The position numbers and the translations under genes were made by a program. This document shows positions 1 through 55,739 of a DNA stretch of 55,739 nucleotides, in pieces. Each line of letters opens with the position of its first letter. Position 1 is the first letter of the stretch. The notes beneath the pieces are model-generated. The model searched no databases. It had not been told where the DNA came from and saw nothing but the letters and a program-made list of their open reading frames with translations. This DNA is from Bacteroidia bacterium. GTDB lineage: Bacteria; Bacteroidota; Bacteroidia; Chitinophagales; JAUHXS01. Where the stretch lies: the NCBI GenBank assembly GCA_030426955.1, contig JAUHXS010000015.1:1-55739 (forward strand). The letters run 5' to 3'.

Positions 1-131
1 TACGTTCATTCCATGAACTACAAACTGACAATGCTCAATGTCCAGCGGAAAGTATTTACATTTCGCATTGTCTATCAACTTTTGTAATTTTCGTTCTCAA
101 TGCGGAACTACGTTTAGCTCGACATTGTGTG
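1..131. repeat. 131-bp direct repeat, copy 1 (right part of element F)
   Basis: Bases 1-131 are identical to 13538-13668, and the copies diverge immediately after the shared ACATTGTGTG. Because the window begins inside this copy, the repeat may extend further left. It contains TTTAGCTCGACATTG (113-127). In the second copy the perfect reverse complement of that arm lies about 260 bp upstream, so copy 1 is probably the right end of a long inverted-repeat element whose left arm is outside the window. The lipoprotein start codon lies 3 bp after the repeat ends. Confidence 0.9.
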
Positions 132-133
132 CA

Positions 134-577
134 ATGCCGAAAAAACGAATGAGAATAAAAATAATCCTAATATTGACCGTTTTGATTGCCAGTTGTGGTG
201 GAACAAAAAACCTGACTGAATTATCGGAATTGACCGTTGAGAATAAACGCTTGAATAAACTAATCGTGGACAGAAAACCTGATTACGGAATTAGTGGGCG
301 TGACGGATGTGTAATTATGGGAGAAATTTCAATGAACATTGCCGAATTGAATAATGGAAAATCAATACGCGGAAAAGTTTTTGACTCTGAAACAAAGGAA
401 CCTCTCATAAATGCTAAATTAAAATTATCGGTAAAACAAAATGGAATGAATAGTACATCGGAGATAAACTCGGATGAAAACGGAATTTATCAAGCGAAAT
501 TCAAAGGCGAATTGAAAAAAATCGAGGTGGAATATGTCGCTTATCGCAATTTAAAAATTAACCTTGAAAAACTATAA
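134..577 (+). CDS. Small lipoprotein with carboxypeptidase-regulatory-like domain
   Basis: A 147-aa protein if started at ATG 134. An in-frame ATG at 38 lies inside the 131-bp repeat and would put about 32 unrelated residues in front of the signal peptide, so it was not used. ATG 149 is also possible. The N-terminus MRIKIILILTVLIASC is a lipoprotein signal with an LIASC lipobox, so the mature protein should be membrane-anchored through that Cys. The C-terminal half, from IRGKVFDSETKEPLINAKL, looks like a carboxypeptidase regulatory-like (Ig-fold) domain, common in Bacteroidota surface proteins. The partner or substrate is unknown. It sits between element F and an attC-like element, as parDE does at the other end of the island, so it looks like cargo of a mobile or cassette-like unit. 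Confidence 0.65.
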   Translation: MPKKRMRIKIILILTVLIASCGGTKNLTELSELTVENKRLNKLIVDRKPDYGISGRDGCVIMGEISMNIAELNNGKSIRGKVFDSETKEPLINAKLKLSVKQNGMNSTSEINSDENGIYQAKFKGELKKIEVEYVAYRNLKINLEKL

Positions 578-587
578 ATCACTGCAC

Positions 588-717
588 ACAACAATGTATA
601 AAAATAATTGCTCAATTTTGGGCTTAACCAAAGGTCGTTGCAAGTTTACTACGTCTGAATTTCCTTCGGAAATTCCTCGCACGTAAACCCGCAACTATTC
701 TTATACGAGACGTTAGC
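588..717. repeat. Type 1 attC-like folded element A
   Basis: About 130 bp between the lipoprotein gene and the next module. The ends are CAAC (589-592) and CGTTAG (711-716). GTATAAAAATAATTGC (596-611) pairs with GCAACTATTCTTATAC (691-706) with two G-T-type mismatches. Inside is a perfect hairpin, GAATTTCC-TTC-GGAAATTC (657-675). Complementary end boxes, unpaired spacers and an inner stem resemble integron attC sites. This is structural resemblance only; no integrase is visible. Confidence 0.6.
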
Positions 718-744
718 CACAAGCGGAAAACCCATCACACAAAT

Positions 745-810
745 AGCACATTTGCAATTCACACAAGCTAACACCACAACCCAAAATTGCAAAAGAGCTA
801 TTTTTACCAA
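745..810. repeat. Type 2 palindromic spacer element, copy 1
   Basis: AGCACATTTGCAATT (745-759) pairs imperfectly with AATTGCAAAAGAGCT (785-799); the core TTTGCAATT/AATTGCAAA is a perfect 9-bp stem. Three related elements occur at 4603-4688, 5024-5098 and 13155-13221. The rest of the 578-910 gap holds element A and the promoter at 850-880; no gene is seen in it. Confidence 0.6.
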
Positions 811-849
811 TCTTGAATATAGTGAATTATGAACATTTATTTACTATAT

Positions 850-880
850 TTTGTATTATATAGTTTTTATTGTAATTTTG
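850..880 (+). promoter_or_regulatory. Bacteroidota-type promoter of the GHKL/DUF1016 module
   Basis: TTTG (850-853), a 19-bp spacer, then TAATTTTG (873-880), matching TTTG-N19-TAnnTTTG. It lies 30 bp upstream of ATG 911 and after the structured spacer, so the three-gene module has its own promoter. Confidence 0.65.
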
Positions 881-910
881 TAGACTTAAATCATTTAATT
901 GATATTACAA

Positions 911-1141
911 ATGGACAATTCTAAACTAAAAAAAGAGCGATTTAAGAGGGTAGCTTCAAAGCGAGTTGATAATCTATTAGCTGGTATAAGAAGTCTTTCA
1001 AATTGCTCCAACACGAACAATTACGAATATACAGAAGAAGATGTTCAGAAAATGATAAGGGCGATAAAGGACGAATTAAGGACAATGGAAACACTGTATA
1101 GAAAAAACTTAAATAAAAACATTGACACCTTCAACTTCTAA
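911..1141 (+). CDS. Small helical protein, first gene of ATPase/nuclease module
   Basis: A 76-aa protein from ATG 911; an upstream TTG (899) is less likely. It is lysine/arginine-rich at the N-terminus (LKKERFKRVASKRVDNLL) and predicted helical throughout. There is no signal peptide, no membrane segment and no family I recognise. Its stop is 4 bp before the ATG of the GHKL ATPase and it follows a good promoter, so it is almost certainly co-transcribed with it. A basic helical protein here could be a regulator, antitoxin-like partner or small subunit of the complex; the sequence does not say which. Confidence 0.6.
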   Translation: MDNSKLKKERFKRVASKRVDNLLAGIRSLSNCSNTNNYEYTEEDVQKMIRAIKDELRTMETLYRKNLNKNIDTFNF

Positions 1142-1145
1142 GATT

Positions 1146-3551
1146 ATGGAAAAATTATTTTGGCAACTCTACAATTCAGATTCAGAAACTGAAGTCAACA
1201 ATGTTATTCTTTCAAACGATTTATTTAAAGACCCTACGAACTGGAAACCATATGGAGGAATTGAAGGGAATTTTGGAACTTTTGAAAGTCAGCAAAACCA
1301 TCCAGTTCCTGCATTAATTGAAAAAATTACAAATTCCATTGATGCAACTTTAATTAAAGATTGTAAGATTAATGGGATTGACCCGAAATCAAAAGACGCG
1401 CCAAAATCTATGAGTGAAGCTGTAGAAAAATTCTACAATGTTAAAAATGGTGAAATAGGTGAGCTTTCAAATAAGGAAAGAAGAGAATTAGCTGAAAACA
1501 TTCAAATCCTAGCAACTGGAGATAAAACTCAACCATGTATAACGATATTTGATTCTGGTGAAGGTCAAACCCCAGAAAATTTTGTAAATACTTTTCTTTC
1601 TTTGCACAGAGGAAATAAAGCAAACATTCATTTTGTTCAAGGAAAATATAATATGGGCTCAACTGGGGCTGTTGTTTTCTGCGGTGACAAAAAGTATCAA
1701 CTGATTGCTTCTAAAAGAAATAAGCAGCTAAATGATAATGGTGATTCTAACCTCGGCTTTACCATAGTCAGAAAACACCCTTTGACCAAGATTGATGAAG
1801 ACAACAATGTTAAAGCCACTTGGTATGAATATTTTTGCCCTCACGGAGAAATACCTTCATTTAACATAAACGAATTAGATTTAGGTCTTTATAATAAAAA
1901 ATTTATTTCAGGAAGTATTGTTAAATTATACTCTTACCAACTTCCAAGAGGTTCTCGCTCTGATGTTACGTTAGATTTATGGAGGGATTTAAATCAGTAT
2001 ATGTATCATCTACCATTGCCAATTAGTGTATATGAAAAACGTGATTACAAAGGTAAAACTCCAAACAAGCCAGTTTTAGGAAACCGAACACGTATTACAA
2101 TTGATAGTCGTGATAAGGTAAGTAAAACTATTCAATTTACTATCCCTAAAGAATCAGGATTAGGTGATATTAGTATTGAAGTGATAATTTTTAATTCAGA
2201 TGTAGACCATGGAGAATTTATTAAAAACAAATCTATCATATTCACTCAAAATGGTCAAGTTCATGGTTTTGAGGGACAATCTTTTATATCCCAAAGTCTT
2301 GGTTTTTCATTATTAAAAACCACTACTCTAATTCATGTGGATTGTACCAATATCCCAACTGAGATTAGGCAAGATTTATTCATGTCCAATAGGACACATT
2401 TAAAGCAATGTCCAAAAACAGAACATTTGCTTGATGAAGTAATTGGATTATTAAAGAAAAGTAGCGAGTTAAAACGACTTAATAATGAAAGGAAAAATTC
2501 ATTACTTCGAGACTCCAAATCTGATAAAGACTTAATAGAGACCTTTTTATCCAAATTACCAGTTGACAAGGACGTTGTGAATCTTTTAAAAAAGAATGGC
2601 TCCTTAGATTTTTTGAAATCGGCAGGAAATAAAATCAACACTAATAATCATAATGCAAAAAAAACTGAACAAAAAAAATTAAATCGATTTCCTTCTATTT
2701 TCAATTTGAATCTAAAAAAAGATAAAAATGGAAAAGTCTACAAGACCATTCCTTTAGATTCAACAGGAAAAGCATCAATCGAAACAGATGTAGAAGATGA
2801 TTATTTGTTTAGACCTGTGGAAAAAGGAGAATTTGAAATACAGGTTTTGCAAAAGCGAAATAAAACGGATAAACCTGTAAATCCAACACCAAACCCTTTT
2901 CCAGATGACGTAACTGATATATTAACTATAAATAGAGAAGGACCTGTTGATGGATCTATAAGGTTATTAATTAAACCTAATGAAAAAGCAAAAGTAGGAG
3001 ATGAAGTTGAGGTAAGGGCAACTCTTAGTTCGCCTGGAAAAGAATTTGAATGTATTTTTAATGTAATAGTTGACGAGAAAATTGACAAGCCTAAAACCAA
3101 AGAAGAAGCTCCTTCAGAAACTTTTCCAAATCTTCCCACTCCAAGAAAAGCGTTTAAAGAAAAGCAGGAAGATGGAGATTTGACTTGGGCTGATGAAAAT
3201 CTCAAATGGACAGGACATGATATCGTTAAAGTTATTACTGATAATGATGAAGATAGTGATATGATTGTTGCTGGAATTGTAGTTAATATGGATTCCTTTG
3301 CTCTATTAAACTTTATATCCAAAAATCGAATTAGTACTGAAAAAGAAATCAAATTTATCAAAGACAAGTACTTTTTATCCGTTTATCTACATTCACTTTT
3401 TCTATTTAGTATCATGCAGAAAATGAGGAATGATGATGAAAAATTGAAACCTCTAGAAATTGATGAGTTTATATCAAACATGATTAAGCCGTACGCCAGT
3501 TTCTTGCTATATGAAAATTATCACATTGAAAAATTTGCTTTTGCTGAATAA
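1146..3551 (+). CDS. GHKL (Hsp90-fold) ATPase, putative defence protein
   Basis: An 801-aa cytoplasmic protein from ATG 1146; a TTG at 1122 would overlap the preceding gene. The N-terminal 200 residues carry Bergerat/GHKL ATPase motifs: N-box E59xxxN63 with D66, G1 box D136-S-G-E-G140, and G2 loop G166-KYNMGSTG174. About 60 residues are inserted between N-box and G1. The middle and C-terminal parts are lysine-rich, with a beta-rich segment around residues 600-690, and match nothing I can name. The DUF1016 nuclease starts 2 bp after the stop, so the pair is translationally linked. GHKL ATPases act as ATP-driven clamps, as in MutL, GyrB and Hsp90. A clamp or sensor next to a nuclease suggests anti-phage or anti-plasmid activity, which is inference. 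I cannot match it to a named defence system. Confidence 0.75.
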   Translation: MEKLFWQLYNSDSETEVNNVILSNDLFKDPTNWKPYGGIEGNFGTFESQQNHPVPALIEKITNSIDATLIKDCKINGIDPKSKDAPKSMSEAVEKFYNVKNGEIGELSNKERRELAENIQILATGDKTQPCITIFDSGEGQTPENFVNTFLSLHRGNKANIHFVQGKYNMGSTGAVVFCGDKKYQLIASKRNKQLNDNGDSNLGFTIVRKHPLTKIDEDNNVKATWYEYFCPHGEIPSFNINELDLGLYNKKFISGSIVKLYSYQLPRGSRSDVTLDLWRDLNQYMYHLPLPISVYEKRDYKGKTPNKPVLGNRTRITIDSRDKVSKTIQFTIPKESGLGDISIEVIIFNSDVDHGEFIKNKSIIFTQNGQVHGFEGQSFISQSLGFSLLKTTTLIHVDCTNIPTEIRQDLFMSNRTHLKQCPKTEHLLDEVIGLLKKSSELKRLNNERKNSLLRDSKSDKDLIETFLSKLPVDKDVVNLLKKNGSLDFLKSAGNKINTNNHNAKKTEQKKLNRFPSIFNLNLKKDKNGKVYKTIPLDSTGKASIETDVEDDYLFRPVEKGEFEIQVLQKRNKTDKPVNPTPNPFPDDVTDILTINREGPVDGSIRLLIKPNEKAKVGDEVEVRATLSSPGKEFECIFNVIVDEKIDKPKTKEEAPSETFPNLPTPRKAFKEKQEDGDLTWADENLKWTGHDIVKVITDNDEDSDMIVAGIVVNMDSFALLNFISKNRISTEKEIKFIKDKYFLSVYLHSLFLFSIMQKMRNDDEKLKPLEIDEFISNMIKPYASFLLYENYHIEKFAFAE

Positions 3552-3553
3552 AT

Positions 3554-4603
3554 ATGACGAACAAACCTTCAAATATTAAATTCTACTCTCAAATTGTTGA
3601 TTTATTACAATCTGCAAGAAATAAGGTTGTACGTACCGTTAATCAAACAATGGTGGTAACCTATTTTGAAATAGGTCGAATGATTATTGAAGAGGAACAA
3701 GGCGGAAAGGAGCGAGCTGACTACGGAAAATCATTATTAAAAGAGTTATCAAAAGTATTAACTAAGGAGTTCGGTAAAGGCTTTTCAGTTGACAACCTTG
3801 AAAATATGAGGCGATTTTATCTTGTCTATGGAAAATCCGAAACACTGTCTCGGATTTCTTCAAAAGCAATTTCCGAAACTGCGTCTCGGGAATTGAAACA
3901 GGAAGAATTTATACTAAGTTGGTCTCATTACCTTAAACTAATGCGTATTGATGATGAAAATGAGCGAAAATTCTATGAAATAGAATCTTCCAAAAATAAT
4001 TGGAGTGTGCGAGAACTTGATAGACAATATGATTCCGCACTATATGCTAGGCTCGTTTTAAGCAGAGACAAAGACGAAGTTAAAAAGCTTTCAGAAAAAG
4101 GCTTAGTCCTAGAAAAACCAAAAGACGTAATTAAAGACCCTTATATTTTAGAGTTTATCGGGCTTCCTGAAAAATCTACTTATTCTGAAAGTGATTTAGA
4201 GCAAGGAATTATTGACAAACTAGAACACTTTTTACTTGAATTAGGCACTGGATTTACTTTTGTAGCAAGGCAAAATCGGATTTCTTTTGACAACAAGCAT
4301 TTTCGTATAGATTTAGTTTTTTACAATAGAATATTAAAATGCTTTGTGCTGATTGATTTGAAAATTGGTGAGTTAAAGCATCAGGATATTGGACAAATGC
4401 AGATGTATGTAAATTACTACGATAGAGAAATCAAATTGGATGACGAAAATAAAACTATCGGGATTGTTCTCTGCCAAAACAAAAGTGAAGCTGTTGTAGA
4501 ATACACATTACCAGAAAATAACGAGCAAATATTTGCAAGTAAATACAAAACCGTATTACCGAGCAAAGAAGAATTAAAATTATTAATAAACGAAACTGAA
4601 TAG
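3554..4603 (+). CDS. DUF1016/YhcG-type PD-(D/E)xK nuclease
   Basis: A 349-aa protein. The N-terminal half has the helical DUF1016 domain (TVNQTMVVTYFEIGRMIIEE, then SWSHYLKLMRI and WSVRELDRQ), and the C-terminal half has the nuclease fold. Visible active-site residues are D253 (RIDLVFYN) and D268-L-K270 (VLIDLKIG), a D...DxK form of the motif. The length is usual for the family. These proteins are known from Bacteroidota and Proteobacteria, often beside restriction or other defence genes. Here it is the last gene of the small protein/GHKL ATPase unit, and its stop codon runs straight into a type 2 element. It is likely the effector nuclease of that module; the role is inferred from context. 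Confidence 0.85.
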   Translation: MTNKPSNIKFYSQIVDLLQSARNKVVRTVNQTMVVTYFEIGRMIIEEEQGGKERADYGKSLLKELSKVLTKEFGKGFSVDNLENMRRFYLVYGKSETLSRISSKAISETASRELKQEEFILSWSHYLKLMRIDDENERKFYEIESSKNNWSVRELDRQYDSALYARLVLSRDKDEVKKLSEKGLVLEKPKDVIKDPYILEFIGLPEKSTYSESDLEQGIIDKLEHFLLELGTGFTFVARQNRISFDNKHFRIDLVFYNRILKCFVLIDLKIGELKHQDIGQMQMYVNYYDREIKLDDENKTIGIVLCQNKSEAVVEYTLPENNEQIFASKYKTVLPSKEELKLLINETE

Positions 4604-4688
4604 CCAACGCATTAAGTCATACACATTTGTAATTCGCACGAGCCAATGCTCAACCAAAAATCACAAATAAGTATGTCTTTGCCAACGC
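4603..4688. repeat. Type 2 palindromic spacer element, copy 2
   Basis: It starts at the nuclease stop codon. It has GCCAACGC at both ends (4603-4610 and 4681-4688) and an inner stem ATTTGT (4625-4630)/ACAAAT (4663-4668). The 4604-5222 spacer contains this element, type 1 elements B and C, a third type 2 element and the abiE operators. Short open frames there are not credible genes. Confidence 0.6.
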
Positions 4689-4715
4689 TAAAAACAGACT
4701 AAATGAAAATAGCCA

Positions 4716-4795
4716 GTGGCTAACATTATGTATAAAATATAGCCCCACAAGGCTTACACACAAACCAAAGCTACAATTTCATACATTGAGCGTAA
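4716..4795. repeat. Type 1 attC-like folded element B
   Basis: ATGTATAAAATATAGC (4728-4743) pairs with GCTACAATTTCATACAT (4770-4786) with one bulge. An apical AGCC-CCACAA-GGCT hairpin follows (4741-4754). The outer TAAC (4721-4724) has GTAAC (4792-4796) instead of GTTAG on the right side, so this copy is slightly degenerate at its end box. Confidence 0.5.
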
Positions 4796-4956
4796 CCCTC
4801 CCATATGCCTCACCACGATTTTTAATTTTTAAAATAAAGAATCTGTAAACGAATACAAGACAATCTGTAATTCAGAAATCTTGTTCGGCGACAGCCCAGA
4901 ACATCGGATAAAGCGCATATCGATTTATCCTCAATATTTACTATCTTGCCCCCCAA

Positions 4957-5002
4957 CAACGTGCGCGGACAAATCGCTACGCGCTTTACCCGCGCCCCGT
5001 TG
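4957..5002. repeat. Type 1 attC-like folded element C (short form)
   Basis: CAAC (4957-4960) pairs with GTTG (4999-5002) and GCGCGG (4963-4968) with CCGCGC (4990-4995), leaving a short loop. It has the same end-box plus inner-stem plan as A, D and E in a 46-bp GC-rich version. Confidence 0.5.
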
Positions 5003-5023
5003 TATGCCATTGAAAAAAGAAAA

Positions 5024-5098
5024 GCCAACCGCACGTTCAAGCACATTTCATTTTGCTCGTACCTCACAAAATAAAAAGAGCTTTCACTTCCCCACCGC
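5024..5098. repeat. Type 2 palindromic spacer element, copy 3
   Basis: GCCAACCGC at 5024, AAGC (5039-5042)/GCTT (5080-5083) and ATTTTG (5050-5055)/CAAAAT (5067-5072). It is in the same orientation as the other type 2 copies and precedes the abiE operon. Confidence 0.55.
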
Positions 5099-5138
5099 TA
5101 ACCAAACTTCATGAAATTTAAATTCTAAGCAAATGACA

Positions 5139-5223
5139 TTGTCCCGAATTTTATCATATTTCGGGACAAAATTTATAAGACAAAACAATTAATTGTCCCA
5201 TTTATTTGCTATTTTTGGGACAA
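5139..5223 (+). promoter_or_regulatory. Double inverted-repeat operator and promoter of the AbiE-like operon
   Basis: Two related inverted repeats stand side by side. The first is TTGTCCCGAA-N11-TTCGGGACAA (5139-5169). The second is TTGTCCCA-N15-TGGGACAA (5193-5223), and its last base is the A of the ATG. A TAnnTTTG-type -7 box, TATTTTTG, lies at 5210-5217 inside the second repeat. AbiEi-type antitoxins are known to bind inverted repeats and repress their own operon. The arrangement suggests that binding blocks promoter and start codon together, on a leaderless or nearly leaderless transcript. Confidence 0.75.
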
Positions 5224-5804
5224 TGTTAGACTTGGATGTAATAGAAAACAGGGTTGATAAAGGTGAAATATTCTTTATCTCAGACTTTACGGAACTTGGC
5301 AACTACGAGGCTGTACGCAAGTCTTTACAGAGGTTGACCAAAGACGGGAAAGTTGAACGCATTGCTAAAGGAATATACTTCTTGCCTAAAAAACATGAAA
5401 AATTAGGCACAATCTACCCTCATGCAGAACAAATTGCAAAAGCTATTGCAAAACGTGATAAAGCCAGAATAATAGCTACAGGATCAACAGCATTGAATCT
5501 ATTAGGCTTATCAACACAAATCCCTATGAAGGTGGTTTTCTTAACGGATGGCTCTGCTAGAAATATAAAAGTGGGTAAACAAACTATTCAGTTTAAAAAG
5601 ACAAACACCAAAAATCTCAGTATTGAACATCGATTGACCAATCTTATAATTCAAGCATTTAAAGCTATTGGAGAAAAAAATATTACAGAAGAACAGATTG
5701 GTAAAATACGCATGATAATTGACCAAAGCGATGAACAAGAGTTGATTTATCAAAATTTGAAAACAGCGCCAGTTTGGATGCAAAAAATAGTAGTAGGCAA
5801 ATGA
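5223..5804 (+). CDS. AbiEi-like antitoxin (DUF6088-type)
   Basis: A 193-aa protein. ATG 5223 was chosen because a TTG 30 bp upstream lies inside the operator. The N-terminal 60 residues form a winged-helix segment (ISDFTELGNYEAVRKSLQRL, then VERIAKGIYFLPK), typical of AbiEi/DUF6088 transcriptional antitoxins. The C-terminal part (IIATGSTALNLLGLS) resembles the AbiEi C-terminal domain. By family precedent it represses its own operon and counteracts the AbiEii nucleotidyltransferase in a type IV toxin-antitoxin system. It overlaps the toxin gene by ATGA (5801-5804). The double operator directly upstream supports autoregulation. Confidence 0.82.
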   Translation: MLDLDVIENRVDKGEIFFISDFTELGNYEAVRKSLQRLTKDGKVERIAKGIYFLPKKHEKLGTIYPHAEQIAKAIAKRDKARIIATGSTALNLLGLSTQIPMKVVFLTDGSARNIKVGKQTIQFKKTNTKNLSIEHRLTNLIIQAFKAIGEKNITEEQIGKIRMIIDQSDEQELIYQNLKTAPVWMQKIVVGK

Positions 5805-6784
5805 ATAACTGGCTAACATTATCGAAAGAAGAACAAGTTGAGTTGTTTACTCAAATTGGTGTAAAAACCAATCTCCCTCCACAAGCTGTTGAAAAAGATG
5901 CTTGGGTTAGTCTAATGCTCCGAATGATATTTACTTCAGAATTAGCAAATCATTTAATATTTAAAGGAGGTACTTCATTAAGCAAGGCTTTCAACTTAAT
6001 TCAACGATTTTCGGAAGACATTGACTTAGGTATTGATAGACAATATTTGGGATTTGAAGGAGATTTATCAAAAGGACAAATTCGCAAATTGCGAAGAGCT
6101 TGTCACACATTCGTTTCTCAAGATTTAGCTGAATTACTTATAAAACAACTTATCACTTATGGAGTTGACGAGGCCTCGTATGAAGTTATAGTTGAAAACA
6201 CACAAGTATCTGACCAAGATCCCGAGACTATTAAAGTCAATTATCAATCTCTATTTGGGGAAATATCCTATCTCCCCAAAAGAGTTTTAATAGAAGTCAG
6301 CGCTAGATCTTTAATTGAACCTAATCAAGAGGTTAATCTTAAATCGCTTATAGATGAGCACTTCCCTGAAACAGATTTTGTTGAAGGAGAATTCTTGGTT
6401 AATGCGACCAATCCACAAAAAACATTTTTAGAGAAGTTAATTCTGTTGCATGAAGAATTTGAGAAGCCAGTTGAAAAAATAAGGCATTTAAGAATGTCAA
6501 GGCATTTCTATGACATTGGACAAATACTAGACTCTGAATTTGGGCAAGAAGCCCTAAAGAATAAGGAGCTTTTTGAAAGTATCATTAATCATAGAAAAGT
6601 ATTGACTCCAATGAAAACTACTGATTATGATACATTGACTTTACAAAGTCTTCGCATCATTCCTCCTGATGAGCATTTGGGTAACTATAAATCAGATTAC
6701 AAAGAAATGCAAAGCAGTATGATACATGGTGAATCACTTGATTTTGATGAACTACTAGAAAAAATTACAAACGCATTGAAATAA
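5801..6784 (+). CDS. AbiEii-type nucleotidyltransferase toxin
   Basis: A 327-aa protein starting at ATG 5801, which overlaps the antitoxin stop by 4 bases; a TTG at 5774 is less likely. It has the nucleotidyltransferase signature GGTSLSK (56-62) followed by S71-E-D73-I-D75-L, the metal-binding DxD of the AbiEii/AbiGii/MenT family, and EKDAWV around residue 31. AbiEii toxins of this family transfer nucleotides to target RNAs and arrest growth in infected cells. The target here is unknown. The gene ends 4 bp before hsdM, so the toxin-antitoxin pair and the restriction locus are probably one transcription unit. Confidence 0.85.
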   Translation: MNNWLTLSKEEQVELFTQIGVKTNLPPQAVEKDAWVSLMLRMIFTSELANHLIFKGGTSLSKAFNLIQRFSEDIDLGIDRQYLGFEGDLSKGQIRKLRRACHTFVSQDLAELLIKQLITYGVDEASYEVIVENTQVSDQDPETIKVNYQSLFGEISYLPKRVLIEVSARSLIEPNQEVNLKSLIDEHFPETDFVEGEFLVNATNPQKTFLEKLILLHEEFEKPVEKIRHLRMSRHFYDIGQILDSEFGQEALKNKELFESIINHRKVLTPMKTTDYDTLTLQSLRIIPPDEHLGNYKSDYKEMQSSMIHGESLDFDELLEKITNALK

Positions 6785-6788
6785 CAAT

Positions 6789-8378
6789 ATGTCAGAAGAC
6801 CATAAAAAAATATTAGAACAGCAACTTTGGAACATAGCTAATACGCTTAGAGGGAAAATGAATGCGGATGAATTCCGTGACTACATCTTGGGATTCATTT
6901 TCTATAAATACCTGAGTGAGAAGATGGAAATCTTCGCAAACGAAATTTTGAAGCAAGACAAAATCAAGTTTCGAGAAATAACACTCAAAACTGATGATGC
7001 AAAAGAGTTTTTAGAAGCAATTAAAGAAGAAGCTTTGGAGAAGCTCGGTTATTTCTTAAAACCCGAAGAGCTATTCACGGAAGTTGCACAAAGAGGAATG
7101 GGCGACAATGAAGAACTTGATCAATTTGATGAAAGTAAGACCAACTTCATTCTAGAGGATTTACAGAAGATTCTAATCAATATCCAGCTGAGTACAATGG
7201 GTACGGATAGCGAAGAAGATTTTGATAATCTTTTTGAAGACATGGACTTGAACAGTACCAAACTTGGTAAAACTCCAGAAGCAAGAAATGTAATTATTGC
7301 AAAGGTGCTAACGCACCTTGATAAGATCGATTTCAAACTGGAACATACCGAATTGGATGTATTAGGTGATGCATACGAATACTTAATTGGGCAATTTGCT
7401 AGTGGAGCAGGTAAAAAAGCAGGTGAATTTTATACACCTCAAGAAGTTTCCAAAGTTTTAGCCAAAATTGTAACCACAGGAAAGCAGAAACTAAAATCAG
7501 TTTATGACCCTACCTGTGGTTCGGGTTCTTTGTTATTGAGAGTTGCAAAAGAAGTTGAGGCGGTAAGTAATTTTTACGGACAAGAAATGAACCGCACTAC
7601 TTACAACTTGGCTCGAATGAACATGATTTTGCATGGTGTGCATTACCGCAAGTTTGACATTAAACAAGAAGACACACTAGAACACCCACAACACATTGAT
7701 CAACAATTTGAAGCGATTGTAGCCAATCCTCCTTTTTCGGCAAAATGGAGTGCAAACCCCTTATTTACAAGTGACGACCGATTTAGCCAATATGGAAAAC
7801 TAGCTCCAAGTAGCAAAGCAGATTTTGCCTTCGTACAACACATGATTTACCATTTAACTGAAAATGGAACAATGGCTATTGTATTGCCTCATGGGGCATT
7901 GTTTAGAGGTGGAGCAGAACAACACATTCGTACTTATTTGATAGAAAACAAAAACTTTTTAGATGCGGTAATAGGCTTGCCTGCCAACATTTTTTATGGC
8001 ACAGCAATACCAACATGCATCATGGTTTTCAAAAAATGTCGAGAAAATCCAAATGACATTTTATTTATAGACGCTAGTAATGACTATGAAAAAGGAACAC
8101 AAAATCAAATTCGTGAAGAAGACATAATTAAAATAGTTTCAACATACCGTGATAGGGTCACAGAAAAAAAATACAGCTACATAGCTAACCTTAAAGAAAT
8201 AAAAGAAAATGAGTATAATCTAAACATACCTAGATATGTGAATTCTTTTCAAGAAGAAGAACCAATTGATTTAGAGACTGTTAGTAAACGCATCGTTGAT
8301 ATAAATAAATCAATTGAAGCTACTGAAGATGCAATATCTAAATATTGCCAAGAATTAGGGATTTCAACGCCTTTTTGA
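6789..8378 (+). CDS. hsdM: Type I restriction-modification DNA methyltransferase, HsdM
   Basis: A 529-aa protein, the usual HsdM length. The N-terminal helical HsdM_N domain (ANTLRGKMNADEFRDYILGF) is followed by the SAM-dependent adenine-N6 methyltransferase domain: motif I D240-P-T-C-G-S-G246, catalytic motif IV N313-P-P-F316, and GEFYTPQEV just before motif I. With HsdS it methylates the host recognition site; with HsdS and HsdR it forms the restriction complex. All key residues are present, so it looks functional. hsdS follows after one base. Confidence 0.95.
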   Translation: MSEDHKKILEQQLWNIANTLRGKMNADEFRDYILGFIFYKYLSEKMEIFANEILKQDKIKFREITLKTDDAKEFLEAIKEEALEKLGYFLKPEELFTEVAQRGMGDNEELDQFDESKTNFILEDLQKILINIQLSTMGTDSEEDFDNLFEDMDLNSTKLGKTPEARNVIIAKVLTHLDKIDFKLEHTELDVLGDAYEYLIGQFASGAGKKAGEFYTPQEVSKVLAKIVTTGKQKLKSVYDPTCGSGSLLLRVAKEVEAVSNFYGQEMNRTTYNLARMNMILHGVHYRKFDIKQEDTLEHPQHIDQQFEAIVANPPFSAKWSANPLFTSDDRFSQYGKLAPSSKADFAFVQHMIYHLTENGTMAIVLPHGALFRGGAEQHIRTYLIENKNFLDAVIGLPANIFYGTAIPTCIMVFKKCRENPNDILFIDASNDYEKGTQNQIREEDIIKIVSTYRDRVTEKKYSYIANLKEIKENEYNLNIPRYVNSFQEEEPIDLETVSKRIVDINKSIEATEDAISKYCQELGISTPF

Positions 8379-8379
8379 T

Positions 8380-9612
8380 ATGAAAGTAAAACTACCTCAA
8401 AATCCTATTTTACGTTTTCCTAAGTATCAAGAAGATTGGCAACATTTAAAACTAAATCAAATACTCTCTGAACATAAAACTCGGAATTCTGATAATAAAT
8501 TCAGTGAGGTTTTTTCCGTTGCTAAAAGCAAAGGAGTAATAAATCAAATTGAACATTTGGGCAGGTCATATGCTTCTGACACAATCATAAACTATAAGGT
8601 CGTTTTTCCAAATGACGTAGTATATACAAAAAGTCCTACAGCTGGTTTTCCTTTTGGGATTATTAAACAAAATCATCTCGAAAGAACAGGAGTAGTTTCA
8701 GTTCTATATGCGGTTTTCAAGCCTAAGAGCACGGAAATTGGACATTTAATAGAAATCTATTTTTCATCTGAAATTAACACCTACAATTATCTTGTTCCAC
8801 TTGTTCATAGAGGTGCTAAGAACACAATGAACATAGGCAATAGCGCTTTTTTGAATGGAGTTAAAATTGCCATTCCTTCAAATACAGAAGAACAAAAAAA
8901 GCTTGTACAATTTTTATCACTATTTGACAACCTAATAATTAATCTATATGACAAAAAGGAATTATTGGAAAATTACAAAGCAGGATTAATTCAAAATATT
9001 TTTAGTCAAAACTTTCGATTTAAAGACGGAAAAGGAAAGGACTATCCCAATTGGAAAACTTACCCTGTTCGAAAAATACTTAAAAGATTTAGCAATCCTG
9101 TCAATATAGAGCTCGATAGACCTTATTCGCAAATTGGTATTCGATCTCATGGAAAGGGTATATTCTATAAAGAACCGGTCTCAGGAGAATCTTTAGGGAA
9201 TAAGAGAATTTTTTGGATAGAAGAAAACAAACTAATTCTTAACATAGTGTTTGCTTGGGAAAGGGCTGTCTCAAAAACTACTGCTTATGAAATTGGTATG
9301 GTAGCGTCACATAGATTCCCAATGTATGAACCAGTTGACGAATTACTTGATTTAGATTTCATTCTCCATTTCTTTTTAACACCAAAAGGGAAATCTTTAT
9401 TAGAATTAGCTTCTCCTGGCGGAGCTGGACGGAATAAAACTTTGGGACAAGCAGAGTTCGAAAAATTGAAAATCTCTATTCCCTCAAAAAGTGAACAAAT
9501 TAAAATCTCAAAATTCCTCAAGGAAATTGACAAAGAAATTGAGGTAACCTCTGAACGAATAGAACAAACTGAACTTTTTAAAAAAGGGCTCCTACAAAAA
9601 ATGTTTTGTTAA
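8380..9612 (+). CDS. hsdS: Type I restriction-modification specificity subunit, HsdS
   Basis: A 410-aa protein with two target-recognition domains (roughly residues 15-170 and 220-370), each followed by a helical conserved region (EEQKKLVQFLSLFDNLI and SEQIKISKFLKEIDKEI) that packs against HsdM. The C-terminal LFKKGLLQKMF matches the usual HsdS ending. The two domains should set a bipartite recognition sequence, which cannot be read from sequence alone. The gene is intact. It lies one base after hsdM and 3 bp before the Abi_C-like gene. Confidence 0.93.
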   Translation: MKVKLPQNPILRFPKYQEDWQHLKLNQILSEHKTRNSDNKFSEVFSVAKSKGVINQIEHLGRSYASDTIINYKVVFPNDVVYTKSPTAGFPFGIIKQNHLERTGVVSVLYAVFKPKSTEIGHLIEIYFSSEINTYNYLVPLVHRGAKNTMNIGNSAFLNGVKIAIPSNTEEQKKLVQFLSLFDNLIINLYDKKELLENYKAGLIQNIFSQNFRFKDGKGKDYPNWKTYPVRKILKRFSNPVNIELDRPYSQIGIRSHGKGIFYKEPVSGESLGNKRIFWIEENKLILNIVFAWERAVSKTTAYEIGMVASHRFPMYEPVDELLDLDFILHFFLTPKGKSLLELASPGGAGRNKTLGQAEFEKLKISIPSKSEQIKISKFLKEIDKEIEVTSERIEQTELFKKGLLQKMFC

Positions 9613-9615
9613 GGT

Positions 9616-10254
9616 ATGAAGCAGACCAAAGACATACTAAAACAGCTTGAAAGTCAATACACCAATATTGAGTATTACTATGTAATCGTTGAAAAAATCG
9701 AAGAAAACGTAGATTCAAATCCTGATATTGCTATCGAAAGTTGTAAGTCCTTATTAGAAGGGATTTCAAAATTCATTTGGAAGCAAATCGATACTTCTTA
9801 TGACGCTGTAAAAGTGGACAAAATGGATTTTCATCCCTTGGTTAGAGGAGCAGTAAACGAGCTATCTAATTTTAATGAAGACTTGGAAGTAGATTTTGTC
9901 AATAAGATTAACAAACTCATTGTTTCTATTGGAGAAGTAAGAAACCGAAGAGGCGATATCTCACATGGCAGATTATCGCCAAAAGAGTATTTCAGCGATA
10001 CCCACTTTTCCAATTTGGTAATGAACATTACTGACAATATGCTTTCTTATATACTTCATTGCTTTTCAAAAGTGAGTATTGTAAAGGAACTAGAATATGC
10101 GGACAATCCAGATTTTAACGAAAAACTGGACTTGGAGAATCCTTTTGGATTTTTGAGTTATAGCAAGGCATTATTCGAACAAGATCAAGTAGCCTATGAA
10201 CAGGAACTACAAGATTATTTAGATACAAAAGAAACAGAAGAAATAGATGTCTAG
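9616..10254 (+). CDS. Abi_C-domain (abortive-infection family) protein inside the hsd locus
   Basis: A 212-aa cytoplasmic protein. IAIESCKSLLEGISKFIW and VRNRRGDISHGR are hallmarks of the abortive-infection C-terminal (Abi_C/HEPN-like) family, in which a conserved RN...GDxxHG element may be part of a HEPN RNase-type site. It overlaps hsdR by 8 bases, so its translation is coupled to the restriction subunit. Similar genes occur in other type I loci, so it could be a back-up growth-arrest effector or an accessory to the complex. Which of these applies is inference. Confidence 0.72.
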   Translation: MKQTKDILKQLESQYTNIEYYYVIVEKIEENVDSNPDIAIESCKSLLEGISKFIWKQIDTSYDAVKVDKMDFHPLVRGAVNELSNFNEDLEVDFVNKINKLIVSIGEVRNRRGDISHGRLSPKEYFSDTHFSNLVMNITDNMLSYILHCFSKVSIVKELEYADNPDFNEKLDLENPFGFLSYSKALFEQDQVAYEQELQDYLDTKETEEIDV

Positions 10255-13153
10255 GCAGTCAGAACAAATATTAGAGGAGCAATTGATTGCCCAGCTTCAA
10301 AAACTGGGATACAGTTATGCTGTAATCAATAGTGAGAAAGATTTAATCATCAATCTCAAAGCTCAGTTAGAAAAACATAACAACATCTCTTTTTCCAAAA
10401 CAGAATTTGAGAAAGTGTTGAACCTCCTAAGCAAAGGTTCTGTTTTTGATAAATCAAAAACGCTTAAACAAAAGCAACATATCATCCGTGATAATGGAGA
10501 CAACCTCTATTTTGAATTTCTGAATACAGAGCATTGGTGTCAAAATCAATATCAAGTAACTAACCAAGTAAGTCAAGAAGGCAAATACAAAAACCGCTAT
10601 GATGTAACAATTTTGATAAATGGTTTGCCATTGGTACAAATCGAATTAAAGCGTAGAGGTTTAGAGTTGAAAGAAGCGTTTAACCAAATCAATCGCTATC
10701 AGCGTCATTCATTTGGAGCAAATACGGCTTTGTATCAATACGTCCAAATATTCATTATCAGTAATGGTGTAAACACAAAGTATTATGCCAATAACAGAAA
10801 CCAAAGTTTCAAACAAACCTTTTACTGGACGGATGTAGAAAATAAACGCCAAACGAATATTCTCAATGGCTTTACCGATACATTTTTAGAGCCTTGCCAT
10901 ATCAGTAAAATGATTTGCAAGTACATTGTATTAAATGAGGCTTACAAAATCCCAATGGTGCTTCGCCCCTATCAGTTTTATGCGGTAGAAGCACTCATTG
11001 AAAGAGTTAAGAATTCTACGAAGAATGGTTATATCTGGCATACCACAGGTTCAGGAAAAACGCTGACCAGTTTTAAAGCTAGTCAAATCTTGATGAATCT
11101 TCCGCAAGTTCACAAAGTAGTTTTTGTGGTAGATAGAAAAGACCTGGATTATCAGACTACCAAAGAATTCAACAGCTTCAGCGAAGGGTGTATTGATGGG
11201 ACGGACAATACCAAAAATCTAGTCAATCAGTTTGCAGGAACCTATGTAGATAAGAAAGGAGAAGCTAAGAATTCAAAGCTAATTGTTACCACAATTCAAA
11301 AACTCAATACAGCAATTACTAAGTTGAAATACGAAGGTAAAATGGCTGACCTAAAAGATAAACGGATCATCTTCATTTTTGATGAATGTCACAGAAGTCA
11401 GTTTGGGGAAACGCATAAACGCATCAAGGAATTTTTCAATAACAGTCAGATGTTTGGGTTTACAGGTACGCCAATCTTTGCTGATAATGCTGCCAAAAAT
11501 GAATTGGGCAAAAGAACCACAAAAGACCTATTTGAAGACTGCCTGCATAAGTATGTGATTACAGATGCCATCAAAGATGAAAACGTACTCAAGTTTTCAG
11601 TGGAATACGTTGGTCGTTATAAACGTAAAGAATCAGCTACTGAAATCGACATTGAGGTAGAAGACATTGATACGAAAGAGTTGATGGAAGATGAAACCCG
11701 TTTAGAAAAAATAACGGATTATATCATTGCCAATCATCATCGTAAAACACATAGCAAAGAATTCACCGCTATGTTTTGTATCAACAATGTGCCGACCCTC
11801 ATTAAGTATGTGGACTTATTCAAAAAGAAAAAGGCTGAAGGTCTTCACAACTTGAACATAGCAACCATATTCAGTTATGGAGCTAACGAAGATGATGCAG
11901 ATGCGAATGGATTTATCAATTTTGAAAAGGCTTTTGACAATGTTGATTTAAATGTAGTAGCAGAAGATGGCCCAGAGTATCAAAGAAGCGTTCATCATCG
12001 TGAAAAATTGGACGAATACATTGAGGATTACAATCAACTTTTTGATTCAAAGTATAGTACGAAAGACAGTCAAGATTTTTACAATTATTACAACGACATT
12101 TCCAAGAAAGTTAAGGAACGAAAGATTGACATTTTAATAGTAGTCAATATGTTCCTTACAGGTTTTGATAGTCCAACATTGAATACCATGTATGTGGACA
12201 AAAACTTGAGATATCATGGATTGATTCAGGCTTACTCAAGGACAAACCGAATCTTGAATGAGCAGAAATCTCAAGGAAATATTGTAGCGTTTAGAAATCT
12301 CAAAAATCGCACTGACGAAGCAATTACTTTGTTCAGTAACAAAGAGGCAATTGAAGTAATTATCATGAAGCCTTATGAGGATTACACTGCGAAATTTGAT
12401 GAAGCCTATCAGCATTTGTTAGAACTTACGCCAACAACTGATAGTGTAAATGATCTAGAAACAGAAGATGACGAACTAAACTTTATCAAGGCGTTCCGTG
12501 ACTTGATGAGAATTAAAAACATCCTAACAGCTTTTTCAGACTTCAAATGGGATGATTTGGAAATGACTGAACAACTCTTTGAAGATTTCAAAAGCAAATA
12601 CCTTGACTTACATGATAAAGTAAAAAGCAACAACCAAAAAGAGAAAGTTTCAATTCTAGAAGATGTTGACTTTGAATTGGAGTTAATTCATCGTGATGAA
12701 ATAAATGTTTCATACATCATCCAACTGTTAATCAAGCTTAAGTCTCAAACTCAAAAAGACACAACCAAAGCGGAACAGGAAATATTCAACTTATTGAGTA
12801 CAGAAACAACGCTCAGAAGTAAACGAGAATTGATTGAAAAATTCATCCAAGAGAATTTGCCAGTAATTGAAGATTCTTTAGAAGTTGAACCTGCTTTTGA
12901 TAAATACTGGAACGAAGAACAACAGAAAGCTTTTGAAAAGTTGGTTGCAGAAGAAAATCTATCAGCCGAAAAAACAGAAAAATTGATTGAAGATTACCTC
13001 TTTGCTGAGAGAGAACCTTTAAGAGATGAAGTCTTAGAATTGATTGAAGGTGAAAAACCAAGTTTACTGCAACGAAAAAAGCTAGGAGACAGAATACTTA
13101 AACGAATAACTGATTTCGTAGAAACCTTTATACATGGAATGTCAGGACAATAA
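10247..13153 (+). CDS. hsdR: Type I restriction endonuclease subunit, HsdR
   Basis: A 968-aa protein. The N-terminal nuclease domain has D119 and E133-L-K135 (the PD-(D/E)xK site). The SF2 translocase motor follows: Walker A G268-S-G-K-T272, DEAD-box variant D379-E-C-H382, and FTGTP as motif III. The C-terminal helical part is the HsdM/S-binding region. It translocates DNA and cuts away from unmethylated sites. All catalytic residues are present, so the R-M system appears complete. The stop is directly followed by a type 2 spacer element. Confidence 0.95.
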   Translation: MSRQSEQILEEQLIAQLQKLGYSYAVINSEKDLIINLKAQLEKHNNISFSKTEFEKVLNLLSKGSVFDKSKTLKQKQHIIRDNGDNLYFEFLNTEHWCQNQYQVTNQVSQEGKYKNRYDVTILINGLPLVQIELKRRGLELKEAFNQINRYQRHSFGANTALYQYVQIFIISNGVNTKYYANNRNQSFKQTFYWTDVENKRQTNILNGFTDTFLEPCHISKMICKYIVLNEAYKIPMVLRPYQFYAVEALIERVKNSTKNGYIWHTTGSGKTLTSFKASQILMNLPQVHKVVFVVDRKDLDYQTTKEFNSFSEGCIDGTDNTKNLVNQFAGTYVDKKGEAKNSKLIVTTIQKLNTAITKLKYEGKMADLKDKRIIFIFDECHRSQFGETHKRIKEFFNNSQMFGFTGTPIFADNAAKNELGKRTTKDLFEDCLHKYVITDAIKDENVLKFSVEYVGRYKRKESATEIDIEVEDIDTKELMEDETRLEKITDYIIANHHRKTHSKEFTAMFCINNVPTLIKYVDLFKKKKAEGLHNLNIATIFSYGANEDDADANGFINFEKAFDNVDLNVVAEDGPEYQRSVHHREKLDEYIEDYNQLFDSKYSTKDSQDFYNYYNDISKKVKERKIDILIVVNMFLTGFDSPTLNTMYVDKNLRYHGLIQAYSRTNRILNEQKSQGNIVAFRNLKNRTDEAITLFSNKEAIEVIIMKPYEDYTAKFDEAYQHLLELTPTTDSVNDLETEDDELNFIKAFRDLMRIKNILTAFSDFKWDDLEMTEQLFEDFKSKYLDLHDKVKSNNQKEKVSILEDVDFELELIHRDEINVSYIIQLLIKLKSQTQKDTTKAEQEIFNLLSTETTLRSKRELIEKFIQENLPVIEDSLEVEPAFDKYWNEEQQKAFEKLVAEENLSAEKTEKLIEDYLFAEREPLRDEVLELIEGEKPSLLQRKKLGDRILKRITDFVETFIHGMSGQ

Positions 13154-13154
13154 A

Positions 13155-13221
13155 GCCAACGCAAGTTCAAGCACATTGCAATCCTCGTTCCTGCGGTTGC
13201 AAAGAGCTTTCTCGCCAACGC
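13155..13221. repeat. Type 2 palindromic spacer element, copy 4
   Basis: GCCAACGC at both ends (13155-13162 and 13214-13221), AAGC (13169-13172)/GCTT (13206-13209) and TTGCAA (13176-13181)/TTGCAA (13197-13202). It begins 2 bp after the hsdR stop, as copy 2 begins at the DUF1016 stop. It may also end transcription. Confidence 0.65.
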
Positions 13222-13255
13222 TGAAAAACGAAATGAATAAAATAAAAACGGCATA

Positions 13256-13316
13256 CAACAATGTGTATAGTGCATAGCACCCTGCGGGATGCTACGACAC
13301 CATACACGGAACGTTG
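13256..13316. repeat. Type 1 attC-like folded element D (clearest copy)
   Basis: A 61-bp element. CAAC (13256-13259)/GTTG (13313-13316), GTGTAT (13263-13268)/ATACAC (13302-13307), then a tight inner hairpin TAGCA-CCC-TGC-GGG-A-TGCTA (about 13274-13293). Unequal unpaired spacers lie between end box and inner stem, as in integron attC sites. No gene lies in 13154-13739; the rest of that stretch is the 43-bp repeat, element F and the parD promoter. Confidence 0.65.
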
Positions 13317-13354
13317 AAACACATTCGGCAAAGCCGACCTTAATCCTTTCGTCC
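13312..13354. repeat. 43-bp repeat, copy 1, with hairpin partner
   Basis: Identical to 14416-14458. Its first 15 bases (CGTTGAAACACATTC) are nearly the perfect complement of GAATGTGTTTCAATG (13382-13396), so 13312-13396 can form a long hairpin between element D and element F. Both copies directly continue the GTTG end of a type 1 element. Confidence 0.85.
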
Positions 13355-13391
13355 TCCTTCGTCGGACTTTCAGTCTTAAGGGAATGTGTTT

Positions 13392-13668
13392 CAATGTCGA
13401 GCTAAACCAAATTGCTTCTCCGCTACTCTCCTCTTGCTCGCCTTTGCCGGACTTCGAGTCAAAACGTGTTCCAACAAAACGTTAAACGCAATTTGATTCC
13501 ACATCTCGAACTTTTCAAATTACATAAGTTGAGTTGTTACGTTCATTCCATGAACTACAAACTGACAATGCTCAATGTCCAGCGGAAAGTATTTACATTT
13601 CGCATTGTCTATCAACTTTTGTAATTTTCGTTCTCAATGCGGAACTACGTTTAGCTCGACATTGTGTG
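13392..13668. repeat. Element F, copy 2: long inverted-repeat element containing the 131-bp repeat
   Basis: CAATGTCGAGCTAAA (13392-13406) is the exact reverse complement of TTTAGCTCGACATTG (13650-13664), enclosing about 240 bp. A second internal pair is CAAATTGC (13408-13415)/GCAATTTG (about 13488-13495). Bases 13538-13668 repeat 1-131 exactly. Read on the - strand the element starts ACACAATGTCGAG and ends GACATTGAAAC, resembling a type 1 element in reverse orientation. Confidence 0.75.
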
Positions 13669-13690
13669 TAATTTGAGCGAAAATCCAAAA

Positions 13691-13721
13691 GTTTGATTTT
13701 TTACCAAAATTTGGTATATTT
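13691..13721 (+). promoter_or_regulatory. parDE promoter with palindromic operator
   Basis: TTTG (13691-13694), 19-bp spacer, TATATTTG (13714-13721): a textbook Bacteroidota promoter. The palindrome TACCAAA-A-TTTGGTA (13701-13715) sits in the spacer and overlaps the -7 box by 2 bp, the expected position for repression by ParD or the ParDE complex. Confidence 0.75.
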
Positions 13722-13739
13722 GATTGAAATTAAAAAGAA

Positions 13740-13988
13740 ATGAAAAATACATCAATATCGCTCGGAAATTATTTTGACCAGTTCATACAAACCCAAGTTT
13801 CTGCTGGACGATACAAAAATGTAAGCGAAGTAATCAGAGCTGGACTTCGACTTTTGGAAAATGAGGAAAGTAAAGTAATTGCGTTAAGAAATGCTATTCA
13901 AGAAGGAGTTGATAGCGGAATTGCTCACGATTTTGACCCCAAAAAAAATCTTGAGGAATTAAAAGCTAAACGCAGAAAGAATGGCTAA
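13740..13988 (+). CDS. parD: ParD-family antitoxin
   Basis: An 82-aa protein. The N-terminal 45 residues (NTSISLGNYFDQFI, NVSEVIRAGLRLL) are a ribbon-helix-helix DNA-binding domain. The acidic/basic C-terminal tail (FDPKKNLEELKAKRR) is the usual ParE-wrapping segment. It neutralises ParE and represses the operon through the palindrome at 13701-13715. It overlaps parE by 8 bases, so the two are translationally coupled. Confidence 0.93.
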   Translation: MKNTSISLGNYFDQFIQTQVSAGRYKNVSEVIRAGLRLLENEESKVIALRNAIQEGVDSGIAHDFDPKKNLEELKAKRRKNG

Positions 13989-14280
13989 ATATGAATTGAC
14001 CAACAAAGCCGTAGCAGACTTGAACGGAATTTGGGAATATACGCTCGAAAATTGGTCGGAAAATCAAGCCGATAGATATTACGATATGCTTCTGGATATT
14101 TGCCAAGACATTGCTAATAATCCAGAATTAGGAAAAAACTATGACGGAATTAAACCTGAACTTTTCGGACTGAAAGCAAACCGACACGTAATATTCTATC
14201 GAAAATCAGAAGTAAATCCAATCGAAATAACGAGAATTTTGCACGAACGAATGGATTTGAAAAAAAGAATAACCGAATAA
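13981..14280 (+). CDS. parE: ParE-family toxin (RelE/ParE superfamily)
   Basis: A 99-aa protein of the usual ParE length. ELTNKAVADLNGIWEYT at the N-terminus, NPELGKNYDGI in the centre and KANRHVIFYR...ILHERMD near the C-terminus are typical ParE features. ParE toxins usually poison DNA gyrase; some relatives cut mRNA instead, and which applies here cannot be told. The gene is intact and followed directly by type 1 element E. Toxin-antitoxin cassettes are a known stabilising content of chromosomal integrons, which fits the attC-like flanks. Confidence 0.92.
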   Translation: MAKYELTNKAVADLNGIWEYTLENWSENQADRYYDMLLDICQDIANNPELGKNYDGIKPELFGLKANRHVIFYRKSEVNPIEITRILHERMDLKKRITE

Positions 14281-14295
14281 TAAAAAAACTACACC

Positions 14296-14420
14296 CAACA
14301 TTGGCTATAAGTAATTGCTTGCTCTCGCCTACTTCTGAAAATCCTCGCGGATTTTCAGTTTGGTGCGTATTTGCAAAGTTAAGTGCTAAACTACGCAACT
14401 ACTCATAGCCGAGACCGTTG
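14296..14420. repeat. Type 1 attC-like folded element E
   Basis: CAAC (14296-14299)/GTTG (14417-14420). GGCTATAAGTAATTGC (14303-14318) pairs with GCAACTACTCATAGCC (14395-14410) with two mismatches. An apical perfect hairpin CTGAAAATCC-TCGC-GGATTTTCAG lies at 14335-14358. It has the same plan and nearly the same length as element A (125 vs 130 bp). Confidence 0.65.
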
Positions 14421-14458
14421 AAACACATTCGGCAAAGCCGACCTTAATCCTTTCGTCC
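14416..14458. repeat. 43-bp repeat, copy 2 (right edge of the island)
   Basis: Identical to 13312-13354; similarity fades after about 14,470. Beyond it the sequence passes to conserved housekeeping genes on the opposite strand, so this is the likely right boundary of the accessory region. Bases 14,470-14,555 hold no recognisable feature. Confidence 0.8.
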
Positions 14459-14555
14459 CTCCTTCGATATTCGTTCGCCTCCAGTTGGGTTAATTCCTGC
14501 TAATTTTGAGGCACTAGTAACAAATGATGCCCAAAATACTTTACACAAAAAACAA

Positions 14556-15122
14556 CTATTCCCTTATAATCTGAATTCCCCCGGATTCATTTACCTTAAC
14601 AATTCTTGAAGGTTGATTAACAGGCTCATCATCAAACGAAGGATCGACAATATAGTCCACTTGTTCTTTTATCTCATCAACTATATCAACAAACATTTTG
14701 GGAGCATCAAAACCAGATATATTTGCCGATGTAGAAACAATTGGCTTCTTAAATTTCTTAAGCAACTCTATACAAAATGAATTGTTTTTGGGTATTCTCA
14801 TAGCTAACGTTCCATCGCTTGCAACCAGGTTTTCTGGCAAATCTTTTGCTCCAGATAAGATAATACTAGTTGGACTATCATATTCACTATTGACATCACT
14901 TAAATTGTTAGGCAACTGTTTAAAATAACTTTTTACATGATTCAAGTCAGACATCAATACAATGCAACTCTTACTATCTGGTCTTTTTTTGATATCATAA
15001 ATTTTTCGAACTGCATCGCTATTTGTTGCATCACAACCTATCCCCCATATTGTATCAGTTGGATATAAAATCACGCCACCTGTTTCCAATATCCCGATTA
15101 CTTTATTAATTTCTTCAATCAT
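14556..15122 (-). CDS. tsaC: L-threonylcarbamoyladenylate synthase (TsaC/Sua5/YrdC family)
   Basis: A 188-aa protein, the short YrdC/TsaC form without the Sua5 extension. LYPTDTIWGIGCDA, the IKKRPDSKSCIVLM segment that binds ATP/threonine, and STSANISG are family signatures. It makes threonylcarbamoyl-AMP from threonine, bicarbonate and ATP, the first step of the t6A modification at position 37 of ANN-decoding tRNAs. Its start overlaps the end of dprA by 4 bases (15119-15122), so the two are co-transcribed; these families are often neighbours in bacteria. Confidence 0.92.
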   Translation of the reverse strand: MIEEINKVIGILETGGVILYPTDTIWGIGCDATNSDAVRKIYDIKKRPDSKSCIVLMSDLNHVKSYFKQLPNNLSDVNSEYDSPTSIILSGAKDLPENLVASDGTLAMRIPKNNSFCIELLKKFKKPIVSTSANISGFDAPKMFVDIVDEIKEQVDYIVDPSFDDEPVNQPSRIVKVNESGGIQIIRE

Positions 15123-16222
15123 TGAATAGCTTTATATTTTTTCCCGGGTAGACTTTTTACTGCCCCTGAAAATTCCAAACTAAGAAGCGCTGAAGCTATT
15201 TTGCTAGCATTTAAGTTACAATTCAAACTAATATCATCAATATATGATTCATTAGATTGTTTCAAATAATCATAAATGACCTGCTCCTCATCTGATAAAT
15301 CAATTAACAATTCAGGCTTAGTAACTTTTTCCTCCGTTATTTCTTCCCATCTCAACATGTATGTGATATCTTTTGCAGATTCTATCAAAGAGGCTTTATG
15401 AGCCTTAATTAGATGATTACAGCCCTCTGATGTTTTTCGATCCAAATTACCGGGCAATGCAAACACATCTCTATTGTAAGAATTGCCTATCTCAGCGGTA
15501 ATCATTGCACCACCTTTGCGATTAGATTCTGCAACAACAATAGCATCTGACAATCCTGCTACTATTCTATTTCGTTTTGGAAAATTATTTTTATTGATCT
15601 GTGAATGACTATGAAATTCCGTTAACAGTGCTCCTTGTTCTACAATATTGTCCGCATAACGCCTATGTTGGCTTGGATAAACTGTTTCCAGGCCATGCCC
15701 TAAAACGGCAATTGTATCTAATCCTTGGCTTAATGCCTCTTTGTGCGCAATAATGTCAATACCGTAAGCCAAACCGCTTACAATTACAGGACTATAAGGA
15801 GCTAAACTCTTTACCAAATTAATTGTAAACTCTTTCCCATAGTCTGTTGCCATCCTCGTACCAATAATACTTACAAACTTTTGCCTATTAAAATCTATTT
15901 CTCCCTTATAGTAAAGTAAAATAGGACTGTCGATACATTGTTTCAGTCGATATGGAAATTTTTTGTCAGTAAAAAAAACAGTTTTGACTTTATTCTTTTC
16001 AATAAAGACAAGCTCTTCATATACCTTTTGAAAATCATCAAAGCTATGAATCGATTCTGCTAGTTGTGGACCAACACCAGGAACTTTCAATAGCTTAGCT
16101 TTAGAGGTTTTGAAAACTGAATTTACGTCACCACAATAGCTAATCAGGTTTTTAGCTAGCACCGCGCCAATGCCTGGAATCATTGTCAATGCTATCTGAT
16201 ATCGTAGTTTTTCTGTTCCCAA
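15119..16222 (-). CDS. dprA: DNA-processing protein DprA
   Basis: A 367-aa protein. An N-terminal helix-hairpin-helix segment (ALTMIPGIGAVLAKNLI; LLKVPGVGPQLAESI) is followed by the DprA Rossmann domain with SIIGTR, VSGLAYGIDIIAHKEAL, GHGLETVYP, FPKRNRIVAGLS and SNRKGGAMITA, then a C-terminal winged helix. It loads RecA on incoming single-stranded DNA during natural transformation. It is single-copy and intact, next to the island edge, but nothing links it functionally to the island. Confidence 0.95.
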   Translation of the reverse strand: MGTEKLRYQIALTMIPGIGAVLAKNLISYCGDVNSVFKTSKAKLLKVPGVGPQLAESIHSFDDFQKVYEELVFIEKNKVKTVFFTDKKFPYRLKQCIDSPILLYYKGEIDFNRQKFVSIIGTRMATDYGKEFTINLVKSLAPYSPVIVSGLAYGIDIIAHKEALSQGLDTIAVLGHGLETVYPSQHRRYADNIVEQGALLTEFHSHSQINKNNFPKRNRIVAGLSDAIVVAESNRKGGAMITAEIGNSYNRDVFALPGNLDRKTSEGCNHLIKAHKASLIESAKDITYMLRWEEITEEKVTKPELLIDLSDEEQVIYDYLKQSNESYIDDISLNCNLNASKIASALLSLEFSGAVKSLPGKKYKAIQ

Positions 16223-16267
16223 TTTTCTTTTACTAAATTTGTCGGCTAATATAATAATGCCCCTTCT

Positions 16268-19200
16268 ATGAAAAACTTTTTTTCTAACTTATTTTTTTGT
16301 TGTGTCGCCATTTTCTTCTCAACAACTAACTCATCTCTTGCACAATACAACCCACTCAAAAGTCCGAATACTTTTCAAAGTCCAGATAACCCCTACTACT
16401 GGAAAAGCAGAAAACCTCATGCTGACTACTGGCAACAAGATGCTCATTATAAAATCAAGGCAAACATTGACGAAAAAACGGACATTATCACTGCGACGGA
16501 AGAACTAACTTATTGGAACAACTCTCCAGATACACTAGATTTTGTATTCTTTCACCTTTATCAAAACGCTTTTCAACCTGGGTCACATTATGACAATCTA
16601 CATCAAAACAACGGAATTGAATCCGACTTTGGAGATTATGAGAAAGATAAACTAGGAACAACAGTTGATGAAATAAAAATCGCGGGACAAAGTCTCAAAA
16701 CCGAACTAGACAATACCATTTTAAAGGTCTATTTACCCAAACCCTTGCTTCCGAATCAGTCAATTTCCTTCGATATTAAATTCAAAACCTATTTTGATAT
16801 CGGTAGCATGAGAAGAAGGATGAAACCTTTTAAGGCTTATGGCTTTCAACATTACAATGGTGTGCACTGGTATCCAAGAATATCCGTTTATGATAGAAAG
16901 TTTGGCTGGACTACAGACCAACACTTAGGAAGGGAATTTTATGGTGACTTTGGTTGCTTTGATGTAGAATTGACTTTTGCTAATAACTATGTTGTGGAAG
17001 CAACAGGTTTTTTGCAAAACAGAGAGCAGGTCTTGCCCGATTCCCTGAGAGCCAAACTAGATATCAAAAATTTTAAAGACAAACCCTGGGGAGAAAAACC
17101 GAGTATTATTACACCCTATGACTCAACGAAAAGAAAAACTTGGATTTTTCATTCAGAAAATACCCATGATTTTGCATTTACTGCTGACCCAACCTATCGA
17201 ATTGGCGAATGCAAAATTTTGCCATTCGATCAGTCAGATGACTTAGATAGCATTGTTGCTGTTGCATTAGTTCAAGAGCCTCATGCCTCTAAATGGCAAA
17301 ATGCAGCTCCTTTCACAGCTGAGGTAATCAAAGTTTACTCTCAAGATATAGGCATGTATGCCTATAATAAGATTATTGTAGCTGACGCCAAGGATGGCAT
17401 GGAGTACCCCATGATCACATTAGACAATGGAAAAGACCCGACCTATAGAGGTTTATTAGCGCATGAAGTAGGCCACAACTGGTTTTTTGGTATGATTGGG
17501 AATAATGAAACCTATAGAGCCTCACTCGACGAGGGATTTACTCAGTTCTTAACCGCTTGGTCACTAATCAAAGTTGATGGAAAAAACTTTGTTAGAGATC
17601 CATATAAATCTAATTATAAAAACAAACACAAAATCGAACAAGAGGTGCTGGATTCAAGAGTTTACTTCAGATATCTTGAAGACGCCATTAGAATGCAAGA
17701 TCCCTCTCTAAGTACTCATTCAGATGATTTTGGTGGTGCCATTAGGCACGGTGGCGGATATAGACATGTCTATTATAAAACGGCAACAATGCTCTATAAC
17801 CTGAGATACGTATTGGGTGAAGAATTGTTTTTAGAAGCGATGCAGCATTACTTCGATAAATGGAAGATTTGTCACCCATATCTAGAAGACTTTAGAAAAT
17901 CTATCATCGAATACACGAAAGCCGACTTAAACTGGTTTTTCGATCAATGGCTTATTGACAAGGAAGAAAATATAGACTATGCGGTTAAAAAAGTTAAACC
18001 GTCAAAAAAGGATAAAAATACATACACCATTACTTTTGAACGCAAAGGCACCATGCAAATGCCTATTGACTTTAGTGTAGTGACAAAAGCGAATGACACT
18101 ATTAACTACCATATCCCCAATACTTGGTTTACAAAACCTACCAATGCGACTGTGCTACCTAAATGGATTGGTTGGGGCAACAACCTCAATCCAACTTACG
18201 AAGCCGAAGTCAAAGTAGAAGGTAAGATAGAAAATGTCATTATTGACCCGGACTATGAGTTAGCAGATGTATACATGCCTGACAATAGGCTAAACCGCGA
18301 ACCTGATTTCAGATTTGACTATATGCTAAATAGCAAACCAAATAGAAAAAGGTATGAAATAGAATGGCGTCCGGACGTCTGGTACAATGCCTATGATGGA
18401 GTCAAAGCGGGCTTCCATGTAAATGGGGATTACATGGAATACAAGCACAAGTTTGATTTGTCAGTTTGGTACAACACCAGAATTCTACAAGATGATATGT
18501 CCAATTTCCTGCATGATGATCCAACAGGAAATGATCCTGCTTCTTTTATTTTAAGCTATGAAAATGGTATTCCTAAAATCAGCAAGAATGCCTCCATATT
18601 TCTACGAGCAAGAATACTAGATGGTATTCATGGATTTCAAGCGGGATATAGAAAAGACCTCAATGAAAAAAGTTCGATTTATACTTATTATAAAGTTTTG
18701 TATAAAACAGATAGTGCCAGTTTAAACTATCTATTACATGATAGACACTGGATTCCTGCAATGTTTAATAATTCTCTAAATGTCGGACTAGACCATCGCT
18801 ATCATTATGACAAAGGAGATGGTTTTATCAACTTAAATCTTAGGTCTAGTTCATTATTTAGTGACTATAACTATGCCTACTTATCATTTGAAGCTAAGAA
18901 TAATACTGACATTAGTAAGCTATTATTAAAAACCAGAGTTGTTGGAAGACTGGGAACAGGAAATACACCTTTAGAATCTGCATTGTACCTAGCAGGTGCA
19001 AATTCTGAAGATTTATCTGAGAACAAATACACTAGATCAAGAGGGATCATCCCTGGGTCTTGGGGTGGATATGATATTTCAACCAATAACTTCCATGGAG
19101 GAGGTGGACTAAATTTAAGAGGCTACTCTGGATACACCACTGTTGACAGTAACACTAGCGATGGTAATATTTATGAAGTTTATTACGGAAACTCTGGTAT

Positions 19201-19525
19201 TGCAATTAACGCTGAATTAGAGCTAGATGATCTTATTAAATTCAAGCCAAAAGCATTGAGCAAAATATTCAAACTAGACGTTTATCTTTTTGGAGATGCT
19301 GGAACAATATTCTATAGAAAGCAAAACAATGATATCGCAATAGCTGGAATCAGGGCAGATGCTGGATTAGGAACAGCTTTAACCATCAAGAAGTTTGGGC
19401 CACTTGAAACGCCTAAGCCATTGACTATTCGATTTGATATGCCACTAATACTCAACAGAACACCTTTTGCTGATCCTAATTTTGCTCAATTTAGGTGGGT
19501 ATTGGGAATTAATAGAGCTTTTTAA
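16268..19525 (+). CDS. Large M1-family metallopeptidase with barrel-like C-terminal half
   Basis: A 1,085-aa protein with an N-terminal signal peptide (FFSNLFFCCVAIFFSTTNSS...A). Residues 50-580 are an M1 aminopeptidase module: zinc site H399-E-V-G-H403 and third ligand E422 (SLDEGFTQF), with GMEYP replacing GAMEN as is usual in this Bacteroidota subgroup. Residues from about 680 to the end are rich in alternating aromatic/polar strands and finish RFDMPLIL...FRWVLGINRAF, ending in F like an outer-membrane beta barrel. I infer an outer-membrane-anchored peptidase for peptide nutrition. It diverges from dprA across 45 bp. An AT-rich hairpin follows the stop. Confidence 0.85.
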   Translation: MKNFFSNLFFCCVAIFFSTTNSSLAQYNPLKSPNTFQSPDNPYYWKSRKPHADYWQQDAHYKIKANIDEKTDIITATEELTYWNNSPDTLDFVFFHLYQNAFQPGSHYDNLHQNNGIESDFGDYEKDKLGTTVDEIKIAGQSLKTELDNTILKVYLPKPLLPNQSISFDIKFKTYFDIGSMRRRMKPFKAYGFQHYNGVHWYPRISVYDRKFGWTTDQHLGREFYGDFGCFDVELTFANNYVVEATGFLQNREQVLPDSLRAKLDIKNFKDKPWGEKPSIITPYDSTKRKTWIFHSENTHDFAFTADPTYRIGECKILPFDQSDDLDSIVAVALVQEPHASKWQNAAPFTAEVIKVYSQDIGMYAYNKIIVADAKDGMEYPMITLDNGKDPTYRGLLAHEVGHNWFFGMIGNNETYRASLDEGFTQFLTAWSLIKVDGKNFVRDPYKSNYKNKHKIEQEVLDSRVYFRYLEDAIRMQDPSLSTHSDDFGGAIRHGGGYRHVYYKTATMLYNLRYVLGEELFLEAMQHYFDKWKICHPYLEDFRKSIIEYTKADLNWFFDQWLIDKEENIDYAVKKVKPSKKDKNTYTITFERKGTMQMPIDFSVVTKANDTINYHIPNTWFTKPTNATVLPKWIGWGNNLNPTYEAEVKVEGKIENVIIDPDYELADVYMPDNRLNREPDFRFDYMLNSKPNRKRYEIEWRPDVWYNAYDGVKAGFHVNGDYMEYKHKFDLSVWYNTRILQDDMSNFLHDDPTGNDPASFILSYENGIPKISKNASIFLRARILDGIHGFQAGYRKDLNEKSSIYTYYKVLYKTDSASLNYLLHDRHWIPAMFNNSLNVGLDHRYHYDKGDGFINLNLRSSSLFSDYNYAYLSFEAKNNTDISKLLLKTRVVGRLGTGNTPLESALYLAGANSEDLSENKYTRSRGIIPGSWGGYDISTNNFHGGGGLNLRGYSGYTTVDSNTSDGNIYEVYYGNSGIAINAELELDDLIKFKPKALSKIFKLDVYLFGDAGTIFYRKQNNDIAIAGIRADAGLGTALTIKKFGPLETPKPLTIRFDMPLILNRTPFADPNFAQFRWVLGINRAF

Positions 19526-19544
19526 TTTAAAACTTGTTTTAAAT
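19525..19544 (+). terminator. AT-rich hairpin after the M1 peptidase gene
   Basis: ATTTAAAAC-TT-GTTTTAAAT, a perfect 9-bp stem beginning at the last base of the stop codon. It is AT-rich with no long T run, so termination would be weak. Confidence 0.4.
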
Positions 19545-19657
19545 AAGACTAACCCTCTTTCACATTTTTCCATACCTTTTATTTTACTGAGCAGATTTCT
19601 GACAACTTTTTTTTGCTTAACTTTATGTTAATTAGATCAACGAATAAAAGATAGATT

Positions 19658-21925
19658 ATGGCATTTGATATAGATATGATAAAGAGAGTTTATTCCGAGC
19701 TACCAGAAAGGATTGAGGCAGCAAGAAAAGTTTTAAACAAACCACTAACCCTCTCAGAAAAGATTCTATATAGCCATTTACACGAGGATACTACTTTAGA
19801 GAATTTTGAAAGAGGAAAGTCCTATGTAGACTTTGCACCAGACAGAGTTGCCATGCAAGATGCTACTGCACAAATGGCACTTTTACAATTTATGCAAGCT
19901 GGTAAGAAACAAGCAGCCGTACCTTCCACAACACATTGTGATCACTTGATTTTAGCAAAAAATGGTGCTGACAAAGACCTCCAAGAATCTATAAACCAAA
20001 GTAGTGAAGTATTTAATTTTTTAGAATCCGTATCTAACAAATATGGTATTGGCTTCTGGAAACCAGGTGCTGGCATCATACATCAAGTTGTACTTGAAAA
20101 CTACGCATTTCCTGGGGGAATGATGATTGGAACAGACTCTCACACTGTAAATGCCGGAGGACTTGGTATGGTTGCCATTGGTGTTGGAGGAGCAGATGCG
20201 GTGGATGTAATGGCCGGAATGCCTTGGGAATTAAAGTTTCCTAAGTTAATTGGCGTAAAACTTACTGGCAAGCTAAGTGGCTGGACAGCACCAAAAGATG
20301 TTATCCTAAAAGTAGCAGGAATATTAACGGTAAAAGGTGGCACAGGCTGTATTGTTGAGTATTTCGGTGAAGGTGCAAAATCGATGTCTTGTACAGGTAA
20401 AGGCACTATCTGTAATATGGGTGCTGAGATTGGGGCAACGACCTCTACCTTTGGATATGATGATTCTATGGAAAGGTACCTAAGAGCTACTGACAGAAAT
20501 GATGTTGCAGATGCAGCCAATACAGTCAAAGAGCATTTAACTGCAGACCCTGAGGTATATGCCAACCCTGAGCAGTACTTTGATCAAATAATAGAAATTA
20601 ACCTTTCTGAACTGTCTCCACATTTGAATGGTCCTTTTACACCAGACTTGGCAACGCCAGTTGCAGAAATGAAAGCAAAAGCAGCAAAAGAAGACTGGCC
20701 TACAGAAATTGAATGGGCGCTTATTGGATCTTGCACTAACTCTTCATATGAGGACTTAACAAGAGCAGCCTCCATTGTTGAAGATGCTGTAAGCAAGGGT
20801 GTAAAACCTAAAGCAATCTTAGGGATAAACCCTGGTTCTGAACAAGTTCGTTACACCGCAGAACGAGACGGGCTATTTGATACATTTAACAAATTTGAAA
20901 CTACTAAGATATTTACCAACGCCTGTGGACCATGTATTGGTCAATGGGCAAGAGCAGGTGCTGAAAAAGGAGAAAAGAACTCAATCGTCCATTCATTTAA
21001 CAGAAACTTTGCCAAGCGTGCCGATGGCAACCCAAATACACACGCATTTGTCACATCTCCTGAAATGGTTGCAGCCGTGGCAATATCAGGCAAACTTGAC
21101 TTTAACCCCATCACAGATAGCTTGACTAATGAAAACGGAGAGCAAGTAAAACTGGCTGAGCCTAGCGGCTTTGAATTGCCATCAAAAGGCTTTGCAGTTG
21201 AAGACAGAGGGTATAAAGCTCCAGCAGAGGATGGATCTAACGTTGACGTAATTGTAGAGCCAGATTCGAAAAGGCTTCAACTATTGACACCTTTTGAACC
21301 GTGGGATGGCAAGAACATAACTAATGCAAAACTGTTGATTAAAGCAAAAGGTAAGTGTACAACAGATCACATATCTATGGCGGGACCATGGTTGAGATTT
21401 AGAGGACATTTAGATAACATTTCCGACAACTGTTTAATCGGTGCAGTAAATGCTTTTAACGACCAAACGAATAGCGTGAAGAGTCAAATCAGTGGAGCAT
21501 ATGGAGAAGTGCCTGCTACTCAAAGATCATACAAGAAAGAAGGTATACCGACTGTTGTGGTGGGAGATCACAATTATGGAGAAGGCTCTTCAAGAGAGCA
21601 CGCGGCCATGGAACCAAGACACTTAGGGGTGAGAGCTGTAATTGTAAAGTCATTTGCTAGAATTCACGAAACCAACTTAAAGAAACAAGGAATGCTTGCT
21701 TTAACATTTGCGAATGAAAATGATTACGATTTAATTCAAGAAGATGATACTTTCAATTTTGTTGATTTAGATCAGTTCGCACCTAATAAGCCATTAACGA
21801 TAGAACTAGTGCATTCAGATGGATCAAAAAATACCATTCAAGCCAACCACACATACAATGTAAATCAAATTGAATGGTATAAGGCAGGTAGTGCATTAAA
21901 CTTAATAAAAGAACAAAATAACTAA
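19658..21925 (+). CDS. acn: Aconitate hydratase (mitochondrial-type AcnA)
   Basis: A 755-aa protein, the length and type of mitochondrial aconitase. The [4Fe-4S] ligands are visible at C359 ([10 protein letters not shown]), C423 and C426 (ACGPCIGQ). The substrate-binding motif [19 protein letters not shown] lies in the C-terminal swivel domain. It interconverts citrate and isocitrate in the TCA cycle. It is a single gene on its own; no isocitrate dehydrogenase or citrate synthase is adjacent. Confidence 0.97.
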
Positions 21926-22076
21926 TTTACGGACTATCCTATTTTAGAACCTTTTTATAATCTATAGGTCTTTTTGAAACCTTTTTGATTTACTATCGTA
22001 CAACAGTGTTAGGAAAATAGTGCACGCTTGTCAAAGCATGATTTATGCAATTTTTGTATAAAGAAAAAAACTATGC

Positions 22077-22110
22077 TTGTCCAGCCGTGCAATAAAATTA
22101 TATATCTTTG
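22077..22110 (+). promoter_or_regulatory. Promoter-like segment of the first giant adhesin
   Basis: TTG (22077-22079) and TATCTTTG (22103-22110) with a 23-bp spacer. The 34-bp segment aligns without gaps to 28263-28296 upstream of the paralogue (about three quarters identical). The TTG that would lengthen the reading frame to 22108 lies inside the -7 box, which is why ATG 22138 was chosen. Confidence 0.6.
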
Positions 22111-22137
22111 AAAATAGATAAGAATCATCAATTTATC

Positions 22138-25100
22138 ATGAATATAATACCACTTAGTACTAAAGATATTGCGTTTAAATCGTTAATAGTAGGAATAATT
22201 TGCTACTCTTTACTAATTCCAAGAAGCTTATTTGCTGATGGCACCAAACAGTTAAGACCCACACAGGCTGACTTTGGTTGGACTTTCCTCAATATGAATA
22301 ATGTCGTTGAAAATCACTCTGAGGGTCCTTTATACGGTCGCCCAGAAAAAGATAGGTGGAACTTTAAGATTTGTGATATCAACGAACGAGCTTACATTGG
22401 TCTTAGAATGGGATTAGGAGCTTTGTCTGGACTTGAAGGATATATCACAGAATATAGAATAGTAAGAAAGAGCGACAATTCTGTTGTTTGGGGACCTTTT
22501 ACTTGTCCACATGCAAAAATACTAGGATCATATGATAGCGTAGGGCTAATACACAACTATAATCAAGCTGTTGCAGGTCCAGCACAAATTGTGGGGGCCA
22601 CTGGGTATAATGCTATTGAATTTACCCCTCCAGATACCGGAGTCTATTATATTGAGTTTGATTATGACCCAGATGACTCTACATATCGTAAAGCAACTAG
22701 AGATATCGACCTTTTCGATATTTCTGTAGGCAACCCATCTGCTGGAGCTTTATACCCAGGGAGATTTTGGAGTCAAACATTTATTATCACAGTTGGGAAC
22801 TTTCTAAGAGAATGTAATGCTAGTATGTACGTTTATTCCAATGACCACCTAACCACTTTTATTGACTTTAATGGCATGAAACCCAATGTTTTTACTATGT
22901 CTGCTAACTCATATGGGCTTCACAATACAGGAAACCCCTCTTTTGATAGAGCTTCCGAATATGGACTACATCAAGCACCTGAGTACAAATTATTTTTGAG
23001 TGAACCCGACGAAGGATGCTTTCCCACAGGGAGTTTAGGCACACTAACAACAGGAACCTATATTGAAGGCTGTAGCAATGGCGACTTTTGTATCAATATT
23101 AATGTAGATAAGGCTGGACAAGTTGATGTATTACTAGACCTAAATGGTATCCCAGGATATCAGGCTGGCACGATAGATCGTCTTTTAAATGCTACCGTTG
23201 TTGTCGGCACAAACTGTATTCCATGGAATGGTCTTGATGGTCTGGGCAATCCAGTTCAATCTGCTATTACCGTAAAAGTTGAAGTCACCTACCTAAACGG
23301 TATTACGCATATTCCTATTTACGACATTGAAGAACATCCTAACGGCTTTATCGTTCAACCAGTAAGACCAGCAGCACCAAAAGTAAATCTTTACTGGGAT
23401 GACTCTACAAAGTTCAACTTAGTCCCACCAATATGTGATGAAAGTGGTAATACTATCTTAGGAAACACAAATTTCTCTGGTTGTAATGACACTCTAAATG
23501 GTTGCCATCCTTGGTTATGTAATGATGGCGTAAATAACAATAGAGGGTATGGCGACAAAAGAACAATGAACACTTGGTGGTTTGTACCTACAGAAAATAA
23601 CTTTGATTCTTTTACCTATATAGTAGACTTCATCTCTATTGACTGGAATCCTTCTAACCCCAATACCTATGATGGTGATTCCGTTTACTGTTGGGGGCCA
23701 GGTGACTCTCTAATTTATCTAGATGTAGCAGTTAATAAAGCAGCTGGAGGAAAGTTTCATGTAATGCCTGGTGTTTTTAGCCCAAGCGATTCGACCACAG
23801 GAGGTACTTTCACAGGAACCTATAAACCTACTCCTGCTGAGATAGCCTCTGGAGAAGTAGTTATCAAGATGACTACTTATGGCAACGGTGATTGTCCAGC
23901 TTTAACTGACTCTATCACAATAACTTTTCTTACAGAAAATATTATAGATGCAGGAGAGAATGACTCCTTGTGTCAGGAAAATTTTCCGTTTCAACTCAAT
24001 GGAAATATTATTAATGGATCAGTTACTACACTATGGAAAGGTGGCGACGGAAGTTTCAACCCAAACAGAAATACTTTAAATGCAACATACACCCCTAGTG
24101 CATCAGAGATTAACTCAGGTTATGTTAAACTGTTTTTACAAGTATCTGCATCAGGAACATTTTCGTGTGGAGGTCTACCTGATAGCGTTACACTAGTTAT
24201 ATTCCCTGACCCTGATTTTGAAATTGTATCAGAAGCCAACGAATTGTGCATCGGAGATTCTGTATTCGCATTTGTAAAGGATGCAGATTCAGGCTCATCT
24301 TATCTATGGAAGCCAGGTATTTATACAAGTGATAGCACTAGTGACAGTACCTACCTCTACCCTATTCATGACCAAACATTCACAGTAACTGTAACCTCTC
24401 CAATGGGATGTACACATAGTGAGTCAATTAACATTGGCGTCAACTCTCTACCAGTGATGGATGCGGGAGATAATGATACCATCTGCGTAGGCGATGTAGC
24501 TCAACTCAATGGCTCTGATGATGGACAAGATGATAATACGTATACTTGGACACCCAATACTCACCTTTCAAATCCTACTATCATCAATCCAATGGCTACT
24601 CCGCCTGTAACTACTGTCTATACCCTCACTGTTACTTCTGGAAAAGGGTGTCAAGCATCTGACTCGGCTACGGTTGTCGTCAATCCTCCACCGATTGTTG
24701 ATGCTGGGTCTGATGATACGATTTGTAGAGGGGATTCTGCTCAACTGAATGCCTCGGGAGCAGTATCTTATACTTGGTTCCCTCCTACTAATCTGACCAA
24801 TCCTAATATCCCTAACCCTAAAGCATTCCCTACGGTCACCACTTCTTATATTGTAACGGGTACGGATGCTAATGGTTGCTTGAATACGGATACAGTCATT
24901 GTCAGAGTGAATAACCTTCCTACTATTTCGGCTTCGGGGGATAAGGAAATTTGCCTTGGGGATACGGCTCAGCTTATGGCTTCGGGTGGTACTTCTTATG
25001 TGTGGTCGCCTGCTGTCTCACTTACGAATCCGAATATTCCTAATCCTAGGGCTTTTCCTACGTCGTCTACGGTCTATACTGTTGTTGGCACAGATGGTAA

Positions 25101-28014
25101 TGGGTGTTCTAACACTGCTCAACATAAGGTCGTCGTTAATGAGTTACCGAATGTTGAGGCGGGAGATGATGTGGAGATTTGTTTTGGGGATAAAACGCAA
25201 TTGAAAGCTTCGGGTGCTAGATTCTATGCTTGGACGCCTACCGCGACGCTGGATAATCCTAATATTGCTGACCCTATTGCTAATCCTGCCACTACTACTG
25301 AGTATTTTGTGACGGGTACGGATAATAAGGGGTGTATGAACATAGATTCGGTTATGGTTACGGTGAATCCTTTACCTATTGCGGATGCGGGTGAGGATAC
25401 GGCCATTACTTGTCTGGCTACTGTTGATCTTTTGGCTACGGCTTCTGCGGGTACGCCTGGGTATAACTTCCAATGGCAAGGGGGACCAGCTACGCCTAAC
25501 TGGAATGCTAGAGGGGCTGGCTCTTATACGGTCACAGTGACGGATAGTAAAGGGTGTAAGGATAATGATCAGGTCGTGGTTTCGCTTACTTCTTCTACGC
25601 TTGCTTTGTCGCTTGATAATGATACGGCTATTTGTCTGGGGGAGAGTACTTCTTTTACTGCGGTTGCTTCGGGCGGGGTGGATCCGATTGTTTATACTTG
25701 GGATAATGGTCTTCCGGCTATTGGTGGTCCGCATACGGTTGCACCTGCGGTAACGACTACTTATAATGTTACGGTAACGGATGATGCGGGTTGTCAGCTT
25801 ACTGATGCTATTACGGTTACTATTGATCCATTGCCTAATGCGGATGCGGGTGAGGATGTAGAAATTTGTATTGGGGATAATGTGCAGTTAGGGGCTTCTG
25901 GCGGAGGCACTTATGTATGGTCTCCTACGGATTCTTTGAGTGATCCTAATGTGGTCAACCCTATTGCTAATCCTACTAGCACTACTAAGTATTTTGTAAC
26001 GGTTACTTCTGCTCAAGGGTGTCAGAGTATCGACTCTGTACTTGTTACGGTAAATCCGTTGCCTGTTGTCGATATTAATATCTCTGCTGATTCTTCGATT
26101 TGTTTGAATGATGTGATTCAGCTTGTGGCTTCGGGCGCTAGTTCGTATGTATGGTCGCCTGCTACGGGATTGAGCAATCCTAATGTTCCTAATCCTACGG
26201 CTTCGCCTACTAATTCTACTTTGTACTTTGTCTCGGGTACGGATGGAAATGGGTGTGTGAACATGGATTCGGTTGTTATTACTGTTGATCCGTTGCCGAA
26301 TGTAATTGCTAGAACGGATGATGATATTTGTATCGGGGATTCTATTCGTCTGGATGCGACTGGAGCGCAGTCTTATGTGTGGTCGCCTACGGCTTCTTTA
26401 ACGAATCCGAATATTAAGGATCCGTTTGCTTTCCCTACAACGACTACAACTTATACGGTTACTGGCACTGATTCTAATGGGTGTGTGAATACGGATCAAA
26501 CAATCATTACGGTGAATGATTTGCCTATTGTGGAGGCAGGGAATGATGTGACTATTTGCTTGGAGGAAAATACGCAGCTTAATGCTTCGGGAGCGCTTTC
26601 GTTTGTTTGGTCGCCAGATTCGGCTATGAGTGATCCGAATGTGGCTAATCCTTTGGTTAATCCTACGGCTTCGATCACTTATTTTGTGGTGGGGACGGAT
26701 ATCAACTCTTGTCAAAATATGGATAGTGTAATGGTAACGGTGAATCCTTTGCCTTTTCCTAATGCGGGTTCTAATGATACGATTTGTATTGGGGATACGG
26801 CTCTGTTGAATGCTACTGGTGGGGGGAATTATAATTGGTCGCCTGCGGGGTCTTTATCGGATAACTCGATTGCTAATCCAATGGCTTTTCCTGCTTCGAC
26901 TACGGATTATGTGTTAACGGTCACTAATGGATTTGGATGCTCGGATGTGGATACGGTTAATATCTTGGTCCATAGCTTACCCTTAATTACTACTTATGGG
27001 GATTCTGGTATGTATTGTCCGAATATTCCTTTGCAAATGGGTGCTTCGGGGGGAGAGGAATATAGCTGGTCGCCTACTATGGGGTTAGATTCTGCTTCCT
27101 TCTCTGATCCAATGGTGGTTATTGATACGACAACGACTTTTGTTGTTATGGTTACGGATTCTAATGGGTGTTCGGATATGGCTAGTTTAACTATTGTTAT
27201 TAGCGATATTGAGGCTAACTTCTCTTATAATGATATTTGTATTGGACAGACCATTCTGTTTGAGGATCTTTCTGTGGGGAGTATTAATGATTGGTTATGG
27301 GATTTAGGGAATAATACTTTTACTACGAATCAAAATCCTACTTATGATATCTTGCTGGAGGGGGATTATCCTATTACCTTGATGGTAACGGATTCTTTGG
27401 GTTGTATTGATTCTATTACGGATACGGTGGTTGTGACGGATGATATTATGGTCAGCACTGTTCCTAAGGATACTGCGGTGATACTAGGGGAAAGTGTACA
27501 AATCCATGTAAATAGTCAGGGGGATGTTTGTTCTTGGTCGCCTGAGATTTACTTGGATGATCCTAATGTGAGTAGTCCTATTGCTACGCCTTTGGAGGAC
27601 TTGACCTATACTGTCGTGTGTATTGACTCGAATGGCTGTCGTGGTGAGGATACGGTACGGATCATTGTGAAAGATGATTGTGAGTTCTTTATCCCGGATG
27701 CTTTTACGCCTAATGGGGATCAAGAAAATGATGTGGCTTACCTAGAGGGATTCTGCATTGATGAGATTGAATGGAAAGTATTCAATAGATGGGGGGAACT
27801 CGTCTTTGAAACTACGGATAGAAAAATTGGTTGGGACGGCTCTTTCCAAGGAAAACCTGCTGAGGTAGGATCTTATGCTACTTGGGCCAAGATTACTTTC
27901 CTTGAAAAACAAAATAATGTCGCTTTTAAAACTGTTGGTGGGGAAATTATTCCGGATGACGACCCCAACGACAATAAAATCTTCTGGAAAGGGTCCATCG
28001 CTATTATTAGATAA
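22138..28014 (+). CDS. Giant surface protein with Ig/PKD-like repeats and CHU (type B) sorting domain, copy 1
   Basis: A 1,958-aa protein from ATG 22138. A signal peptide (IVGIICYSLLIPRSLFA) is followed by about 750 residues of a beta-rich N-terminal region. From about residue 770 come 14 tandem repeats of 75-90 aa with the pattern DAG-D-ICxGD-QL-ASG-YxWSP...NP...TTxYxVTGTDxNGC...VTVN; repeat 13 is PKD-like. The last about 95 residues (FIPDAFTPNGDQEND, VFNRWGELVFET, GWDG, ending SIAIIR) are the gliding-motility-associated C-terminal domain for T9SS export. It is probably a cell-surface adhesin or filament. From 24439 the gene is nearly identical to the next one. Codon use in the repeats (GGG, TCG, ACG) differs from the AT-rich N-terminal part. 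Confidence 0.88.
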   Translation: MNIIPLSTKDIAFKSLIVGIICYSLLIPRSLFADGTKQLRPTQADFGWTFLNMNNVVENHSEGPLYGRPEKDRWNFKICDINERAYIGLRMGLGALSGLEGYITEYRIVRKSDNSVVWGPFTCPHAKILGSYDSVGLIHNYNQAVAGPAQIVGATGYNAIEFTPPDTGVYYIEFDYDPDDSTYRKATRDIDLFDISVGNPSAGALYPGRFWSQTFIITVGNFLRECNASMYVYSNDHLTTFIDFNGMKPNVFTMSANSYGLHNTGNPSFDRASEYGLHQAPEYKLFLSEPDEGCFPTGSLGTLTTGTYIEGCSNGDFCININVDKAGQVDVLLDLNGIPGYQAGTIDRLLNATVVVGTNCIPWNGLDGLGNPVQSAITVKVEVTYLNGITHIPIYDIEEHPNGFIVQPVRPAAPKVNLYWDDSTKFNLVPPICDESGNTILGNTNFSGCNDTLNGCHPWLCNDGVNNNRGYGDKRTMNTWWFVPTENNFDSFTYIVDFISIDWNPSNPNTYDGDSVYCWGPGDSLIYLDVAVNKAAGGKFHVMPGVFSPSDSTTGGTFTGTYKPTPAEIASGEVVIKMTTYGNGDCPALTDSITITFLTENIIDAGENDSLCQENFPFQLNGNIINGSVTTLWKGGDGSFNPNRNTLNATYTPSASEINSGYVKLFLQVSASGTFSCGGLPDSVTLVIFPDPDFEIVSEANELCIGDSVFAFVKDADSGSSYLWKPGIYTSDSTSDSTYLYPIHDQTFTVTVTSPMGCTHSESINIGVNSLPVMDAGDNDTICVGDVAQLNGSDDGQDDNTYTWTPNTHLSNPTIINPMATPPVTTVYTLTVTSGKGCQASDSATVVVNPPPIVDAGSDDTICRGDSAQLNASGAVSYTWFPPTNLTNPNIPNPKAFPTVTTSYIVTGTDANGCLNTDTVIVRVNNLPTISASGDKEICLGDTAQLMASGGTSYVWSPAVSLTNPNIPNPRAFPTSSTVYTVVGTDGNGCSNTAQHKVVVNELPNVEAGDDVEICFGDKTQLKASGARFYAWTPTATLDNPNIADPIANPATTTEYFVTGTDNKGCMNIDSVMVTVNPLPIADAGEDTAITCLATVDLLATASAGTPGYNFQWQGGPATPNWNARGAGSYTVTVTDSKGCKDNDQVVVSLTSSTLALSLDNDTAICLGESTSFTAVASGGVDPIVYTWDNGLPAIGGPHTVAPAVTTTYNVTVTDDAGCQLTDAITVTIDPLPNADAGEDVEICIGDNVQLGASGGGTYVWSPTDSLSDPNVVNPIANPTSTTKYFVTVTSAQGCQSIDSVLVTVNPLPVVDINISADSSICLNDVIQLVASGASSYVWSPATGLSNPNVPNPTASPTNSTLYFVSGTDGNGCVNMDSVVITVDPLPNVIARTDDDICIGDSIRLDATGAQSYVWSPTASLTNPNIKDPFAFPTTTTTYTVTGTDSNGCVNTDQTIITVNDLPIVEAGNDVTICLEENTQLNASGALSFVWSPDSAMSDPNVANPLVNPTASITYFVVGTDINSCQNMDSVMVTVNPLPFPNAGSNDTICIGDTALLNATGGGNYNWSPAGSLSDNSIANPMAFPASTTDYVLTVTNGFGCSDVDTVNILVHSLPLITTYGDSGMYCPNIPLQMGASGGEEYSWSPTMGLDSASFSDPMVVIDTTTTFVVMVTDSNGCSDMASLTIVISDIEANFSYNDICIGQTILFEDLSVGSINDWLWDLGNNTFTTNQNPTYDILLEGDYPITLMVTDSLGCIDSITDTVVVTDDIMVSTVPKDTAVILGESVQIHVNSQGDVCSWSPEIYLDDPNVSSPIATPLEDLTYTVVCIDSNGCRGEDTVRIIVKDDCEFFIPDAFTPNGDQENDVAYLEGFCIDEIEWKVFNRWGELVFETTDRKIGWDGSFQGKPAEVGSYATWAKITFLEKQNNVAFKTVGGEIIPDDDPNDNKIFWKGSIAIIR
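24439..28009 (+). repeat. 3.57-kb near-identical block, copy 1
   Basis: Aligns without gaps (offset 6,153) to 30592-34162. I see only a handful of substitutions, nearly all in the first about 180 bp plus one close to the stop; spot checks of the middle show identity. It encodes all 14 repeats and the sorting domain. Confidence 0.93.
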
Positions 28015-28033
28015 TAGCTACTCTTGAACTTAG

Positions 28034-28071
28034 TAAGTTGCGCAAAAAAAATTCCACTTTTGCGCAACTTA
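28034..28071 (+). terminator. Strong hairpin after giant protein copy 1
   Basis: A perfect 14-bp inverted repeat, TAAGTTGCGCAAAA / TTTTGCGCAACTTA, with a 10-base loop, 20 bp after the stop codon. It separates the transcripts of the two giant genes. The second copy has no such hairpin and runs straight into the PorP/SprF gene. Confidence 0.7.
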
Positions 28072-28262
28072 TTTCAATCAATATCGTACAAAGGGGCGTA
28101 AATTAGCTTTATTGTTAGTAAAAAGACTTGGTGTCCTTTTTTGCTAGCAATAAGCGAAATATAAAAAATTGATTATCTAATAAATAAGATAAAAAGAAAA
28201 GATATTAGAAAGCTTATACTAAAGGAGTAATTAAACACTTTCTAAGATTAGAAAACATTAAT

Positions 28263-28296
28263 TTGTCCAACTGTATAATAATATGACATATCTTTG
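28263..28296 (+). promoter_or_regulatory. Promoter-like segment of the second giant adhesin
   Basis: TTTG (28262-28265) and TATCTTTG (28289-28296), with the same 23-bp spacing and related sequence as 22077-22110. An in-frame TTG at 28294 is part of the -7 box, so ATG 28315 is the start. Bases 28072-28262 hold nothing else recognisable. Confidence 0.6.
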
Positions 28297-28314
28297 CCTA
28301 AACAAAAAAGAACC

Positions 28315-31300
28315 ATGCTACTAAATTCTTTCCCCAACAAAAAGAGTTATTTTAAAGTACTTTGCTTCTCTATACTAACTTGTCTTAGCTTAAACATAAA
28401 AGCAGATGGCACAAAACAACTCAAGCCGACAACAAATGCAAATCAGGTAGGCAACATCATGCTATATAAAGGCGGTGGAAATCAAAACTACCTCCCTTTT
28501 GCCATATATGGGGGTCCTGAACATAGCAGGCTTCATATAACAATTTGTGATACCTCTGAGAAAGTCTACTTTGGAATGAAGTTTAGAAATAACTCAGCCA
28601 ATTGGGCAACTACCACAAGTTATAGAATAAAAGATCCTAGTGGAACTGTTGTTTGGGGACCATTTCCATCTGTGCCTACTTCAGGAAACCCCGGATATAT
28701 TACTTCCTATGCAAGAGCCGTTGCTGGCCCAGCACAAATCGTTGGAGCAGGAACAGGTTACAACGCACTTGTTTTCAATCCAAGCACTACAGGAGATTAT
28801 TATATTGAGTTTAACTATACCATCACTGGAAATGGAGAATCTCAACGAAGAGACTTTGAGTTCTTCGATATTACGGTAGCAGATAAAGATAATAATGCTA
28901 AAGAAGGAAGAGTTTGGAGTAAAAATTGGTGTGTATCAACCAACTCTTTTACGAATACTTTTGGGGGAAATTTTTATGTTTACTCTAATGACAATCTTAC
29001 TACAAAGCTAAACTTCAATGGTATTAAGCCATATGTATTTAATATTGCTGCTAACTCTACTGGTCTTTTCAATACTGGCAATCCCACATTTGATAGAGCA
29101 TCAGCTTGGGTAAATAGTACAAATCCTGAATACAGATTATTCTTAACCGCTCCTGATACTGGCTGCTTTCCTGTTGGACAATTGGGCAGTCTTACTGCTG
29201 CCACAACCATCAACGGTTGTAATAGTGGTGATTTTTGCATCAACATTACAGTCGATAAAGCAGGGCAAGTTGATGTATTACTAGACCTAAATGGAACAGA
29301 TGGGTATCAAGCTGGTACGGAAGATGTTTTAATCAACTATAATGTCAATATTGGCATAAACTGCGTACCATGGGATGGGTTAGATGGCTTGGGCAATCCA
29401 GTTCAATCTGCTATTACCGTAAAAGTTGAAGTTACCTACCTAAACGGTATTACACATATCCCACTATATGACGTAGAAGAGCATCCTGATGGTTTTATTG
29501 TTCAGCCATTTAGACCAGCAGCACCAAAAGTAAATCTTTACTGGGACGATTCCACAAAACTAAATGCAGGAGGAGCATTCGACTGCGGTAGTTCGCCAGA
29601 TGTTTTAGGTACAATTAATCTGACAGGATGCAATGACACCATTACTGGCTGCCATCCATGGCCATGTAATGATGGGCTTAATAACAATGCAGGCTATGGT
29701 GAAGCAAAAACGATCAATACATGGTGGTTTGTGCCAACAAATAATAATTTTGACTCTTTTACCTATATAGTAGACTTCATCTCTATTGACTGGAACCCTT
29801 CTAACCCCAATACCTATGATGGCGACTCTACCTATTGCTGGAGTGTTGATGACTCTCTAATTTATCTAGATGTAGTAGTCAACAAAGCAGCTGGAGGGAG
29901 GTTTCATGTAATGCCTGGTGTTTTTAGCCCAAGCGACTCCACCACAGGAGGTACTTTCACAGGAACCTATAAGCCTACTCCTACTGAGATAGCCTCTGGA
30001 GAAGTAATTATCAAGATGACTACTTATGGCAATGGCGACTGCCCTCCATTTACAGATTCTATTACCATCACCTTTAATGATAAGCTAGTCATAAATGCAG
30101 GCTCAGATGACACACTATGTCAAGAAAGCTTTCCATTCCAACTCAATGGAAGCATAACCAATGGCACAGCTACTGCTAGTTGGCTCGGAGGAACAGGGAC
30201 CTTTTCCCCAGGAAGAAATGTGCTAAATCCAACTTATACTCCAAGTACAGCCGAAATCAACGCGGGCTTTGTTGAACTAGTTCTAGACGCAACTTCTCTA
30301 CCGAGCGGAATATGTAATGGAACTCCAGATACTGTCAGGTTAACTATCTATAAAACGCCAGGTTTTTTAGTTGGTTTTGAACCTCCTGTTTTAGAAATCT
30401 GTACAGGAGACTCTCTGAAAATATGGGCATATAATGCTCCTGCTGGATCTTCATTTTTATGGCAACCAGGTATTTACAACAGCGATAGCACAAATGACAC
30501 TACTTATTTCTTCCCTCCAGCTTCAATTACTATATCTTTAACAGTTACATCCCCTGAAGGTTGTGTTAGGTCAATTTCTGGACCACTAACAGTCAACTCT
30601 CTACCAGTGATGGATGCGGGAGATAATGATACCATTTGCGTAGGCGATGTAGCTCAACTCAATGGCTCTGATGATGGACAAGATGATAATACGTATACTT
30701 GGACACCCAATACTTACCTTTCAAATCCCACTATCATCAATCCAATGGCTACTCCGCCTGCAACTACTGTCTATACCCTCACTGTTACTTCTGGAAAAGG
30801 GTGTCAAGCATCTGACTCGGCTACGGTTGTCGTCAATCCTCCACCGATTGTTGATGCTGGGTCTGATGATACGATTTGTAGAGGGGATTCTGCTCAACTG
30901 AATGCCTCGGGAGCAGTATCTTATACTTGGTTCCCTCCTACTAATCTGACCAATCCTAATATCCCTAACCCTAAAGCATTCCCTACGGTCACCACTTCTT
31001 ATATTGTAACGGGTACGGATGCTAATGGTTGCTTGAATACGGATACAGTCATTGTCAGAGTGAATAACCTTCCTACTATTTCGGCTTCGGGGGATAAGGA
31101 AATTTGCCTTGGGGATACGGCTCAGCTTATGGCTTCGGGTGGTACTTCTTATGTGTGGTCGCCTGCTGTCTCACTTACGAATCCGAATATTCCTAATCCT
31201 AGGGCTTTTCCTACGTCGTCTACGGTCTATACTGTTGTTGGCACAGATGGTAATGGGTGTTCTAACACTGCTCAACATAAGGTCGTCGTTAATGAGTTAC

Positions 31301-34167
31301 CGAATGTTGAGGCGGGAGATGATGTGGAGATTTGTTTTGGGGATAAAACGCAATTGAAAGCTTCGGGTGCTAGATTCTATGCTTGGACGCCTACCGCGAC
31401 GCTGGATAATCCTAATATTGCTGACCCTATTGCTAATCCTGCCACTACTACTGAGTATTTTGTGACGGGTACGGATAATAAGGGGTGTATGAACATAGAT
31501 TCGGTTATGGTTACGGTGAATCCTTTACCTATTGCGGATGCGGGTGAGGATACGGCCATTACTTGTCTGGCTACTGTTGATCTTTTGGCTACGGCTTCTG
31601 CGGGTACGCCTGGGTATAACTTCCAATGGCAAGGGGGACCAGCTACGCCTAACTGGAATGCTAGAGGGGCTGGCTCTTATACGGTCACAGTGACGGATAG
31701 TAAAGGGTGTAAGGATAATGATCAGGTCGTGGTTTCGCTTACTTCTTCTACGCTTGCTTTGTCGCTTGATAATGATACGGCTATTTGTCTGGGGGAGAGT
31801 ACTTCTTTTACTGCGGTTGCTTCGGGCGGGGTGGATCCGATTGTTTATACTTGGGATAATGGTCTTCCGGCTATTGGTGGTCCGCATACGGTTGCACCTG
31901 CGGTAACGACTACTTATAATGTTACGGTAACGGATGATGCGGGTTGTCAGCTTACTGATGCTATTACGGTTACTATTGATCCATTGCCTAATGCGGATGC
32001 GGGTGAGGATGTAGAAATTTGTATTGGGGATAATGTGCAGTTAGGGGCTTCTGGCGGAGGCACTTATGTATGGTCTCCTACGGATTCTTTGAGTGATCCT
32101 AATGTGGTCAACCCTATTGCTAATCCTACTAGCACTACTAAGTATTTTGTAACGGTTACTTCTGCTCAAGGGTGTCAGAGTATCGACTCTGTACTTGTTA
32201 CGGTAAATCCGTTGCCTGTTGTCGATATTAATATCTCTGCTGATTCTTCGATTTGTTTGAATGATGTGATTCAGCTTGTGGCTTCGGGCGCTAGTTCGTA
32301 TGTATGGTCGCCTGCTACGGGATTGAGCAATCCTAATGTTCCTAATCCTACGGCTTCGCCTACTAATTCTACTTTGTACTTTGTCTCGGGTACGGATGGA
32401 AATGGGTGTGTGAACATGGATTCGGTTGTTATTACTGTTGATCCGTTGCCGAATGTAATTGCTAGAACGGATGATGATATTTGTATCGGGGATTCTATTC
32501 GTCTGGATGCGACTGGAGCGCAGTCTTATGTGTGGTCGCCTACGGCTTCTTTAACGAATCCGAATATTAAGGATCCGTTTGCTTTCCCTACAACGACTAC
32601 AACTTATACGGTTACTGGCACTGATTCTAATGGGTGTGTGAATACGGATCAAACAATCATTACGGTGAATGATTTGCCTATTGTGGAGGCAGGGAATGAT
32701 GTGACTATTTGCTTGGAGGAAAATACGCAGCTTAATGCTTCGGGAGCGCTTTCGTTTGTTTGGTCGCCAGATTCGGCTATGAGTGATCCGAATGTGGCTA
32801 ATCCTTTGGTTAATCCTACGGCTTCGATCACTTATTTTGTGGTGGGGACGGATATCAACTCTTGTCAAAATATGGATAGTGTAATGGTAACGGTGAATCC
32901 TTTGCCTTTTCCTAATGCGGGTTCTAATGATACGATTTGTATTGGGGATACGGCTCTGTTGAATGCTACTGGTGGGGGGAATTATAATTGGTCGCCTGCG
33001 GGGTCTTTATCGGATAACTCGATTGCTAATCCAATGGCTTTTCCTGCTTCGACTACGGATTATGTGTTAACGGTCACTAATGGATTTGGATGCTCGGATG
33101 TGGATACGGTTAATATCTTGGTCCATAGCTTACCCTTAATTACTACTTATGGGGATTCTGGTATGTATTGTCCGAATATTCCTTTGCAAATGGGTGCTTC
33201 GGGGGGAGAGGAATATAGCTGGTCGCCTACTATGGGGTTAGATTCTGCTTCCTTCTCTGATCCAATGGTGGTTATTGATACGACAACGACTTTTGTTGTT
33301 ATGGTTACGGATTCTAATGGGTGTTCGGATATGGCTAGTTTAACTATTGTTATTAGCGATATTGAGGCTAACTTCTCTTATAATGATATTTGTATTGGAC
33401 AGACCATTCTGTTTGAGGATCTTTCTGTGGGGAGTATTAATGATTGGTTATGGGATTTAGGGAATAATACTTTTACTACGAATCAAAATCCTACTTATGA
33501 TATCTTGCTGGAGGGGGATTATCCTATTACCTTGATGGTAACGGATTCTTTGGGTTGTATTGATTCTATTACGGATACGGTGGTTGTGACGGATGATATT
33601 ATGGTCAGCACTGTTCCTAAGGATACTGCGGTGATACTAGGGGAAAGTGTACAAATCCATGTAAATAGTCAGGGGGATGTTTGTTCTTGGTCGCCTGAGA
33701 TTTACTTGGATGATCCTAATGTGAGTAGTCCTATTGCTACGCCTTTGGAGGACTTGACCTATACTGTCGTGTGTATTGACTCGAATGGCTGTCGTGGTGA
33801 GGATACGGTACGGATCATTGTGAAAGATGATTGTGAGTTCTTTATCCCGGATGCTTTTACGCCTAATGGGGATCAAGAAAATGATGTGGCTTACCTAGAG
33901 GGATTCTGCATTGATGAGATTGAATGGAAAGTATTCAATAGATGGGGGGAACTCGTCTTTGAAACTACGGATAGAAAAATTGGTTGGGACGGCTCTTTCC
34001 AAGGAAAACCTGCTGAGGTAGGATCTTATGCTACTTGGGCCAAGATTACTTTCCTTGAAAAACAAAATAATGTCGCTTTTAAAACTGTTGGTGGGGAAAT
34101 TATTCCGGATGACGACCCCAACGACAATAAAATCTTCTGGAAAGGGTCTATCGCTATTATTAAGTAA
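28315..34167 (+). CDS. Giant surface protein with Ig/PKD-like repeats and CHU (type B) sorting domain, copy 2
   Basis: A 1,950-aa protein from ATG 28315 with signal peptide (VLCFSILTCLSLNIKA). Its N-terminal about 760 residues are clearly homologous to copy 1 but diverged, with islands of near-identity (for example around GNPVQSAITVKVEVTYLNG and the FDSFTYIVDF segment). The remainder is almost residue-for-residue the same, including the sorting domain; the last residue is K instead of R. The N-terminal region is therefore the variable part displayed on a shared stalk. Only 26 bp separate it from the PorP/SprF gene, so this copy is probably the one linked to that secretion partner. Confidence 0.88.
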   Translation: MLLNSFPNKKSYFKVLCFSILTCLSLNIKADGTKQLKPTTNANQVGNIMLYKGGGNQNYLPFAIYGGPEHSRLHITICDTSEKVYFGMKFRNNSANWATTTSYRIKDPSGTVVWGPFPSVPTSGNPGYITSYARAVAGPAQIVGAGTGYNALVFNPSTTGDYYIEFNYTITGNGESQRRDFEFFDITVADKDNNAKEGRVWSKNWCVSTNSFTNTFGGNFYVYSNDNLTTKLNFNGIKPYVFNIAANSTGLFNTGNPTFDRASAWVNSTNPEYRLFLTAPDTGCFPVGQLGSLTAATTINGCNSGDFCINITVDKAGQVDVLLDLNGTDGYQAGTEDVLINYNVNIGINCVPWDGLDGLGNPVQSAITVKVEVTYLNGITHIPLYDVEEHPDGFIVQPFRPAAPKVNLYWDDSTKLNAGGAFDCGSSPDVLGTINLTGCNDTITGCHPWPCNDGLNNNAGYGEAKTINTWWFVPTNNNFDSFTYIVDFISIDWNPSNPNTYDGDSTYCWSVDDSLIYLDVVVNKAAGGRFHVMPGVFSPSDSTTGGTFTGTYKPTPTEIASGEVIIKMTTYGNGDCPPFTDSITITFNDKLVINAGSDDTLCQESFPFQLNGSITNGTATASWLGGTGTFSPGRNVLNPTYTPSTAEINAGFVELVLDATSLPSGICNGTPDTVRLTIYKTPGFLVGFEPPVLEICTGDSLKIWAYNAPAGSSFLWQPGIYNSDSTNDTTYFFPPASITISLTVTSPEGCVRSISGPLTVNSLPVMDAGDNDTICVGDVAQLNGSDDGQDDNTYTWTPNTYLSNPTIINPMATPPATTVYTLTVTSGKGCQASDSATVVVNPPPIVDAGSDDTICRGDSAQLNASGAVSYTWFPPTNLTNPNIPNPKAFPTVTTSYIVTGTDANGCLNTDTVIVRVNNLPTISASGDKEICLGDTAQLMASGGTSYVWSPAVSLTNPNIPNPRAFPTSSTVYTVVGTDGNGCSNTAQHKVVVNELPNVEAGDDVEICFGDKTQLKASGARFYAWTPTATLDNPNIADPIANPATTTEYFVTGTDNKGCMNIDSVMVTVNPLPIADAGEDTAITCLATVDLLATASAGTPGYNFQWQGGPATPNWNARGAGSYTVTVTDSKGCKDNDQVVVSLTSSTLALSLDNDTAICLGESTSFTAVASGGVDPIVYTWDNGLPAIGGPHTVAPAVTTTYNVTVTDDAGCQLTDAITVTIDPLPNADAGEDVEICIGDNVQLGASGGGTYVWSPTDSLSDPNVVNPIANPTSTTKYFVTVTSAQGCQSIDSVLVTVNPLPVVDINISADSSICLNDVIQLVASGASSYVWSPATGLSNPNVPNPTASPTNSTLYFVSGTDGNGCVNMDSVVITVDPLPNVIARTDDDICIGDSIRLDATGAQSYVWSPTASLTNPNIKDPFAFPTTTTTYTVTGTDSNGCVNTDQTIITVNDLPIVEAGNDVTICLEENTQLNASGALSFVWSPDSAMSDPNVANPLVNPTASITYFVVGTDINSCQNMDSVMVTVNPLPFPNAGSNDTICIGDTALLNATGGGNYNWSPAGSLSDNSIANPMAFPASTTDYVLTVTNGFGCSDVDTVNILVHSLPLITTYGDSGMYCPNIPLQMGASGGEEYSWSPTMGLDSASFSDPMVVIDTTTTFVVMVTDSNGCSDMASLTIVISDIEANFSYNDICIGQTILFEDLSVGSINDWLWDLGNNTFTTNQNPTYDILLEGDYPITLMVTDSLGCIDSITDTVVVTDDIMVSTVPKDTAVILGESVQIHVNSQGDVCSWSPEIYLDDPNVSSPIATPLEDLTYTVVCIDSNGCRGEDTVRIIVKDDCEFFIPDAFTPNGDQENDVAYLEGFCIDEIEWKVFNRWGELVFETTDRKIGWDGSFQGKPAEVGSYATWAKITFLEKQNNVAFKTVGGEIIPDDDPNDNKIFWKGSIAIIK
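30592..34162 (+). repeat. 3.57-kb near-identical block, copy 2
   Basis: Partner of 24439-28009. Such low divergence over 3.5 kb, beside strongly diverged 5' halves, indicates recent duplication or gene conversion of the repeat/stalk region. Confidence 0.93.
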
Positions 34168-34174
34168 AAATGAT

Positions 34175-34182
34175 TACCTTTG
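34175..34182 (+). promoter_or_regulatory. Possible -7 box before the PorP/SprF gene
   Basis: TACCTTTG fits TAnnTTTG. No TTG is found at the right distance upstream, so this is weak. The same octamer recurs at 35209-35216, before the PorE-like gene. Confidence 0.3.
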
Positions 34183-34193
34183 CAGGCAGATAG

Positions 34194-35207
34194 ATGAATG
34201 GTATTATGAGATACTTTTATAAAATAATGCTCATCTTACTTGTTTGTAAGATTTCATTGGGTCAAGATATCCGATTTTCACAATTTTATGCAGCTCCTCT
34301 CTCATTGAATCCTGCATTAACGGGTTTATTCAATGGAGATCATAGATTTGTTGGAAATTATAGGTCACAGTGGAAAAATGCTAATGCAGATTTTATTACT
34401 ACTGCTTTTTCTTATGACTCTGATTTATTAGGCATAAACCCTACGAATCATCTCATTGGAACTGGAATTATGGTTTTTAATGACAAAGCAGGCTTTAGTA
34501 GTGGCATTAATACTTTTGATATTGCACTAACAGGCTCTTATCACTTACCTGTTGGAGAAAATGCTACTATCGCAATGGGTCTACAAACTAACTTTGTACA
34601 AAAATCCACCTTTGGTGATTTTAAATTCCCTAACAGTTGGGTTGATGGTCTTGGCTATGAGCAAGATGCCAATGGCGACGCCATTACAACAGGAACTATC
34701 AATAGCTTGGATGTTAATACAGGTGCTTTCTTTTATATGTTTCCAGGTGGTGGAGAGTCCAGTATATTCCTTGGACTATCTTCTTTCCATTTAGTAGCTC
34801 ATAAAGAAAGCTTCATCCCCTCTATTGGCAATAGCATCGGTAGAAGAATAGTTGGACATGGTGGAACTAGGATTACGACTAAAAAAGAAATTAACTTTGT
34901 ACCGAATTTCCTTTACATGAGACAAGGAAGAGCTGAAGAGCTAAACCTAGGATTTTCAGTTGAATTTGAATTTCCTAGCATAAAAAGTGCTGTTGCTGTG
35001 GGGTTTTGGACAAGAGCGAGAGATGCGGTTATCCCTAATATTGCATTTGATTTTAATAATATTCACCTAGGGCTGAGTTATGACTTTAACTTATCTGAGC
35101 TACAAACTAGTTCTGATAAGAGAGGAGGTTTTGAATTATCTCTTCAATATATACTCAATATGGGTATCAATAATGAGGTTAAAGGAGAGCCTTGTCCAAG
35201 GTTTTAA
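34194..35207 (+). CDS. PorP/SprF-family T9SS outer-membrane protein
   Basis: A 337-aa protein with a signal peptide (MRYFYKIMLILLVCKISLGQ); ATG 34206 is an alternative start. It begins the mature part with QDIRFSQFYAAPLSLNPALTG, the hallmark of the PorP/SprF family, and continues as an outer-membrane barrel. In Flavobacterium johnsoniae SprF is needed to export the type B-CTD adhesin SprB, and SprF-like genes usually sit next to their cargo. Its place directly after the second giant CHU protein suggests it serves that protein, and probably the near-identical first one. Confidence 0.9.
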   Translation: MNGIMRYFYKIMLILLVCKISLGQDIRFSQFYAAPLSLNPALTGLFNGDHRFVGNYRSQWKNANADFITTAFSYDSDLLGINPTNHLIGTGIMVFNDKAGFSSGINTFDIALTGSYHLPVGENATIAMGLQTNFVQKSTFGDFKFPNSWVDGLGYEQDANGDAITTGTINSLDVNTGAFFYMFPGGGESSIFLGLSSFHLVAHKESFIPSIGNSIGRRIVGHGGTRITTKKEINFVPNFLYMRQGRAEELNLGFSVEFEFPSIKSAVAVGFWTRARDAVIPNIAFDFNNIHLGLSYDFNLSELQTSSDKRGGFELSLQYILNMGINNEVKGEPCPRF

Positions 35208-35253
35208 TTACCTTTGACACAAGGTTTTATTAAAGATAAGCTACGGAAAAAAC

Positions 35254-37950
35254 ATGATCAAAGTCAAAAGTGTCCTTAGAATCATTCTCATTGGATTAAT
35301 CGTTGGACTAGGAGCTAAAAGTACTCAAGGGCAGAATGTCAGGAAGCCTGAACCAATACCTCTTGTTGATCAATACATCAAAATTGCAGATGCACTATTT
35401 GAGAAAGGCAACTACCATGGTGGTGCGTTTTACTACGAAAAAGCTATTGAACAAGATTCTATTACGCCTAACTATTATGCCATTTTCAAGGCTGGAGAAT
35501 GCTATAAAATCAAACGACTTTATCATTCAGCAGAAAAGTGGTATGGTGTTGTTGCCAGAAAAAACTTCGAGCATTTTTCATTGATAGAAGGAAACGACTC
35601 TTTAGCTAGCATAGAAAGGGCTTATAAAAGAATTTATCAGGAGAAGTCAGCAAAAAACGCTGCCTTAGCAATTGAAAAGCCCTCTAAATATAATTACTAT
35701 GACTCATTAGCCAAACATTTTGACTTAAAGGCAATTGCTAGTGATGCCAAAATAGCGCGCTATGATTCAACTGTAAAGGCAAATAAAAAGCTTTATATGT
35801 ATGATTACCCAATGGTGATGTTCAAATATGCACTAATGCAAAAAGCAAATGGAAAATATTATGATGCAAAGCAGTCTTTTATTGCATTCTCCAAAATGTA
35901 CAAAGGGAATAATATTCATATCAAATCAAGGGTACGACAAGAGATTCATGGAATGGAGTTTGCAACTGCTTGGATTGAGTTTAACTACCCTTATGAGATA
36001 GAGATTCTAAGCCGATCTATTAATGATACCTTTTCAGACTTTAGCCCAATTAAGCTTGATCAAAACACATTAGCTTTCACAAGCACTTATCGTATGGATG
36101 AAAAGAAAAAGATAAAAGCTACAAAAGCAAATGCTAGAAAGCAAAATATTACTTATTCCCCTTTCTTAAATAGAATATTTTTATCTACCAAAACAGATTC
36201 GGGATGGAGTGAAAGAGAAATGTTGGACTTACCAGATAACTCTGAAATCACACATATTGGTAACGCAAATCCTACAAAAGGAGGAGATAGGTTATACTTT
36301 ACCATTTGCCAAAATTTGAGATTGGCTTCTGAATTTAAGGAACAATGCCATATCTATTATACAAACAAAACTGACGATGGGTGGAGCAAAGCTGAACTTG
36401 TTGGCTTTGGTGTAAATAAAGATAGTACATCATCCAAGAATCCCTTTGTATATGAAGATATTGGAGACAAAGGGGACCGTGAAATCATGATATTTACTTC
36501 TGATAGAAAAGGCGGTGTTGGTGGATATGATTTATGGTATTCTGTTTTAAATGACGAGGCTGGAAGTATTGAAGAAAAGGGGGAAGGAAAAGCAGTCAAT
36601 CTAGGCAGGGTTGTAAATACCTATTATGATGAGGTAACACCTTATTATGATTATGAATCTGATGTGTTATATTTTAGCTCGAATGGGCATTTAGGCTTAG
36701 GTGAATTTGATATTTTCAAGTCTAATGGCACAAGGCAAAAAAATAACTGGGGACGCCCTGAAAATCTTGGCTACCCTATAAATAGTGGTGCAGACGATTA
36801 CTATTATTATCAAAATAAGGGCACCGACGAGATATTTTTTGCATCCAATAGATCTGGAGGTATAGTACTTACAGAGTCTACCTGTTGTGATGACATTTAT
36901 AACATACCAAGTACTAGCCTAGTATGGTCTAGATATTTTGCTAAAGGCAAAGTCATTGAAAAACTTAATGGTATTGAGGCTCCGTTAAAAGGATTAGCAT
37001 TATCTCTTTACTACATAGATACGGCAACTAATACAAGGATTTTAATCAAAAGAGATACGCTCAGTTCACTTGCTAGTGCTCCAGACTATTTATTTGAAGT
37101 AAACCCTAATGAGTCATACATGATAGAGGCAAGTAAGCCAGGTTTCTTAAACAATAAGGTTGAATTTAATACCTACAATTTAAAGCAGTCTGATACTGTC
37201 GAGGTTGATGATATTGAATTAACCAGAATCAAGAAGGGAGATAAGTTTGTTTTAGAATACATCTACTATGATTTAAATAAAGCTACTTTAAGACAAGAGT
37301 CTTACTTGGCCTTGGACAATCTTGTTTTCTTCATGTATGAAAATCCTGGATTAAAAATCGAATTAAGTGCTCATACCGATAGTAGAGGTTCAAAAATCTA
37401 CAATCAAGAATTGTCTCAAAAAAGGGCTGAGAGCGTAGTTGATTACCTCATATTGAATGGAATTGAATCAGAGCGACTTGTCTCAAAGGGCTATGGAGAA
37501 ACTAAGTTGGTTAATAAATGTAGCGATGGTGTCGAGTGTACAGAGGGAGAGCATCAAGCTAACAGAAGAACTGAAGTAGAGGTGCTTGACTATGATACGA
37601 CTGTTAATGAACGATTATTTTCTAGAAAGGTGGAAGGAGAAACGAAAACAGAAACAATTGACCTCAAGGACAAAGAGCATAAAAACAAAGTATTATACTT
37701 AGTACAAGTGGGTGTATATGACACAGACAACCCTATTAAGGTTGCAAAATTACTAGACTTGGGCGAAGTCACGACCGATCCTGTAGGAAATGGATTATAC
37801 AGATTCTATTTAGGACCATATGAAAGCAAAGAAGAGGCAGAAGAGATTAATGAACAGGTTAAGACGAGAATGGATGATAGTAGAATTGTTCCTACTTACA
37901 ATGGACAACGTATTACAATGCAACGTGCATTCAGAATAGAGAACAACTAA
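35254..37950 (+). CDS. PorE-like OmpA-family protein with TPR, PD40, CRD and SPOR-like tail
   Basis: An 898-aa protein with signal peptide. In order it has TPR-like helices (ADALFEKGNYHGGAFYYEKA), PD40/WD40-like propeller strands (MIFTSDRKGGVGGYDLWYS; LYFSSNGHLGLGEFDIF), a carboxypeptidase-regulatory-like domain (from GKVIEKLNGIEAPLKG), and an OmpA_C peptidoglycan-binding domain (YDLNKATL; SAHTDSRGS; RAESVVDYL; NRRTEVEVL). Last is a SPOR-like segment (YLVQVGVYDTDNPIKVAKLL...YRFYLGPYESKEEAEE), absent from the other two PorE-like proteins here. PorE is the T9SS component that ties the outer-membrane ring to peptidoglycan. It follows the PorP/SprF gene by 46 bp. Confidence 0.85.
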   Translation: MIKVKSVLRIILIGLIVGLGAKSTQGQNVRKPEPIPLVDQYIKIADALFEKGNYHGGAFYYEKAIEQDSITPNYYAIFKAGECYKIKRLYHSAEKWYGVVARKNFEHFSLIEGNDSLASIERAYKRIYQEKSAKNAALAIEKPSKYNYYDSLAKHFDLKAIASDAKIARYDSTVKANKKLYMYDYPMVMFKYALMQKANGKYYDAKQSFIAFSKMYKGNNIHIKSRVRQEIHGMEFATAWIEFNYPYEIEILSRSINDTFSDFSPIKLDQNTLAFTSTYRMDEKKKIKATKANARKQNITYSPFLNRIFLSTKTDSGWSEREMLDLPDNSEITHIGNANPTKGGDRLYFTICQNLRLASEFKEQCHIYYTNKTDDGWSKAELVGFGVNKDSTSSKNPFVYEDIGDKGDREIMIFTSDRKGGVGGYDLWYSVLNDEAGSIEEKGEGKAVNLGRVVNTYYDEVTPYYDYESDVLYFSSNGHLGLGEFDIFKSNGTRQKNNWGRPENLGYPINSGADDYYYYQNKGTDEIFFASNRSGGIVLTESTCCDDIYNIPSTSLVWSRYFAKGKVIEKLNGIEAPLKGLALSLYYIDTATNTRILIKRDTLSSLASAPDYLFEVNPNESYMIEASKPGFLNNKVEFNTYNLKQSDTVEVDDIELTRIKKGDKFVLEYIYYDLNKATLRQESYLALDNLVFFMYENPGLKIELSAHTDSRGSKIYNQELSQKRAESVVDYLILNGIESERLVSKGYGETKLVNKCSDGVECTEGEHQANRRTEVEVLDYDTTVNERLFSRKVEGETKTETIDLKDKEHKNKVLYLVQVGVYDTDNPIKVAKLLDLGEVTTDPVGNGLYRFYLGPYESKEEAEEINEQVKTRMDDSRIVPTYNGQRITMQRAFRIENN

Positions 37951-37968
37951 AGTTCTCTCTTTGGAATT

Positions 37969-38376
37969 TTAACTTTTCGCAATCCGACCAGCAACATACC
38001 CCATGGGTATATAAGCCAATACCAAATCAAGAGCCGTAAACCAAAGCGGTCCGCCTAGCATCATAATGTTAGCTACACCTCCAATTAGAAAAAAAACACC
38101 TATCCCCAACGCAAAATTGATTTTATGTGTTACCGCAATACGCGCTGCAAGGTAGGCTCCAACAAAAGTTCCTAATGCATGTGCTAAAAATGGCATGATA
38201 AAATGCTTTGGTTCAAACAATGGTATTGCTGCTTTTAATGCATCCATATTGGTAACATCGACACCTTCAGGAGGTGGAATAACAGAGCTACTCATCATTA
38301 CAATACCCATATTGACGATATTCCCAATTACTATACCTACAACTACGGCCAATATATTCTTAAATGTTGGGTTCAT
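37969..38376 (-). CDS. Small four-helix membrane protein
   Basis: A 135-aa protein with about four hydrophobic segments (ILAVVVGIVIGNIVNMGIVM; HFIMPFLAHALGTFVGAYLA; INFALGIGVFFLIGGVANIM; WFTALDLVLAYIPMGYVA). I recognise no catalytic motif or named family. It ends the - strand operon one base after the MerR regulator gene and converges with the PorE-like gene across 18 bp. Function unknown. Confidence 0.75.
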   Translation of the reverse strand: MNPTFKNILAVVVGIVIGNIVNMGIVMMSSSVIPPPEGVDVTNMDALKAAIPLFEPKHFIMPFLAHALGTFVGAYLAARIAVTHKINFALGIGVFFLIGGVANIMMLGGPLWFTALDLVLAYIPMGYVAGRIAKS

Positions 38377-38377
38377 A

Positions 38378-38731
38378 TTATAATTCTTGTCTGGTTTGTT
38401 CTAAAAATGCTTTTACCTTTTTCAAGGTACTTATCAGCTGATCTTTATTTTGAATAGAGTCGGAAAACTCCTCTACTGCATCCTTATCTCTCAGGGCTCT
38501 TTTAGCCCCTTCAAGCGTATAACCTTTTTCTTTTACGAGATGGTAAATTTTCTTTAAGTTTTCTACATCCTGTTTTGTAAAAAGTCTATTCCCTTTTTTG
38601 TTTTTCTTAGGTTTTAAAATCGCAAATTCTTTCTCCCAAAAACGGATATGAGATACTGATACCCTAAACATTTTAGCAACTTCACCAATAGGGTAGTATA
38701 ACCGCTCTATTTCCTTTTCCTTATAAGGCAT
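38378..38731 (-). CDS. MerR-family transcriptional regulator
   Basis: A 117-aa protein. The MerR winged-helix begins YYPIGEVAKMFRVSVSHIRFWEKEF and continues through GNRLFTKQDVENLKKIYHLV; a short C-terminal coiled coil replaces a ligand-binding domain, and no metal-binding cysteines are seen. Small MerR proteins of this type are common in Bacteroidota. It starts 2 bp after the upstream PorE-like gene, so it is in the same operon; whether it regulates these genes is unknown. Confidence 0.88.
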   Translation of the reverse strand: MPYKEKEIERLYYPIGEVAKMFRVSVSHIRFWEKEFAILKPKKNKKGNRLFTKQDVENLKKIYHLVKEKGYTLEGAKRALRDKDAVEEFSDSIQNKDQLISTLKKVKAFLEQTRQEL

Positions 38732-38733
38732 AA

Positions 38734-41700
38734 TTACTGCTCTCTGTTTCTTATTGTAATCTCTACTCTCCTATTCTGCTTACGTCCAAAGTCGCTATCA
38801 TTTGAAGCAACTGGGATATCACTACCATAACCCTTTGCGACCAACCTACTCTTGTTAATTCCATTTTTTGTTAAATGCTTCAAGACTGCTTCTGCCCTTT
38901 TCTCAGATAACTCTTTATTCAAAACTCTAGATCCAACGTTGTCAGTATGTCCTGTTATTTCAATATTTACGTCTTCATGTTCTTTCATTTGAGTAATTAG
39001 TTTTTCTAACTCTTGGTAAGATGCTGGTAAAAGGTCATACTTATTTGTTTCAAAGAGAATATTATTTAACGTAAACCTTGTGCCTACTTCTGCTTTAGCT
39101 ATAGACAAATGCTTAGTTTTTACTGGTTTTTTTAATGCTTTAAAGCTATACAATTCTTCGGTTCGTCCATCGCTTGTAGCCGAGCTTATTATCTCGTTAT
39201 CTGCATTTACCATCAACATCTCAGTAAATAGGTCTTCCACATATTCATTTAAACGGTCAAAGTAATCATCTTTTTTAGGTTCATCAACCTTAACAAAATA
39301 GTCCTTATCCTCTTTTAAATTATCAAACTTAAATTGCCCCATATGATCTGTCTTAGTTGAATCTATTATATTTTGTGGTTTATCTAATAGGTAGACATCT
39401 ACACCTTTAGCTCCAAAGGCTGGATTTTTCTTATCAACTACTCTACCTATTATTTCCGCATCGCCTTCAAATTCAAAAAGCTCTGGATTATCAATATCTA
39501 TTAAAGACACGCTATTAATACTAGTATCTAGTTCTTTAAACTTAAATCCCTCATCACTATATTGATATCCTTTTTGTAAAATATTATTATCCTTATCTTT
39601 TAGATATAAGTCAGCAAAGGCATTTTTAGCCTCTGCTATTTCAACGGAGTACGTTTCATCTGGTGATAAATCATTGAATTCATATCTGCCAAGAATATCT
39701 GTCTCTGTTGTATCTAAATGCTCACCTTCCTCATTAAGTAAATAAACTGTCGCTACATCCATATCATCTAGCAAGACAACACCTGATATACTTACCAAAT
39801 CCAATACTCCTGGGTCTTCTGTATCTAACATTCCTACAGAACTCTGCATAAGTGGCATACCTTTAAATTCTTCAGTAATGTTTCCCTCTTCTATCTTTGC
39901 TGTTTTAATAGTACTTCCGTGATCATTAGTCATGAGCATTTCGGCCATCAAAACAGAAATATGGTCATCTAATCGTACCTGATAATTTTCATCTGGTATG
40001 TTGGCAAACTGAAACTTCCCAAATTGATCTGTTTTTGTTGAATCTACAACCTCATTATTGCTTTCAAGAAAAACAGTTAAGTCACCTATCGCCTCAACTG
40101 GGTCATTCTTATCAACTACTTTACCGATTACATTTACATTACCTGGCTCAGCTTTCGGTTCTGGATTTTCAAAATCTAGAAGGTAAATGTCATGATTTTC
40201 TTCGGGTAGCTCAGTAAACTTAAATTCTTTGTCACTTTCCTGAACTGTTTTCTTCAATATCTTTTTCTTGTAATCCGTGAGTAATATATCAGAGTTAAAC
40301 AACTCATCTATTTCTTCTAATAATATGCTATAATCTTTCTCAGGCTCTAAGTCTTTAAACTTAAACTTTCCTGAGGTATTGGTACTGGTCTCAGAAACCA
40401 CATCGCCATTTTCATCTAATAAAGTTACTTTAACTTTTTTGAGAGCCTTTGCATCGCTAGAGCTTAGTTTTCCCATAATGGTAACTAGATTTGTCTTGTC
40501 AACTAGCTCAAGTGTATATTCTTTGTATGGTGTTCTGAATATATTATCACAACACGTTTCGTTATTGCTATTCTCATCTGCACGATTGGATGTAAAGTAT
40601 ACAAAATCTCTACTAGGGCTGATACTCAAATAATAATCATCTGTAGTACTATTAATTGGAAAACCTAGATTAATTGGCTTTTTCCATTTATTGGACTTAA
40701 CATCCCCTTCAGCGCCAAAATTATCAAACTCACCTAATCCCCAATGCCCATTAGAGGCGAAGTATAAAGTAGAGGTTTCTAAGTCAAAAAATGGAGATCG
40801 TTCATCCCATTGTGTGTTTACTCTCTTTCCCAAGTTTATTGGATCTGAAATTTTCTGTTTTTCGTCTATTATAACATACCAAAGGTCAAAGCCTCCTTCT
40901 CCACCATCTATATCTGAACTAAACAATAAGTATTGATTAGGGTCATCTGGATAGGAGAATAGCATTGGATGCTTAGAGGTGTAGTTATTTACATTAACTT
41001 TACGACCTAGGTCTTTCGGATCTGACCATTCTCCTTTTCGGTTAAGATCGCTATAATATATGGCACAAAGTCTGCCAGCATCTCCATCTTCACATTCTGT
41101 GTAGTAAATTCGTTGACTATCAGGAGCTAAACTAGCACTTCCCATATGTTTCCCAGGGTCATCTTTAGGTTCTACTTCAAATAGCTTTCTTTTTTCATAA
41201 CCATCTCCATCTCTTTTCGCGACAAAAAGCCTCGCGACATTAATAGAATCAGGGTCATCTACTTCTACGCCTTTAATCTGGGCTACACCTGTAAACATTA
41301 AAGTCTTATCAGGAAGCTCAATAGCAGAAAAGTCATTTTGCCCAGCCTCATTAATATTACTTCCTAAATGCTGTATCTTAATATCTCTAGGGGACTCAGA
41401 AAGGTCTCGCGCTATTTTGTTACCCTGTAACTCATTTTTGGTAAGATTGTAAAAGAAATCAAACTCATCATACCCAGATTTAAACTCCCTAAACAAACGG
41501 TCTGACTTATCGTACTCGCCCTCGATTTTGTAAATTTTAGCCAACCAAAACCTTGAGGTAGGATAGGCATCAGGGTCAGCTGCAACAATCTTTTCATAAT
41601 GCTCTTTTGCCTTGGCATAATCTCTAGTTGTTCGGTAAGACTCTGCCAATTTATACCTGATATTTAAATCATTGGGGTCAAGCTGGAGAGCTTTATGATA

Positions 41701-41862
41701 TTCATCTACAGCATTATTAAACTGCAAATTGGCAAACATCTCGTCTGCAGTTTTTAGAATTTTCTTAATCTCCTTTTTTGTCGCTTTATCTACCTGTGCA
41801 TTTAGCACAAATATTACCAAGCATAAAAAAGTTGTTGTAACAATCTTTTTGAATAACAACAT
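38734..41862 (-). CDS. PorE-like OmpA-family protein with four CRD-like repeats
   Basis: A 1,042-aa protein with signal peptide (FLCLVIFVLNA). TPR helices (AVDEYHKALQLDPNDLNIRYKLAESY) and PD40 propeller strands (YLLFSSDIDGGEGGFDLWYV; LYFASNGHWGLGEFD) come first. Four carboxypeptidase-regulatory-like domains follow (starting near VTIMGKLSS, VNVIGKVVD, VSISGVVLL and AEIIGRVVD), then OmpA_C (FETNKYDLLPASY; TGHTDNVGS; NRRVEITI). It is the longest of the three PorE-like paralogues; the extra CRDs account for the difference. It should sit in the periplasm, bound to peptidoglycan and the outer membrane. The gene starts 6 bp after its upstream neighbour, so they form one operon. Confidence 0.85.
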   Translation of the reverse strand: MLLFKKIVTTTFLCLVIFVLNAQVDKATKKEIKKILKTADEMFANLQFNNAVDEYHKALQLDPNDLNIRYKLAESYRTTRDYAKAKEHYEKIVAADPDAYPTSRFWLAKIYKIEGEYDKSDRLFREFKSGYDEFDFFYNLTKNELQGNKIARDLSESPRDIKIQHLGSNINEAGQNDFSAIELPDKTLMFTGVAQIKGVEVDDPDSINVARLFVAKRDGDGYEKRKLFEVEPKDDPGKHMGSASLAPDSQRIYYTECEDGDAGRLCAIYYSDLNRKGEWSDPKDLGRKVNVNNYTSKHPMLFSYPDDPNQYLLFSSDIDGGEGGFDLWYVIIDEKQKISDPINLGKRVNTQWDERSPFFDLETSTLYFASNGHWGLGEFDNFGAEGDVKSNKWKKPINLGFPINSTTDDYYLSISPSRDFVYFTSNRADENSNNETCCDNIFRTPYKEYTLELVDKTNLVTIMGKLSSSDAKALKKVKVTLLDENGDVVSETSTNTSGKFKFKDLEPEKDYSILLEEIDELFNSDILLTDYKKKILKKTVQESDKEFKFTELPEENHDIYLLDFENPEPKAEPGNVNVIGKVVDKNDPVEAIGDLTVFLESNNEVVDSTKTDQFGKFQFANIPDENYQVRLDDHISVLMAEMLMTNDHGSTIKTAKIEEGNITEEFKGMPLMQSSVGMLDTEDPGVLDLVSISGVVLLDDMDVATVYLLNEEGEHLDTTETDILGRYEFNDLSPDETYSVEIAEAKNAFADLYLKDKDNNILQKGYQYSDEGFKFKELDTSINSVSLIDIDNPELFEFEGDAEIIGRVVDKKNPAFGAKGVDVYLLDKPQNIIDSTKTDHMGQFKFDNLKEDKDYFVKVDEPKKDDYFDRLNEYVEDLFTEMLMVNADNEIISSATSDGRTEELYSFKALKKPVKTKHLSIAKAEVGTRFTLNNILFETNKYDLLPASYQELEKLITQMKEHEDVNIEITGHTDNVGSRVLNKELSEKRAEAVLKHLTKNGINKSRLVAKGYGSDIPVASNDSDFGRKQNRRVEITIRNREQ

Positions 41863-41868
41863 TTACCT

Positions 41869-44292
41869 CTATTTACTTTTAATAATAATCTCTACCCTTC
41901 TATTCATTTTTCGCCCTTCCTCGGTATCATTGCTCTTAATAGGATTAATACTTCCGTAGCCCATGGCAATCATTCGACTTTCAGTAATTCCTTTTTTCAT
42001 AAGATATTTTTTTACGGCATTAGCACGCTCTCTTGATAACATAATATTAGACCGTTCAAGCCCAGTATTATCAGTATGTCCTGCTATCTCTATTTTTACT
42101 TTAGAATTATCCATTAATTGCTGATACAGTCTATCCAACTCACTATAAGACGCTTCCAAGATATCATATTTACTAGTTTCAAACAAAATATTTTTAAGTC
42201 TAAATCTCTGACCTAATGCTGCTCCAGCTATTTTCAAATCTGCCTTAGGATCTATTTGGGTAGCGTTATCTAATCTACTAGCTACAAATGGTAATTTTTT
42301 AAAGTGGAAAAAACCATCCTCATCCATATCAAGTGAAGTAGCTGTTTTCACAACTTCTTTGTCCTCATTATTGATCAGTAGCATTTCCGCAAAAAGATCC
42401 TCAACGTATTCATCTAACTTGACCAAATAGTTTTGATCCTTTTCTAAATTTTCAAAATTAAACTTTCCCTCATCATCTGTTTTGGTAGAGTCTATCAAAT
42501 TTTCAGGAGCATCATACAGGTATACATTCAGTCCCTTGACTGGCATTACTGGGTTATTTTGCGATACCGCTTTGCCAATAATTCCGACTGCTCCCTCCAG
42601 CCTATATAGTTCAGGATCATTAAAGTCAAGTAAAGCAATATGATTTTGGTTTGCAGATAGCTCTCTAAATTTATACGAATTTGGTGCAACGGCAAATCCT
42701 TTCTCAAGTATCATGCCATTCTTTTCTGTAATAAATAAGTCAGACTTTACCTCTACGTTCTTTTTATTGATTTTAATGCCATATTGCTCATTCGGTGGCA
42801 AGTTTTCAAATCTATAACCTCCTAGTAAGTCTGTTTTCACTGAATCTATAATTTCCTTATCTCCATTAAGCAAATAAACTGTCGCCGCATCAAACCCATC
42901 TTGCAAAACAACTCCAGTAATATTAACGACTTTCTCAATTTTAAGTTCCTCCGTCAAAACAAAACTATAGATATTATCACAGCAAGTTGTATTCCCTGCT
43001 TCAGGGTTAGGTCGATTTGAGGTAAAAAAACCAGTTTCTCCATCCTTATTTAAGTAAAAATAATAGTCATCTGCACTAGAGTTTATTGGATGTCCAATGT
43101 TTTTGACTAAATCCCACTCACTTTTTAAGGCATCACCCTGAACATAGAATATATCAAACTCTCCTAGCCCAGTATATCCATTAGAGCTAAAAAAAAGAGA
43201 CTTGTATCTTGAACTATAAAATGGAGCGCGCTCATCGCCTACTGTATTTACGTTTTTACCAGCATTTTGAGATTTACTTGGTCTACCTGATTTATTTAAT
43301 TCTGCATACCAGATGTCTAGCCCACCTAATCCTCCTGGTCTATTCGATGCAAAGAAGAGCACTTCTTTTTTAGTTTCTGAATTGACCCCAATCATTGGAT
43401 GCATCGAAACATAACCGTCTACGTTTACAGAGGTTGGTAGTTTTGAAGGTGGCGACCAACCATCAGCTTTTTTGCTACTCACGTAAATAAAGCATTCCCT
43501 TCCATTTTCTCCATCTGAGCAAACAGTATAATATATTCGTTTACCATCTTTAGAAAACGAAGGATTACCTGCTAAGTCGGACTTACTCTTAAATGGAATA
43601 TCTAACATTTTTTTATGCTTGTAACTTCCTTGCATATCAGTTGGATATGCGGTAAAAATTCTATTGGAATAGAATGTTTTTCGCATTTCAGAAGTTGCTG
43701 AGTCCCCAAGTTTTACTGGACTGGTAAACACAATTTCACCTCGTGATGAGGTTACCGCTGAGAAATTATCTAGTTTTTTGTCATTAATGGTATGGTCTAA
43801 AGGAATAATAATGGCATTGGGAGGTCTATTGAGTATAGGATCTATGCTTTTTATCAACTCGATTTCTTGTGCCGCAAGTTCGTGGTATGCATCATAGTTG
43901 ATTTGTGTCGCATTAAAACGTTCTAATGATCTTAATGCCTTCTCATAATTCCCTAACGACTTATACATCATACCTTGCCAAAAACGTGCATTGGGATAAG
44001 TTGCATTGGCATTAAAAGTAACCTTTTCATAATTTTCTAACGCATCTCGATAAAGCCTCTGCGCCCTTTGACATTCGGCTAATTTGTAAATAGCTTCATA
44101 TTCTTTGGGTGAAATTTCAAGTGCCTTGGTGTAGTAGTTCATTGCTACCTGAAAGTTGTAACTCTCAAAACTCTTGTTGGCCAGCTTCATATATCTAGCT
44201 AACTCTCTTTTATTGACTTTATTTTGAGCAACTATCTGCGACGACGAAAAGATAAGGGCGGATGTCAAAAAAAGTGATAAAATTAAGCGCAT
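41869..44292 (-). CDS. PorE-like OmpA-family protein with two CRD-like repeats
   Basis: An 807-aa protein with signal peptide (LILSLFLTSALIFSSSQIVA). The order is the same as its neighbour: TPR (AMNYYTKALEISPKEYEAIYK), PD40 (VLFFASNRPGGLGGLDIWYA; LFFSSNGYTGLGEFDIFY; GFFTSNRP), two CRD-like domains (VNITGVVLQDG; VGIIGKAVSQ) and OmpA_C (FETSKYDILEASY; AGHTDNTG; NRRVEIII). It is clearly the paralogue of the next gene and heads the four-gene - strand operon. It probably belongs to a second T9SS or cell-envelope anchoring unit rather than the one at 34-38 kb. Confidence 0.85.
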   Translation of the reverse strand: MRLILSLFLTSALIFSSSQIVAQNKVNKRELARYMKLANKSFESYNFQVAMNYYTKALEISPKEYEAIYKLAECQRAQRLYRDALENYEKVTFNANATYPNARFWQGMMYKSLGNYEKALRSLERFNATQINYDAYHELAAQEIELIKSIDPILNRPPNAIIIPLDHTINDKKLDNFSAVTSSRGEIVFTSPVKLGDSATSEMRKTFYSNRIFTAYPTDMQGSYKHKKMLDIPFKSKSDLAGNPSFSKDGKRIYYTVCSDGENGRECFIYVSSKKADGWSPPSKLPTSVNVDGYVSMHPMIGVNSETKKEVLFFASNRPGGLGGLDIWYAELNKSGRPSKSQNAGKNVNTVGDERAPFYSSRYKSLFFSSNGYTGLGEFDIFYVQGDALKSEWDLVKNIGHPINSSADDYYFYLNKDGETGFFTSNRPNPEAGNTTCCDNIYSFVLTEELKIEKVVNITGVVLQDGFDAATVYLLNGDKEIIDSVKTDLLGGYRFENLPPNEQYGIKINKKNVEVKSDLFITEKNGMILEKGFAVAPNSYKFRELSANQNHIALLDFNDPELYRLEGAVGIIGKAVSQNNPVMPVKGLNVYLYDAPENLIDSTKTDDEGKFNFENLEKDQNYLVKLDEYVEDLFAEMLLINNEDKEVVKTATSLDMDEDGFFHFKKLPFVASRLDNATQIDPKADLKIAGAALGQRFRLKNILFETSKYDILEASYSELDRLYQQLMDNSKVKIEIAGHTDNTGLERSNIMLSRERANAVKKYLMKKGITESRMIAMGYGSINPIKSNDTEEGRKMNRRVEIIIKSK

Positions 44293-44466
44293 TCGTTTGA
44301 GCTTACAAAGTATTCGTCTTCAATGATTTCTTGATATACAATAATAACGATTATTTACTTAAGATCGGGGGATTTTAGATAAAATATTATCGCTATATGT
44401 TGGGTAATTATCCACATACTTCGATAGTCAAAACCCTGCTTAATTAATTTTATATTTACAAAACCA

Positions 44467-45762
44467 ATGTTTCAAAAAAACAATAAAAAATTAATTAATG
44501 CTTGGTGCTTGTATGACTGGGGCAACTCAGCTTACAACTTGGTAATTACATCTACCATTTTCCCGATTTATTATACCATTGCCACTTCAACGGAAACATC
44601 AGATATGGTTGACTTTTTGGGCATTCAAATCGTCAACACTTCTCTATATACCTATGCCATTTCTTTTTCGTTTTTAGTTGTTGCGCTTACCTCTCCCCTT
44701 TTATCTGCCATATCTGACTACACAGGCAGCAAGAAAGGATTTATGCAATTTTTTACTTTTTTAGGTGCTATATCTTGCTCTTTGCTTTTCTTTTTCAAAG
44801 GTGAAAGTGTTGAGTATGGCATTATTTGTTTTGCCTTAGCGAGTGTTGGATATTCAGGGAGCTTGGTGTTCTACAATGCTTATTTGCCTGAGATAGCTAC
44901 TCCAGATCAACAGGATCGAGTTAGTGCCAAAGGCTTTGCACTAGGATATTTAGGGAGTTCTTTATTGCTGATTTTCAATTTAGTGATGATCCTAAACCCA
45001 TCACTATTCTCTATCACAACAAAGGGGGTCCCGTCTAGAGTTTCCTTCCTGTTAGTAGGTATTTGGTGGGCTGTATTCGCTGGTATCACGTTCTACCACT
45101 TACCTAAGAATATATTTAACAAAAAGCCTAAAGAAGGGAGATATATACTCAACGGATATAAAGAACTACAATCTGTATGGCAACAAATAAAAAAGATCAA
45201 GCACCTATCGAGATTTCTGTTTTCCTTTTTCTTTTTTACGATGGGAGTACAGACTGTTATGTATGTCGCGGCACTTTTTGGCGAAAAAGAACTTAAACTG
45301 GAAAGTGGTCAATTAATTACAACTATTTTAATCATTCAATTTGTCGGTATAGGTGGTGCCTACCTCTTTTCTTTCTTATCTAAAAAGCTAGGTAATGTAA
45401 ATGCGTTATTGATAGCTGTCTCATTTTGGATTTTGATTTGTATCGGCGCTTACTTTGTCTATTCTGTTTTTGAATTTTATGCCATTGCATTTTGCGTTGG
45501 TATCGTAATGGGTGGGATTCAAGCTTTGGCTAGATCTACTTACTCAAAACTGTTACCTGAAACACAAGACCATGCATCCTTTTTTAGTTTTTTTGATGTG
45601 TCAGAAAAAATTGCAATCGTATTGGGAACTGCATCCTATGGTCTTATTGAACAACTCACGCATAGCATGAGGAACTCAATCGTACTACTTACCGTTTACT
45701 TCATTGTAGGATTAATTTTACTACTTCGCCTAAAGAAAACACTACAAATTGAAAAGAACTAA
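44467..45762 (+). CDS. MFS transporter, UMF1/Atg22-like family
   Basis: A 431-aa protein with about 12 hydrophobic helices. The start INAWCLYDWGNSAYNLVITSTIFPIYY is the signature of the UMF1 branch of MFS transporters related to fungal Atg22. GGIQALARSTYSKLLPE near residue 355 is the second family motif. The substrate is unknown, though amino-acid efflux is often supposed. The start lies 174 bp from the divergent PorE-like gene. The 3' end overlaps the thioredoxin-like gene by 14 bases. Confidence 0.88.
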   Translation: MFQKNNKKLINAWCLYDWGNSAYNLVITSTIFPIYYTIATSTETSDMVDFLGIQIVNTSLYTYAISFSFLVVALTSPLLSAISDYTGSKKGFMQFFTFLGAISCSLLFFFKGESVEYGIICFALASVGYSGSLVFYNAYLPEIATPDQQDRVSAKGFALGYLGSSLLLIFNLVMILNPSLFSITTKGVPSRVSFLLVGIWWAVFAGITFYHLPKNIFNKKPKEGRYILNGYKELQSVWQQIKKIKHLSRFLFSFFFFTMGVQTVMYVAALFGEKELKLESGQLITTILIIQFVGIGGAYLFSFLSKKLGNVNALLIAVSFWILICIGAYFVYSVFEFYAIAFCVGIVMGGIQALARSTYSKLLPETQDHASFFSFFDVSEKIAIVLGTASYGLIEQLTHSMRNSIVLLTVYFIVGLILLLRLKKTLQIEKN

Positions 45763-46216
45763 GCTTTACTTACTTACCATTATTTTATTTGCAACACTTT
45801 CAACATATGCTCAAGAAAACTATGCTCCAGATACTAGTATGAGTTTAGACTATTTCAGAACTAATTTTGACCAACCAAAAGATGAAATATGGGTAGCTGA
45901 TTTTTGGGCATCATGGTGCGGCCCTTGTATCAAATCAATGCCTTACGTAAAGAAAATGCATCAAAAGTATCAAGATAAAGGTGTTAAGATATTAAGCGTT
46001 TCTATTGATAAGAAAGAAGATGCTTGGACCAAGGCATTAAACCGAATTCGACCCGAATGGACACAAATCAGAATCCCAGGAAACAATAACGTTAAACTCA
46101 AAAAGGCTTTTCCCTTTAAAAAGATACCAGCAGCTTACATTATACTAAAAGACGGAACAGTTAAGACACTTGAAACGATTTACGACTTGGATAATGAACT
46201 CAAAAGGCTACTATAA
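45749..46216 (+). CDS. Secreted thioredoxin-like protein (TlpA type), TTG start
   Basis: A 155-aa protein with redox motif W56-C57-G-P-C60 in VADFWASWCGPC and the fold continuing through VKILSVSIDK and FPFKKIPAAYI, whose cis-Pro is visible. Starting at TTG 45749 gives a good signal peptide (LYLLTIILFATLSTYA); the first ATG (45839) would remove it, so the TTG start, inside the MFS gene, is preferred. It should act in the periplasm in thiol-disulfide exchange. The two genes are translationally coupled. Confidence 0.85.
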   Translation: MKRTKLYLLTIILFATLSTYAQENYAPDTSMSLDYFRTNFDQPKDEIWVADFWASWCGPCIKSMPYVKKMHQKYQDKGVKILSVSIDKKEDAWTKALNRIRPEWTQIRIPGNNNVKLKKAFPFKKIPAAYIILKDGTVKTLETIYDLDNELKRLL

Positions 46217-46221
46217 AATCA

Positions 46222-46252
46222 AAACTAGAGACTTTAAAACTAAACCTAGTTT
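46222..46252. terminator. Possible bidirectional hairpin between convergent genes
   Basis: AAACTAG (46222-46228)/CTAGTTT (46246-46252) in the 34-bp gap between the thioredoxin-like and GAPDH genes. The stem is only 7 bp, so support is weak. Confidence 0.3.
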
Positions 46253-47702
46253 AATAGTAAACCAGCCTCCTTACTTTAGCAATATATTTCGCTAATCTAA
46301 ACACTTGCTTAGTATACCCATACTCATTATCATACCAAACGTAAAGCACGATATCTTTGTTATTTGGAGCAACAATGGTAGAAGGACCATCAACGATTGA
46401 TGGATGCGGATTGCCAATCATATCACTGGATACCGTCTCTTCTGATACAGAATATTGAATTTGCTCAACAAGGTTACCTTCTAAAGAGATTTTTCTCAGA
46501 AACTCATTCAAAGTCTCTTTCGTTGTTTCCGACTTGAGCTTAAGATTTAATATCGCTAAAGAAACGTTTGCCGTCGGCACACGCACTGCATTTCCAGTCA
46601 ATTTGCCTTTTAGGTGAGGCAATACTTTTGCGACTGCTTTTGCAGCGCCCGTTTCAGTAATTACCATATTCAGAGGAGCAGCACGTCCTCTTCTCGGCTT
46701 TTTATGAAAGTTATCGAGTAAATTTTGATCATTTGTATAAGAGTGAACAGTTTCTACATGGCCTTGCTCAATCCCTAATTCTTTATCCAAAGCATAGATT
46801 ACTGGCGAAATAGCATTTGTTGTGCAAGATGCTGCCGAGAATATTTTTTCGTTATCTAAATCCAGCTCCTTATGATTAATCCCATGAACAATGTTAGGCA
46901 AGTCGCCTTTACCTGGTGCAGTAAGTAAAACTTGGCTAATACCTTTAGCCTTTAAATGTATAGAAAGTGCCTCTCTATCTCTAAAAGCACCTGTATTATC
47001 AATTAGTAATGCATTATTAATATCATAGGCAGTATAGTCAATATCCCCAGGATCTTTGGAGGTTATCATTTGAATGGTATGACCATTAGCGATAATTGCC
47101 TTGTTTTCCAAATCTTCGATAACTGTGCCCTTGAAACTTCCATGCACAGAGTCCCTCCTTAACAAACTGGCTCTTTTGACGATATCGTCATCAGAATTAC
47201 TTCTGGTAACAATTGCTCTAAGCCTTAATTGCTCTCCTTTACCTGCTTGACTAATAATTTCCCTTGCAGCTAGCCTTCCAATACGACCAAATCCAAAAAG
47301 CACCACGTCTTTAGGTTTAAGAGAACTCTTATCACTTCCTATGAAGTTGCCAAGTTTATCGTTAATAAACTCAGACTCGCTATTATAGCTAGCTTTCTCT
47401 TTAAGCCATTCTATACCAAGTTTCCCAAGGTCTATTTTCGAGGGAGCGAGGTCTAAGCTTGATAATTCTTTTGCAATTTTTAAACTTTGCTCAACTTTCA
47501 ATTCTATTTGAGTAACCTCTTGAGCACTATGGTGATAATAGGTAATCTCTCTTGCGCTAATATCAACAAGTGGTTTCCTAAAAAAGACCAACTCTACTGA
47601 TCTCTCATAACAAAGCTTTCCGATAATATTAATTAATTCAAAAGCAGCTTTCTCCTGATTGATCCAAGTGCTTAACCCGGATGCATAAAGTGTCTCTGGC
47701 AT
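46251..47702 (-). CDS. gap: Glyceraldehyde-3-phosphate dehydrogenase, N-terminally extended form
   Basis: A 483-aa protein. A normal GAPDH of about 345 residues starts near residue 132: NAD-binding G137-F-G-R-I-G-R143, catalytic C293 in SAASCTTNAISP, active-site His in VHSYTNDQNLLDNFHKKPRRGR, and C-terminal WYDNEYGY. The first 130 residues are an extra helical domain of unknown role (with YYHHSAQE and LGKLGIEWLKE). Long GAPDHs of this kind occur as second copies in Bacteroidota and related phyla. Whether it works in glycolysis or gluconeogenesis cannot be told. It lies 21 bp after the sigma-factor gene on the same strand. Confidence 0.93.
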   Translation of the reverse strand: MPETLYASGLSTWINQEKAAFELINIIGKLCYERSVELVFFRKPLVDISAREITYYHHSAQEVTQIELKVEQSLKIAKELSSLDLAPSKIDLGKLGIEWLKEKASYNSESEFINDKLGNFIGSDKSSLKPKDVVLFGFGRIGRLAAREIISQAGKGEQLRLRAIVTRSNSDDDIVKRASLLRRDSVHGSFKGTVIEDLENKAIIANGHTIQMITSKDPGDIDYTAYDINNALLIDNTGAFRDREALSIHLKAKGISQVLLTAPGKGDLPNIVHGINHKELDLDNEKIFSAASCTTNAISPVIYALDKELGIEQGHVETVHSYTNDQNLLDNFHKKPRRGRAAPLNMVITETGAAKAVAKVLPHLKGKLTGNAVRVPTANVSLAILNLKLKSETTKETLNEFLRKISLEGNLVEQIQYSVSEETVSSDMIGNPHPSIVDGPSTIVAPNNKDIVLYVWYDNEYGYTKQVFRLAKYIAKVRRLVYY

Positions 47703-47723
47703 ATATTCTACGTTTTTAGAAAA

Positions 47724-48590
47724 TTATCCTAAGTAAGATTTCAATAGCTTACTTCTAGACGTAGAACGCAATTTGTTAATTGCCTTGTCCTTGATCTGAC
47801 GCACACGCTCTCTAGTCAACCCAAACTTCTCACCAATATCTTCCAAAGACATACTATGCTCAATTCCAATTCCGAAATAAAGCTTAATCACATCTTTTTG
47901 ACGATCGGTAAGCGTAGACAAAGATCTTTCGATTTCTTTTCTTAATGACTGGCTGTACTCCAACTCTACATCTGTATCGGGAGCATTTGTATTTTCTAGT
48001 ACATCAAGCAACGAGTTGTCTTCACCTTCAGCAAAAGGTGCATCAACAGAAACGTGTCTTGCAGCAACACCTAATGTTGTTTCAACTTCTTCTTTTGCAA
48101 TTTCCAACACGTCTGCTAGCTCTTCAGGAGATGGTTCTCTCTCAAATTCTTGCTCTAAAGCAGAAAATGCTTTATTGATTTTGTTTAATGATCCTACTTT
48201 ATTTAATGGTAGTCTAACAATTCTAGATTGTTCTGCTAGTGCTTGTAATATAGACTGACGAATCCACCACACCGCATAAGAAATAAATTTAAACCCTCTT
48301 GTTTCATCAAATCTTTGGGCAGCTTTGATCAAACCAAGATTTCCTTCATTAATCAAATCACTCAACGACAAGCCTTGATTTTGATATTGCTTTGCAACTG
48401 ATACAACGAACCTCAAGTTTGCCTTAGTCAGTTTCTCTAAAGCAATTTGATCCCCCTCTTTAATTCTTTTCGCTAAATCAACCTCTTCTTCTGGAGTTAA
48501 CAAGTCAACCTTTCCAATTTCTTGTAAATATTTTTCAAGCGATTGGCTCTCTCTATTAGTGATTGATTTTGTGATTTTTAACTGCCGCAT
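47724..48590 (-). CDS. rpoD: Primary RNA polymerase sigma factor (RpoD/SigA, Bacteroidota type)
   Basis: A 288-aa protein lacking region 1.1. Region 1.2/2 is [21 protein letters not shown], then [33 protein letters not shown] and [10 protein letters not shown]; region 3 follows, then region 4 [20 protein letters not shown], ending LLKSYLG. The length and ending are typical of the Bacteroidota primary sigma, which recognises TTTG/TAnnTTTG promoters. Its own upstream region carries such a promoter. Confidence 0.95.
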
Positions 48591-48624
48591 ATTACAATTA
48601 CAATTTTAGTTGGGTTCGAAAAAA

Positions 48625-48655
48625 CAAAGTTAAACAACTTTGGAATTAAAGTCAA
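48625..48655 (-). promoter_or_regulatory. Promoter of the sigma-factor gene
   Basis: On the - strand, TTG (48653-48655), a 20-bp spacer and TAACTTTG (48625-48632), matching the Bacteroidota consensus, 35 bp before the start codon. Confidence 0.65.
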
Positions 48656-48784
48656 TTTTATTTTCCTATAGAAAGAACGATAATATAGGTTAGATTATTA
48701 TGATGTATAGCTTTCAAATTATTTAATGGCTTAAACGTTATTTGATCGACTATCATAGAAAGTTGAAATTATAAACTAAAAATA

Positions 48785-48915
48785 AGATGTTAGGAATGAG
48801 GAGTTAGGAACAAGGAATGAGAGAAAACAGGAACGCTTGAACTGACCTTATCAAACCTCCCGACGCCCAAACTACGAACCATGAACTATAGACTACTAAC
48901 TATTCAACTATAAAC
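48785..48915. repeat. Low-complexity repeated words between rpoD and hmgA
   Basis: The 374-bp gap 48591-48964 has no gene. It contains GTTAGGAATGAG and GTTAGGAACAAG side by side (48789-48814), then GGAATGAG, and later a run of ACTA/CTAT words (48867-48913). These look like degenerate short tandem repeats; no hairpin or open frame of value is seen. Confidence 0.4.
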
Positions 48916-48964
48916 CATTTTACATATTGAATTTTGACTCTCTTTTTAGTAACTTAGCCTTACT

Positions 48965-50125
48965 ATGCCATTTTACCACAAACTTGGGAAAATACCTCCC
49001 AAAAGACATACACAATTCAGAAAGCCAAATGGTGATCTATATTATGAGCAATTGTTTGGCACAATTGGTTTTGATGGTATGTCATCTAATCTGTATCACG
49101 AACACAGACCAACGCAGGTAAAATCAATCGGCAAAAGATACAATGTTACTCCGAAAGTCGCAGAAGCTAATAATATAAAATCTTATCGGTTTCGAGGTTT
49201 CCAAGTGGCTCCAGAAGATGATTATTTAGACAGCAGAAAAGTTGTGCTAACCAATAGTGACTGCAATATCATTTTAGCAGCTCCAAAAACTTCGACTAAA
49301 GAATACTTTTATAAAAATACGGATGCTGATGAGCTAATATTCATTCACAAGGGATCAGGAAAGCTGAGAACACTACTAGGTAACTTAGATTTTAAATACG
49401 GAGATTATCTTTTAATTCCTAGAGGAATTATTTATAAAATGGATTTTGACTCTACAGATAATAGGCTTTTTATAGTAGAATCTTATAGACCGATATATAC
49501 TCCTAAAAGGTATAGAAATTGGTTTGGACAATTACTAGAGCATTCTCCTTTTTGCGAAAGAGATTTAAGAAAACCAGAAGAGCTAGAAACCTATGATGAG
49601 AAGGGAGACTTTTTAATCAAAGTTAAGAAGCAAAATGAGATTATTGATATGACTTATGCCACTCATCCATTTGATGTTATTGGTTATGATGGATTCAACT
49701 TTCCATATGCATTCTCAATTCACGATTTTGAGCCCATCACGGGCCGTATACACCAACCACCTCCTGTGCATCAAACTTTTGAAACAGATGCTTTTGTAGT
49801 GTGTAGTTTTGTTCCAAGATTATACGATTATCATCCAGATTCTATACCAGCTCCATACAACCACAGCAATATAGACTCAGACGAGGTATTATACTACGTT
49901 GATGGTGACTTTATGAGTAGAAATGATATTGATGCAGGGCATATATCTCTACATCCGGCAGGAATCCCCCATGGTCCTCACCCGGGAGCAACAGAGCGAA
50001 GTATTGGCGAAAAAGCTACGGAAGAATTAGCAGTAATGGTTGATACGTTTAAACCTTTAAAAGTTACAGAAGAAGCAATGAAAATTGCTGATGAAGCATA
50101 TCATAAATCCTGGTTAGAAGATTAA
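48965..50125 (+). CDS. hmgA: Homogentisate 1,2-dioxygenase
   Basis: A 386-aa protein with the cupin-fold HmgA plan: MPFYHKLGKIPPKRHTQFRK at the start and NLYHEHRPTQV. Near the centre and C-terminus lie the metal-ligand region (ITGRIHQPPPVHQTFE) and the HPAGIPHGPHPGATE segment with the catalytic histidines. It opens the aromatic ring of homogentisate to maleylacetoacetate. hppD follows after 20 bp, giving two consecutive steps of tyrosine breakdown. The upstream TTG frame at 48927 is not the start. Confidence 0.95.
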   Translation: MPFYHKLGKIPPKRHTQFRKPNGDLYYEQLFGTIGFDGMSSNLYHEHRPTQVKSIGKRYNVTPKVAEANNIKSYRFRGFQVAPEDDYLDSRKVVLTNSDCNIILAAPKTSTKEYFYKNTDADELIFIHKGSGKLRTLLGNLDFKYGDYLLIPRGIIYKMDFDSTDNRLFIVESYRPIYTPKRYRNWFGQLLEHSPFCERDLRKPEELETYDEKGDFLIKVKKQNEIIDMTYATHPFDVIGYDGFNFPYAFSIHDFEPITGRIHQPPPVHQTFETDAFVVCSFVPRLYDYHPDSIPAPYNHSNIDSDEVLYYVDGDFMSRNDIDAGHISLHPAGIPHGPHPGATERSIGEKATEELAVMVDTFKPLKVTEEAMKIADEAYHKSWLED

Positions 50126-50145
50126 AGTTTATCAAAAATAAAATC

Positions 50146-51306
50146 ATGGCAGAAATAAAAGATTTAAAAAACTTACAAAATACAGAATACTCGCTAAAGA
50201 AGTTATTCGGCGAAGCAGAAGATTTCCTTCCATTGTTAGGGACTGACTACGTAGAACTCTACGTGGGCAATGCTAAGCAATCTGCACTTTTTTATAAAAC
50301 CGCTTTTGGCTTTCAATCTGAGGCATATTCAGGCTTAGAAACGGGTGTCAAGGACAAGGTTTCTTATGTTTTAAAGCAAGATAAAATAAGGCTAGTACTA
50401 ACAACCTCATTAGTTGAGGGCGGTCCAATAAACGAACATATCAACAAGCATGGAGATGGCGTAAAAGTAGTTGCTCTATGGGTAGAAGATGCAACTAAAG
50501 CATGGGAAGAAACCACTAAAAGGGGAGCAAAATCTTTTATGGAACCAACAAGAGAAGAAGATGAGCATGGACACATCATCCGTTCCGGAATCCACACTTA
50601 TGGAGAAACAGTACATATTTTTGTAGAGCGAAAAAACTATACCGGTGTATTCTTGCCTGGTTATAAAAAATGGGAATCACATTATAATCCTGAGCCTGTA
50701 GGCCTAAAATTTATTGATCACATGGTTGGTAATGTAGGGTGGAATGAGATGAATAAATGGTGTGAGTTTTATGCCAAAGTAATGGGGTTTGCGCAAATTA
50801 TATCTTTTGACGATAAAGATATATCAACCGAATATACTGCTTTGATGAGTAAAGTAATGTCTAATGGTAATGGTAGAATCAAATTCCCAATTAATGAACC
50901 AGCTGAAGGCAGAAAAAAGTCACAAATAGAGGAATATATAGATTTCTATAATGGGGCTGGTGTTCAACATATTGCAGTTGCTACAGACGACATTGTATCA
51001 ACTGTATCTGCTATGAGAGACAGGGGAGTAGAGTTCTTATATGTACCTGATAATTATTATGATGATCTTCTTGAAAGAGTTGGAGAAATTGATGAAGATG
51101 TTGAAGTACTAAAACAACATGGTATATTAATCGATAGAGATGATGAGGGATACTTACTTCAACTATTTACAAAACCTGTAGTTGACAGACCAACTATGTT
51201 TTTTGAGATTATTCAAAGAAAGGGCGCACAATCTTTTGGAAAAGGAAACTTCAGGGCACTCTTCGAAGCGATTGAAAGAGAACAGGAGAATAGAGGAACA
51301 TTATAA
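50146..51306 (+). CDS. hppD: 4-hydroxyphenylpyruvate dioxygenase
   Basis: A 386-aa protein with two vicinal-oxygen-chelate domains. The Fe(II) ligands are visible in FIDHMVGN (His), GVQHIAVATDD (His) and MFFEIIQR (Glu); the C-terminal GKGNFRALFEAIEREQENRGTL is typical of HPPD. It converts 4-hydroxyphenylpyruvate to homogentisate, the substrate of the upstream gene product. The pair forms an operon for tyrosine/phenylalanine catabolism. Confidence 0.96.
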   Translation: MAEIKDLKNLQNTEYSLKKLFGEAEDFLPLLGTDYVELYVGNAKQSALFYKTAFGFQSEAYSGLETGVKDKVSYVLKQDKIRLVLTTSLVEGGPINEHINKHGDGVKVVALWVEDATKAWEETTKRGAKSFMEPTREEDEHGHIIRSGIHTYGETVHIFVERKNYTGVFLPGYKKWESHYNPEPVGLKFIDHMVGNVGWNEMNKWCEFYAKVMGFAQIISFDDKDISTEYTALMSKVMSNGNGRIKFPINEPAEGRKKSQIEEYIDFYNGAGVQHIAVATDDIVSTVSAMRDRGVEFLYVPDNYYDDLLERVGEIDEDVEVLKQHGILIDRDDEGYLLQLFTKPVVDRPTMFFEIIQRKGAQSFGKGNFRALFEAIEREQENRGTL

Positions 51307-51357
51307 CACATAGACTCTAAGTCAAATTGATTCTAAGCCTCATCTAAAGAATCTATA

Positions 51358-52062
51358 TTGCTCCAAAGGTTAAGTCTATTATTGCTTATTTTCTGTTTAA
51401 CTGGCTTAACTTTTGGAGCTACTCCACACAAAAAGAAAAGGTTTAAAAGAGATGGGCACCCTGTAAATTTTGGCATTCACTTAGGTGGAAGCTTTGCGAA
51501 TCAGACCGTATTACTTGATGACAAACCTGTAAATGCAAATAATATTCCTAGGTATTTTGCCACAGGTGGATTATTTACTGACATTCGGTTTACAAGACGC
51601 AAATACATTGCCATAGATATTGGCTACAGTGCCAAAGGCTCTAGAAACATACCTTTATATAGCGACTACTTTGCACCTGAGAAGTTTCAAGAGGTAAGCA
51701 AAAATCACTTAAATTACTTCTCAAGTAGCTTGTTACTCAAACATGACATCATTGGAGAATTTGCCTCCGTTTGCACGAAAGGAAAGTGCTACGACAAATT
51801 TTGCGGAGTCTATCTACTTGGAGGTGTTCGAGCAGATTTGTTAATTGGCTCCAACAATAAGAAACTGTATGAGCAAATTGACGCTACCGCATATTCAAGC
51901 ATTTTAGGCTACAAGGCAGGAATTGGCATAAGAGGCTGGTTTTGGGCAACTCAACTTTCCTTTAATGGCGACTTTAATGAAGCCATAGTAATTGATAACA
52001 GCAATTACAAAATCAGCAATTACTTTTTAGACCTTACGTTTAGTATTTTTTTAGAGAAATAA
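51358..52062 (+). CDS. Outer-membrane beta-barrel protein, TTG start
   Basis: A 234-aa protein. No ATG occurs near the start; TTG 51358 gives a signal peptide (LSLLLLIFCLTGLTFGA) and is preferred. The rest has alternating beta strands (VNFGIHLGGSFANQ; IAIDIGYSAKGS; YFSSSLLLKHDI; ILGYKAGIGIRGWFW; YFLDLTFSIFLEK), resembling the PorT-like/outer-membrane-protein-beta-barrel families of Bacteroidota. Ligand or role unknown. The stop codon is directly adjacent to that of the convergent gene. Confidence 0.7.
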   Translation: MLQRLSLLLLIFCLTGLTFGATPHKKKRFKRDGHPVNFGIHLGGSFANQTVLLDDKPVNANNIPRYFATGGLFTDIRFTRRKYIAIDIGYSAKGSRNIPLYSDYFAPEKFQEVSKNHLNYFSSSLLLKHDIIGEFASVCTKGKCYDKFCGVYLLGGVRADLLIGSNNKKLYEQIDATAYSSILGYKAGIGIRGWFWATQLSFNGDFNEAIVIDNSNYKISNYFLDLTFSIFLEK

Positions 52063-53982
52063 TTACAGCACAGTTATGTTACCAATCTGATTGCCTTTTT
52101 CTCCTGATACAGCTTGGTAAGTGATGTGATAACTATACACTCCAACGTTTACTTGCATTTTGTCATAAACACCATCCCAAACTTCACTATCATTCATTTT
52201 TGCTTCAAAAACGAGTAAGCCATACCTATCAAATATTTTCAAATTATAATCCACGATATTTTCTGTATAGACCCGAAATAAACTGCTCATATTGTTAACC
52301 CTAAAAGCATTCGGAATAAACATGATTGGACGGCAATTTTCAAAAACAATACCTATTGTGTCAGACGATTCACACCCCCAATGATCCTCTGTCGCAACAA
52401 TATATTCACCTGATTCATAAACTGTAATTGCTTGTTCCAAACTACCTGTTGACCAGAGTCTACTCTGAACATTTGTTTGAGAATCTCTTACTATCAACCC
52501 ATCAATATTTTCACATAATATGGTATCTTCTCCAATAAATGAGGGATTATAACTCGTATAAACGACTTCAGAAATCGTATCTCTCCAATAATTACACTTA
52601 TCGGCAACCAACATAGTAATGGTATCAACTCCTACATGATCACTATAAAAACTTACACTTTGCAAAGTATCTAGCACACTATCGCCTAAAAGCCAAGTAC
52701 GACTGGCAATAAAAGATTGCGAGGAGTCAACAATATCAAGACTACCTTCTTTACAGATAACACTATCATGCATATGTATTTTAGCACTTATATTCCACTT
52801 CTCACTATACTCCGGATCCAAATAACTTTGAACAAAGTTAGGTGCTGAAATTGCCTGATATGGCATCTCGAAAGACTTTGGAACATAGTTACAAGCTATC
52901 CCCTTTTTATCAGGCTCATTAATAACACCTAAAGAGTCTTCCTGCCATTTAAATACATATATTTTCCCATTTGGTGCCAATGCTATATCATAAAATTCAT
53001 CTTCATTAGATATGAGTCTTGGCCAAGATTCTAAAATAACCTCAGAATTAACAATACTTATTGAGTCAGGGCTTGATAGATCATATTGCAATAACATTCC
53101 AGTATCTATTCCTGCTAAAGCCTTTATGGTCAAATACAACTTATGACTTGACCTAGAAAATGTTGCGTGTTCTCCAAACTTTCTATTACTAAGCCTAATC
53201 GGATTACTAACTATTCCTGTCTCATTGTTAAAAGAATATAAATCTTGATAATGCCTTGTAGACATCGCAATCCATTTGCCATTAGGGGAAAAACAAATTG
53301 CAAGGGGAGCGGCGGAGAGGGAAAAACCGGACGGGAAATCTTCATTAATACTATCTCCACAAAAAGACTCAACCGTATCAATAATACCTTCTGTCGAGAC
53401 AAGCCATGAAATAAATCTTATTCCTTTTACTCTAGCTGTCACCCATATATCCCTTTTATTAGCATGATGTACTGCACTAAGACCTTCATAAGATAGGCCA
53501 TTCAAAGTTTGATTTTTTGAAAGCACCTCCCCTCTTCCACTATCCCCATTAACATTAATTATCGTTAAGCTAATCCCATGATGTGTACTAAAAGCATCTG
53601 TTATATCATCTGCGACAAATACGTAGTATATTGAGTCATTTCCGGGTAAAGGGAAAATTATTGGACCTTGCTTGCTACTATTATGTCCACCAATATCATC
53701 GCCATTTTTTATAACAACACCTGCAGTATCATAAATATTAAAACCATCCGTTGAATACAACAATTCTCCTGTACAGGGATCAGATATACATGAAGGCGAC
53801 TCAAAATAATTGATAAATGTATTGGGATTATTTTCAATTATAGGATCTTCATATAATTCTCCAGAAAATTTAAACTTAAAAGCCGCATGAAATCGCCAAG
53901 AATGAGCTTCCTTTTGAGCACTTAAGTCGATATAAAAAGCTACAAGTAGAACAAGTATCAGTAATATTTTTTTCAAAAACAT
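52063..53982 (-). CDS. Secreted protein with propeller-like N-terminus and CHU (type B) sorting domain
   Basis: A 639-aa protein with signal peptide (ILLILVLLVAFYIDLSA). Residues 25-390 look like a beta-propeller of the family common in gliding bacteria (SCISDPCTGELLYSTDGFNIYD; IIFPLPGNDSIYYVFVADD; MPYQAISAPNFVQSYLDP). A short Ig/PKD-like part follows, then the C-terminal domain FIPNAFRVNN...LKIFDRYGLLVFE...WDGVYD...GVYSYHITY, ending GNITVL, for T9SS export. The usual FTPNGDG motif is changed to FRVNNMS. No PorP/SprF gene is adjacent, so it would rely on the one at 34 kb or one elsewhere. Confidence 0.82.
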   Translation of the reverse strand: MFLKKILLILVLLVAFYIDLSAQKEAHSWRFHAAFKFKFSGELYEDPIIENNPNTFINYFESPSCISDPCTGELLYSTDGFNIYDTAGVVIKNGDDIGGHNSSKQGPIIFPLPGNDSIYYVFVADDITDAFSTHHGISLTIINVNGDSGRGEVLSKNQTLNGLSYEGLSAVHHANKRDIWVTARVKGIRFISWLVSTEGIIDTVESFCGDSINEDFPSGFSLSAAPLAICFSPNGKWIAMSTRHYQDLYSFNNETGIVSNPIRLSNRKFGEHATFSRSSHKLYLTIKALAGIDTGMLLQYDLSSPDSISIVNSEVILESWPRLISNEDEFYDIALAPNGKIYVFKWQEDSLGVINEPDKKGIACNYVPKSFEMPYQAISAPNFVQSYLDPEYSEKWNISAKIHMHDSVICKEGSLDIVDSSQSFIASRTWLLGDSVLDTLQSVSFYSDHVGVDTITMLVADKCNYWRDTISEVVYTSYNPSFIGEDTILCENIDGLIVRDSQTNVQSRLWSTGSLEQAITVYESGEYIVATEDHWGCESSDTIGIVFENCRPIMFIPNAFRVNNMSSLFRVYTENIVDYNLKIFDRYGLLVFEAKMNDSEVWDGVYDKMQVNVGVYSYHITYQAVSGEKGNQIGNITVL

Positions 53983-54108
53983 ACCAAAACTTACAAAAAC
54001 AGCTTTATTACTAAAAGCAAAAATTTAAAAATTATATTTTTTTTAATATTTACAATCTAAATATTAAATATTAAATTACAGAAACTTAAATAATTAAATT
54101 ATATTAAT

Positions 54109-55611
54109 TTGGACAATCTATATAAGCTTATTAATACATTATCACTTTCAGAAAAAAGATACATACGTCTACAGCTATCTACTTTTAAGGCAGATAAAAA
54201 TCAGAACAAACTACTAGATATAATCTTCAATAAACACATCGAAAATGATACAGATTTAAGAGCTCACCTAAAAAATGCTAAAAATATATTAGGAAATCTA
54301 CAAAATGAAAAAAGTTACTTATATAAAGCAATTTTAAATTGTCTTATCAATTTCCATCTAAAGTCCTCTGATATTTTATTATTGGCCAATTTGCTATCAA
54401 CTATCGAAGTGCTATTCAATAAGGGACTATTATTTCAAACTAATAGAATAATCAATAGAGGTATTTCCATTTCAATAAACCAAGGACTTTACCAATGGCA
54501 ACTTTTGTTTTTAGGCTATAAGAGAGAACTCGTCTTAAAAAATGTTTTAAATATTCCCCAAGAGGATATCGAACTAGAGTTAGCAAGTTGCATGCAAAAC
54601 ATCTCTTATGACAATAATTATGATATAATTTACCTAGAACTTAATCGTATGTTTTTCAAACAAGGTGGTTCTACTGAAGTCAATGTCAAAACTGAAGTTC
54701 GTTCGATAAAAAGGAAACTTGACCCAATCAAGCCTAATAGCTCGGTACCAGAAATCCTAGTGGCTAAGTACTATTTAATACAAGCAAATTATTATGCACT
54801 ATTTAGCGATTACAAATCATACAAATCCTATGTAGAAAAAGCACTTGTATTGATCAAAAACAACGGTATTCCATCAAGACTGGGTATTCATTACACTGTC
54901 TCCCTATATAACTATTGTAGCATATTATATGCAAATGGTAAGCACATTGAGTTTTTAAAGGCGACTGAAGAGTTTCAATCTAAAAACAATGACTTAATGG
55001 GAAACAATATAAGACCATTAAATAGTCTATTAATGATGATGAGTGCCAATATAACCGGTAATTTCAACAAAGTCATCTCTCAACTTGAACCGGTATTTAA
55101 GCTATATAAGACAAAAAAGTCTTTACTCTCAAATGAAAGCCGTTTTATGTTTTGCATACATGCATCTATTCTGATGTTTTATGCAGAAAAATACCAACAA
55201 GCTTACGAATGGCTGATAGAAGTCATGTATAAAGATAAGATAAAGCTAAATGTCAGAAGAGATCTTCACAACCTTACTTTTGTATATTCGCTTATTCTTC
55301 ATTTAGAACTGGGGCATGATGATTTCATACCTTATCTTTATAGATCTGCAAAGCGCTTTTTAAAAAAACTTAATAAAGTTTGCGAGCTAGAGCTAAAAGC
55401 AGCGTCTTACACCTTGCAACTTTCAAAAGTAAACAAGAGAGGTGATAGTCGCATAAAAATTTACAAAAAGATGTCTGAAGAATTGCCTTCGCTTATAACA
55501 GGAGAGTATGAAAAACTATTTTTAACACACTTTGATATTATTTCTTGGGTTGACACAAAAACAACAAACAGGAATATAGGTCAAATTTTCAAAGCTCGAC
55601 TTAACTCCTAA
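54109..55611 (+). CDS. Hypothetical alpha-helical protein, TTG start
   Basis: A 500-aa cytoplasmic protein, lysine/leucine-rich and helical throughout, without signal peptide or membrane segments. MDNLYKLINTLSLSEKRYIRLQLSTFK and later helix pairs (YYLIQANYYALFSDYKSYKSYVEKALVLI) suggest degenerate TPR-like repeats. No catalytic motif is seen. TTG 54109 is the best start; the next ATG is near residue 180. It lies beyond a 126-bp AT-rich divergent region from the CHU-domain gene. Function unknown. Bases 55612-55739 show no further feature. Confidence 0.65.
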   Translation: MDNLYKLINTLSLSEKRYIRLQLSTFKADKNQNKLLDIIFNKHIENDTDLRAHLKNAKNILGNLQNEKSYLYKAILNCLINFHLKSSDILLLANLLSTIEVLFNKGLLFQTNRIINRGISISINQGLYQWQLLFLGYKRELVLKNVLNIPQEDIELELASCMQNISYDNNYDIIYLELNRMFFKQGGSTEVNVKTEVRSIKRKLDPIKPNSSVPEILVAKYYLIQANYYALFSDYKSYKSYVEKALVLIKNNGIPSRLGIHYTVSLYNYCSILYANGKHIEFLKATEEFQSKNNDLMGNNIRPLNSLLMMMSANITGNFNKVISQLEPVFKLYKTKKSLLSNESRFMFCIHASILMFYAEKYQQAYEWLIEVMYKDKIKLNVRRDLHNLTFVYSLILHLELGHDDFIPYLYRSAKRFLKKLNKVCELELKAASYTLQLSKVNKRGDSRIKIYKKMSEELPSLITGEYEKLFLTHFDIISWVDTKTTNRNIGQIFKARLNS

Positions 55612-55739
55612 ATAATTCAAGTTGCTAGTTAATGGTTTTAGAAATTTGGACAGCAAATATGAACAGAATTAGTTTTATAATGAACCCATTCAATGTTACA
55701 GCATGAATAGTTCTAGGGAACAATTTCTTGATATCACTA

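Follow-up and report, generated by a model that had tools for sequence, protein, structure and literature searches.

Probable gene conversion of the stalk and sorting domain between two tandem type B T9SS surface-protein genes of a Bacteroidia bacterium

Two adjacent giant genes on the analysed contig of a Bacteroidia bacterium (referred to as the window, 55,739 bp) are near-identical over a 3' block of 3,571 bp and widely different in their 5' halves, and this pattern probably arose when the tandem paralogues underwent homologous recombination with each other (gene conversion), which homogenised the stalk and the sorting domain. Gene A (22138..28014, + strand) encodes 1,958 aa from its ATG and its paralogue, gene B (28315..34167, + strand), encodes 1,950 aa from its ATG, as determined from the open reading frames and their translations; both match TIGR04131, PF13585, PF19081, and PF18911. 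The two products share one layout, in which a signal-peptide-like start is followed by the mature sequence ADGTKQL, an N-terminal module of ~460 residues, and a second diverged stretch; then come ~11 Ig-like modules, one PKD domain, and, at the C-terminus, the sorting domain of type B. The last of these was located by profile match with TIGR04131 at 27691..27915 (+) in A and at 33844..34068 (+) in B, and scored above the curated cut-offs in both genes (TIGR04131, 44 bits with a cut-off of 35; PF13585, 45 with a cut-off of 27). The products of A and B are predicted to be T9SS type B substrates, which would be exported and anchored by PorP/SprF. The start codons are the ATGs at 22138 and 28315, and the TTG 'starts' listed for the two genes fall inside a promoter-like TATCTTTG motif. 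Intergenic alignment revealed that a homologous promoter-like element (TTGTCCA...TATCTTTG) is present separately 5' of each gene, at 22077..22110 (+) for A and at 28263..28296 (+) for B; TAnnTTTG is the -7 promoter element of Bacteroidota.

The shared block corresponds to the stalk and sorting domain and was placed at 24439..28009 (+) in A and at 30592..34162 (+) in B. In a base-by-base comparison the two copies of 3,571 bp were aligned without gaps at a constant offset of 6,153, and only five mismatches were found (24483, 24562, 24576, 24608, and 27996 in copy A). The first-pass annotation had given these coordinates correctly to the base, and its remark that substitutions fell almost all within the first 180 bp agrees with their placement, four of the five being in the first 170 bp and the other 14 bp before the end. 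Identity is perfect over 3,387 bp (24609-27995 in A, 30762-34148 in B). The 5' edge of the block is residue V778, the first of Ig-like module 1 (VNSLPV), and the 3' edge is at the stop codon, five bases short of its last base. At sites where both proteins have the same amino acid, identical codons are used in 1,146 of 1,149 cases (99.7%) within the block versus 249 of 437 (57%) upstream of it. A bounded tract that is alike at silent sites, runs from a module edge to the stop codon, and is flanked by the diverged sequence of old paralogues is the signature of gene conversion. Chance was excluded as the source of the identity. Protein-level purifying selection was ruled out as its cause because synonymous sites are identical too, and a simple segmental duplication was ruled out because the block stops at the stop codon without intergenic DNA. 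The intergenic DNA is not part of the block, and the sequence 3' of the stop codon of B is unlike the A-B intergenic region. No further copy of the block was found in the genome, in which the only matches beyond the two copies are ~100 bp long with 72-76% identity.

The 5' halves are homologous yet differ widely, as had been proposed, with 60% identity at the amino acid level and 64% at the nucleotide level. Overall dN was ~0.35 and dS ~1.40 (dN/dS ~0.25), and most windows were saturated at synonymous sites. The N-terminal modules of A (22234..23631, +; mature start ADGTKQL) and B (28402..29778, +) were compared in an alignment and tree of a 25-sequence family, in which the two are sisters with a support of 100/99, and the duplication is thus old and occurred within the lineage. 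An older, partly decayed homogenised tract was detected in A at 23632..23911 (+), and its counterpart in B was located at 29779..30058 (+) by A/B alignment. In 40-codon windows of this tract same-codon use is 78-90%, whereas the 5' half averages 57% (permutation p = 0.00035), and its dS is 0.24-0.68; with this second tract, two or more exchanges that took place at different times are indicated.

The most probable course of events is that a type B T9SS surface-protein gene was duplicated in tandem long ago, which gave rise to A and B, and that a later homologous recombination replaced the stalk and sorting domain in one copy by those of the other, in the simplest form as one recent gene-conversion tract of ~3.6 kb. 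The first Ig-like module, at which this tract starts, is the point from which the two genes are again homologous at the DNA level, and the stop codon, at which it finishes, is where homology stops; the 5' halves are presumably too diverged for frequent conversion, with at least one older short tract still visible. One genome cannot tell in which direction the transfer went, nor whether it was conversion or crossover. A recent duplication of the whole gene, after which the 5' half of one copy was replaced by DNA of another strain, is decidedly improbable. Identical 3' blocks next to different 5' halves would also be expected from such a replacement, and the N-terminal branch of B is much shorter than that of A (0.22 vs 0.65, or about threefold), but two events would be required, the 5' halves are alike in composition (GC3 of 0.28 and 0.29) besides being sisters in the tree, and a segmental duplication would have stopped in intergenic DNA rather than at the stop codon.

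Part of the identity could stem from the assembly. The genome is represented by 23 contigs without a 16S rRNA gene, the same 123-135-bp terminal sequence is present on at least seven contig ends (C2, C5 at both ends, C8, C11, C13, and C22), and the window contig begins inside a dispersed ~130-bp repeat; from the shared ends and the start within a repeat, the assembly looks like a short-read de Bruijn MAG with a k of ~127. The copies might then be similar rather than identical, the assembler having merged the interior while differences at the edges survived within one k-mer of unique sequence. This account, considered unlikely though by no means negligible, draws on the absence of 16S, on the contig termini and contig start just described, and on the position of all five mismatches, none of which is more than 170 bp from the nearer edge of the block, as interior merging predicts. 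An arrangement of the type unique-R-unique-R-unique has a single path, so that a short-read assembler can resolve the order but may merge isolated interior differences. In a simple simulation, however, the tolerable hidden divergence was ~1-1.5%, and at a true divergence of 1.5% the core would have come out as perfectly identical throughout with a likelihood of ~2% or less, which leaves the contrast with the 5' halves in place; since the flanks differ on both sides, it is also unlikely that the second copy is spurious as a whole. Perfect identity could mask ~1% divergence, and similarity may be lower, but cannot be higher, than the figure of 3,387 identical bp suggests. The blocks have been homogenised under every plausible scenario, and an assembly artefact cannot produce the whole pattern. 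Two repeats were recorded in the same context. A ~130-bp terminal repeat at window 55605-55739 is common to the ends of C2, C5, C8, C11, and C13 and represents an assembly break-point repeat, and a dispersed repeat of ~130-370 bp with 98-100% identity occurs at window 1-135 and 13301-13672 and on contig C19 at 118.0-118.4 and 121.0-121.4 kb.

To see whether the pattern recurs, type B genes arranged in tandem were compared in near-closed genomes from the order; a few tens of pairs were covered in all, with three candidate cases. In the four-gene array of genome G381 (3 contigs), the adjacent genes g3 and g4 share an ungapped 3' block of 1,372 bp with 88.5% identity that extends to the stop codon, and dS is mostly 0.2-0.6 within the block versus mostly >1 upstream. 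Trees were built from the arrays of G381 and the related genome G301. In the 5' tree, g3 groups with g2/h2 (100/100), and in the 3' tree it joins g4 and leaves the G301 orthologue h1 outside (100/98); the 3' ends of paralogues within a genome are thus closer to each other than to the orthologue in a relative. Judged by these trees and silent sites, the 3' block of the G381 array, whose genes are of a family unrelated to A and B, has undergone concerted evolution, and assembly collapse cannot be the cause because the g3 and g4 blocks differ in sequence. In the array of G353, the 5' trees follow orthologues and the 3' ends of the neighbours k2 and k3 cluster (98/98); most silent sites within this 3' block are saturated, which limits the support to the protein level and makes the case weaker. 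The view of the first-pass annotation that conversion keeps the stalk and sorting domain uniform was supported by the synonymous identity, the module-bounded edges, the older tract, and the tree conflict in G381, whereas its suggestion that conversion is ongoing was not supported by the one genome analysed.

Array size varies between related genomes (four genes in G381, three in G301), as would be expected if unequal crossover between tandem copies had lengthened an array from which all but two genes were subsequently lost. For A and B this course of events is improbable: no remnant of a third gene was found within the window, the DNA past the stop codon of B does not resemble the A-B intergenic region, and the 5' and 3' similarities in G381 differ in age, which would not be expected from one crossover. 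Gene conversion remains the preferred reading, and it is conceivable, as a tentative generalisation, that recurrent 3'-biased conversion is a general mode in tandem type B T9SS adhesin arrays, in which the stalk and sorting domain are kept matched to one PorP/SprF and the tips are free to diverge and to recombine onto a common stalk. Conversion as a general process affecting every type B gene of the window genome was rejected, since no block shared between neighbouring type B genes was found in ~13 other regions. A scan of named genomes for close relatives returned distant MAG loci only. In the first named tandem relative (L038) the C-terminal end is conserved, but with a dS >1, so that no recent conversion is shown there, and the tandem pair of G008 is interrupted by a contig end. 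Outside the window, greater similarity of the 3' ends than of the 5' halves was noted in tandem type B arrays at L162 4309-8915 and L146 9352-15470.

The N-terminal module belongs to a family with the mature start (A/S/G)EGTKEL that is present in 44 of the 396 genomes of the order. No Pfam model of its own was found for this family, and a weak FlgD_ig match was obtained in five of the 25 members. The module of B was modelled using AlphaFold2 (pLDDT 86.5; 90.7 for the first domain alone), which predicted two beta-sandwich domains. Fold searches indicated that residues 260-458 are Ig/FnIII-like (Z ~10) and that residues 1-258 form a beta sandwich with weak GOLD/CBM-like resemblance only (best Z 6.1), and a search of beta-helix families was uninformative as to function. 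A binding role of the module would be plausible. The suggestion that an exposed N-terminus is diversifying as adaptive variation was not supported: the module is that of a conserved family, and the dN of ~0.35 against a dS of ~1.4 appears to be of the purifying type with no sign of positive selection, at a dS near saturation. Likewise, the proposed likeness to antigenic-variation loci was not supported. Surface proteins with a variable 5' part and a constant 3' part are what a repertoire of N-terminal tips swapped over a constant stalk would produce, but silent cassettes or donor copies and extra copies of the block are absent from the genome, blocks are not shared in the ~13 other type B regions, the low 5' dN/dS argues against it, and the sole other paralogue of the N-terminal module is complete, lacks a stalk, and has its own shuttle gene; such a locus is extremely improbable.

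This third paralogue, on contig C19, lies in a gene trio of the kind seen in the window and encodes a product of 621 residues, and its lack of a stalk supports a modular reading of the A/B architecture. In the window, gene B is followed by a PorP/SprF-family shuttle gene (34194..35207, +; PF11751 and TIGR03519, 162 bits) and by a gene for a PorE-like protein with OmpA and SPOR domains (35254..37950, +; PF00691 and PF05036, with NF052230 as the best match, under its cut-off). The single PorP/SprF gene is probably common to A and B. In Flavobacterium johnsoniae, type B CTDs set the final location and are recognised by particular PorP/SprF shuttles (PMC12618676); binding of type B proteins to their own PorP-like protein has also been described (PMC9143113). 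Matched CTDs could let A and B both use the adjoining shuttle, and the expected outcome would be the same stalk bearing two unlike N-terminal tips, both exported and anchored by one neighbouring PorP/SprF. Shuttle matching would account better for the homogeneity of the CTD than for that of the whole stalk, for which plain recombination between similar repeats would be enough. In the window genome (3.4 Mb), ~125 type B sorting domains exceed the cut-off, versus 14 PorP/SprF genes, and many type B adhesins with few shuttles are found in Bacteroidota genomes. Were the export ends of neighbouring adhesins kept uniform by recombination, this would explain how new tips evolve without loss of export and, if true, would warn that short-read assemblies misreport precisely such adhesin genes. 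On contig C5 of the same genome (~328305-352000), a 7,930-codon open frame with a type B CTD at its end adjoins a PorP/SprF gene.

Among known systems, babA/babB and homA/homB of Helicobacter pylori are likewise surface-protein paralogues with alike 3' and diverged 5' segments, the 3' segments being concerted within a strain through intragenomic recombination (PMC2795765, PMC3960876). The H. pylori genes encode outer-membrane proteins at separate loci, are documented in many strains, and have known phase variation, whereas A and B are adjacent giant genes for T9SS substrates in one genome. The rgpA, kgp, and hagA genes of Porphyromonas gingivalis differ from A and B in that they do not form a tandem pair, their N-termini are catalytic, and their C-terminal signal is type A instead of type B. 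They resemble A and B as genes for T9SS substrates with 3'-side repeat/adhesin regions in common and unlike N-terminal parts; recombination has been inferred for them, and automated assembly failed on them (PMC5266723). A 10-kb inverted repeat of Flavobacterium psychrophilum also contains paralogous loci with a trio of adhesin, PorP/SprF protein, and outer-membrane protein (PMC5808330), but there the entire trio is repeated, in distant inverted copies that flank a chromosomal inversion. The tandem esaG immunity genes of the Firmicutes T7SS become mosaic as these neighbouring paralogues undergo homologous recombination (PMC9484751), and they differ in encoding small cytoplasmic immunity proteins of another secretion system. 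SprB-SprF of F. johnsoniae combines a giant adhesin with a type B CTD and a dedicated PorP/SprF partner (PMC9143113, PMC12618676), but only one adhesin gene is involved. No description of concerted evolution of tandem type B T9SS adhesins was found in the open-access literature, which does not prove its absence; A and B extend the concerted evolution of 3' ends, known from H. pylori adhesins and partly from P. gingivalis gingipains, to type B T9SS adhesins.

Elsewhere in the window, a defence-like region was observed at 3554-13153, with a YhcG/DUF1016 nuclease (3554-4603) and a type I restriction subunit R (10247-13153). The dispersed repeat at 13301-13672 adjoins a ParD/ParE-like toxin-antitoxin pair (13740-13988 and 13981-14280), which was recognised by eye.
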